Assembly (NCBI GenBank): GCA_001295935.1
Contig: LJHX01000087.1
Coordinates: forward strand, 1-51,296
Direction: 5' to 3'
Source: an alpha proteobacterium AAP81b
GTDB lineage: Bacteria; Pseudomonadota; Alphaproteobacteria; Sphingomonadales; Sphingomonadaceae
DNA length: 51,296 nucleotides
Of this stretch, positions 1 through 51,296 are shown one piece after another; the first letter of the stretch is position 1; every line of letters begins with the position of its first letter. The position numbers and the translations under genes are program-made. Under the pieces are notes generated by a model. It searched no databases. It was not told where the DNA came from and was given only the letters and a program-made list of their open reading frames with translations.

Positions 1-48
1 GGCCGGCGCATCGGCAGCCCCGGCCGCATCCTGTAAGGCCATCGCCAT
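1..48 (-). CDS. 5' end of a further gene of the tubulin/actin-like operon (partial)
   Basis: Only the first 16 codons lie in the window, reading MAMALQDAAGAADAPA. The ATG at 48 sits two bases after the TAG stop of the preceding gene. GGAGG lies 5 nt upstream of it, better placed than for the second ATG at 42. The tight junction means the gene belongs to the same transcript as the vWA, membrane, tubulin-like and actin-like genes. No domain can be recognised from so short a piece. In related arrangements a GTPase or another structural component might be expected, but nothing here shows that. Confidence 0.6.
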   Translation of the reverse strand, partial: MAMALQDAAGAADAPA

Positions 49-50
49 CG

Positions 51-3000
51 CTACCTCCCCCGGACGTTGATCTTCGGTCGCACCCCGCCATCGGGCGGCT
101 GCGACACCATCGAAACCAGCTCGCGCAGTGCGTAGACAAAGGGTTCCTGCGGCAAGAGGCCGAGCTTGCGATCCTGGTCGAGGAAATCGACCATCGATGT
201 CTCCAGCCGGCTGCGATCGTCGAGATCGATACTGAAATCGGCAAAGCGCCCGAATTCGCGCAGGAAGCCGTCCATTTCCTGCAACAGCGGCTTGTCGCCG
301 AAGGAATAGACGGGGCGCGCGGGTTCGCTGTCGTCGAAGGCGGCGAGATCGTCATTGGCCGTGGCGAAACCGCTGAGATCGATGCCGCTGTCGAGCATAC
401 CCGCCGCGACTTCGATCTTCAGCTCGCGCGAGAAGAACACCGAGGCGAGCTTGGGTTGTTCGACCCCGGCGGCGCGCGCCACAAGGCCGAGCAGCCGGCT
501 GACCGGCGTGCGGGCATTGGCGTCGTCGCTGGCGTGGATACGCTTGAACAGCCCGGCGCCGCGGCCGCACAGCGCCACGGCGATCTGCCCGTCGAGCAAG
601 CCCGCGTCGATGACGCCCTCGCCGACCAGGCGCCGGATCTCGCTGCCGACATGCCAGGCGACGCCGCCGAGATAGACCAGCGCTGTCTGCAGCAACCGCT
701 GGACCTCGTCGCTCTGGCTGATCTCGTGCCAGCTCGCCTCCATCGCGGCGTTGAGCGACTTGCCGCTGAACAGCAGTTCGCCAACGTAGCGCCGCAGCTC
801 GGGGGTAAGCGTCGCGCCGTCGCCGGCGGGCGTCAGCACTTCGGTCCATTGCGGCAGGCCGAAGCTGGTCAGGATGCGCGGGTTGTTGATGATATGGCCG
901 GTGAAGAAGGCGCCGCCGGCAAGACGCAGCGATCCCGACCACAACAGCCGCGGGTGGATGCTGGCGGCGCGCGGGTCGCCCTTGCTCCAAATGGCGATAT
1001 CGGTGGTGCCGCCGCCGATATCGAGGATGACGTTGATGTCGCGGCGGGTGAAGCTGCGGTCGCCCTTGCCGCTGAGGATATGGCGCGCGGCGCTCAGCCC
1101 TTCCGAGCGCAGCCGCGACTCGAGCGCGTCGGGCGGTGCGTCGGGGATGATCTCCTTGATCTGATTCCAGATGCTGGTGCGGAAATCACCGTCGTTGGAC
1201 ATCGATTCGGGCCGCGAGAAACGCCATTTCAGCCGCTTGGGATCGATTCCCTGGTCGGCGGCCTCGGCGGCGAGCATCAGGATGACCTGGCGCAGATAGC
1301 GTTTCGACGCGGTGATGGTTTCGGGATCGATCGACCATTTCAGGTTGAAGATCGTCCGCGTCAGCAGCCCGCGCCAGTCGTTGATGTTGAGCGCGCCGAG
1401 CTGCTCACCCGGCGCCGCCACCGGCTGGAAATAGACGAGATGTTCGAACATCAGCTGGTTGGCGACGTCCGATCGCGCCAGCGCGGCGCGGCCTTCGGCA
1501 TCGAGATCGCGCGCGATGACGACGCTGGGTGTCGGCATGACATGGTCGTCCGGCGGCATGAAGTCCTGGAAGTTCTTCGCCATGTCGGTCGTCGCGCGCT
1601 TCAGGAAGTCGGGCGTGCGCGAGCCGATCGGGTGGACGATGCGCGTCTGGAAGCGCACCGGCGCTTCGGTATCGATGCAGGCAACGGTGTTGGTCGTACC
1701 GAAATCGACCGCGACGACGCCGCCGCGCGTCGGCGCCGCCAGCGGCGGGCGCAGATTGACCAGCGCCATGCCGGCGGGCAGCGGCTTGCCGTCGCGCGGG
1801 CGAATGGTGAACAGCACCGCCTCGAACGCCGTCGGCGAGGTCTGCAGCTCGACGACGACATTGTCATAATCCTTGCCGCGCAGCCGCTTGAGCCAGGGCG
1901 CGGCGAAGACGCGGTCCTTGAGCGGCGGCAGCGGATCGGGACCGTCGCCAAAGGCCCGGGCATCGCGCCAGGGCTCGACGCGCTGCGCGCGCATGGCGTT
2001 GACGACGGGATCGCCGAAGCCGTCGGCGGTCAACGTGCCGTGCATCAGCATCGCCGCGATGGCATCCCCCGAAGTCACCAGCCGGCCGCGGATACGGCGG
2101 TCGGTCAGCGTCGGGAAGGTCAGCCTGGCGCAATAATGGCGCCATTCCGGCGATTTGAAATCGGGCCAGAGCGCGACGTCGCCATAACCCCACGCCATCC
2201 TGTCCAGCAGCAGCCCGTCGCCGGGCCGCGGCTCGGCGGCATAGTTGCGCCGCACCAGGTGACCGCGGTCGCCATCCCGGAGCCGCAGCGCCAGGCTGAC
2301 GCTGCCTTCCTCCTCGACGCCGATCACCTGTTTGAGATCGCCCGGGCTGGCGACCAGCAACACCAGCGGCGACAGCGGCAGCAGCGCATTGGCGAAAGCC
2401 GCCGGGTGCGCCGCGATATGGCCGTCGCGCTTGTCGTCGTTCAGCCGCACAAAGGCGTCGGTGAAGAAATCCTCCGGCGTCACCAGCAGATAGCCCGCGT
2501 CGGCGGCTTCCTTGGCGACGCGCGCCCGCACCGCGGCGCTGTCGAGCGCCATACGCAGGGTCGTCTTGCCCCATAGCGCGATGCGGTTGGCGCTGCGGCC
2601 GAGCGTATCCTGCAAGCCGGCATCGAGCAGCACCAGCCCGGCGAAAGGCTTGACGGCAAGATCCTCGCGCAACGGCACCATGCACGCCGAGGCGCCGAGC
2701 GGCGGGTCGCCGATGACGGTGCTACGCCGCAACTGGCGGTAGAGCGGCGCCATGCCGGTGCCCGTCGGCGGGTCCGACACGATCTCGAAGGCGGCTTCGG
2801 CGACGCCGGGTTGCAGCATCGGATCGCTGCAATCGGCGGCAAAGCGCTCGATGTGCGCGCACAGCCGCGTCAGTTCCTCATTGTCGTCACCGCATTGCGC
2901 CTTCAGATCGGCGCGCAGTTGCAGCAGATAGTGGCGAAGCGCCGCCATCTGTTCGAGCGGCAGCGCTGCTTCGCCGCTCAGCCGGGCGGGATCGGTCAGC

Positions 3001-3554
3001 CCGCTGCGCAACCAGGGGATGGCGCCGACGGCGAGCTTTTCGACGTCGCGGCCGGGGGCGATCAAGGTCAGCGGGTTGAGCACGGCGATCGGCCGCGCGC
3101 CGGTCTCGCCGGCGAGCTTGAGCGAGACCACCACCGGGCGCAGCCAGGTCGCGGCGTCATTGGCGGCGTTGAGCGGCAACTGGCGGCGCGGCGCCAGTTC
3201 GCGCAGCACGACGGCCAGCGGCGACCCGCTCGCCGCCAGGTCGAGCGTTTCAAAGCCGAGGGTGTAAACGTCGGCATATTCCCGGCCAAGCGCCAGCAGC
3301 GCCAGCAGCCCGCGCCATTGCGCCGTGACATCGCCGAGCATCGGCTGCGGATAGAGCAGCGCATCGCCGAAGACGCGCAGCTGCGCCCAGGGATCGGGAA
3401 TCGACCGCACCGGATCGACGGCGATATTGTCGGCAACGGCGATGGCGCCGCTGAGATCGGCGAGCGTGCCGCTGATCGGCGCCCAATCGCCGGGGCGAAC
3501 CGCACGCCCCAGAGCAACGCCTTCGCGCAGCGGCGGAATATTGTAGATCGGCAT
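51..3554 (-). CDS. Large protein with C-terminal Hsp70/actin-like ATPase domain
   Basis: A 1167-residue predicted cytoplasmic protein. The N-terminal ~600 residues match no family I recognise. From about residue 610 there is an actin/Hsp70 fold: a phosphate-1 motif in GVVAVDFGTTNTVACIDT, then a phosphate-2 motif in VILDIGGGTTDIAIW near residue 841. This suggests ATP binding and hydrolysis. The start at 3554 (MPIYNIPPL) was chosen because the longer open frame to 3737 runs into the preceding gene and its extra residues look non-coding. It starts 16 nt after the tubulin-like gene ends and is followed within 2 nt by the next start, so it is cotranscribed. Salmonella-type SrfB proteins are also large and Hsp70-like, but I could not establish that this is SrfB. 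The fold is fairly sure; the function is unknown. Confidence 0.8.
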   Translation of the reverse strand: MPIYNIPPLREGVALGRAVRPGDWAPISGTLADLSGAIAVADNIAVDPVRSIPDPWAQLRVFGDALLYPQPMLGDVTAQWRGLLALLALGREYADVYTLGFETLDLAASGSPLAVVLRELAPRRQLPLNAANDAATWLRPVVVSLKLAGETGARPIAVLNPLTLIAPGRDVEKLAVGAIPWLRSGLTDPARLSGEAALPLEQMAALRHYLLQLRADLKAQCGDDNEELTRLCAHIERFAADCSDPMLQPGVAEAAFEIVSDPPTGTGMAPLYRQLRRSTVIGDPPLGASACMVPLREDLAVKPFAGLVLLDAGLQDTLGRSANRIALWGKTTLRMALDSAAVRARVAKEAADAGYLLVTPEDFFTDAFVRLNDDKRDGHIAAHPAAFANALLPLSPLVLLVASPGDLKQVIGVEEEGSVSLALRLRDGDRGHLVRRNYAAEPRPGDGLLLDRMAWGYGDVALWPDFKSPEWRHYCARLTFPTLTDRRIRGRLVTSGDAIAAMLMHGTLTADGFGDPVVNAMRAQRVEPWRDARAFGDGPDPLPPLKDRVFAAPWLKRLRGKDYDNVVVELQTSPTAFEAVLFTIRPRDGKPLPAGMALVNLRPPLAAPTRGGVVAVDFGTTNTVACIDTEAPVRFQTRIVHPIGSRTPDFLKRATTDMAKNFQDFMPPDDHVMPTPSVVIARDLDAEGRAALARSDVANQLMFEHLVYFQPVAAPGEQLGALNINDWRGLLTRTIFNLKWSIDPETITASKRYLRQVILMLAAEAADQGIDPKRLKWRFSRPESMSNDGDFRTSIWNQIKEIIPDAPPDALESRLRSEGLSAARHILSGKGDRSFTRRDINVILDIGGGTTDIAIWSKGDPRAASIHPRLLWSGSLRLAGGAFFTGHIINNPRILTSFGLPQWTEVLTPAGDGATLTPELRRYVGELLFSGKSLNAAMEASWHEISQSDEVQRLLQTALVYLGGVAWHVGSEIRRLVGEGVIDAGLLDGQIAVALCGRGAGLFKRIHASDDANARTPVSRLLGLVARAAGVEQPKLASVFFSRELKIEVAAGMLDSGIDLSGFATANDDLAAFDDSEPARPVYSFGDKPLLQEMDGFLREFGRFADFSIDLDDRSRLETSMVDFLDQDRKLGLLPQEPFVYALRELVSMVSQPPDGGVRPKINVRGR

Positions 3555-3570
3555 CGCTGGCGGCCCCTTC

Positions 3571-5214
3571 TCAAACCCGGGCGGCGTGGTGGAGCGCGGC
3601 GAGCACCCGGCCCATGCCCCTGGTTTTGCCGATGGTCTTGCGGCTGGCGTGGAGTTCGGCGAACAGGTCTCCGGCGGTGCGCGTCGGCCTGGCGGTGTCA
3701 CGGCCGCGCAGCACGTCCTCGAAGGCAGCCTTGGCAAGGACCTCGTCGTCGAGATCGCGCGCCGCCAGCGGCGGCTCCTTCAGCGCCACCGGGTCGGTCG
3801 GCTGGCTGCGATCGCAGCGGTCGAGCACCGGCGCCAGCGACCACAGCCGGAAGGGGTCGCCCGCCTCGGGGTTGATGAACAGCTGCATTGCCGCCGCCCA
3901 TTCGAGCAGGCCCTTGAAGAAGCCGCGCAGATGTTCGCGGGCATCCTGCGTCGGCTGGTCCCAGACGGTATCCCTGGCGAGTTCGCGCAGCCAGGGCTGC
4001 TTGATGTCGCCGACGCGAAGCTCTTCCTTGCCGAACAGTGACTTGTGGCGGCGATCGAAGGCCGGCTCCATCCGGTAACGCCACCAGATCGCCGTCCGCA
4101 GCAGCTGGCCGAGGCGGTTTTCGACATCGATCTTGAGCGCCTCGCCGGCGGGCAGATCGGCCCAATCGACGAAGCCAGCCTCCTTGCGCGCCGAGGCCAG
4201 CGGCGCCGTCTCGGCGGCACGCGCGGCGCCACCGAAGAAGTCGATCGCCGCCAGCGCGCCGACGAGTTCGGGGATCATCGCCGGATTGTGCTGATTGCCG
4301 CTGCCCGCCGAATGATAGTTGAGCTGGATCAGCTCGTTCCAGCCGGCAAGATAGAAGCGATCGAACAGCGCCTCGCGGTCGAAGAGGCGGTGGTAGAAGT
4401 TGAGCGCGATGCGCGACTGCGGCAGCAGATCGCCGGCGCGAACGACGTTGCTGCCCGCCTCGCCGTCCTTGAAGCCGAAATAGGGCAGCATCATCACTCC
4501 GCCGAGCTTGACGCGTGCGCCATCGACCGAGCGGCTTTCGCCAGCGCCGACGGTGGCCTTGCGGAGATTGTCGATCTTGCGGGCGATGGTCGGGAAGCCG
4601 GCGGCGCCGGTACCGCCGAAGATCGACCCGGCGAGAAAGATACGAACCTCGGTGCCCTGCGTCGTCTGCTTGAGCAGCTCCGAAAGCCGGTCGATCAGCG
4701 CGGTGTTGTCGATCAACAGGCTGGCGAGCAGCGCCGCCGAGCCGACATGGGCGCGGCCGCGATAGCCTTCGGCGAGGTCCATCGTTTGTTCTTCATGCGC
4801 GGGGCTGGCCGCCTCACCGCGGAACAGCAGGTCGAACAGCGCCTTTTCGCCGTCGGACATTTCGGTTCGCCCAAGGATCTGCGCGAGATTGCCCTGGTCG
4901 GCATCGGCGGGGCGCCAATGCGCGGTCCGGGAAAACAGCGGCTCGATGCGGGTGCGCAGGAAGGGCGTGCCGCCATCCTCCGGCCGGGCGTCCCAATCGA
5001 GGGCGTTGTTGCGCGGCGGCTCCCAATCGGCGCGCAGGGTACGCAGCTTCTCGACGAGCTCGTTGGTGCGCGCCAGATTGCCATTGCCATTGTCCTGATC
5101 GACGAGCCCGACAAGGACCTGGCCGACGTCGCCCGCGCCGGCGGCAAGCAGATAGAGCGCCGATTCGACGACCTTGGCGCCAGTACCGCCGATCCCGATG
5201 AGGATGTTGATCAT
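3571..5214 (-). CDS. Tubulin/FtsZ-like GTPase family protein
   Basis: A 547-residue protein starting MINILIGIGGTGAKVVES. The N-terminal glycine loop resembles the first nucleotide-binding loop of FtsZ/tubulin. A second glycine-rich signature, GSIFGGTGAAGFPTIAR, around residue 180 corresponds to the GGGTGTG tubulin signature. This pattern fits the bacterial 'tubulin-like' (Tubulin_2) group rather than true FtsZ, which is shorter and lacks the long C-terminal region seen here. The start at 5214 has AGGAG 8 nt upstream and lies 11 nt after the stop of the membrane-protein gene; the open frame continues to 5583 only through that gene. Likely role: a nucleotide-dependent, possibly polymerising, cytoplasmic component partnered with the actin-like protein. 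The substrate process is unknown. Confidence 0.8.
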   Translation of the reverse strand: MINILIGIGGTGAKVVESALYLLAAGAGDVGQVLVGLVDQDNGNGNLARTNELVEKLRTLRADWEPPRNNALDWDARPEDGGTPFLRTRIEPLFSRTAHWRPADADQGNLAQILGRTEMSDGEKALFDLLFRGEAASPAHEEQTMDLAEGYRGRAHVGSAALLASLLIDNTALIDRLSELLKQTTQGTEVRIFLAGSIFGGTGAAGFPTIARKIDNLRKATVGAGESRSVDGARVKLGGVMMLPYFGFKDGEAGSNVVRAGDLLPQSRIALNFYHRLFDREALFDRFYLAGWNELIQLNYHSAGSGNQHNPAMIPELVGALAAIDFFGGAARAAETAPLASARKEAGFVDWADLPAGEALKIDVENRLGQLLRTAIWWRYRMEPAFDRRHKSLFGKEELRVGDIKQPWLRELARDTVWDQPTQDAREHLRGFFKGLLEWAAAMQLFINPEAGDPFRLWSLAPVLDRCDRSQPTDPVALKEPPLAARDLDDEVLAKAAFEDVLRGRDTARPTRTAGDLFAELHASRKTIGKTRGMGRVLAALHHAARV

Positions 5215-5225
5215 GGCAGAAACTC

Positions 5226-5756
5226 CTAGCGGCCGCCGAGCAGGGCGTTGCCGCCCGGCACCGAGACGCGCGACGGCGGGAAGACGCCGAGCGCGGTGAC
5301 GAGGTAATAGAGCAGCGTGGCGGCAAGCTCGCCGGCGAGCAGGCATTGCACGCCAAGCCCCGGCGCCATCGTCACGGCGATCGCGGCGTAGATCAGGCTG
5401 GCCCAGACAAGAACACCGACCACCAGCCAGGTGACGAGCAGCATGATCGCCCAGGATCCGCGTTTGGCTTTGGCGGACGCGTCGCCGATCGGCGGGGCAC
5501 GTTCGACGAGGAAAACCCAGCCGAGCCCGAAGACCAGCGGCACCAGCATGGAGAGAATCGCCGTCTGCAACAGGCGGTTCCACAGATCGTCGACATAGGG
5601 CTGCAACAGGCTGACATCGCCCTGTCCCAGCTGCCGCGTCGCATCGGAAAGCGCCGCCTGGTTGGCGCCGAGGAACCAGAACAGCCCGAGCAGCGCGACG
5701 ATGATGACGAGCGCCGCCGCGACGGCGCGGAACAGGCGACTGGCGAAGGACGGCAT
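5226..5756 (-). CDS. Integral membrane protein of the tubulin/actin-like operon
   Basis: A 176-residue protein with about four hydrophobic helices: near residues 10-30 (VAAALVIIVALLGLFWFLG), 65-85, 103-130 and 137-157. No catalytic motif or known family was recognised. The start at 5756 follows AGGAGC at a normal distance and lies 13 nt after the lipoprotein gene's stop. Its position between an exported vWA-like lipoprotein and two cytoplasmic cytoskeletal-type NTPases suggests an inner-membrane anchor joining the two sides. That role is inferred from context only. Confidence 0.7.
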   Translation of the reverse strand: MPSFASRLFRAVAAALVIIVALLGLFWFLGANQAALSDATRQLGQGDVSLLQPYVDDLWNRLLQTAILSMLVPLVFGLGWVFLVERAPPIGDASAKAKRGSWAIMLLVTWLVVGVLVWASLIYAAIAVTMAPGLGVQCLLAGELAATLLYYLVTALGVFPPSRVSVPGGNALLGGR

Positions 5757-5769
5757 GGGCGAAAAGCTC

Positions 5770-7149
5770 CTATTTGACGCGCAGCGCGACGGCGAAGCCG
5801 CCGGTGACGACGGGGTCGGCTTCGGCGGCGCGGATCAGCGCCGCTTCGAGCAGGCGGGCGGTTTCGTCGAGATTGAGCGTCGGCATCACCGGCCGGGTGA
5901 GCGCCTCGGCCTCGCTGGCGGCGTTGAAGCTCCAGTCGCGCAGCCATTTCGACGCGGGGTTGGGGCTGTCGAGCGCGGTGCGCCGCACTTCGCCGACGAG
6001 CATGTAGATGCCGGGCGTCAGCCGGCGCGCCGCCTGCCCCGGATCGAGGGCGAAGGCGCTGCCCTGCCAGCCGTCGGCGTTCTCGCCGAGCGGCCGCCAC
6101 GACGCCGGCGCGCAATTGTCATCGGCCTGGCGGAACACCCGCGTGCCGCCGCGCACCGGCCCGGTCCATACCGCACCCTCGGCGACGGCGTCGGCCGCCG
6201 GCCCGCGCCATTGCGCCGGGGCGCCCCCCGTCGTCGCGGCGCGCAAGCCAGCCGAGCGGTCGAGATCGAACTGCTGCACCCGGACATTGTCGTGCGTGAG
6301 GAAGATGCCGCCGGCCAGCGGGCCACCGCCCGGCATCGCCAGCGGACGGTCATCGGGCTTGAGGTTGATCGCCGGGGCGCGGGTGAACAGCGCGTATTTG
6401 GCTTTGCCGCGCACCGACGCCGAGGGCGCCAGCGCCATGGCGCGGCGCAGCGCCTCGAGCCGCGCCGGTGGCGCAATGGCGATCATGTAGAAATGGTGGC
6501 GCGCCGGTCGCACATCGCCGCGTCCACTGGGCAGCCCCGAGACACGGCCATCGAAGGGACTTTCATAGCCGTAGATGGCAATGCCGTCGCCGCGCGCGAA
6601 GATCGCGTCGAGCGGCGCCGCCAGCGCCACCGCATCGCTGGTGTTGAGCGTCGTGTTGTCGATCCACAGGTCGGTCAGGATCACCGACAGCGTTCCCGGC
6701 CGCTGCCGCGCCGCATCGGCGAGCGCTGCATCGATGTGGCTTTCCTGATGGTCGCAGTCAGGCTCGCCCGCCGGGCACAGATAAGCGTCGGCCTCCTCCA
6801 TGGCGATGAGTTCGGCGGGCGACAGCGGCGTCAGCCGGCGGTCGAAGCGTGTCGCGGTGACGGCGGAATGGTCGATGCCGGGCAGTTGCGGCAGCATGCC
6901 GATCAGGTCGGCGAAGGGCCGCTCGCCGCGGGTGCCACCGCGAACGAAGCCGACCATGCTTGCCGAGCCATCGACATAGACGTGCAGCGCGCCGCGGTCT
7001 TCCGCTGCCGACAACGAATCGGCGGCGTTGACGACAATCCAGCGCCGCGCCGCTTCCGGAACACAGGCGGCGCCGCCATCGGCCTTGGGCGTGCATGAAA
7101 TAAGCGCAAACGCCGCCAGGAACGCGGCGAATGCGGGTCGAATCTGCAT
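5770..7149 (-). CDS. vWA-like lipoprotein, first gene of the tubulin/actin-like operon
   Basis: A 459-residue protein. The N-terminus MQIRPAFAAFLAAFALISC is a signal peptide ending in a lipobox (LISC), so a lipoprotein is predicted. About residue 57 the sequence ALHVYVDGSASMVGF carries DxSxS, the first part of a von Willebrand A metal-ion-dependent adhesion site. Later, LSVILTDLWIDN could supply a further strand and acidic residue of the fold. The start at 7149 was preferred over 7209 because the signal peptide begins there and GGGGGA lies just upstream. It heads the minus-strand operon after a 150-nt gap from the symporter gene. vWA proteins mediate metal-dependent protein contacts; the partner here is unknown. 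Confidence 0.75.
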   Translation of the reverse strand: MQIRPAFAAFLAAFALISCTPKADGGAACVPEAARRWIVVNAADSLSAAEDRGALHVYVDGSASMVGFVRGGTRGERPFADLIGMLPQLPGIDHSAVTATRFDRRLTPLSPAELIAMEEADAYLCPAGEPDCDHQESHIDAALADAARQRPGTLSVILTDLWIDNTTLNTSDAVALAAPLDAIFARGDGIAIYGYESPFDGRVSGLPSGRGDVRPARHHFYMIAIAPPARLEALRRAMALAPSASVRGKAKYALFTRAPAINLKPDDRPLAMPGGGPLAGGIFLTHDNVRVQQFDLDRSAGLRAATTGGAPAQWRGPAADAVAEGAVWTGPVRGGTRVFRQADDNCAPASWRPLGENADGWQGSAFALDPGQAARRLTPGIYMLVGEVRRTALDSPNPASKWLRDWSFNAASEAEALTRPVMPTLNLDETARLLEAALIRAAEADPVVTGGFAVALRVK

Positions 7150-7236
7150 CGCATTCCCCCACCAACGCGGCGGACATTCCTTTCCACTCGCCGGCTTGTC
7201 CAGTGCCAATCTTGGCGAAGAATGAACGGCGCACGA

Positions 7237-7250
7237 GTGATGTCGATCAC
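7237..7250. promoter_or_regulatory. Possible CRP/FNR-family binding palindrome upstream of the vWA operon
   Basis: The palindrome GTGA-N6-TCAC lies about 88 nt upstream of the vWA lipoprotein start, in the 150-nt gap after the symporter gene. It matches the core of CRP-type sites (TGTGA-N6-TCACA). No convincing sigma-70 promoter was seen next to it, so regulation is only a possibility. Confidence 0.3.
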
Positions 7251-7299
7251 GCGCGCCGGATTTTATTGCCGGGGCGCGACGGCGGGAGGCGGCGATGCC

Positions 7300-8553
7300 T
7301 CAGGCGGGTTGCGCGACGGCGGCGGCGGGCGCCGCACCCTCCCATTTGGCGATGACCGCGGTGGCGATGGCGTTGCCGATGACGTTGGTGGCGCTGCGCC
7401 CCATATCGAGAAAGTGGTCGACGGCGAGGATGAGCAGCAGCCCCGCCTCCGGGATGTTGAAATAGGGCAGGGTCGCGGCGACGACGACGAGCGACGCGCG
7501 CGGCACCCCGGCGATGCCCTTCGACGTCACCATCAGCAGCAGCAGCATGGCGATCTGCTGGCCGAGGCTCAAGTCGATGCCATAGGCCTGGGCGATGAAC
7601 AGGCTGGCAAAGGCGCAATACATCATCGAGCCATCAAGGTTGAAGCTGTAGCCGAGCGGCAGCACGAAGCTGGCGATGCGCCCCGGAATGCCCTGTTTGT
7701 CGAGGGCTTCGAGCAGCTTGGGATAGGCCGCCTCCGACGACGCCGTGGCGAAGGTGATGAGGAAGGGCTCGCGCACCCCGACGATCAAGCGGCGGACATT
7801 GCCGAAGCCGATGATCGACCCGCCGGCGACGATCAGCAGCGCCCAGAGCAGCGCCAGCGCCAGGTAGAAGCTGCCGATGAAGGCGGCGAAGGTCCACAGG
7901 ATGCCGAGGCCTTCGACGGCGATCGCCGAGGCGATGGCGGCGAAGACGGCGAAGGGCGCCACCTGCATGACATAGCCGGTAATGCGCAGCATCATGTGCA
8001 TCAGCGCGTCGAGGCCGCGCAGCAGTGGCCCGGCGCCTTCCCCCATGCCGAGCAGCGCGATGCCGGCGAACAGCGAGAAGACGACGATCTGCAGGATCTC
8101 GTTGGTCGCCATTGCCTCGATGATCGACTTGGGCACGATATGGCTGATGAATTCCTTGAGATCGAAGGCCTTGGTGGCGATGCCCGCCGACGCATCGGCG
8201 CCCGGCAGTTCGAGGCCGACGCCGACGCCGGGATGCAGCAGATTGACCATCACCAGCCCGAGCGACAGCGAAATCAGCGACGCGCCGATGAACCAGCCGA
8301 GAGTGCGGCCGAACATCCGCCCGACGGTTTCCCCCGACCCCATGTGCGCGACGCCGACGATCAACGTCGACAGCACCAGCGGCGCGATGATCATCTTGAT
8401 CAGCCGCAGGAAGACATCGGTGACGATCGACAAATAGCCGGCGATTTCCTTTGCCTGGGCGGGCGACGCCGCCAGGGCGTTGATCGCATAGCCGGTGGCA
8501 AGGCCAAGGACGAGGCCGATGAGGATGCGGCGGGTGAGGGCGTTGGCGTTCAT
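7300..8553 (-). CDS. Dicarboxylate/amino acid:cation symporter (SDF family)
   Basis: A 417-residue multi-pass inner-membrane protein that imports C4-dicarboxylates or acidic amino acids with Na+ or H+. Diagnostic SDF/GltPh motifs are present in order: SSEAAYP (the serine-rich HP1 loop), YSFNLDGSMMY (the NMDGT equivalent), TSKGIAGVPRAS (HP2) and DMGRSATNVIGN in the last helix. The length is typical for DctA/GltT. The start was placed at the ATG at 8553 (MNANALTRR); an ATG at 8574 in the same frame is possible and neither has a strong ribosome site. It precedes the vWA operon on the same strand with a 150-nt gap, so it is probably a separate unit. The substrate cannot be decided from sequence. 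Confidence 0.9.
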   Translation of the reverse strand: MNANALTRRILIGLVLGLATGYAINALAASPAQAKEIAGYLSIVTDVFLRLIKMIIAPLVLSTLIVGVAHMGSGETVGRMFGRTLGWFIGASLISLSLGLVMVNLLHPGVGVGLELPGADASAGIATKAFDLKEFISHIVPKSIIEAMATNEILQIVVFSLFAGIALLGMGEGAGPLLRGLDALMHMMLRITGYVMQVAPFAVFAAIASAIAVEGLGILWTFAAFIGSFYLALALLWALLIVAGGSIIGFGNVRRLIVGVREPFLITFATASSEAAYPKLLEALDKQGIPGRIASFVLPLGYSFNLDGSMMYCAFASLFIAQAYGIDLSLGQQIAMLLLLMVTSKGIAGVPRASLVVVAATLPYFNIPEAGLLLILAVDHFLDMGRSATNVIGNAIATAVIAKWEGAAPAAAVAQPA

Positions 8554-8627
8554 GCCGCCAATTGGTCGCGGCACGGGGCGGCGGCGTCAAGCGGCGAACC
8601 GCGCGCCGGCGGCGGCCGACCGACGGT

Positions 8628-9092
8628 TCACAGCCAGCGGCGCACCCGGCAGCGATAGTCGGCATAGGCGGCGCCGAACCTGGCTGCCATGGCGCGCTCC
8701 TCGGGCAGTATCTGGAAGCGGGTGATGAAGGCGACGAAGAGCAGCGGCCCGGCGAGCGCCGCGGCATTGTCGAGCGCCAGCGCCAGCGCGGTGAGCAGCA
8801 GCGCCATCGACACGTACATCGGGTTGCGGCTGCGGCCGAAAGGCCCGGTGGTGACCAGCACCGAGGCGCGGTCGATCGCCACCGGGTTGATCGTCGTGCC
8901 GGCGCGGGCAAAGGCGCCGATCGCCGGGAAGCCATAGCCGCCGGCGAGGAGGAACAGCGCGCCGGCAAGCCCCCAGCGTGGCCCGGGCGGCAAGGGCAGC
9001 GGCGCTGCCACCAGTGCCGCGATGCCCGCCATGGCGAGGCCGGTGGCGACCATCACCAGCGGCGGCGGAATGCGGTTGTCGAGCCCGGCCAT
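8628..9092 (-). CDS. Isoprenylcysteine carboxyl methyltransferase-like membrane protein
   Basis: A 154-residue protein with about four hydrophobic segments. The C-terminal half has the ICMT/PEMT-type pattern: TTGPFGRSRNPMYVS, then a hydrophobic stretch, then ILPEERAMAARFGAAYADY and basic residues. This matches the SAM-dependent membrane methyltransferase family in which RNPxY and EE(R)xL...YxxY form the cofactor site. Bacterial members often have unknown acceptors. GGAGAAGG lies just before the ATG at 9092, and the gene follows the NmrA-type gene by 11 nt, so the two are probably cotranscribed. Confidence 0.8.
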   Translation of the reverse strand: MAGLDNRIPPPLVMVATGLAMAGIAALVAAPLPLPPGPRWGLAGALFLLAGGYGFPAIGAFARAGTTINPVAIDRASVLVTTGPFGRSRNPMYVSMALLLTALALALDNAAALAGPLLFVAFITRFQILPEERAMAARFGAAYADYRCRVRRWL

Positions 9093-9103
9093 CTTCCTTC
9101 TCC

Positions 9104-10204
9104 TCAGGCCGCCAGCCGCAGCGCCGCGGCGCCGGCACCCGCGTCGGCCATCTGTCGGCCATGCTGCGCCCGCCAGACCGGCTCGTCGATGCCGAGGCTC
9201 GGCGTCGCCGCTGGCGGCAGCCGCAGGCGGCGGTCGAGACCGTCGGTGTCATAGCCCGGGACCAGCGGGGTGATCAGGAAATTGGCGAGCGCCTTGAGGC
9301 GGTTCGCACTGGTGGCGCGGGCGAAGGGCAGCGCCGCATAGCGCCGCGCGATGGTCTCGAAAGCCTCGGGCGCGCGGCCGGTCAGCCGCTCGACCGTATC
9401 GGTGACGCCGCCTTCGAATTCGAAGGTGCCTTGGGCATGGTCCTCAAGATAGGTGATCAGCAGCCGCACCTCATAGGGATCGACCCCCTGCAGCCGGGCG
9501 ACCTTGCGGAACATCCACAAGGGCAGTTCGAAGGGCAGCACGCCATGGCCGAGGGCACGGCCCACCGCCGCCGCCATATCGCGCCCCGACAGCAACGCCG
9601 GGCCGGTCGGGCGGATGCTCTGGCCGGCGAAGCGTGCCGGGTCGGCGAGCAGCACCGCGGCGGTGCGTGCCATGTCCTCGCTCGAAACCGGCGCCGAACG
9701 GCCGCGATGCGCCAGGATCGGATAGATGCCGAGCAGGCTGGCGAAATCGATGACCCGCAGGAAATTGTCGGCGAACATGCCGGGGTTGAAGGTCACCGAG
9801 GCAATGCCGGGCAAGGTCGCGAAGAGCTGGTCGACCAGCCAGGTCTGGCGGGTCATCGGGGTCGGGTGATGGCGGTGCGAGGTCCATTGGCTCATGTGGA
9901 CGATGGCTTCGACCCGCGCCGCCTGCGCCGCGACCGCGAAAGTGGCGGCGCTTTGGATCATCAGCGGCGCCATCGGCGGCAGATACCAGGCGTGCTGGAC
10001 GCCGGTCAGCGCCGCGGTCAGCTGGTCGGGATCGTAGAGATCGGCGACGACGACCTCGGCGCCCTGGGCGGCGAGCGCGGCGCTGCGCGCGTCGTGGCGG
10101 CGGACGAGCGCGCGCACCGGCAGCTCGCGGGCGCGCAGTTCGGCGACGAGCGCGGTGCCGACCTTGCCGGTGGCACCGGTGACGAGAATCAGGGGAGTGG
10201 CCAT
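9104..10204 (-). CDS. NmrA-like / atypical SDR NAD(P)-binding protein
   Basis: A 366-residue cytoplasmic protein. The N-terminus LILVTGATGKVGTALVAEL is the Rossmann GxxGxxG motif of NmrA-like and atypical SDR proteins, followed by VRALVRR and VVVADLYDP, typical of that family. Members are NAD(P)H-dependent redox sensors or reductases acting on unknown substrates. It is longer than the ~290-residue norm, with a C-terminal extension of about 70 residues. The gene is transcribed divergently from the TetR gene, with a shared 140-nt control region holding a perfect inverted repeat, so it is the likely regulatory target. Confidence 0.8.
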   Translation of the reverse strand: MATPLILVTGATGKVGTALVAELRARELPVRALVRRHDARSAALAAQGAEVVVADLYDPDQLTAALTGVQHAWYLPPMAPLMIQSAATFAVAAQAARVEAIVHMSQWTSHRHHPTPMTRQTWLVDQLFATLPGIASVTFNPGMFADNFLRVIDFASLLGIYPILAHRGRSAPVSSEDMARTAAVLLADPARFAGQSIRPTGPALLSGRDMAAAVGRALGHGVLPFELPLWMFRKVARLQGVDPYEVRLLITYLEDHAQGTFEFEGGVTDTVERLTGRAPEAFETIARRYAALPFARATSANRLKALANFLITPLVPGYDTDGLDRRLRLPPAATPSLGIDEPVWRAQHGRQMADAGAGAAALRLAA

Positions 10205-10237
10205 CGCTGCCTCGCGTCTTGGATGATGAATGACCTC

Positions 10238-10269
10238 TATAATCTGCGACCCCGGCTGCTTTGAGTCAA
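10238..10269 (-). promoter_or_regulatory. Candidate promoter of the NmrA-like gene
   Basis: Read on the minus strand, TTGACT (complement of 10264-10269) is followed after 19 nt by GATTAT (complement of 10239-10244), about 35 nt before the ATG at 10204. The -35 is good and the -10 is moderate with long spacing. The TetR-type palindrome lies just upstream of the -35, where a bound repressor would interfere. Confidence 0.35.
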
Positions 10270-10274
10270 GCTCG

Positions 10275-10296
10275 AAAGATGATGTGCATCATCTTT
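10275..10296. promoter_or_regulatory. Perfect inverted repeat, probable TetR operator
   Basis: Arms AAAGATGATG and CATCATCTTT (10 bp each, perfect) are separated by TG. The 22-bp palindrome sits in the divergent region between the NmrA-like gene and the TetR gene, 49 nt upstream of the TetR start. Size, symmetry and position are those of a TetR-family operator controlling both genes. Binding is inferred. Confidence 0.6.
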
Positions 10297-10344
10297 GCTT
10301 GGTGCCGCGCGGGCGAGCGGCTATGCCGCGGGCGGAGGTGCCGA

Positions 10345-10899
10345 ATGCGCGTATCGCGAGCCGCGAAAGCCGAAAGCCGGGACAGGATCGTTGCCGCGGC
10401 GGCGCGGCGGCTGCGCGCCGCCGGCGTCGAGGGAAGCAGTGTCGGCGACATGATGGCCGACGCCGGGATGACCCATGGCGGCTTCTATCGCCATTTCGCC
10501 AACAAGGACGCGCTGGTCGCCGCCGCGATCGCCGCGGCCTTCGCCGAGTTCAGCGAGCCACTCGCCGCCGGCGTCGCCGCAGGAGAGGCGCCGGCGGCCG
10601 CGGCGGATTTCGTGGCGCGCTATCTCGGCGACGGCCATGTCGCCCATCCCGAGCTCGGCTGCCCGGTGCCGGCAACCGCCGCCGACATCGCCCGCAGCGG
10701 CGACGCGGCGCGGGCGGCCTTCGGCGCCGGGGCAACGGCGGTGGTCGATGCGCTCGCAGCGGCACTGACCGGCCCGCGCCGCCGCGAGCGTGCCTGGCGC
10801 CAGTTCGCCATGCTGGCGGGCGCGGTGCTGATCGCGCGGGCGAGCGACCCCGCCACCGCTGCCGAAGTGCTGGCGACGGCGCGCCGGGGCAGCCTCTAG
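10345..10899 (+). CDS. TetR/AcrR family transcriptional regulator
   Basis: A 184-residue DNA-binding protein. Its N-terminal helix-turn-helix has the TetR pattern: RIVAAAARRLRAAGVEGSSV, then MMADAGMTHGGFYRHFANKDAL, the last part being the classic recognition helix and FYxHFxxK element. The C-terminal ligand domain contains GCPVPATAADIA, like the LmrA/YxaF subgroup that often controls oxidoreductase genes. The ATG at 10345 was chosen because GGAGGTG lies 5 nt upstream; the open frame to 10261 has no such site. It is divergent from the NmrA-like gene, which it probably represses. Its stop overlaps the stop of the convergent TonB receptor gene by 4 nt. Confidence 0.9.
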   Translation: MRVSRAAKAESRDRIVAAAARRLRAAGVEGSSVGDMMADAGMTHGGFYRHFANKDALVAAAIAAAFAEFSEPLAAGVAAGEAPAAAADFVARYLGDGHVAHPELGCPVPATAADIARSGDAARAAFGAGATAVVDALAAALTGPRRRERAWRQFAMLAGAVLIARASDPATAAEVLATARRGSL

Positions 10900-13334
10900 A
10901 ACCCCGCTTTCACCCGCACACCGATGGTCCGCGGCCGGGCATAGGTCAGGTAATCGCCGGCCTGCCAATTGCCGACGTACGCCGCGCGCGGGATGACGTT
11001 GGTGATCTTCGTGCCATTGGTCAGGTTGGTGCCGAACACGCCGGCCTCCCAGCGGCCGAAGCTGTAGGCAAGGCCGAGGTTCAAGGTGTCCTGCGGCGCA
11101 ATCCGCCGATAATTGAAGGCGTTGCTGGTACCCGAGGTCGGGTCGCCATTCTGGTTGTAGAGATTGCCGTAAGGCGCGCGATACTGCCAATTGGCGGTGA
11201 AGTGGACGACCCCGCTGCCGACCGGGCGATCGTAGATGGCGCCGATGCCGACGACGGTATCGGGGAAATTCGGCACCTTGTCGCCGGCGCGCGCCTGGGC
11301 GCCGGGGACGTCGATCTCGGTCTTGGCATCGGTATAACTGCCGGCGAAGGTCAGGGTCAGCTCGTCGGTGACGCGCGCGGCGATTTCGAGTTCGGCGCCG
11401 ACGCTGCGCACCTGGCCATTGTTCTGGATGTAATAATAGGCGCATTGCGGCAGCACGACGCGGTTCTGGACCTGGCTCCAGTCAATGTAGAAAGCCGTGG
11501 CGTTGACGGTGAGGCGCTTGTCGAACAGCCGGGCTTTTTCGCCGACCGAATAGGTCCACAGCGAATCAGGGCCGAAGGTGCCGGGCGCGGTGCCGCCGAC
11601 CGATGCGAGCTCCTGGTCGCAGATCGCCGAGCGCGGGATCGGCTGGTTCACGCCGCCATAGCGGAAGCCCTTGGCGGCCTCGAAAAAGACCAGCAGATCG
11701 TCGGTCGCCTTCCATGATGCGACGAAGCGCGGGTTGACGCCGCTCGCCTCGCGCGAGTCCTTGACGGTGATCGGCTGGTTGGCGCGCGGCCCGATGGTAT
11801 CGACGCCATAGATGCCGCCGAAATAGAGATCGAAATCCTGGTGCCAGAAAAAGCCGCGCAGCCCGGCGGTCAGGCTCAGCCGCGGCGTCACGTCGAAGGT
11901 CACCTCGCCGAAGCCTGCGACCTGATATTCGTCGATATTCTGCAGGCCGGCGAAGACGTTGTTCGGCGAGAAGGCGCCATGCGTCGTCTGGCTGTTGTAG
12001 GGATTGCCGGCGTTGGCGGGGTCGGCGTTCCAGCCCTGCGCGACATAGGACAGCGTATCGAAGCCGGGCAGCGGAATGTCCTGGACATAGCGACGGCGCT
12101 GCGACTGGAAGAAGAAGCCGCCGGTGGCGCGCAACCGACCACTCTGGTCACTGCTCAGCCGGATTTCCTGCTGCCAGTCGTCGATGCGGTTTTTGATCGA
12201 ATAGCTTTCGACCGGCAGCTGGTTGACCAGCGCCTGGTTGTAGGGGTTCGGCGGCGCGAACGTCCCATTGACGTTGAAGGGATTGTTGGGGCCGGGCGCC
12301 GCGAACTGGAAGAAATAGGCGACCGTCGGTTCGAGGCTTTCGAGGAAATCGAGGTCGCGGTGGGTGTAGCTCGTCGAGGAGACCAGGCTGACCGGCCCAA
12401 AATCATGGGCGATGGTCAGGTTGACGAGGTGAAACTTGTCGTAGTTATGCTCGGGGCCGTTGCCGCTGAAGGTATAGTCAGGCAGCCCGGCGAAACCGCG
12501 GTAGAGGCCGTGGGCGGCGAGATCGAGATAGGTGTAGCTGAGATCGACGTTGGTATCATCGCCGGCCTGCCAGCGCAGCGCGGCGCGCACCTGGACGGTA
12601 TCGACGCTATTGGCATCGCGCTTGTTCTGGGCGCCGATATTGTCGATGAAGCCGGCGTCATGGCCGTAATAGCCGGTCAACCGCAGCGCCAATTTGTCGG
12701 TGACCAGCGGCAGGTTGAGCATCGCCCGCACCGCGCCATTGGGGCTGCCCGACTTTTCGGTCTGCGACAGGATGCCCTCGGCGGTGCCGAAGCTCTTCGA
12801 AGGGTCGGGCTTGGCGGTGATGTAGCGGATGGTGCCGGTCATCGACCCGGCGCCATAGAGCGTGCCCTGCGGCCCGCGCAGCACTTCGACGCGCTCTAGG
12901 TCGATGACCTTGAGATCGGGATTCTGGCCCTGCAGCGAGATCACCGCATCGTCGAGATAGACGGCAACAAGGCTGCGATCCTGGACGTCCGAGGTCGAAT
13001 TGGGAACGAGCTGGCCGGTGGTCAGGCCGCGGATCTCGATCTTGTTGATGCCGGGGCCGGCCTCGACGATGTTCAAGGCCGGCGTGTAGCGGGTGAGGTC
13101 GGCAAGGGAGAAGCTCGCGGTGCGGTCGAGGCGATCGGGGGTGATCGCGGTGACGGCGATCGGCACGTCCTGAAGATTCCTCGCCGCGCCGCGCTCGGCG
13201 GTGACGATGATTTCGTCGGTTGGCGCTTCGGTTTCGGCGGCCGATACCGCCGTCGCCGCAACGATTGACAGCAGCGATGTCGAAATCGCCACGAATTTGA
13301 GCGCCCCCGGCGCCCCCCGCAGGTGGTTTTTCAT
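10896..13334 (-). CDS. TonB-dependent outer-membrane receptor
   Basis: An 812-residue outer-membrane beta-barrel that takes up a bound ligand using TonB energy. It has a signal peptide (residues 1-33, cleavage near AVSAAE), a TonB-box-like EIIVTAER, and a plug domain with IEIRGLTTG, VAVYLDDAVI and DLERVEVLRGPQGTLYGAGS. The barrel ends in a C-terminal phenylalanine (VRVKAGF) as required for assembly. The length is normal. It is divergent from an M20 peptidase plus Rieske oxygenase pair, so the ligand may be an organic compound degraded by those enzymes; that is inference. Sphingomonads carry many such receptors and the substrate cannot be read from sequence. Confidence 0.92.
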   Translation of the reverse strand: MKNHLRGAPGALKFVAISTSLLSIVAATAVSAAETEAPTDEIIVTAERGAARNLQDVPIAVTAITPDRLDRTASFSLADLTRYTPALNIVEAGPGINKIEIRGLTTGQLVPNSTSDVQDRSLVAVYLDDAVISLQGQNPDLKVIDLERVEVLRGPQGTLYGAGSMTGTIRYITAKPDPSKSFGTAEGILSQTEKSGSPNGAVRAMLNLPLVTDKLALRLTGYYGHDAGFIDNIGAQNKRDANSVDTVQVRAALRWQAGDDTNVDLSYTYLDLAAHGLYRGFAGLPDYTFSGNGPEHNYDKFHLVNLTIAHDFGPVSLVSSTSYTHRDLDFLESLEPTVAYFFQFAAPGPNNPFNVNGTFAPPNPYNQALVNQLPVESYSIKNRIDDWQQEIRLSSDQSGRLRATGGFFFQSQRRRYVQDIPLPGFDTLSYVAQGWNADPANAGNPYNSQTTHGAFSPNNVFAGLQNIDEYQVAGFGEVTFDVTPRLSLTAGLRGFFWHQDFDLYFGGIYGVDTIGPRANQPITVKDSREASGVNPRFVASWKATDDLLVFFEAAKGFRYGGVNQPIPRSAICDQELASVGGTAPGTFGPDSLWTYSVGEKARLFDKRLTVNATAFYIDWSQVQNRVVLPQCAYYYIQNNGQVRSVGAELEIAARVTDELTLTFAGSYTDAKTEIDVPGAQARAGDKVPNFPDTVVGIGAIYDRPVGSGVVHFTANWQYRAPYGNLYNQNGDPTSGTSNAFNYRRIAPQDTLNLGLAYSFGRWEAGVFGTNLTNGTKITNVIPRAAYVGNWQAGDYLTYARPRTIGVRVKAGF

Positions 13335-13473
13335 GGTCGCCGCCTTGTTTCAGACCGCAACAATTTGCAATCGAAAAGGTGCCTTGCTGTTGCAATGCAC
13401 TCCCCGACGCGGCGCCACGGCCACAGCCATGTCGGCGCTTTTGCCGGGCGCCGAATGCGCTTAGACAGGCGCG

Positions 13474-14841
13474 ATGATCCGCATCCTCACCCTGTCGCTG
13501 CTCCTCGCCGCCCCGGCGCTCGCTGCCCCCGGCGATGCCGACGACGCCAAGGCGATGCTCAAGGCCGGCATCGGCTTTGCCACCGTCAAGGGCCGCGGCC
13601 AGGTGCCGGCCTATGCCGACTGGCTGAAGTCGCGGCTGGTGGCGGGCGGTTTCGCGCCTGGCGATATCGTCATCACGCCGGCGGGCGAGACGGCGCGGCT
13701 GCACCTCGTCTGGAAGGGGTCGGGGAAGCGCCCGCCGCTGGCGCTCGCCGGGCACATGGACGTCGTCGAGGCCAACCCCAGGGACTGGACGCGTGATCCC
13801 TTCACCGCGGTCGAGGAAGGCGGCTTCGTCTTCGGGCGCGGCGCTTCCGACAACAAGTTCGACACGACGATGATCGCCGCGACTCTGATCGCCTTGAAGC
13901 GCCAGGGCTTCAAGCCGGGGCGCGACATCCACTTCTTCCTGTCGGGCGACGAGGAAACCAGCGGCGCCACCGCCGCGGCGCAGGCCGCCGAAGCCAAGGC
14001 AGCGGGGGTCGAATTGCTCCTGAATGGCGACAGCGGCGGCGGGCTGGTCGACGACGCCGGCAAACCCTTGTTCTACTCGCTGTCAGGCGCCGAGAAGAGC
14101 TATGCCGACTATGCCCTGACCGTCACCGACCCCGGCGGCCACAGCAGCCGGCCGACGGGCAGCAATGCCATCGCGATCCTGGCGGCGGCGACGGCGAAGG
14201 TCGCGGCGTACCAATTCCCCGCCGAGATCAGCGACATCACCCGCGCCTCGCTGCGCGACGCCGGCACCAAGACCGGCGGCGCGCTCGGCGCGGCGATGCT
14301 CGCCTTTGTTGCCAACCCCAAGGATACGGCGGCGATCGCGACGCTGCGCGCCAGCCCCGATACCGTCGGCCAGATCGGCACGACCTGCGTGCCGACGATG
14401 GTCAGCGGCGGCCATGCCGAGAACGCCCTGCCGCAGAAGGCGGTGCTCAATGTCAATTGCCGGATCTGGCCGGGGGTCGGCCTTGAGACGGTACGCGGCG
14501 ACCTCGAGCGCGTCGTCGCCGATCCGAGGGTCAAGGTGGCGCTCGCCAACGACGATTTCCATTCGGCGCCGCCATCGCCGCTGCGCCCCGATGTCGTCGC
14601 CGCGGTGACGAAAGCCGTGGCAACGGCGCGGCCGGGGGTGGTGCCGGTGCCGGGCATGGACGCCGGGGCCAGTGACAGCCTGTTCTACCGCGCCGCCGGC
14701 ATCCCCAGCTATGGCGTTTCGGGGCTGATGATGCGCGGCGAGGATGTGCTGATCCATGGCCTCAACGAGCGCGTGCCGGTGGCGGCGATCGCCCCGGCGC
14801 TGGTGCATTGGCGCGTGCTGATCACCGAAATGGCCAAGTGA
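13474..14841 (+). CDS. Secreted M20 family metallopeptidase
   Basis: A 455-residue zinc hydrolase of the ArgE/DapE/carboxypeptidase G2 type, removing an amino acid or acyl group from an amide. It has a signal peptide (MIRILTLSLLLAAPALA), so periplasmic. Metal and catalytic motifs run in order: ALAGHMDVVEA (H-x-D), a GRGASDNKFDT segment with the bridging Asp, LSGDEETSG with the general-base Glu and metal Glu, and a dimerisation domain with GGHSSRPTGSNAI. The C-terminal metal His probably lies in VLIHGLNERV. It is followed after 4 nt by the Rieske oxygenase gene, so the two are coupled, and is divergent from the TonB receptor. Confidence 0.88.
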   Translation: MIRILTLSLLLAAPALAAPGDADDAKAMLKAGIGFATVKGRGQVPAYADWLKSRLVAGGFAPGDIVITPAGETARLHLVWKGSGKRPPLALAGHMDVVEANPRDWTRDPFTAVEEGGFVFGRGASDNKFDTTMIAATLIALKRQGFKPGRDIHFFLSGDEETSGATAAAQAAEAKAAGVELLLNGDSGGGLVDDAGKPLFYSLSGAEKSYADYALTVTDPGGHSSRPTGSNAIAILAAATAKVAAYQFPAEISDITRASLRDAGTKTGGALGAAMLAFVANPKDTAAIATLRASPDTVGQIGTTCVPTMVSGGHAENALPQKAVLNVNCRIWPGVGLETVRGDLERVVADPRVKVALANDDFHSAPPSPLRPDVVAAVTKAVATARPGVVPVPGMDAGASDSLFYRAAGIPSYGVSGLMMRGEDVLIHGLNERVPVAAIAPALVHWRVLITEMAK

Positions 14842-14845
14842 GGCG

Positions 14846-16000
14846 ATGGGTGCGCTGAAGCTCGCGGTCGGCGACGACCAGGCCGATTTGTCGCTGCCGG
14901 CGTGGACCTATCGCGACGCCGAATTCTTCGAGGCCGAGAAGGCCGCGGTGCTGCGCGGCGCTTGGCAGATCGTCTGCCATCTCTCCGACCTCGCGGCGCC
15001 GGGCGACTGGCATACGCTCGACTATCTCGGTGAAAGCATCCTCGTCGTCCGCGGCGACGATGGTGTGGTGCGTGCCTTCACCAATGTCTGCCGGCATCGC
15101 GGCTCGCGGCTCGTCGATGGCGCGCGCGGCTGCGCGAAGCGGCTGGTCTGCCCCTATCACGCCTGGACCTACGACCTCGCCGGCCGGCTGACCGGCGTTC
15201 CCGGGCGCAGCGAATATCCCGGGCTCGACTTGGGCGCGCATGGGCTGGTGCCGGTCGAGATGGAGGTGTGGCAGGGCTTCGTGTTTGTCCGCCTCGAAAG
15301 CGGCGGGCCGTCGGTGGCGGCGATGCTGGCGGTGTTCGGCGACGAGATCGCGCCGTATCGCTTCGAGGCATTGCGCGCGCTGGGGCGGGTGACCTTGCGG
15401 CCACGCCCGGTCAACTGGAAGAATGTCGGCGACAATTATTCCGACGGCCTGCACATCCCGGTTGCCCACCCCGGCCTCAAGCGCCTGTTCGGGCCGAGCT
15501 ATGTCGTTTCCGCCGAGGCGCATTGCGATCGCATGGCCGGCGACATCGGGGAGGGCTCGGGCAGTTGGTCGGAACGCCTCTATCGCCGCCTGCTGCCGCG
15601 CGTCGATCACCTCGATGCCACCGGCCAGCGCCGTTGGCTCTATCTCAAGCTCTGGCCCAACATCGCCTTCGACATCTACCCCGACCAGGTCGACTTCATG
15701 CAATGGCTGCCGGTCTCGGCGACCGAAACGGTGATCCGCGAAATCAGCTACGCCCTGCCCGACGATCGCCGCGCGATGCGCGCGGCACGCTATCTCAACT
15801 GGCGGATCAACCGCCAGGTCAACGCCGAGGACACCGCGCTGATCACCCGCGTCCAGCAGGGCATGGCCTCGGCGAGTTTCAGCCAAGGCCCGCTGGGGAC
15901 GAGCGAAGTCTGCCTCCGCGCTTTTGCCAGCCGCATGCGCGAGGCGGTTCCGGCGGCGCGGCAGGCGCGAGCACCAGCGCCGGGGTGGTCGCGCGGTTGA
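14846..16000 (+). CDS. Rieske [2Fe-2S] aromatic-ring-hydroxylating oxygenase, alpha subunit
   Basis: A 384-residue oxygenase component. The Rieske domain has CRHRG (Cys82, His84) and CPYHAW (Cys102, His105) with 17 residues between, holding a [2Fe-2S] cluster. The catalytic domain has NWKNVGDNYSDGLHIPVAH, in which the bridging Asp near residue 200 and the two His of the mononuclear iron site are visible. Such enzymes hydroxylate or demethylate small organic molecules and need a reductase and often a ferredoxin, neither of which is encoded nearby. GAGG overlapping the upstream stop serves as ribosome site. The pairing with a hydrolase and a TonB receptor suggests scavenging of an amide-linked or aromatic compound. 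Confidence 0.88.
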   Translation: MGALKLAVGDDQADLSLPAWTYRDAEFFEAEKAAVLRGAWQIVCHLSDLAAPGDWHTLDYLGESILVVRGDDGVVRAFTNVCRHRGSRLVDGARGCAKRLVCPYHAWTYDLAGRLTGVPGRSEYPGLDLGAHGLVPVEMEVWQGFVFVRLESGGPSVAAMLAVFGDEIAPYRFEALRALGRVTLRPRPVNWKNVGDNYSDGLHIPVAHPGLKRLFGPSYVVSAEAHCDRMAGDIGEGSGSWSERLYRRLLPRVDHLDATGQRRWLYLKLWPNIAFDIYPDQVDFMQWLPVSATETVIREISYALPDDRRAMRAARYLNWRINRQVNAEDTALITRVQQGMASASFSQGPLGTSEVCLRAFASRMREAVPAARQARAPAPGWSRG

Positions 16001-16033
16001 AGTCAGCGCATTCCGGTTTCGGTGCCGGTCCGC

Positions 16034-16039
16034 TATAAG
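16034..16039 (+). promoter_or_regulatory. -10 box placed for leaderless or near-leaderless start of the Phd gene
   Basis: TATAAG lies 7 nt before the ATG of the antitoxin gene, so transcription would begin at or next to the start codon. No ribosome-binding site is seen in those 7 nt. The -35 at the right distance (TTCCGG, 16011-16016) is poor. Confidence 0.35.
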
Positions 16040-16046
16040 CCGCAGC

Positions 16047-16298
16047 ATGACGAGCGTCAGTTTCGCCGAACTCCGCAAGAACCTTGCGGTCTATCTCGAT
16101 CGCGCCAGCGAAGGTCGCGACGCGATCCTTGTTAGCCGTCGGGGCAAGGCGCCGGTCGTCATGGTCGCGGCGAGCGAAATGGCAGGCTGGGCGGAAACCG
16201 TTCGCCTGCTCAGCAACCCGCGCAACGCCCGGCGCCTGCTTGAATCGATTGCCGACGCCGATGCTGGAAAATTCGTTAAGCATGATCTTGGCAGGTAG
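16047..16298 (+). CDS. Phd/YefM family antitoxin, orphan
   Basis: An 83-residue protein starting MTSVSFAELRKNLAVYLDR, the standard Phd/YefM N-terminal DNA-binding fold, followed by ILVSRRGKAPVVMVAASEM. These are type II antitoxins that repress their own operon and neutralise a RelE/YoeB or Doc toxin. No toxin frame follows: downstream is a 9-codon open frame and then a long palindrome. The start at 16047 is preferred to 15924, which lies inside the Rieske gene. Either the toxin was lost or the protein acts alone as a regulator. Confidence 0.8.
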   Translation: MTSVSFAELRKNLAVYLDRASEGRDAILVSRRGKAPVVMVAASEMAGWAETVRLLSNPRNARRLLESIADADAGKFVKHDLGR

Positions 16299-16340
16299 AT
16301 TTGTAACGCATGCCAAGTTTAGCGTTATCTAATCTATGAT

Positions 16341-16480
16341 AAGAAAGTGGGCCTCCGGCGGCAGGGCCTGAGGCCCTGGACCCACTTTTGTTGGTGCCGA
16401 CCTTATGCTGGAAAGGCAGGATCTTCCGGAAAGTGGGTCCAGGGGCTCAGTCGCTGGCCGCCGGAGGCCTCTTTTCTTTA
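16341..16480. repeat. Complex inverted repeat (family C), REPIN-like doublet
   Basis: Two imperfect inverted arms, about 16341-16388 and 16428-16479, share GGCCTCCGGCGGC, a GGGGCT-like centre and CCTGGACCCACTTT read in opposite directions, with a ~40-nt spacer. The left arm contains its own perfect hairpin, AGGGCCT-G-AGGCCCT (16363-16377). It fills most of the 248-nt gap between the Phd and cupin genes. The 'CCTCCGGCGG...CCTGGACCC' type is widespread in GC-rich proteobacterial intergenic DNA. The right arm ends in a T-rich CTTTTCTTT, so it may also terminate transcription. Confidence 0.7.
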
Positions 16481-16546
16481 TGGGTTGGAATAAATGCGAC
16501 CTGGCAATAGGTAGCTGACGGAGAATCCGAACGGAGCCGTCCGCCG

Positions 16547-16939
16547 ATGACCGCCAATCTCGCCACCAATTTCGTCCATCTCGGCCTCGGCGCGACGGCG
16601 GTGCCGCAGCCCGCGTTCAGCGGCATGGACTGGTACCAGGGTTATGGCGCGCGCCACGATGGCGACGGCGCCGAGGGGCGGCTGGTCAGCCTCTACACTT
16701 TCGATAGCTCGTGGGACTCTTGGGAAATGCACCCCGCCGGCGAGGAGCTGGTGGTCTGCACCGCCGGCAGCATCACCCTGACCCAGGAGGCGCCCGATGG
16801 CACGCTGACGACGGTCACCCTCGATCCCGGCGACTATGTCATCAACCCCCGCGGCGTCTGGCACACTGCCGACGTGACCACGCCCTGCACCTGCCTGTTC
16901 ATCACCGCCGGGCTCGGCACCGAGCACCGCCCGCGCTGA
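16547..16939 (+). CDS. Cupin-domain protein
   Basis: A 130-residue small beta-barrel protein. The cupin pattern is recognisable: EMHPAGEELVVCTAGSITL in the first motif (His and Glu as metal ligands) and LDPGDYVINPRGVWHTA in the second (Pro, Gly and His). Single-domain cupins may be enzymes, isomerases or sensors of small molecules, and the substrate is not evident. CGGAG lies about 10 nt upstream of the ATG. It sits directly before the rpoB promoter region, where ribosomal protein genes would usually be found. Confidence 0.8.
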   Translation: MTANLATNFVHLGLGATAVPQPAFSGMDWYQGYGARHDGDGAEGRLVSLYTFDSSWDSWEMHPAGEELVVCTAGSITLTQEAPDGTLTTVTLDPGDYVINPRGVWHTADVTTPCTCLFITAGLGTEHRPR

Positions 16940-16958
16940 GCGATGCCCGCGCCGGCGG

Positions 16959-16987
16959 TTGACGCGAGCGCCGGGCTTTCCTACATG
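16959..16987 (+). promoter_or_regulatory. Candidate promoter of rpoBC
   Basis: TTGACG (16959-16964), a 17-nt spacer and TACATG (16982-16987). The -35 is near consensus and spacing is ideal; the -10 is weaker. A start near 16994 would give a leader of about 160 nt before rpoB. Confidence 0.45.
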
Positions 16988-17000
16988 GCCCGGCTCGACA

Positions 17001-17091
17001 GCCGTTCGGGACATGGCGTTCGCGCAAGCGCCATACGAAAGGAACGGCTATCGTCTCCGTGCCGTGCCGGTGCTGGCGGCCCCTTTGGGGC
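17001..17091 (+). promoter_or_regulatory. Structured leader upstream of rpoB
   Basis: The stem GCCGTTC (17001-17007) / GAACGGC (17042-17048) encloses an inner stem ATGGCG (17013-17018) / CGCCAT (17029-17034). A second hairpin GCCCC-TTT-GGGGC lies at 17079-17091. There is no T-run after either, so this is a folded 5' leader and not an obvious terminator. A role in attenuation or RNA processing is possible but unproven. Confidence 0.4.
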
Positions 17092-17155
17092 TGACGCGCT
17101 GGCGCTGTGCGGTCGCGCTCCCGCTATTCTTTCGTCGGTGAGGCAGATTCTTCTT

Positions 17156-21313
<4,158 letters not shown>

Positions 21314-21321
21314 GCGCCGAT

Positions 21322-21443
21322 TTCCCCTCTCCCCTCGAGGGAGAGGGGTGGCGCGCAGCGCCGGGGTGAGGGTGAGTGCCAGATTCACCCTCACCCCGCT
21401 CGCCCAAGGGGCGAGTCGCCCTCTCCCTCAAGGGGAGAGGGAA
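21322..21443. repeat. Palindromic doublet (family A) between rpoB and rpoC
   Basis: Two inverted arms, 21322-21377 and 21385-21443, separated by only 7 nt. Each arm has an outer hairpin (CCCCTCTCCC..GAGAGGGG type), an inner hairpin and a tail GGGTGAGGGTGAG. The inner hairpin is GGCGCGCAGCGCC in the left arm but GCTCGCCC-AA-GGGGCGAG in the right, so fold is kept while sequence differs. The same arms flank the DUF559 gene at 34134-34598. It lies inside the rpoBC transcript and could affect RNA stability or attenuation. Confidence 0.85.
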
Positions 21444-21452
21444 GGCAGTTAG

Positions 21453-25634
<4,182 letters not shown>

Positions 25635-25658
25635 GCTCGACCGACTTGCCGGAAATCG

Positions 25659-25690
25659 GGCCGCGCTTCACCAGAAGCGCGGCCTTTTTT
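25659..25690 (+). terminator. Rho-independent terminator of rpoBC
   Basis: A perfect 11-bp stem GGCCGCGCTTC / GAAGCGCGGCC with loop ACCA, followed directly by TTTTTT, 25 nt after the rpoC stop. This is the best intrinsic terminator in the window. Confidence 0.92.
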
Positions 25691-25691
25691 C

Positions 25692-25750
25692 TCCCCTCCC
25701 GCTTGCGGGGAGTCGAAGACGGCGCGCAGCGCCAGCGGTCGGGGGAGGGA
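25692..25750. repeat. Palindromic repeat (family B) downstream of rpoC
   Basis: CCCCTCCCGCTTGCGGGGAG forms an outer hairpin. It is followed by the inner hairpin GGCGCGCAGCGCC and a G-rich tail ending GGGGGAGGG. The same sequence in variant form occurs at 40573-40634. The remainder of the gap to the glycosyltransferase shows nothing recognisable. Confidence 0.7.
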
Positions 25751-25879
25751 AGTCGCTGCCCCAAACGAAGTCACGCCGCCGCCCAGGCGCCACCCCGCAC
25801 GAATCGCGCCCCTGCCCCACTGCCGCCCAACCTCGGCCAAGATTGGCGCGTAAAGGCAGCCAAGTCAGTTTGAGGATGC

Positions 25880-27121
25880 TTGCCCTTGGCCACGGCCTAT
25901 CGCCTGCCCGACCCCGTCCCGGTGCCTGTCGCCGAGCCCCCCTATATGCCCCCCGCACCGCCCCTTTCGCTCGCCACCCGCCCCCTGCGCATCGCGCTAT
26001 TCTCGGGCAATTACAATTACGTCCGCGACGGCGCCAACCAGGCGCTCAACCGCCTCGTCGCCTTTTTCGAATCGCGCGGCAACATCGTCCGCGTCTTTTC
26101 GCCAACGAGCGATACCCCGGCCTTTCCGCCGGCGGGCACGCTGATTTCGGTGCCGTCGATCGGCTTTCCGGGGCGCGGCGAATATCGCGTCGCGCGCGGC
26201 CTGCCCGAAAACCTGAAGCGCGAGATCCGCGCTTTCGCCCCCGACATCTTCCATCTTTCCTCGCCCGATCTGCTCGGCCATTCCGCCAAGAAGCTCGCCA
26301 AGGCGATGGGGGTGCCGGTCGTCGCCTCGTTCCACACCCGCTTCGAAACCTATTTCGAATATTATAACCTCGGCTTTGTCCGGCCGATCATCGAGCGGGT
26401 CTATCGCGGCTTCTATGCCGGCCTCGACGAGATTTTCGTCACCTCGGCGGGCTTCGGCGAGGTGCTGCGCGAGAAGAATTACATCCCGCATTGGGCGGTG
26501 TGGAGCCGCGGTGTCGACAAGCTGCGCTTCAATCCCGCCAAGCGCTCGCTCGCCTGGCGGCGCGAGATCGGCATCGCCGACGATGATGTCGTTATCGGCT
26601 TCGTCGGCCGGCTGGTGCTGGAAAAAGGTCTCGACACCATCGCCGCGATCGTCGCCGAACTGAACGCCCGCGGCATTCCCCACAAGCTGCTCGTCGTCGG
26701 CGACGGGCCGGCGCGCGAGCATTTCGCGGCGCAGGTCCCGGGTGCCATCTTCACCGGGTTCCTCGACGGCGAAGCGCTGGCGCGCGCCTTCGCCAGCGCC
26801 GACATGCTGCTCAATCCGTCGACCACCGAAACCTTCGGCAACATCAATCTCGAAGCGATGGCAAGCCGCATCCCCGTGGTCGCGGCGATCGCCACCGGCA
26901 GCAATTGCCTGATCGACGATGGCGCCAATGGCCGGCTGGTACCCGCCGGCGATGTCGGCGCCTTTGCCGATGCGCTGACGCTCTACCTGACCGACGCCGA
27001 GGCGCGCGCCGCCTCCGGCGCCGAAGGCCTGCGCCGCGCCGAAGGCTATGATTGGGACAGCATCAACAACGTCGTGCTGACGCGCTATCACGAGATTCTC
27101 GCCGCCAAAGTTGCAAACTAG
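25880..27121 (+). CDS. GT4 family glycosyltransferase
   Basis: A 413-residue retaining glycosyltransferase of the GT-B fold. The N-domain begins after a proline-rich leader at LRIALFSGNYNYVRDGANQ, with the glycine-like loop of GT4 enzymes. The C-domain has GFVGRLVLEKGLD and the nucleotide-sugar site NPSTTETFGNINLEAMA (E-x7-E near residue 315). It resembles GDP-mannose-dependent alpha-mannosyltransferases and SQD2-type lipid glycosyltransferases, so membrane glycolipid synthesis is a reasonable guess. The start is probably TTG at 25880, with GAGGA just upstream; ATG at 25946 in the same frame is the alternative. An ATG at 25876 is in another frame. Confidence 0.88.
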   Translation: MPLATAYRLPDPVPVPVAEPPYMPPAPPLSLATRPLRIALFSGNYNYVRDGANQALNRLVAFFESRGNIVRVFSPTSDTPAFPPAGTLISVPSIGFPGRGEYRVARGLPENLKREIRAFAPDIFHLSSPDLLGHSAKKLAKAMGVPVVASFHTRFETYFEYYNLGFVRPIIERVYRGFYAGLDEIFVTSAGFGEVLREKNYIPHWAVWSRGVDKLRFNPAKRSLAWRREIGIADDDVVIGFVGRLVLEKGLDTIAAIVAELNARGIPHKLLVVGDGPAREHFAAQVPGAIFTGFLDGEALARAFASADMLLNPSTTETFGNINLEAMASRIPVVAAIATGSNCLIDDGANGRLVPAGDVGAFADALTLYLTDAEARAASGAEGLRRAEGYDWDSINNVVLTRYHEILAAKVAN

Positions 27122-27139
27122 CCGGCAAGGCCCCATATC
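27111..27139 (+). promoter_or_regulatory. Candidate ssrA promoter
   Basis: TTGCAA (27111-27116), 17 nt and CATATC (27134-27139), overlapping the end of the glycosyltransferase gene. Just downstream, CCGGGC-TTCG-GCCCGG makes a tetraloop hairpin at the likely 5' end of the tmRNA precursor. Confidence 0.35.
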
Positions 27140-27145
27140 GGGCGC

Positions 27146-27489
27146 GCCGGGCTTCGGCCCGGATATGGCGATAAACGATGTCGTGGAATAGATGCAGCGG
27201 ACCCGGGGGCAGTACCCGGCGACTCCACCAACACCCCCCGGTTGTCGCGGGATGAATGGGGTCGAACCAGGATCGACGTGTATTCAAAGACGATGTTTTC
27301 GCCCGGCCTGAATGCGCCGTAAAACCGTTCATTCACACAAATGCCAACGACAACGAGGCATTCGCAATCGCAGCGTAACCCGGTCCTAACGGACTAAGTT
27401 ACACTGGCCGAAAGCGCGGGACGGGCCGCCCCGGGCAACAGAAGCGGAAACCGGCGGTACGGGGAGCACCGAGCAACAGAAGCTCCCCA
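27146..27489 (+). ncRNA. ssrA: tmRNA, two-piece circularly permuted (alphaproteobacterial type)
   Basis: Rescues stalled ribosomes and tags the unfinished protein for proteolysis. The acceptor piece comes first and ends CGACTCCACCA at 27230. The coding piece starts near GGGGTCG at 27258. These ends pair as a 7-bp acceptor stem with a G3-U70 pair, the alanine identity element. The tag frame at 27343-27378 reads ANDNEAFAIAA followed by TAA, ending in the AA needed for ClpXP recognition. A terminal stem GGGGAGC / GCTCCCC (27461-27467, 27482-27488) marks the 3' side. The outer ends are approximate. It is directly upstream of sspB, whose product binds the tag. Confidence 0.93.
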
Positions 27490-27571
27490 CTTTCGCCTTT
27501 CGTCCCCGCCCGGCTTGACCCCGGCGCCGCCCCGCGTCACCTAGGCGCCTGCCCCGTAGCCGAGTTTTTCC

Positions 27572-28038
27572 GTGTCCGAGACGCCCGCCGACAGCCTGAT
27601 CCCCTATGACGAGATCGTCCAGGACGCGCTGCGCACCGTCGTTCGGCGCGTGCTGCTACGAATCGATGCCGAGGGCGGGCTCCCTGGGGCGCATCATTTC
27701 TACATCGCCTTCCGCACTCGCGCCCCGGGAGTCGATATCCCGCGCCACCTGCTCGAACGCTATCCCGACGAGATGACCATCGTCATCCAGCACCGCTATT
27801 GGGACCTGAAGATCGAGGAGGGTTTCTTCGAGATCGGCCTCAGCTTCAACCAGGTGCCGGCGAAGCTCGTCGTGCCCTTCGATGCCGTTACCGGCTTCGT
27901 CGATCCGGCGGTCAATTTCGCCTTGCAGTTCGCGCCCAAGGAAGGCGACGCCATTGCCGCCGCCGAACCCGAGCCCGAACCGCCGCCGCCGCAGGACCCC
28001 GGCTCGAACGTCGTCACCCTCGATCGCTTCCGGAAAAA

Positions 28039-28042
<4 letters not shown>
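27572..28042 (+). CDS. sspB: SspB-type ClpXP adaptor protein
   Basis: A 156-residue adaptor that binds ssrA-tagged substrates and delivers them to ClpXP. The SspB fold is recognisable: [17 protein letters not shown], then [12 protein letters not shown] and [20 protein letters not shown], as in alphaproteobacterial (Caulobacter-like) members. A flexible acidic and proline-rich linker ([13 protein letters not shown]) leads to a C-terminal [10 protein letters not shown] that probably docks on ClpX. The start is GTG at 27572. It lies immediately after ssrA, and its stop overlaps the fumC start (ATGA). Confidence 0.9.
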
Positions 28043-29418
<1,376 letters not shown>

Positions 29419-29439
29419 CCCGCGGCGGGGACGCCTCTA

Positions 29440-29465
29440 CTCCCCTCCCGCATGCGGGAGGGGAG
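29440..29465. repeat. Perfect 26-bp palindrome (family B outer hairpin)
   Basis: CTCCCCTCCCGCA followed by its exact reverse complement, in the fumC-gmk gap. It matches the outer hairpin of the family B repeats at 25692 and 40573 but lacks a clear inner hairpin copy; CCAGCGCCGTCGCGCGCG follows. It could act as a processing or termination structure between the two genes. Confidence 0.7.
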
Positions 29466-29533
29466 CCAGCGCCGTCGCGCGCGTTCGGCGATCCTGGCGT
29501 GACGACGCCCCTCGCATCCGCTAACGCCCCGCG

Positions 29534-30187
29534 ATGACCAGCTTCGCCCGTTCCTCGCAGCGCACCCCCGCCCGCCGCGGCCTGATGTTCGTGCTGTCGT
29601 CGCCGTCGGGCGCCGGCAAGACCACCCTCTCGCGCCGCCTGCTCGCCGAGGATCCCGGCATCCTGCTGTCGGTCAGCGCCACCACCCGCCCGCCGCGGCC
29701 GGGCGAAATCGACGGCAGCGACTATTATTTCGTCAGTCCTGCGCGTTTCGCCGAAATGGTGGCCAATGACGAACTTCTCGAATGGGCGACGGTGTTCGGC
29801 AATCGCTATGGCACGCCGCGCGCCCCCGTCGAGGCGGCGCTCCACGCCGGTCGTGACGTCCTCTTCGATATCGACTGGCAGGGCACCCAGCAGTTGCAAC
29901 AGACCGATGCGGCGTCGGACCTCGTCCGCGTCTTCATCCTGCCCCCCGATTTGGCCGAGCTCGAGCGCCGGCTGACGACGCGCGCCACCGACGCCGACGA
30001 CGTCATCGCCGGGCGCATGGCGCGCGCCCGCGACGAGATCAGCCATTGGGGCGAATATGATTATATCCTGATCAACGACGATGCCGACGTCTGCCTGGCC
30101 GAGATCCGCTCGATCCTTGCCGCCGAACGCCTGCGCCGCAAACGCCAATTGGGCCTCGCGGCGTTCGTCCGCGACATGCTGGGTTAA
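29534..30187 (+). CDS. gmk: Guanylate kinase
   Basis: A 217-residue enzyme phosphorylating GMP to GDP. It has the P-loop SSPSGAGKTT at residues 22-31, the GMP-binding SATTRPPRPGEIDGSDYYFV, and VLFDIDWQGTQQL. It is slightly longer than E. coli Gmk owing to about 15 extra N-terminal residues (SFARSSQRTPARRG). It follows fumC after 115 nt containing a palindrome. Identification is secure. Confidence 0.96.
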   Translation: MTSFARSSQRTPARRGLMFVLSSPSGAGKTTLSRRLLAEDPGILLSVSATTRPPRPGEIDGSDYYFVSPARFAEMVANDELLEWATVFGNRYGTPRAPVEAALHAGRDVLFDIDWQGTQQLQQTDAASDLVRVFILPPDLAELERRLTTRATDADDVIAGRMARARDEISHWGEYDYILINDDADVCLAEIRSILAAERLRRKRQLGLAAFVRDMLG

Positions 30188-30212
30188 GCCGTTGGCGGGC
30201 AGGAGAAAACCC

Positions 30213-30812
30213 ATGCGCTTCTGCCTCCTGCCGCTCTGCCTTGCGCTTGCCGCGCCGGCGTTCGCCGCGCCACCCCCCGACGCCAGCTGGCAGGCGTTGA
30301 TCCGCCCCGACGACCGCAAGCGCCTGACCGGGCTGTGGCGCGCCTGGACGCGCGCGGTCGGCGAAGTTCATCAGGAAGGCGCCGACCTCGACGCGCTCGG
30401 CGCCCTCGGCGACCCCGGCGCCGCGCGCGCCGGCCTGCCGCCGCCGCCGGGACGCTATCGCTGCCGACTGGTGCGCCTCGGCCGCGGTGACGCGGCGCCC
30501 AGCGGCATGCCGGTGGTCGGCGAACTGCCCGGTGGCGCCTGCACGGTGACCGCGGTCGATGGCGGGCTGTGGTTCGAGCAACTGGAAGGGCCGCAACGGG
30601 TCGCCGGCAAGCTGTGGGCCGATGGCGAGCGCCAGGTTTTCCTGGGGTCGATCAAGCTCGCCGGCGAGGCCGGCGTGATGGCCTATGGCGACGACCGCGC
30701 CCGCGACCAGGTCGGCGTGCTGCGCGCCATCGGAGAGGGCCGCTGGCGACTCGAACTGCCGTGGCCGCGCTGGCAGTCCGACCTTTGCCTCGTCGAGATC
30801 GTCGCCGGCTGA
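30213..30812 (+). CDS. DUF4893-type exported protein
   Basis: A 199-residue protein with a signal peptide (MRFCLLPLCLALAAPAFA). The mature part has DRKRLTGLWRAWTRAVGEV, GRYRCRLVRLG, GPQRVAGKLWADGERQVFLGS and WRLELPWPRWQSDLCLVEIV, which I recognise as the DUF4893 family common in sphingomonads. The function is unknown; probably periplasmic. AGGAG stands before the ATG at 30213. The longer open frame overlapping gmk was not used. Confidence 0.75.
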   Translation: MRFCLLPLCLALAAPAFAAPPPDASWQALIRPDDRKRLTGLWRAWTRAVGEVHQEGADLDALGALGDPGAARAGLPPPPGRYRCRLVRLGRGDAAPSGMPVVGELPGGACTVTAVDGGLWFEQLEGPQRVAGKLWADGERQVFLGSIKLAGEAGVMAYGDDRARDQVGVLRAIGEGRWRLELPWPRWQSDLCLVEIVAG

Positions 30813-30851
30813 GCGCTTGCCTTTGCGCGGCCATCGCCCTCCTATGCGCGT

Positions 30852-32147
30852 ATGATCCTTCGCCCGCTCGCCATCGCCGCTCTCGTTGCCGTGCCTGCCA
30901 CCGCCCAGCCGGCGCCGCCCGCTCCCGGCGGCGATTTGGTGGCACTCTACAAGGACCTGCATCGCAACCCCGAACTGTCGCTGCAGGAAGTCCGCACCAG
31001 CGCCATCCTCGCCGGCGAGGCGCGCGCCGCGGGCTTCACCGTCACCGAACAGGTCGGCGGCACCGGCGTCGTTGCCGTCCTCAAGAACGGCGCGGGGCCG
31101 ACGGTGCTGGTCCGCACCGACATGGACGGGCTGCCGGTCAAGGAGGCCACCGGGCTGGCGTTCGCCAGCGCCGCGATGGGCAAGGCCAGCGATGGCAGCG
31201 CGACGCCGGTCATGCACGCCTGCGGCCATGACCTGCACATGACGGTGTGGACCGGTGTCGCCCGGCAGCTTGCGGCAACACGGGCGACATGGTCGGGCAC
31301 CGTCGTCATGATCGCCCAGCCCGCCGAGGAAATCAGCAAGGGCGCCGCCGCCATGCTTGCCGACGGCCTCTACACGCGCTTCCCCAAGCCGCAGTTCACC
31401 CTGGCGCTGCACGACGACAACCGCATTCCCGCCGGGCAGGTCAGCGTGCCGGCGCGCGCCGCGCTGTCGATCTCCAACAGCGTCGACATCGTCGTGCGCG
31501 GCGTTTCCGGCCATGGCGCCTATCCGCAGACGACCAGGGACCCGGTGGCGCTGGCGGCGCGCATCGTCATGGGGCTGCAGACCATTGTCGCGCGCGAGAA
31601 CGATCCGTTCAAGCCGGCGGTGGTCACCGTCGGGTCGATTCACGGTGGCACCAAGCACAATATCATCCCCGACGAGGTGCGGCTGCAACTGACGGTGCGC
31701 AGTTACGACAAGGCGCAGCAGGCGCGACTGCTCGCCGCCATTGCGCGGGTGGCCAAGGGCGAGGCGATCGCCGCCGGCATGCCCGATGCGCTGCTGCCGA
31801 TCGTCACCGGCAACGAGGGCACCCAGCCGACGCTCAACTCCCCCGAACTGGCGGCGCGGGTGACGACGCTATTCGAGACGCGCTTCGGCAAGGACCGCGT
31901 GGTGACGCTCGACCCGTCGATGGCGAGCGAGGATTTCTATGCCTTCGGCGCCGCCGATCCGGCGATTCAGACGGTGATCTTCTGGCTCGGCGCCGCGCCG
32001 CACGATGCCTTTGCCGCGGCCGCGGCCGGCGGGGCGCCAGTGCCGTCGCTGCACAACAGCGGCTGGGCGCCGGAAGCGCCGCTGGCGATCACGACCGGGG
32101 TGGAGGCGATGACGGCGGCGGTGACGATGCTGCTGCCCAAGCGGTAG
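30852..32147 (+). CDS. M20D family amidohydrolase, exported
   Basis: A 431-residue metal-dependent amidohydrolase of the hippurate hydrolase / IAA-amino acid hydrolase / AbgA-like type. A signal peptide (MILRPLAIAALVAVPATA) predicts the periplasm. Motifs in order: HRNPELSLQE, RTDMDGLPVKE, HACGHDLHMTV (metal-binding Cys and His), QPAEEISKGA (Glu pair) and SGHGAYPQTTRDPV in the dimerisation domain. SEDFYAFG and LHNSGWAPE near the end complete the site. It cleaves an acyl or aryl amide of an amino acid; the exact substrate is not known. Confidence 0.88.
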   Translation: MILRPLAIAALVAVPATAQPAPPAPGGDLVALYKDLHRNPELSLQEVRTSAILAGEARAAGFTVTEQVGGTGVVAVLKNGAGPTVLVRTDMDGLPVKEATGLAFASAAMGKASDGSATPVMHACGHDLHMTVWTGVARQLAATRATWSGTVVMIAQPAEEISKGAAAMLADGLYTRFPKPQFTLALHDDNRIPAGQVSVPARAALSISNSVDIVVRGVSGHGAYPQTTRDPVALAARIVMGLQTIVARENDPFKPAVVTVGSIHGGTKHNIIPDEVRLQLTVRSYDKAQQARLLAAIARVAKGEAIAAGMPDALLPIVTGNEGTQPTLNSPELAARVTTLFETRFGKDRVVTLDPSMASEDFYAFGAADPAIQTVIFWLGAAPHDAFAAAAAGGAPVPSLHNSGWAPEAPLAITTGVEAMTAAVTMLLPKR

Positions 32148-32178
32148 CGGCGGCGGAGTCGAGATACCTCCGTAAACT

Positions 32179-32248
32179 CGTTCATGCCGAGCGAAGTCGA
32201 GGCACGCTCCAGCGGCAGCGCGTGCCTCGACTTCCCTCGGCATGAACG
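32179..32248. repeat. Inverted repeat (family D), GAGCGAAGTCGAG type
   Basis: A 29-nt left arm (32179-32207), containing CATGCCGAGCGAAGTCGAGG, and its near-perfect inverted copy (32220-32248) are separated by 12 nt. It lies 31 nt after the amidohydrolase stop. The motif is of a kind often found dispersed in sphingomonad genomes. Transcribed, it would form a very stable hairpin, perhaps protecting the upstream mRNA; no T-run follows. Confidence 0.75.
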
Positions 32249-32378
32249 GAAAGTAGCGACGCTCCAAGCGTTGGCAGCGTCGGGCCGCCAAGACATTCGA
32301 TCACACTCAGCGAAAGCCTTCATTGGCAACTTCTGCGAACGCCTCGCATTAAGGTCGGACATCCGCCGGAGACCGCCC

Positions 32379-32615
32379 ATGCCCCGCGAACTCGCCAAGA
32401 CGCTGACCTATCTGTCGATCCACCTCACCGTCGGCTTTTCGGTCGCCTATGCGCTGACCGGATCGATCGAGATCGCCGGCGGCATCGCGCTCATCGAGCC
32501 TTGCATCAACGCCGTCGCCTTCTTCTTCCACGAGCGTGCCTGGCGGCGCTTCGATGCGCGTGCCCGGCCGTCGCCGCCGGCCGCCGAGGCAATCCTGACC
32601 GGCGTGCGGGCCTGA
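32379..32615 (+). CDS. DUF2061 small membrane protein
   Basis: A 78-residue protein with two hydrophobic segments in the pattern KTLTYLSIHLTVGFSVAYA and GGIALIEPCINAVAFFFHE, followed by RAW. This is the DUF2061 family (predicted membrane protein, function unknown). The ATG at 32379 starts the family core; the frame is open upstream through the inverted repeat but that part is not conserved-looking. Confidence 0.8.
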   Translation: MPRELAKTLTYLSIHLTVGFSVAYALTGSIEIAGGIALIEPCINAVAFFFHERAWRRFDARARPSPPAAEAILTGVRA

Positions 32616-32688
32616 CAAAAAGCCCAAGGCGGCGATCGGGGACCCCCATGCTACAAGGCCGGGCAAAACCTGCCTTGGGGAGTCCGTC

Positions 32689-34125
32689 ATGCGCGAATAT
32701 CTGAAGTTCTATATCGATGGCGCCTGGGTCGATCCCGCCACGCCGGCGACCCTCGACGTCATCAACCCCGCTACCGAAGCCGTCGCGGGTGTCATCAGCA
32801 TGGGCAGCGCCGCCGATGTCGACGCCGCCGTCGCCGCCGCCCGCAAGGCCTTCCCGAGCTATTCGCGCACCAGCGTCGCCGAGCGCATCGAGCTGCTTGG
32901 CGCGGTCGCTGCCGAATATCAGAAGCGCTATGCCGATATCGCCGCAGCGATCACCGAGGAAATGGGCGCGCCGGGCTGGCTTGCCATGCAGGCGCAGGCA
33001 GCGCTGGGCATCGGCCATATCTCGACCGGCATCGAGGTGCTCAAGAATTACAAGTTCGAGGAACTGCGCGGCACGACGCTGATCGCCAAGGAGCCGATCG
33101 GCGTCTGCGGCTTCATCACGCCGTGGAACTGGCCGATCAACCAGATCGCCTGCAAGGTTGTGCCCGCGCTCGCCACCGGCTGCACCATGGTGCTCAAGCC
33201 GTCGGAAGTCGCGCCCTTCTCGGCGATCCTTTGGGCCGAGGTGCTGCATGCCGCCGGCGTGCCGGCGGGCGTCTTCAACCTGATCAACGGTGACGGCCCG
33301 ACCGTCGGCGCCGCGCTGTCGGCGCATCCCGGGGTCGACATGATGAGCTTCACCGGCTCGACCCGCGCCGGCATCGAAGTGGCGAAGAACGCCGCGCCGA
33401 CGGTCAAGCGCGTTCATCAGGAACTTGGCGGCAAGTCGCCCAACATCGTCCTCGACGACGCCGACCTCGAGGCGGCGGTCAGCGGCGGGGTCAAGGCGGT
33501 GATGATGAACAGCGGCCAGTCGTGCAACGCGCCGACGCGGATGCTGGTGCCCGCCGCCAAGATGGATGCCGCCGCGGCGATCGCCAAGGCGACCGCCGAG
33601 GGCCATACCGTCGGCGATCCCAATGGCAATGCCGCGATGGGCCCGGTGGTCAGCGAGACGCAGTGGCACAAGATCCAGGGGCTGATCCAGAAGGGCATCG
33701 AGGAAGGCGCGACGCTGGTCACCGGCGGCCCCGGCCGGCCCGAGGGGCTGGAGACCGGCTATTATGTCAAGCCGACGGTATTCGCCAATGTCACCAACGA
33801 CATGACGATCGCCCGCGAGGAAATCTTCGGCCCGGTGCTGGCGATGCTGCCCTATGAGGGCGAAGACGCGGCGATCGAGATTGCCAATGACACCGTCTAT
33901 GGCCTGGCCGGCTATGTGCAGGGCGAGCCCGAGCACGCCCGCCAGGTGGCGCGCCAGATCCGCGCCGGCCAGGTCAACATCAACGGCGCCGGCTTCGACC
34001 TGATGGCGCCCTTCGGCGGCTACAAGCAGTCGGGCAACGGCCGCGAATGGGGCGACCATGCCTTCGGTGATTTCCTCGAGACCAAGGCGATCATCGGCTG
34101 GGGTGCTGCCGAAGCAGCCGAGTAA
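32689..34125 (+). CDS. NAD(P)-dependent aldehyde dehydrogenase family protein
   Basis: A 478-residue cytoplasmic oxidoreductase turning aldehydes into acids. Motifs: CGFITPWNWPINQIACKV (cofactor site), FTGSTRAG, catalytic Glu in HQELGGKSPN near residue 245 and catalytic Cys in NSGQSCNAPTR near residue 280, then EEIFGPVLAMLPY. The length is typical. GGGGAG precedes the ATG at 32689. The leader contains CCCAAGGC (32623-32630), which could pair with GCCTTGGG (32672-32679) next to the ribosome site. The specific aldehyde is unknown. Confidence 0.93.
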   Translation: MREYLKFYIDGAWVDPATPATLDVINPATEAVAGVISMGSAADVDAAVAAARKAFPSYSRTSVAERIELLGAVAAEYQKRYADIAAAITEEMGAPGWLAMQAQAALGIGHISTGIEVLKNYKFEELRGTTLIAKEPIGVCGFITPWNWPINQIACKVVPALATGCTMVLKPSEVAPFSAILWAEVLHAAGVPAGVFNLINGDGPTVGAALSAHPGVDMMSFTGSTRAGIEVAKNAAPTVKRVHQELGGKSPNIVLDDADLEAAVSGGVKAVMMNSGQSCNAPTRMLVPAAKMDAAAAIAKATAEGHTVGDPNGNAAMGPVVSETQWHKIQGLIQKGIEEGATLVTGGPGRPEGLETGYYVKPTVFANVTNDMTIAREEIFGPVLAMLPYEGEDAAIEIANDTVYGLAGYVQGEPEHARQVARQIRAGQVNINGAGFDLMAPFGGYKQSGNGREWGDHAFGDFLETKAIIGWGAAEAAE

Positions 34126-34133
34126 ATGCAGCC

Positions 34134-34193
34134 TTCCCCTCTCCCCTCGAGGGAGAGGGGTGGCGAGCAAAACGAGCCGGGGTGAGGGTGAGT
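34134..34193. repeat. Left inverted-repeat arm of the DUF559 unit (family A)
   Basis: Outer hairpin TTCCCCTCTCCC..GAGAGGGG, a diverged inner segment (GGCGAGCAAAACGAGCC) and tail GGGTGAGGGTGAGT. It is the reverse complement of 34543-34598 apart from the inner segment and one loop base. The aldehyde dehydrogenase gene ends 8 nt before it. Confidence 0.85.
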
Positions 34194-34242
34194 GCCGCAT
34201 CGACCCGACTAGGATGCTGCCAAGCTTGTCCTCCATGCCCGC

Positions 34243-34614
34243 GTGTTGCGCGCCGATGCTCCACCGGCGGAACGTGAGCTTTGGGAGATGGTCCGCGGTG
34301 GCAAGCTCGGCGTGCGTTTCCGCCGGCAGCAACCGGTGGGGCCGTTCATCGTGGACTTCTACTGCGCCGAGGCGAGATTGGTCGTCGAACTCGACGGCGC
34401 CGGGCACGCGGATCGGGCCGGCTACGACGAGCGCCGAACTCAATGGCTCCAATCCAAGGGGCTGACGGTGCTGCGCTTCCGCAATGAAGAGGTGCTTGAC
34501 CGGCCGCACGATGTGTATCTGGCGGTGATGGCTGCCTTGCAGACTCACCCTCACCCCGGCGCTTCGCGCCACCCCTCTCCCTCAAGGGGAGAGGGGAAGA
34601 AGGATAGAATATGA
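34243..34614 (+). CDS. DUF559 / Vsr-like endonuclease-domain protein inside inverted repeats
   Basis: A 123-residue protein with the DUF559 pattern: PAERELWEMVR, GVRFRRQQPVGPFIVDFYC, then EARLVVELDGAGH and YDERRTQWLQSKGLTVLRFRN. VDF and VELDG supply the acidic residues of a PD-(D/E)XK nuclease core related to very-short-patch-repair endonucleases. The start is uncertain: GTG at 34243 is the only frame-consistent start seen; a stop at 34210 precedes it and no ribosome site is evident. In-frame residues before GTG (HAR) also look family-like, so the 5' end may be damaged. The last ~22 residues (HPHPGASRHPSPSRGEG...) are encoded by the right repeat arm. The stop overlaps the next gene's ATG. Confidence 0.75.
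   Translation: MLRADAPPAERELWEMVRGGKLGVRFRRQQPVGPFIVDFYCAEARLVVELDGAGHADRAGYDERRTQWLQSKGLTVLRFRNEEVLDRPHDVYLAVMAALQTHPHPGASRHPSPSRGEGKKDRI
34543..34598. repeat. Right inverted-repeat arm of the DUF559 unit (family A)
   Basis: Begins ACTCACCCTCACCCC, then the inner hairpin GGCGCTTCGCGCC and outer hairpin CCCCTCTCCC..GAGAGGGGAA. It pairs with the left arm at 34134-34193 and matches the rpoB-rpoC doublet. It is translated as the C-terminus of the DUF559 protein. Confidence 0.85.
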
Positions 34615-35564
34615 CCATCCACACGCCCATCTGCACCATGCTCGGCGTCGAGCATCCCGTTCTCCTCGCCGGCATGGGCGGCGTCTCCTATGCCGAGGTC
34701 TGCGCCGCGGTCAGCGCCGCCGGCGGCTTCGGGTCGCTCGGCATGGCCGGCCTGCCGCCACGCTTCATCGCCGACCAGATGGCGCGGGTGAAGGATTTGA
34801 CCGACAAGCCCTTCGGCGTCGATCTGCTCACCGCCCAGCCGGAAACGCTGACCGCCAGCGTCGATGTCATCATCAAGGGTGGCGCCAGGGCGTTCATCGC
34901 CGGCCTCGGCGTGCCGGTCGCCATCATCACGGAATTGAAGCAGGCGGGCGTCGTCGTCATGTGCATGGCGGGCAACGTCCGCCACGCCGTCAAGGCGGCC
35001 GAGGCCGGCTGCGACGTCATCATCGCGCAAGGCACCGAAGGCGGCGGCCATACCGGCTCGGTCGCCTCGGTGGCGCTGTGGCCGCAGTGCGTCGACGCCG
35101 TCGACATTCCCGTGATTGCCGCCGGCGGGCTGTTTGACGGTCGCGGGCTGGCCGCCGCGCTGGCTTTCGGCTGCGCCGGCGTCTGGATGGGCACCCGCTT
35201 CATCGCGTCGGACGAGGCGCACGCCGGGCAGAAGTACAAGGATGCCATCGTCGGGATGAGCGAGAGCGATACCGTCATCTCGAAGGTGTTCACCGGCAAG
35301 ACGCTGCGCGCCATCGTCAACGACAGCAACCGCGACTTCGACAATCGAAACGCCAAGCCCTTCGCCGCGCAGGTGGCGGAATCGGTGCAGCTCAACCGCC
35401 TGGGACCGATCGCCGGGGTGCTCGACGTCATCCCCGAGACGCAGTGCCTGGCGGCGGGGCAGGGCGGCGGCGGCATAACCGAGGTGCTGCCGGCGGGCGA
35501 GATCGTGCGACGGACGGTCGCCGAAGCCGAGGCAGCGCTGCAGGGATTGCCCAAGGTCGGCTGA
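34611..35564 (+). CDS. Nitronate monooxygenase (2-nitropropane dioxygenase) family protein
   Basis: A 317-residue FMN-dependent TIM-barrel enzyme. Family motifs: HPVLLAGMGGVSYAEVCAAVSAAGG at the start, then GTEGGGHTG (phosphate-binding loop), IPVIAAGGLFDGRGLAAALA and GVWMGTRFIASDEA. These enzymes oxidise alkyl nitronates; related enoyl reductases share the fold, so the exact reaction is uncertain. The ATG at 34611 overlaps the DUF559 stop. The ribosome site GAAGAAGGA derives from the edge of the repeat arm, so insertion of the repeat could have altered its expression. Confidence 0.9.
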   Translation: MTIHTPICTMLGVEHPVLLAGMGGVSYAEVCAAVSAAGGFGSLGMAGLPPRFIADQMARVKDLTDKPFGVDLLTAQPETLTASVDVIIKGGARAFIAGLGVPVAIITELKQAGVVVMCMAGNVRHAVKAAEAGCDVIIAQGTEGGGHTGSVASVALWPQCVDAVDIPVIAAGGLFDGRGLAAALAFGCAGVWMGTRFIASDEAHAGQKYKDAIVGMSESDTVISKVFTGKTLRAIVNDSNRDFDNRNAKPFAAQVAESVQLNRLGPIAGVLDVIPETQCLAAGQGGGGITEVLPAGEIVRRTVAEAEAALQGLPKVG

Positions 35565-35599
35565 CCGGTCAGGATCGGGCGTCCCGATTGGAGTCCTCG

Positions 35600-36127
35600 A
35601 TGCGCCCGCTTTTGCTGCTTGCCGCGCTGCTGCCGTCCACCGCGACCGCGCAGACTTTCCACCCCGGCCCGGTGTTTCCCGACATCGCGCCGATCGCCAC
35701 CATCGAAAGCGACATGGCGATCCCGCCGGGCGCGGTGTTCAAGGTGGTCTATGACGTGACCGAACAGGCCCCGCCGGGGACGCGCAATCGCAACTTCGAA
35801 ACAGCGGCGCGCTTCATCAACGGTCATGTCGAGGCGGGCGTGCCGGCGGGCAACATCAATGTCGCCTATGTCGTCCATGGCAAAGCGATCATCGATCTGT
35901 TGAAGCCCGCCGACCATGCCCGGCGCGCCGGCGGCAAGGCCAATGCCAGCGCCGCGGCGATCGCCGCGATGCAGGCGAGGAATGTCACCTTCTACGTCTG
36001 CGGCCAGAGCGCGGCGTCGCAGGGGATCGCCAAGGCGGAACTGCTACCGGGGGTCAAGATGGCGATCTCCGCATCGAGTGCGCATGCCCTGCTCGGGATG
36101 CAGGGCTATACGCTGATCCCCTTCTGA
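35600..36127 (+). CDS. DsrE-family exported protein
   Basis: A 175-residue protein with a signal peptide (MRPLLLLAALLPSTATA). The mature part follows the DsrE/DsrF-like fold: FKVVYDVTEQ, INVAYVVHGKAIIDLL and NVTFYVCGQSAASQGI with a conserved-position Cys, then GVKMAISASSAHALLGMQGY. Cytoplasmic DsrE proteins act in sulfur transfer; exported members such as this are of unknown role. It follows the nitronate monooxygenase gene by 35 nt on the same strand. Confidence 0.75.
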   Translation: MRPLLLLAALLPSTATAQTFHPGPVFPDIAPIATIESDMAIPPGAVFKVVYDVTEQAPPGTRNRNFETAARFINGHVEAGVPAGNINVAYVVHGKAIIDLLKPADHARRAGGKANASAAAIAAMQARNVTFYVCGQSAASQGIAKAELLPGVKMAISASSAHALLGMQGYTLIPF

Positions 36128-36148
36128 TCGGCGGAACCAAGCCTGACG

Positions 36149-36391
36149 TCAGTCGACCAATTCCAACCGGCGCTTGATGCGGTCGACATCGCCCTGCAGG
36201 CGGTCGACACTTTAGGCGAGATGGGCATTGACCTCGGCATCATTGGCGTGATCGCGACGGACAGCAGCCAAGCCGATGGCAAGGTCGTTCAGCCGCAGCC
36301 TATGGTCGCGCAGCGTGGTACGCACCTCGCCGAGCTCGTGACGGATGTCACGCAGCATTTCCAGGACAAGGTTCGTCGGTTCAGTCATCAT
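36149..36391 (-). pseudogene. Small coiled-coil protein gene broken by an in-frame stop
   Basis: From ATG at 36391 the frame reads MMTEPTNLVLEMLRDIRHEL, continuing with heptad-like spacing for 59 codons to TAA at 36212-36214. It then continues in the same frame for 20 more codons (SVDRLQGDVDRIKRRLELVD) to TGA at 36149. The second part continues the coiled-coil pattern, so the TAA looks like a nonsense mutation in a gene of about 80 codons. The 59-residue product may still be made. No ribosome site is obvious. This is the only content of the 299-nt stretch between the DsrE-like and [2Fe-2S] genes. Confidence 0.6.
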
Positions 36392-36426
36392 CGCAAATTA
36401 GCGTATTGAGCCGTCCGCAGCCGTCT

Positions 36427-36948
36427 TCAACCCTTCAAACTCGGCGCCAGCCGCGCCGCCTCCTCGGGCGTCGTCTCGGGGCCCGGCACGCCCGACTCGG
36501 TCTCGCCGCGCGCGGCGCGGTGGATTGCCTTGCGGATGCGCGGATAGGTGCCGCAGCGGCAGAGGTTGGTGACGCCGGCGTCGATCTCGGCGTCGCTCGG
36601 GCGGGGATTCTTCGCCAGCAGCGCCGCCACCGCCATGATCATCCCTGACTGGCAATAGCCGCACTGCGGCACCTGCTCGGCGATCCACGCCTGCTGGACG
36701 GGGTGCGAGCGGTCGTCACTCAGCCCCTCGATCGTCGTCACGAAGCTGCCCTCGATGCTGCCGATCGGCACCTGGCACGAGCGCTGCGCGGCGCCATCGA
36801 TATGCACCGTGCAGGCGCCGCACAGCCCGGCACCGCAGCCATATTTGGTGCCGGTCAGATTGGCGGCGTCGCGCAGCGCCCAGAGCAGCGGCGTTTCGGC
36901 CGGCATCATGAATTGCACAGGATTGCCGTTGACGGTGAACTTGGTCAT
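36427..36948 (-). CDS. [2Fe-2S] subunit of a xanthine-oxidase-family dehydrogenase (IorA-like)
   Basis: A 173-residue iron-sulfur protein. The plant-type cluster motif is [16 protein letters not shown] with a later Cys (RSCQVPIG). The helical second-cluster domain has [11 protein letters not shown] and [12 protein letters not shown]. This is the small subunit of molybdenum hydroxylases such as isoquinoline 1-oxidoreductase. Normally a large molybdopterin subunit is encoded next to it; none is present on either side. The C-terminus carries ~20 extra residues ([21 protein letters not shown]-type). It is divergent from the crotonase gene. Confidence 0.88.
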
Positions 36949-36979
36949 TGCCTCGGGGCGCTATTCTGGGAGCGATGCC

Positions 36980-37798
36980 ATGAACCTTACCACGCTCGAT
37001 TACCAAGTCGACGGCCATATCGCCCGGGTCACCATGAACCGCCCGGCCGAGCTCAACACGATGAACAAGGCTTTCTGGAGCGAACTGATCGAGGTGTTCG
37101 CCGCGATCGACGCCGATCCCGCCATCCGCGCCGTCATCGTCGCGTCGACCGGCAAGCATTTCACCGCAGGGCTCGACCTCGGCTTCGCCGCGGCGGCGCA
37201 GGGACACAGCGAGGGCGACCTCGGCCGCCGCCGCGAAGCCTTCCGCCGCCACGTCAAGGAAATGCAGGAGACCTTCAACGTCGTCGATCGCTGCCGTGTG
37301 CCGGTGATCGCGGTGGTGCAGGGCGGCTGCATCGGCGGCGGCGTCGATTTCGTCACCGCCTGCGACATCCGTATCGCCTCGGCCGAGGCCTTCTTCACTA
37401 TTCAGGAGGTCAACATCGCCATCGTCGCCGATGTCGGCACTCTGCAGCGCATCCCGCATCTGCTGCCGCAGGGGCTGATCCGCGAGCTTGCCTATACCGG
37501 CCGGCGCTTCCCCGCCGCCGAGGCGCTGCGCTTCGGCTTCGTCAATCGCGTTGAGGAAAGCCACGCCGACGCGCTCGCCGCCGCCGAGACGATGGCGCGG
37601 ACGATCGCCTCGAAATCGCCGCTGACGATCACCGGCATCAAGCAGGTGCTCAACTTCGGCCGCGACCATTCGATCGACGACGGGCTGGAATATGTCGCGG
37701 TGTGGAACGCCGGCATGCTGCAGGGCGAGGACGTTCCCCATGCCATCCGCGCCCAGCTCGCCAAGCAGGAAGCGCAGTTCGCCGATCTCGTGGCATAG
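36980..37798 (+). CDS. Enoyl-CoA hydratase/isomerase family, dienoyl-CoA isomerase type
   Basis: A 272-residue crotonase-fold enzyme. The oxyanion-hole regions are KHFTAGLDLG and GGCIGGGVDFVTACD. The catalytic pattern GGGVD ... IQEVNIAIVADVGTLQR has the Asp, Glu and Asp expected for delta(3,5)-delta(2,4)-dienoyl-CoA isomerase (ECH1 type) in place of the two Glu of a hydratase. It would help degrade unsaturated fatty acids. GGGAG precedes the ATG at 36980; the longer frame to 36755 overlaps the divergent gene and was rejected. Confidence 0.88.
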   Translation: MNLTTLDYQVDGHIARVTMNRPAELNTMNKAFWSELIEVFAAIDADPAIRAVIVASTGKHFTAGLDLGFAAAAQGHSEGDLGRRREAFRRHVKEMQETFNVVDRCRVPVIAVVQGGCIGGGVDFVTACDIRIASAEAFFTIQEVNIAIVADVGTLQRIPHLLPQGLIRELAYTGRRFPAAEALRFGFVNRVEESHADALAAAETMARTIASKSPLTITGIKQVLNFGRDHSIDDGLEYVAVWNAGMLQGEDVPHAIRAQLAKQEAQFADLVA

Positions 37799-37849
37799 CC
37801 ACCCCGGCCGCACCGATGCCGTAGATGTCGCAATGCGGCAATGTCGCGC

Positions 37850-37879
37850 TTGCCCCCCCGGCGATGGCGCGCCTATAGA
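37850..37879 (+). promoter_or_regulatory. Candidate promoter of the cytochrome oxidase operon
   Basis: TTGCCC (37850-37855), 18 nt, TATAGA (37874-37879), 48 nt before the ctaC ATG. A TTGCC-type -35 also appears before serS, so this may be the local housekeeping form. Confidence 0.45.
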
Positions 37880-37927
37880 CCGCGCGTTATCGCCGGCACC
37901 GTCCGGCTCACCTTGCTATGGGGCCCT

Positions 37928-40566
<2,639 letters not shown>

Positions 40567-40572
40567 GCCAGG

Positions 40573-40704
40573 GTCCCCTCCCGCTGGCGGGGAGTCGCAG
40601 ACGGCGCGAAGCGCCAGCGGTTGGGGGTGGGGGGTGCCTCCGGCTGACGACTGCGCTCGAACAGATAATTCACACCCCCGACCCCTCCCGCAAGCGGGAG
40701 GGGG
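40573..40704. repeat. Palindromic doublet (family B) between ctaD and ctaB
   Basis: The left half (40573-40634) has the outer hairpin CCCCTCCCGC..GCGGGGAG, inner hairpin GGCGCGAAGCGCC and a G-rich tail. The right half (40670-40704) is inverted and holds only the tail and outer hairpin CCCCTCCCGCAAGCGGGAGG. A ~35-nt spacer (TGCCTCCGGCTGACG...) separates them. It accounts for nearly all of the 151-nt gap inside the oxidase operon. Confidence 0.75.
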
Positions 40705-40717
40705 GAAGAAGAAGACG

Positions 40718-41635
40718 ATGCCCTTGACCGCTCCCGCCCTTGCTTCCGCGCCGCCGACGGCGTTCGCGGAATGGCGCGATTATTTCGCGCTGCTGAAGCC
40801 GCGGGTGATGACGCTCGTCGTCTTCACCGCCTTCTGCGCGATGCTCGTGGCGCCGGGCCACCTCCACCCCTTCCTGGCATTCACGGCAATCCTGTGCATC
40901 GCCGTCGCCGCCGGTGCGGCGGGCGCGCTCAACCAATGGTATGAAGCCGATATCGACGCGCTGATGAAGCGCACCGCCAAGCGGCCGCTGCCCGCCGGGC
41001 GGATGGCGCCGGCCGATGCACTGGCCTTCGCCGTCGTCCTCGGCGCAGGCGCTGTCACCATCATGGGGCTGGCGCTCAACTGGGTCGCCGCCGCCTGGCT
41101 CACCGTGTCGATCCTGTTCTATGTCCTCGTCTATACCGTCTGGCTGAAGCGCCGGACGCCGCAGAACATCGTCATCGGCGGTGCCGCCGGCGCCTTTCCC
41201 GTTGTCGTCGGCTGGGCGGCGGTAACCGGCGACACGCCGATGCTGGCCTGGGCGATGTTCGCGATCATCTTCCTGTGGACGCCGCCGCACTTCTGGGCGC
41301 TGGCGCTGTTCATGGAGGCCGACTACGCCAAGGCCGGCGTACCGATGCTACCGGTGACGCATGGACCGGCGCACACGCGGCGCCAGATTCTTGCCTATAC
41401 CGCGCTGCTGCTGCCGGTCTCGGTCGCCCCGGCGCTGCTCGGTTGGACCGGCACGCTCTACGGAGTTGCCGCGGCACTGCTCGGCGGCTGGTTCCTCGTC
41501 CTTGCGGTCCGCGTCGCCCGCAACACCGCGACGCTGGCTGCCGGCATGGCGCCCGAAAAGGCGCTGTTCCGCTTCAGCCTGCTCTATCTCGCGCTGATCT
41601 TCGCGGCGCTCGTCATCGATCGGCTGCTGGCATGA
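40718..41635 (+). CDS. ctaB: Protoheme IX farnesyltransferase (heme O synthase)
   Basis: A 305-residue membrane enzyme of the UbiA family that adds farnesyl to heme b. The first aspartate-rich motif is NQWYEADIDALMKRT followed by RPLPAG. The conserved KRRTPQNIVIGGAAGAFP and FLWTPPHFWALALF follow, with the second motif at DYAKAGVPMLP. The length is normal, with about nine membrane helices. It is needed for heme a assembly into CtaD. The stop overlaps the next ATG (ATGA). Confidence 0.95.
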   Translation: MPLTAPALASAPPTAFAEWRDYFALLKPRVMTLVVFTAFCAMLVAPGHLHPFLAFTAILCIAVAAGAAGALNQWYEADIDALMKRTAKRPLPAGRMAPADALAFAVVLGAGAVTIMGLALNWVAAAWLTVSILFYVLVYTVWLKRRTPQNIVIGGAAGAFPVVVGWAAVTGDTPMLAWAMFAIIFLWTPPHFWALALFMEADYAKAGVPMLPVTHGPAHTRRQILAYTALLLPVSVAPALLGWTGTLYGVAAALLGGWFLVLAVRVARNTATLAAGMAPEKALFRFSLLYLALIFAALVIDRLLA

Positions 41636-41802
41636 GCCTCGACTGGACCCCCGCCGAGCGCGCGGCCTTCGAGGCGCGCCGCCGCCAGCGCAATGGCGCG
41701 CTCGGGCTGCTGCTTTTCGCCCTTGTCGCGCTGTTCTACGGCATCACCCTCGTCCGCATGACACCCGGCATGAAGGCGGCGCCCGCCGTCGCGGCGAAGT
41801 GA
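41632..41802 (+). CDS. Small single-pass membrane protein of the oxidase operon
   Basis: A 56-residue protein, MSLDWTPAERAAFEARRRQR then one hydrophobic helix (NGALGLLLFALVALFYGITLV) and a short Ala-rich tail. The basic N-terminus followed by one helix suggests a cytoplasmic N-terminus. Similar small frames (CoxF-like) occur between ctaB and ctaG in other alphaproteobacteria. It overlaps ctaB by 4 nt and ctaG by 4 nt, so it is fully embedded in the operon. An oxidase assembly role is inferred from position. Confidence 0.8.
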   Translation: MSLDWTPAERAAFEARRRQRNGALGLLLFALVALFYGITLVRMTPGMKAAPAVAAK

Positions 41803-42395
41803 GCGATCTCGCCGCCCGCCGCCGCACCGGGGTGCTCGCCGCGCTGCTCGCCGTGGCGATGATCGGCTTGGCCTATGCCGCGGTGCCGCTCTACCGCATG
41901 TTCTGCGAAACGACGGGTTTCGGCGGCACCACCGGCCGCGCCCTGGCGCTGCCCGACGCCGGGGCGCTGCGCGGCGCCGCCGGGCGGACGATCAAGATCC
42001 GCTTCGATTCGAACACCGCTGCCGGCATCGCCTGGCGCTTCCAGCCCAAGGTCAATGACGTCGCCGTCAAGATCGGCGAGAAGAACCTCGCCTTCTTCAC
42101 CGCCACCAACCTCGCGGCAACGCCGACCAGCGGCCAGGCGGGCTTCAACGTCTCGCCCGATGTCGCCGGCGCCTATTTCAAGAAGATCGAGTGCTTCTGC
42201 TTCACCCTGCAGACGCTCAAGCCCGGTGAAACGGTGCAGATGCCGGTGACCTTCTTCGTCGATCCGGCGATCCTCAAGGACCCGATCGCCTCGAAGATCG
42301 ACGAGATCACGCTGAGCTACACCTTCTATCCGGTGGACAATCCGCCGGCCGAGGCGGTAAGCGCCGCTGCAACGCAACAACCCAACAGGGGCTAA
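41799..42395 (+). CDS. ctaG: Cytochrome c oxidase assembly protein CtaG/Cox11
   Basis: A 198-residue copper chaperone that delivers Cu to the CuB site of CtaD. One N-terminal membrane helix (VLAALLAVAMIGLAYAAVPLY) is followed by MFCETTGFGGTT and the periplasmic domain with the copper-binding KKIECFCFTLQTLKPGE. The start is GTG at 41799, overlapping the upstream stop. Intact and of normal length. Confidence 0.94.
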   Translation: MSDLAARRRTGVLAALLAVAMIGLAYAAVPLYRMFCETTGFGGTTGRALALPDAGALRGAAGRTIKIRFDSNTAAGIAWRFQPKVNDVAVKIGEKNLAFFTATNLAATPTSGQAGFNVSPDVAGAYFKKIECFCFTLQTLKPGETVQMPVTFFVDPAILKDPIASKIDEITLSYTFYPVDNPPAEAVSAAATQQPNRG

Positions 42396-42396
42396 C

Positions 42397-43230
42397 ATGG
42401 CCGCCGGCAAGACTCACGATTATCACATCCTCAGCCCGTCGGCGTGGCCGCTGCTCATGTCGACCGCGGTGCTGATCATGGCGGCGGGCGCCATCGCCTG
42501 GATGCACAAGATCGGCTGGGGGGGCCCGGTGTTCTTCGTCGGCCTCGCCGGGGTGACGGCGATGTTCACCCGCTGGTGGATGGACGTCGTCCATGAAGCC
42601 AATACCGGCGACCACACCCCCGTCGTCCAGCTCCACCACCGCTATGGCATGATCCTGTTCATCGCTTCGGAAGTGATGTTCTTCGTCGCCTGGTTCTGGG
42701 CCTATTTCAATGCGGCGCTCTATCCGAGCGTCCATGAAGGCATCAACGGCGTCTGGCCGCCCTCGGGCGTCGAGGTGCTCGATCCCTTCGTCTTCCCGCT
42801 GCTCAACACGCTGATCCTGCTGTGCTCGGGCACCACCGTCACCTGGTCGCACCATGCGCTGATCCATGGCGACCGCGAGGCCGCCAAACAGGGCCTGTGG
42901 CTGACCATCGCGCTCGGCTTCATCTTCAGCTGCATCCAGGCCTATGAATACAGCCACGCCAGCTTCTCGATCGCCGGCAATGTCTATGGCTCGACCTTCT
43001 ACATGGCGACCGGCTTCCACGGCTTCCATGTCATCGTCGGCACGATCTTCCTCGCCGTCTGCCTGTTCCGCCTCTATCGCGGCGATTTCACCCCGCGCCA
43101 GCATTTCGGCTTCGAGGCCGCCGCCTGGTACTGGCATTTCGTCGATGTCGTCTGGCTGTTCCTGTTCATCGCCATCTATGTCTGGGGTTCGCACTTCGGC
43201 GCGGCGGTGGTCCATCACGCCTTCGGCTAA
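42397..43230 (+). CDS. ctaE: Cytochrome c oxidase subunit III
   Basis: A 277-residue subunit with seven membrane helices. Typical features: HDYHILSPSAWPL at the start, TRWWMDVVHEANTGDHTPVV, MILFIASEVMFFVAWFWAYF with the conserved Glu, GVEVLDPFVFPLLNTLILL and ATGFHGFHVIVGTIFLAVC, then AAAWYWHFVDVVWLFLF. It follows ctaG by 1 nt and precedes the DUF983 gene by 3 nt. Confidence 0.96.
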   Translation: MAAGKTHDYHILSPSAWPLLMSTAVLIMAAGAIAWMHKIGWGGPVFFVGLAGVTAMFTRWWMDVVHEANTGDHTPVVQLHHRYGMILFIASEVMFFVAWFWAYFNAALYPSVHEGINGVWPPSGVEVLDPFVFPLLNTLILLCSGTTVTWSHHALIHGDREAAKQGLWLTIALGFIFSCIQAYEYSHASFSIAGNVYGSTFYMATGFHGFHVIVGTIFLAVCLFRLYRGDFTPRQHFGFEAAAWYWHFVDVVWLFLFIAIYVWGSHFGAAVVHHAFG

Positions 43231-43233
43231 GCC

Positions 43234-43596
43234 ATGACCGCCGGGGCGACCCCGGCGCTGGCGGCGATCGCGCTGCGCGGCTGTTGCCCGCGTTGCGGCA
43301 AGGCGTCGATGTTCGCCGGAGTTATCGCCTTCGCGCCGCGCTGCCGAGTGTGCGGGCTGGATTTCGCCGCTTTCAACGTCGGCGACGGCGCGGCGTCCTT
43401 CCTGATCCTGATCGTCGGCGCGATCGTCACCGGCCTCGCCATCTGGGTCGAGCTCGCCTTCGAACCGCCATGGTGGCTGCACGTCCTGCTCTGGCTGCCG
43501 CTGACGATTGCTCTGACCCTGGCGCTGCTGCGGGTCTCGAAGGCGCTGCTGCTCGCGCTGGAGTTCCGCAACAACGCCGGCGAAGGGCATCTGTGA
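43234..43596 (+). CDS. DUF983 membrane protein
   Basis: A 120-residue protein. The N-terminal zinc-ribbon-like part has GCCPRCGKASMF and CRVCGLDFAAFNVGDG, then two membrane helices (SFLILIVGAIVTGLAIWV and LLWLPLTIALTLALL). This is the DUF983 family, frequently placed between ctaE and SURF1 in alphaproteobacterial oxidase clusters. The function is unknown; a role in oxidase assembly is inferred. Its stop overlaps the SURF1 start by 3 nt. Confidence 0.9.
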   Translation: MTAGATPALAAIALRGCCPRCGKASMFAGVIAFAPRCRVCGLDFAAFNVGDGAASFLILIVGAIVTGLAIWVELAFEPPWWLHVLLWLPLTIALTLALLRVSKALLLALEFRNNAGEGHL

Positions 43597-44219
43597 CCGC
43601 GGCGCGCCGGCGACTGCCGCTCGTTCCGACGCTGATGACCCTGGTCATTGCCGTCACTTGCCTCGCCCTTGGCGTCTGGCAGCTGCAGCGCCGCGAATGG
43701 AAGCACGACCTCATCGCCCGTGCCGGCACGGCGGTGTCGCAGCCGCTGCTCGAGCCCCGCGACTATTATCGCGCCATGATCGGCGAAGCCTCGGTGCAAT
43801 ATCGCCGCGCCGAGCTGCCCTGCTCGCCGGGCACGGTGCTGCCCTATGATCTGCGCGGCGGCGCCAACCGTGCCGGCCAATCGGGCTTTCTGGTGCTGGT
43901 CAGCTGCCGGCCCAACCGCAAGCCCCCCGACATCGTCGCCGTCGCCGGCTGGACGGCGCGCCCCGACGCCGCGGCGCTGCCCGTAACGGTGGACACGGTG
44001 TTCCGCGGCATCATCATCGAGCGCCCCTATGGCCGCGCCAAGGCCCGGCCGCTGTTCATGCTGATCCCCGATACCGCGGTGCCGCCGTTGCAGCCCGCCG
44101 CACAGCCCACCCCCGACGACCTGCCCGACAACCATCTCAGCTATGCGCTGCAATGGTTCGCCTTCGCGGTGACGGTGGTGGTGATCTATGGCCTGTGGTT
44201 GCGGCGACGCCCGAGCTGA
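43593..44219 (+). CDS. SURF1 family oxidase assembly protein
   Basis: A 208-residue protein involved in heme a insertion into CtaD. Two terminal membrane helices: VPTLMTLVIAVTCLALGVWQ followed by LQRREWKHDL, and HLSYALQWFAFAVTVVVIYG, both characteristic of SURF1. The middle has QSGFLVLVSC and VAVAGWTARPD. It is at the short end of the family. The start is GTG at 43593 coupled to the upstream stop; an ATG further in would remove part of the first helix. Last gene of the oxidase operon. Confidence 0.9.
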   Translation: MTAARRRLPLVPTLMTLVIAVTCLALGVWQLQRREWKHDLIARAGTAVSQPLLEPRDYYRAMIGEASVQYRRAELPCSPGTVLPYDLRGGANRAGQSGFLVLVSCRPNRKPPDIVAVAGWTARPDAAALPVTVDTVFRGIIIERPYGRAKARPLFMLIPDTAVPPLQPAAQPTPDDLPDNHLSYALQWFAFAVTVVVIYGLWLRRRPS

Positions 44220-44238
44220 GCCGCCAACGCGCTCGGCC

Positions 44239-45045
44239 TCAGTGCGCCGTCCAGCCGCCGTCGATAACCAGCTCGCTGCCGGTCATGTAACGCGACTCGT
44301 CCGACGCCAGGAAGATGATGCCATCGGCAATGTCCTGCGGCTGGCCGGGAAAGCCGAGCGGTGCCGCGGCGCCGAGCAGCGCCGGATCGATGGCATTCTG
44401 CCCCGCCGGCAGGCCGAGGCCGGCGGCGAGCACGCCCGAATCGTCGATCTTGGTCCAGATCGGCGTATCGATGATGCCGGGATGAACGCTGTTGCAGCGG
44501 ATGCCGTCGGCGGCGCATTCGATGGCGACGGCCTTGGTGAACAAGCGCACCGCGCCCTTGGTGGCGCAATAACCCGACAGCCCGGCTGACCCGGTCAAGC
44601 CGGCCACCGACGAGATGTTGACGATCGAGCCACCACGATAGCCGGCCTTGGCGAGCTTCATCGCCGGGATGGCGTGCTTGCAGCCGAGGAAGACGCCGGT
44701 GACGTTGATGGCGAGCTGGCGGTTCCAGGCGGCCAGCGTCATCTCGGTGACCGCGGCGCCGTCGCCGATGCCGGCGTTGTTGACGAGGACGTCGAGCCGG
44801 CCATGCTTCACCACGACTTCGGCGACGAGCTCGGCCCAGCGCGGTTCCTCGACGACATCCTGGCGGGCAAACCAGGCACTGCCGCCGGCGGCGGTGATCT
44901 CGGCGACCGCCGACTCGCCGCCGGCGCTGTCGATATCGGTCAGCAACACCGCGGCGCCTTCGCGCGCGCAGGCGATCGCCGCGGCGCGGCCGATGCCGCT
45001 CGCCGCGCCGGTGACGATCGCCACCCGTCCATCCAGTCGCTTCAT
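44239..45045 (-). CDS. SDR family NAD(P)-dependent oxidoreductase
   Basis: A 268-residue classical short-chain dehydrogenase. The cofactor motif is VTGAASGIGRAAA with LLTDID giving an acidic residue that favours NAD. NNAG is at LDVLVNNAGIGD. The catalytic Ser, Tyr and Lys lie in NISSVAGL and SGYCATKGAV, and HPGIIDTP and DGGWTAH end the fold. GGGGAGG precedes the ATG at 45045. The substrate is unknown. It is convergent with SURF1, 19 nt apart. Confidence 0.93.
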   Translation of the reverse strand: MKRLDGRVAIVTGAASGIGRAAAIACAREGAAVLLTDIDSAGGESAVAEITAAGGSAWFARQDVVEEPRWAELVAEVVVKHGRLDVLVNNAGIGDGAAVTEMTLAAWNRQLAINVTGVFLGCKHAIPAMKLAKAGYRGGSIVNISSVAGLTGSAGLSGYCATKGAVRLFTKAVAIECAADGIRCNSVHPGIIDTPIWTKIDDSGVLAAGLGLPAGQNAIDPALLGAAAPLGFPGQPQDIADGIIFLASDESRYMTGSELVIDGGWTAH

Positions 45046-45142
45046 GCCAGCCTCCCCGTTCGCGCCGGATCTGCGCCGGCATCGTGGCAAGACGCTGCCC
45101 CGCCGACGCGCGCCAGCAAAGCCCTGCAATAGGGCAGGCGGA

Positions 45143-45541
45143 TCAGAAGATGAGCTTGGCGACGCCGCCCCACAGCCCGGCGACGAGCAGCACCATGGTC
45201 GGCAGCAGGGTGATCATGAAGCCGGCGCTGCGCTTGGCGGGATCGCCATAATAGGCCTGGGCATAGACGATGCGGCCGATCGACCAGATCAGCGCCAGGC
45301 CGCCGGTAATCTGATCGCCGAGCACCGGCGCCGCCAGTGCGACACCCGGCAGGAACAGCGCCAGCTGCTCGAGGGTGTTCATCTGGACGCGGTAGCGTTT
45401 GTCGAACTCGGGATGTCCGCTCGATGCCGGGGCCGGGCAATTATAGGTGGCACGCGCCTTGCCGGCGACCGCCGACACGCCGAAATAGACGAACAACGCC
45501 ACGACGACAGCGATCGTCGTCAATGGATAGGCGGCGAGCAT
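45143..45541 (-). CDS. MAPEG family membrane protein
   Basis: A 132-residue protein with about four membrane helices. The MAPEG pattern includes FDKRYRVQMNTLEQLALFLP, in which the Arg, Asn and Glu of the glutathione-site helix are visible, and GRIVYAQAYYGDPAKRSAGF. Eukaryotic relatives are glutathione transferases and eicosanoid enzymes; the bacterial role is usually undefined. Its ATG at 45541 shares the CATG tetranucleotide with a potential ATG of the divergent M23 gene. Confidence 0.88.
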   Translation of the reverse strand: MLAAYPLTTIAVVVALFVYFGVSAVAGKARATYNCPAPASSGHPEFDKRYRVQMNTLEQLALFLPGVALAAPVLGDQITGGLALIWSIGRIVYAQAYYGDPAKRSAGFMITLLPTMVLLVAGLWGGVAKLIF

Positions 45542-46571
45542 GGTGTTTCCCCCAGGAATTGTGTCCCGCTCAAAACTTAGGCTGGCGGCGCGGGGCGCGC
45601 AAGCCGCGGCGCTCGGCGCACTGCTGCTTGGCGCCGCGCCGCTGCCGGGCGATGCCGCGCCGCCGCTGGCACTGCCGCTCGTCTGCACGATCGGCAAGGA
45701 TTGCTGGGTGCAGAACTGGCCCGATGCCGACAAGGGGCCGGGCGTCGCCGATTTCGCCTGTGGCGCGCGCAGCTATGACGGCCATGACGGCACCGATTTC
45801 CGCATCGCCAGCGTCGCCGCCCAGCGTGCCGGCGTCGCGGTGCTCGCCGCCGCCCCTGGCACGGTGCTGCGCGTCCGCGACGGCGAGCCCGACCGGCTGC
45901 TCGCCGAAGGCGAACGCCCGGCGCCGGGGCGCGATTGCGGCAACGGCGTTCTTGTCGACCTGGGCAGCGGCTGGCAGGCGCAATATTGCCATATGGCGCA
46001 GGGCAGCGTCGCGGTCCGCCCTGGACAGTCGGTCGCCACCGGCGCGGCGCTCGGCAAGGTCGGGCTGTCGGGCGCCACCGCCTTTCCCCATGTCCATCTG
46101 ACCTTGCGCAAGGACGGCGCCGCCATCGACCCGGCGGCGTTCGGCGCCGTCCCCGGCCAGTGCCGCAGCGGTCAATCGCTGTGGGCGCCGGCGAGCGGGG
46201 TGCGCTACCGCGAGGGCGACGTCATCGCCGCGGGGTTCACCACCGCGCCGCCAAGCGTTGCCGACACGGTGGACCGGGGCGACGCCCTGCCCCGCCCCGA
46301 TGCCGCGGCGCCGGCGATCGTCGCCTATGTCCTCGCCATCGGGCTGGCAGCGGGGGACGTCCAGACGCTGGTGCTGACCGCCCCCGACGGCAGCGAGATC
46401 GCCCGCAACACCGCGCCGCCCCTGGCGCGGGCGCGGGCCCAGCAATTGCTCTTCGCCGGGCGGCGACGCCCCGCCACCGGCTGGCCGGCGCGGCTGGGAG
46501 CGCGCTACCGCGTCGAACGCCGCGGCGCCGTTGCCATCGATTGGCGCTTCGAAATCACGCTGTCGGGCTGA
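45540..46571 (+). CDS. M23 family metallopeptidase (LytM-type), exported
   Basis: A 343-residue putative murein hydrolase. An N-terminal hydrophobic stretch (GAQAAALGALLLGAAPLPGDA) suggests export. The zinc site is complete: SYDGHDGTDFR (His82 and Asp86), then QYCHMAQGS and FPHVHLTL (HxH). A C-terminal region of ~120 residues of unknown fold follows. ATG at 45540 overlaps the divergent MAPEG start by 2 nt, so the true start may be the in-frame GTG at 45561, which has AGGA 3 nt upstream. Confidence 0.86.
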   Translation: MVFPPGIVSRSKLRLAARGAQAAALGALLLGAAPLPGDAAPPLALPLVCTIGKDCWVQNWPDADKGPGVADFACGARSYDGHDGTDFRIASVAAQRAGVAVLAAAPGTVLRVRDGEPDRLLAEGERPAPGRDCGNGVLVDLGSGWQAQYCHMAQGSVAVRPGQSVATGAALGKVGLSGATAFPHVHLTLRKDGAAIDPAAFGAVPGQCRSGQSLWAPASGVRYREGDVIAAGFTTAPPSVADTVDRGDALPRPDAAAPAIVAYVLAIGLAAGDVQTLVLTAPDGSEIARNTAPPLARARAQQLLFAGRRRPATGWPARLGARYRVERRGAVAIDWRFEITLSG

Positions 46572-46612
46572 GCCCTGCCAGGGCGGGCCGGCGGCGCCGG
46601 CAGGGGTGATCT

Positions 46613-46699
46613 GGTGCGGTCAAGAAGACTCGAACTTCCACGGCCTTTCGGCCACAACGACCTCAACGTTGCGCGTCTACCAGTTCCGCCATGACCGCA
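46613..46699 (-). tRNA. tRNA-Leu(GAG)
   Basis: An 87-nt class II tRNA on the minus strand. The acceptor stem GCGGTCA / TGACCGC, discriminator A and encoded CCA are present. The anticodon stem-loop is CAACG-TTGAGGT-CGTTG, with anticodon GAG reading CUU/CUC leucine codons. A variable arm GGCCGAAAGGCC and T-arm with GTTCGAGTC are visible. Confidence 0.95.
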
Positions 46700-46775
46700 C
46701 GATCAGGTGTCCGGGGGCAGGCCCCGTCCGGCAGGAGCGGGCGATTAGCAGAGCCCGCCGCGCCGCGCAATGGCA

Positions 46776-47684
46776 CTACTTCACCTTGTCGGGGCCCTGT
46801 CGGGGACACGGCGCATTGGCGATGTGCGCGGGCACATCGGTGATGACGTTGCCGCAGAAGCGCCCCGCCGATTCGACCAGTCGGACGTTGGCCTTGAACT
46901 TGGCGCCGGGCAGTTTCGCGGCCTTGTTGCCGACAACGGTGCAATCCTCGCAATCGATCAGGCTGATCGCCGCCGGATAGGCGATGTTGATGGTGTTGCC
47001 GGTCACCACGACGCGGGCATAGCCCTGGCCGCGCGGCCCGAAGAAATTGATGCCCTGAGTCTCACCTTCGATGACATTGTCGCGAATGATGATGTCGGTC
47101 ATCCGCGGGTTGGTCTTGGTCGTCCACAGCTGGATCGCGTCGGGGTGGTCGCCATCCTTCCAGGTGCCGTCGGCTTTGCTGCCGGTCGCCTTGACGGGCG
47201 TGAAGTCGGTGAAGCGATTGCCTTCGACCAGCACGTCGCTGGAGCCGGCGATGTTGATGCCGTCGATGCGCAGGCCGGTGAAGACGCTGCGGCGAACGGT
47301 GATGGCGCGGCTGTCCGAGACGACGATGGCGCGCGCGGCGCCGGAACAGGCAATATTCTCGAAGGCGATCCGGGTGCTCTCGCGGACGTTAACGCAATAG
47401 CCGGCGAAGCTGGCGCCGGCGGTGCCGCCTTCGGCAACGAGATTGCCGTTCTTCCAGATGATGCCGCTGCTCTTCCAGATACGCAGGCCGCGGACCCGCG
47501 CCACGCGGGCGTCGATCGTCACCGGCGGGTCGAAGCGCTGGCCCATGATGGCCAGCGGGCCGGTGTCACCGGCAGCGAGCGTCACCGTCTTGCCCGGCGC
47601 CAGCCCGGCGATCGGCGCGCCGACCTTGTTCGATTCGAAATAGCCGAGAAAGCCGGGGGCCAGGGCAAGCAGGATGGGAATCAT
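46776..47684 (-). CDS. Right-handed beta-helix (pectate-lyase-like) protein
   Basis: A 302-residue protein with repeated short strands such as TRIAFENIACSG, RAITVRRSVFTG, SDVLVEGNRFTDF and TDIIIRDNVIEG, each about 22 residues apart, the pattern of parallel beta-helix repeats. A weak N-terminal hydrophobic segment (MIPILLALAPGFLGYF) may be a signal peptide or anchor. WTTKTNP and DHPDAIQLW resemble polysaccharide-acting relatives, but no catalytic set could be assigned. The ATG at 47684 was preferred over 47756 because it begins the hydrophobic segment. Confidence 0.75.
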   Translation of the reverse strand: MIPILLALAPGFLGYFESNKVGAPIAGLAPGKTVTLAAGDTGPLAIMGQRFDPPVTIDARVARVRGLRIWKSSGIIWKNGNLVAEGGTAGASFAGYCVNVRESTRIAFENIACSGAARAIVVSDSRAITVRRSVFTGLRIDGINIAGSSDVLVEGNRFTDFTPVKATGSKADGTWKDGDHPDAIQLWTTKTNPRMTDIIIRDNVIEGETQGINFFGPRGQGYARVVVTGNTINIAYPAAISLIDCEDCTVVGNKAAKLPGAKFKANVRLVESAGRFCGNVITDVPAHIANAPCPRQGPDKVK

Positions 47685-47774
47685 GCCGCCCCCAAGGCAC
47701 CAAAGCGGCGCGTGAGGCAAAGGCTTTTCGGCAAGGAAACCCCGCCGGCGGGCCAAACCGCCGGCGGCGCAAGG

Positions 47775-48995
47775 TCAATTGTAGCGGCGCAGCTCGTTCT
47801 TGGCGATCGCCTGGCGATGGACCTCGTCGGGGCCATCGGCCAGCCGCAGGGTGCGCTGCTGGGCATAGCCCGAAGCCAGGCCATAATCCTGGCAGACGCC
47901 GCCGCCGCCATGCGCCTGGATGGCGTGATCGTGAATGAGGCAGCTCATGTTGGGGCCGACGACCTTGATCATGGCGATCTCGTTGGCCGCGGCCTTGTTG
48001 CCGACAGTGTCCATCATATAGGCGGCCTTGAGGGTCAGCAGCCGCGATTGCTCGATGGCGATGCGCGAATCGGCGATGCGCTCGTGCCACAGGCTGTGCT
48101 CGCTGATCGGCTTGCCGAAAGCCACGCGAGATTTCAGACGTTTGACCATCTTTTCGAGCGCGCGCTCCGCCGCCCCGATGCTGCGCATGCAATGGTGGAT
48201 GCGGCCCGGGCCGAGGCGCCCCTGGGCGATCTCGAAGCCCTTGCCTTCGCCAAGGATCATGTTCTCGGCGGGCACGCGGACATTGTCGAGGATGACCTCG
48301 AAATGGCCGTGCGGCGCGTCGTCATAACCGAAGACACTCAGCGGCCGGACCTTGGTGATGCCGGGCGTGTCGAGCGGCACGAGGATCTGGCTCTGCTGGC
48401 TGTGGCGCGGCGCGCTGGGATCGGTCTTGCCCATGACGATGGCGATCTTGCAGCGCGGGTCGCCGACGCCCGACGACCACCATTTGCGGCCGTTGATGAC
48501 ATAGGAATCGCCGTCGCGGGTGATCGACGTCTCGATGTTGGTGGCGTCCGACGAAGCGACGGCGGGTTCGGTCATCAGAAAGGCCGAGCGGATTTCGCCG
48601 GCCATCAGCGGCCGCAGCCACTGCGCCTTCTGCGCCTCGCTGCCATAGGTGCGCAGCACTTCCATGTTGCCGGTATCGGGGGCGGAGCAGTTGAACACCT
48701 CGCTCGACCAGCCGACACGGCCCATTTCCTCGGCGAGCGGCGCATATTCGAGGTTGGTGAGGCCGGGGCCCTGCCACTCGCCGGTATCGTGATCGCTGAT
48801 GTTGAGGAACAGGTTCCACAGCCCGGCCTCGCGAGCTTTCGGCTTGAGCTCCTCGATGACCTCGAGCACCTTCCAGCGGTTGCCCTCGGCGACTTCATGC
48901 TCGTAGCGCGCTTCGTTGGGATAGACATGCTCGTCCATGAAGGCGCGGACGCGCTCGACGAGCGCCTTGGTCTTGGCGGAATATTCGAAGATCAT
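47775..48995 (-). CDS. Acyl-CoA dehydrogenase family protein
   Basis: A 406-residue FAD enzyme. Motifs: [20 protein letters not shown], the flavin site [61 protein letters not shown], and [21 protein letters not shown] near the end. These fit the ACAD10/11-like long-chain or branched-chain group. It introduces a double bond into acyl-CoA in beta-oxidation. AGGAG stands before the ATG at 48995. The residues encoded upstream (a glycine run) are not part of the protein. Confidence 0.92.
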
Positions 48996-49097
48996 CGATC
49001 GGCTCCTGATACTGGTCGCGCCGGGTTCTAGGCCGCCGCCGCCGCCGCCGCCACCCGGCAACATGGGCAGTAGGGACTTCTCCGGAAGCCCAGCGAA

Positions 49098-49892
<795 letters not shown>

Positions 49893-49962
49893 GGACGCAC
49901 TCTATGGTGTTGCGCGCCCGCCGAAAAGGGCCGGTTGTCGTGGTTTCGGTGTCGCCTGGCGC

Positions 49963-49991
49963 TTGCCTCGCCCGCCGGCTTGGCGGATAGC
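49963..49991 (+). promoter_or_regulatory. Candidate serS promoter
   Basis: TTGCCT (49963-49968), 17 nt and GATAGC (49986-49991), only 6 nt before the serS ATG, which implies a very short or absent leader. The -10 is weak. Confidence 0.3.
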
Positions 49992-49997
49992 GCCGCC

Positions 49998-51275
<1,278 letters not shown>

Positions 51276-51280
51276 CGGCT

Positions 51281-51296
51281 CCCCCCCCCCCCCCCC
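51281..51296. other. Terminal poly-C run, probable assembly artefact
   Basis: Sixteen consecutive C close the window, 5 nt after the serS stop. No biological role is visible. A homopolymer at a sequence end is typical of read artefacts. Confidence 0.6.

Follow-up and report, generated by a model that had tools for sequence, protein, structure and literature searches.

We found that four genes, encoding an exported vWA-like protein, a small membrane protein, a predicted tubulin-fold protein, and a large predicted actin-fold protein, are arranged alike in Alphaproteobacteria and Prevotella, on plasmids of cyanobacteria, and on IMG/VR contigs. That bacteria so far apart carry matching gene sets suggests a machine, as yet uncharacterised, embedded in the cell envelope. 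The window, the whole stretch of 51,296 nt analysed here from the alphaproteobacterium AAP81b, carries on an ORF reading four complete minus-strand genes in the order vwa-mem-tub-actin, plus the start of a fifth:

5770..7149, minus strand: vwa, 459 aa, lipoprotein with a putative vWA-like domain; lipobox LISC with C19, VDGSASM, and ILTDLWID
5226..5756, minus strand: mem, 176 aa, membrane protein with four hydrophobic helices
3571..5214, minus strand: tub, 547 aa, predicted tubulin/FtsZ fold, probable divergent Tubulin_2/FtsZl1 relative
51..3554, minus strand: actin, 1167 aa, predicted actin/Hsp70 fold at about residues 609-1064
1..48, minus strand: start of g5, a 394-aa protein whose remainder lies on contig C203 (locus L009, 13089-14258, minus strand)

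The original prediction, made from the letters of the DNA, had described four minus-strand genes with gaps of 11-16 nt and the start of a fifth, and this description agrees with our gene calls: the vwa/mem, mem/tub, and tub/actin gaps are 13, 11, and 16 nt, and the g5 ATG at position 48 lies 2 nt past the actin stop. Its motifs are present as described (lipobox LISC with C19, VDGSAS, GIGGTGAK, FGGTGAAG, DFGTTNT, and DIGGGTTD), and a simple hydropathy scan gave the same count of four membrane helices in mem. It had also advised looking past the left edge. The window begins at base 1 of contig C194, whose 33 first bases are identical to the 33 last bases of contig C203, and the g5 reading frame continues unbroken across this overlap. 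Because the contig ends overlap exactly over 33 bases, the operon very probably runs on into C203. A promoter and terminator scan of positions 1-7700 returned 0 and 3 sites, respectively, not above shuffled sequences. For loci outside named records, gene borders are approximate, being the output of a home-made gene caller.

The structure model of tub has the GTPase-domain fold of the FtsZ/tubulin superfamily, in line with the tubulin-like NTPase first proposed. FtsZ heads the VIA list for residues 1-369, the span that this comparison covers, and helices follow residue 358 in the 547-aa model. The best Foldseek match of the model had an E value of 1.6e-3, with none at E≤0.001, and PDB sequence-profile searches with tub found no tubulin. 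A T4-type loop, FGGTGA(A/S)G, was present in all 15 aligned tub relatives. D353, which sits just ahead of a long helix in the model, was likewise invariant (15/15). No T7 catalytic loop was recognised by eye, so tub is at most a candidate GTP hydrolase. Against Pfam Tubulin_2, tub itself scored 19.2 bits, below the cut-off of 27, and its relatives from L054 and L052 scored 26.1 and 22.5. A link to vWA-associated FtsZ-like families had been suggested; it is supported as a relationship with FtsZl1/Tubulin_2, whose 27-bit Pfam cut-off the Gloeothece relative passes with 40.8 bits and which a profile comparison of tub relatives with two canonical FtsZl1 members recovered at E 3.8e-7. By these scores, tub appears to be a divergent relative of FtsZl1/Tubulin_2. 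An extended coiled coil and a helical C-terminal domain mark that family, and what the model of tub shows on this point is the helices after residue 358.

Operons of FtsZl1/Tubulin_2 (PF13809) have been described as including vWA, GTPase, kinase, and OmpA proteins, and membrane remodelling has already been proposed for them there (Makarova and Koonin 2010, PMC2875224). In both systems a protein of tubulin fold is accompanied by envelope proteins and by a vWA partner, which in the cassette is a putative one. However, the cassette protein is compact (465-600 aa across mapped loci, compared with 1025 and 1530 aa for canonical FtsZl1 in the two loci opened), and an actin gene is missing from those two FtsZl1 loci. 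The small membrane protein and the actin/Hsp70-fold partner of ∼1040-1490 aa are also unmentioned in the accessible text of PMC2875224, although its unnamed families A1-A2 and B1-B9 could include the cassette's mem and actin families. Literature on the family, as far as it was available to us, consists of genomic predictions, and we found no experiment in it; a function for the cassette would supply one to a branch of FtsZl1/Tubulin_2.

The model of actin showed the two-lobed nucleotide-binding fold of the actin/Hsp70 superfamily over residues 609-1064, the span that this comparison covers. Motifs that we take to be phosphate-1 and phosphate-2, D(F/L)G(T/S) and D(I/L)GG, occurred in 14 of 14 relatives, and a glycine motif of varied form occupied what is presumably the adenosine place. 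FtsA heads the VIA list for the domain, and FtsA and MreB are marginally ahead of DnaK but tied with it, all three being less than one Z unit apart; in Foldseek, DnaK and other Hsp70 chains rank first. The original prediction of a tubulin-like and an actin-like protein came through structure prediction with both folds found in the models, and for the second protein the superfamily was confirmed, with actin-like and Hsp70-like about equally close. Since the domain is equally near Hsp70 and FtsA/MreB, it could be a chaperone-type switch instead of a filament.

That ambiguity bears on a different reading of the cassette, envelope quality control, in which the Hsp70-like protein would handle exported proteins and the tubulin-like protein would be a regulatory GTPase. 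The Foldseek ranking fits it, as do a classical Hsp70-family gene (Pfam E 8e-40) downstream of the L054 cassette, in L086, and the LprI and SH3_3 partners adjoining the cassette. Pfam did not, however, recognise the substrate-binding region of an Hsp70 in the protein from the window, and VIA puts FtsA and MreB slightly over DnaK, though tied; we regard this reading as improbable. Far less probable still is that we are dealing with a variant SrfABC operon whose SrfB is the large actin-like protein. SrfB and actin are both ∼1000 aa or more, each with a DIGGGTTD-type actin-like phosphate-2 motif, and their profiles align at E 3.5e-8 (probability 95%), but the alignment is confined to 47 columns around that motif. 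The full-length SrfB model (PF07520) matched the protein at only E 0.08 (11.3 vs 27.1 bits), and a search of its own genome for SrfB found no match. Of two SrfB loci opened, one matched the actin profile (E 2.2e-6) whereas the second gave no match to it at E≤1, and neither contained a match to tub, mem, or vwa at E≤1, leaving no tubulin, vWA, or multi-pass relative there. We rejected SrfABC identity on this one-motif similarity and the missing partners.

Assignment of vwa as a vWA protein is weak. The lipobox and DGSAS of the lipoprotein as first described are present, whereas Pfam found no vWA domain, or any other match, in the window protein and matched no vWA model in nine relatives (E≤0.1, 1, or 0.01 in different scans). 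By hhalign, 15 relatives aligned with VWA_2 domains at E 1.5e-4 over 105 columns with a probability of only 52% (six control profiles gave E values of at least 0.1); a second family alignment was weaker (E 2.1e-3, probability 13%), and PDB profile searches returned nothing relevant. The MIDAS motif DxSxS is incomplete in several relatives: D.S.(S/G) lies within the first 160 residues of 9 of the 15 listed, a count affected by start calls that are too short in L023 and L025, whereas L052, L053, and L055 have E for D, and L036 and L054 diverge more. The mem position holds a small gene in 21 of 21 mapped loci, of which 17 matched the mem profile, and relatives have two to four hydrophobic helices by hydropathy scan.

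Beyond actin lie accessory genes such as g5, whose product has one membrane helix, a Pro/Ala-rich linker, and a C-terminal domain. The gene that follows actin in L021 (L021_4) matches g5 (E 1e-8), and g5 was aligned with nine more such genes from hand-chosen seeds. The N-terminal domain that accessory proteins share spans 76 positions. Its eight matches at E≤0.003 come from five of seven genomes and are no more than ∼8 kb away from tub, although most of these are profile seeds and placement in the window's own genome depends on the C203 overlap; a ninth match, at E 0.05, is located elsewhere. Domains in accessory proteins include TonB_C (E 2e-18), SH3_3, LprI, or CW_7. TonB_C, SH3_3, or LprI exceeded the Pfam cut-off beyond one membrane helix in five of nine scanned proteins with the shared domain, which makes the envelope-spanning arrangement first proposed plausible, at that strength.

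The genes of the cassette are kept together. A gene-neighbourhood survey, the check that could have told against the original prediction, did not refute it: in 21 of 21 mapped loci, and likewise in the window and in L087, actin comes after tub with both genes on one strand. No profile matched the first gene of the cassette in L054 and L087. Among 199 family genomes drawn, the five with tub were also the five with full-length actin and with vwa. A single-sequence tub scan of genome contigs returned nothing, whereas an alignment-based scan found relatives. Not counted were 45 of 50 genomes in the actin search, where the match covered 32-62 positions with the phosphate-2 motif only, and a would-be sixth family genome, G144, whose tub match (E 5.9e-4) is limited to ∼100 residues in a protein of 767 aa that has no other cassette gene nearby; G144 had no vwa or accessory-domain match and an actin match of motif length only. 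Distances covary over 19 loci (tub-actin r=0.979, with 0 of 2000 permutations as high), a covariation also expected from species relatedness alone. The gene set and motifs in the window are far above chance, because the same order occurs in other genomes and the glycine-loop and phosphate-motif cores are preserved at ∼20% identity.

A tub relative is present in five plasmid records from cyanobacteria; searches of plasmid records gave two matches with actin and none with vwa, and phage records none with three tub queries. These plasmids, with the tubulin and actin folds, would suit DNA segregation like that by TubZ or ParM. Yet 14 distinct loci, the window included, lie on alphaproteobacterial genome contigs, some of 0.8-2 Mb, although plasmids may be among them; partners that are exported or sit in the membrane are found repeatedly, and no DNA-binding adaptor was recognised by eye; we consider segregation very unlikely.

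We prefer to see the cassette as an envelope-anchored machine in which the tubulin-fold and actin-fold proteins act as a pair, like FtsZ and FtsA at the division site, a proposal for which we judge the chances about even. What sequence and predicted structure show is the two folds, a gene order that recurs, joint inheritance, a membrane protein with several passes, and an exported vWA-like protein tethered through a lipid or a membrane helix. In such a machine, tub would bind GTP through its T1/T4-like glycine loops and actin would bind ATP through its phosphate loops, the two assembling at the multi-pass protein on the cytoplasmic face of the inner membrane. The vWA-like and single-pass accessory proteins may then couple assembly to the periplasm, peptidoglycan, or outer membrane. 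The outcome would be a local, nucleotide-driven envelope change (scaffolding, remodelling, or repair), of use under some conditions only, which would fit the sporadic distribution.

FtsZ and FtsA are the best-known tubulin and actin relatives that work as a pair. As in that pair, the cassette provides an actin-fold partner for a tubulin-fold protein, and FtsZ and FtsA top the respective VIA lists; in contrast, the cassette has an exported vWA-like protein and a sporadic distribution, and its actin is ∼2.5-3.5 times the length that we take FtsA to have. Were another such pair, assembled separately, kept together in Alphaproteobacteria, Cyanobacteriota, and Bacteroidota, it would cleanly test the generality of the design. 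The cassette, being genetically defined, can also be deleted or expressed as a whole.

Phage defence is a live rival to the envelope machine, although a doubtful one. Here, vWA-like and wall-binding partners would sense infection damage to the envelope, and the tubulin- and actin-fold switches would trigger arrest or a membrane lesion. Besides the sporadic distribution, the neighbourhoods of several copies point this way. Directly after the L055 cassette, and predicted to share its operon, come MotA/MotB-type genes that match ZorA (E 6e-5) and ZorB (E 2e-7) of Zorya, then a gene matching defence-candidate models through a DUF4357 domain, and a UvrD-type helicase gene lies upstream; the corresponding ZorB-like gene in L056 also matched at E 2e-7. 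The L087 cassette comes after relaxase and integrase genes (TerD-like neighbours suspected there by eye had no Pfam support), the L054 contig carries a phage terminase, with a DNA invertase gene immediately before the cassette, the L053 cassette is ∼1 kb from a phage tail gene, and the Prevotella copy has, 1.7 kb away, a gene that matches restriction-enzyme models (E 1.7e-17). A broader version, which we consider unlikely, sees a widely transferred four-gene module whose tubulin- and actin-fold proteins form one nucleotide-driven envelope-spanning machine. Its partners would vary, some binding the wall and others driven by protons (ZorAB-like), and it would counter phages or attacks on the envelope, making it a novel class of immunity or envelope surveillance based on a prokaryotic cytoskeleton.

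Against defence, PADLOC matched none of the four window core proteins at E≤1; g5 and g6, which come next after actin in that genome, had no PADLOC match either. In contrast to Zorya, Pfam and PADLOC showed no MotAB, helicase, or nuclease in the cassette core, and Pfam found no nuclease or toxin domain in it. The neighbours were hand-picked as suspicious without a background control; 6 of 10 had no match in a scan at E≤0.001 and 5 of 10 none in a second scan at E≤0.1, and these included all seven alphaproteobacterial neighbours scanned. Moreover, IMG/VR and PLSDB contain viral and plasmid records only, so mobile contexts are expected there. The window copy itself lies 10 kb from rpoB/rpoC-like genes, identified by eye.

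We located the four genes of the cassette on the minus strand at the start of the window:

5770–7149, minus strand, vWA-like lipoprotein (vwa)
5226–5756, minus strand, multi-pass membrane protein (mem)
3571–5214, minus strand, tubulin/FtsZ-fold protein (tub)
51–3554, minus strand, actin/Hsp70-fold protein (actin)

Gaps of 13, 11, and 16 nt separate these genes in that order, and a fifth ATG lies at position 48, 2 nt past the actin stop. The window begins at the first base of contig C194 of its genome (G000), and its first 33 bases are the last 33 bases of another contig, C203. Because of this overlap, and because the N-terminal domain of the next gene on C203 (g6) also adjoins the cassette in four relatives, we infer a putative junction that would join g5 and g6 to the cassette. 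Read across the overlap, g5, the fifth gene, encodes 394 aa with one membrane helix; g6 follows on C203 (locus L009):

L009 11841–13067, minus strand, N-terminal domain, membrane helix, and LprI domain (g6)

Convergent with g6 is a gene (L009 10143–11741, plus strand) that by eye encodes a phosphate-binding-like domain and an OmpA-like C terminus. A second vWA protein (L009 6952–8124, plus strand; VWA_2 E 2e-7; CoxE-like by eye) lies ∼5 kb beyond the g6 start. The window also carries a Phd/YefM-like antitoxin gene (16047–16298, plus strand; by eye) and, downstream of rpoB/rpoC-looking genes (by eye), a tmRNA gene (27135–27469, plus strand; listed as tmRNA*, tag ANDNEAFAIAA). The actin-like protein looks soluble apart from a single hydrophobic stretch at residues 385–403, which scored 1.8 against a threshold of 1.7 in a crude hydropathy scan.

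Gene order recurred across 21 mapped loci; L055 and L056, on separate contigs, represent almost one and the same region. Actin lay downstream of tub on the same strand in all 21, at profile E values of 6e-33 or better; many of these actins are in the profile, and those of the four IMG/VR loci outside it matched at 5e-61 to 6e-33. A small gene preceded tub in every locus and matched the mem profile in 17; among those that did not (L053–L056), the three examined encode three to four hydrophobic helices. The next gene upstream matched the vwa profile in 18 of the 19 loci with a long enough contig (exception, L054), on the opposite strand in L050. The broad mem and vwa profiles include members from L049–L052; in these four loci, alphaproteobacteria-only profiles still found tub (E 2e-81 to 3e-37), actin (9e-88 to 2e-18), and vwa (1e-19 to 2e-7) in all four and mem in two. 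An extra locus, L087, matched tub (E 2.5e-62), actin (5.3e-59), and mem (0.005), and its upstream gene had no match.

The cassette is thinly spread. A search for tub matched 6 of 199 genomes of the window's own family; five of these encode the whole protein, and we discarded the remaining one (G144). The class-level search matched 2 of 385 genomes, own included, and at phylum level the two matches among 398 genomes were the own genome and G087. Within the window's genus, three further genomes lack tub. The genome-contig collection yielded 12 loci, whose organisms were assigned to a class by name. PLSDB gave six records, four of which were opened; the Prevotella record is 1.77 Mb and therefore chromosome-sized. 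Further loci were taken from IMG/VR.

Full-length actin and vwa proteins occurred in exactly the five genomes with tub, in draws of 199 family genomes that are presumably the same for all three. Pairwise distances of the four proteins across 19 loci (omitting L022 and L028, which are cut, and the near-duplicate L056) correlated at r 0.90–0.98, and in 2000 permutations none of the six r values was equalled. These correlations fit inheritance of the cassette as one block; the relatedness of the species would by itself raise r too, and genes that are linked need not share a function.

FtsZl1, the tubulin-fold family of Pfam Tubulin_2 (PF13809), has been described with vWA, GTPase, kinase, and OmpA partners and a proposed role in membrane remodelling (Makarova and Koonin 2010, PMC2875224). 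In the main text of that paper FtsA, MreB, and Hsp70 do not appear, and all mentions of "actin" concern other matters; families left unnamed there stand outside this check. Tubulin_2 proteins have been set apart from the main FtsZ/tubulin tree (PMC9871819). The Gloeothece tub exceeds the Pfam Tubulin_2 cut-off, whereas that of the window falls below it; compared as profiles, tub matched two canonical FtsZl1 proteins at E 3.8e-7, against 0.48 and 0.74 for controls. Neither canonical locus opened contained a match to the actin or mem profile. One of them (L058 7319–14094, plus strand) holds a vwa-profile match (E 5e-8) and then a 1530-aa Tubulin_2 protein, the canonical FtsZl1 pair. Searches of the open-licence PMC literature listed no paper on the four-gene cassette.

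A Pfam scan placed no vWA model on the window vwa protein or on nine relatives (L049, L050, L052–L055, L016, L021, and L087). Profile comparison of 15 vwa relatives with VWA_2 domains gave E 1.9e-4 with 12 seeds, three of them in the wrong frame, and 1.5e-4 at a probability of only 52% with nine; in neither comparison did any of six control profiles fall below 0.1. With another alignment of the family, E was 2.1e-3 (probability 13%). The match spans the D-x-S-x-S and T-D region, and we describe the window protein as vWA-like.

In alphaproteobacterial loci, a g5-like gene follows actin (L021_4 against g5, E 1e-8). A C-terminal-domain profile built from g5 and ten such genes, hand-chosen, also found the nonseeds L025_13, L018_7, and L027_6 (E 4e-39 to 2e-33). 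For a 76-position N-terminal domain (alignment A9), a search of seven genomes gave eight matches at E ≤ 0.003; they fall in five of the genomes, none farther than ∼8 kb from tub. As these are mostly its own seeds, the informative part is that almost nothing else matched: a single further match (E 0.05) lay elsewhere, in G023, and G144 and G482 had none. We scanned nine proteins with the A9 domain. Beyond the membrane helix, three of them carry SH3_3, one TonB_C, and one LprI, each above the Pfam cut-off; in two more SH3_3 scored below it, and the last two showed no such domain. L087 encodes a CW_7 wall-binding domain protein with a membrane helix by eye. In L055, ZorA-like and ZorB-like genes directly follow actin with almost no gap:

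L055 12529–16398 and L056 14105–14899, plus strand, MotA/TolQ-type and MotB-type genes (PADLOC ZorA E 6e-5, ZorB E 2e-7)

The gene after this pair has a DUF4357 domain and matches the defence-candidate models PDC-S14. The cassette core is thus coupled to varied predicted envelope-binding partners, and it is mainly for this reason that we place the cassette at the envelope. We favor, at an even chance, its being an envelope-anchored tubulin/actin pair, with support extending to folds, motifs, gene order, and covariation.

The main rival, that the cassette is a defence system, appears rather unlikely to us and is kept alive by CoCoNuT systems, restriction operons in which Hsp70-like and vWA proteins also meet (PMC11090510). 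Mobile contexts in L053, L054, and L087 and on cyanobacterial plasmids favor it, although the collections searched, which contain nothing but such records, account for them in part. Copies from Alphaproteobacteria were found in genome collections, rpoB/rpoC-like genes (by eye) lie at a distance of 10 kb from the window copy, and a PADLOC scan of seven alphaproteobacterial neighbours returned 0 matches.

Several neighbourhoods held further genes. The L087 cassette (region 4950–19479) directly follows relaxase and tyrosine integrase genes; after it come a TPR protein, two ∼192-aa proteins with no Pfam match, and the CW_7 protein. The contig of the L054 cassette, whose actin-like gene is longer (1491 aa), also carries genes for a phage terminase, a ParB/methyltransferase, and a DNA invertase, and a gene of the Hsp70 family (Pfam E 8e-40) lies downstream, at L086 19996–21576. 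Upstream of the Prevotella cassette are two genes (L052 2411–5150, minus strand), one unmatched and the other matching restriction-enzyme models (E 1.7e-17) and possibly McrB-like.
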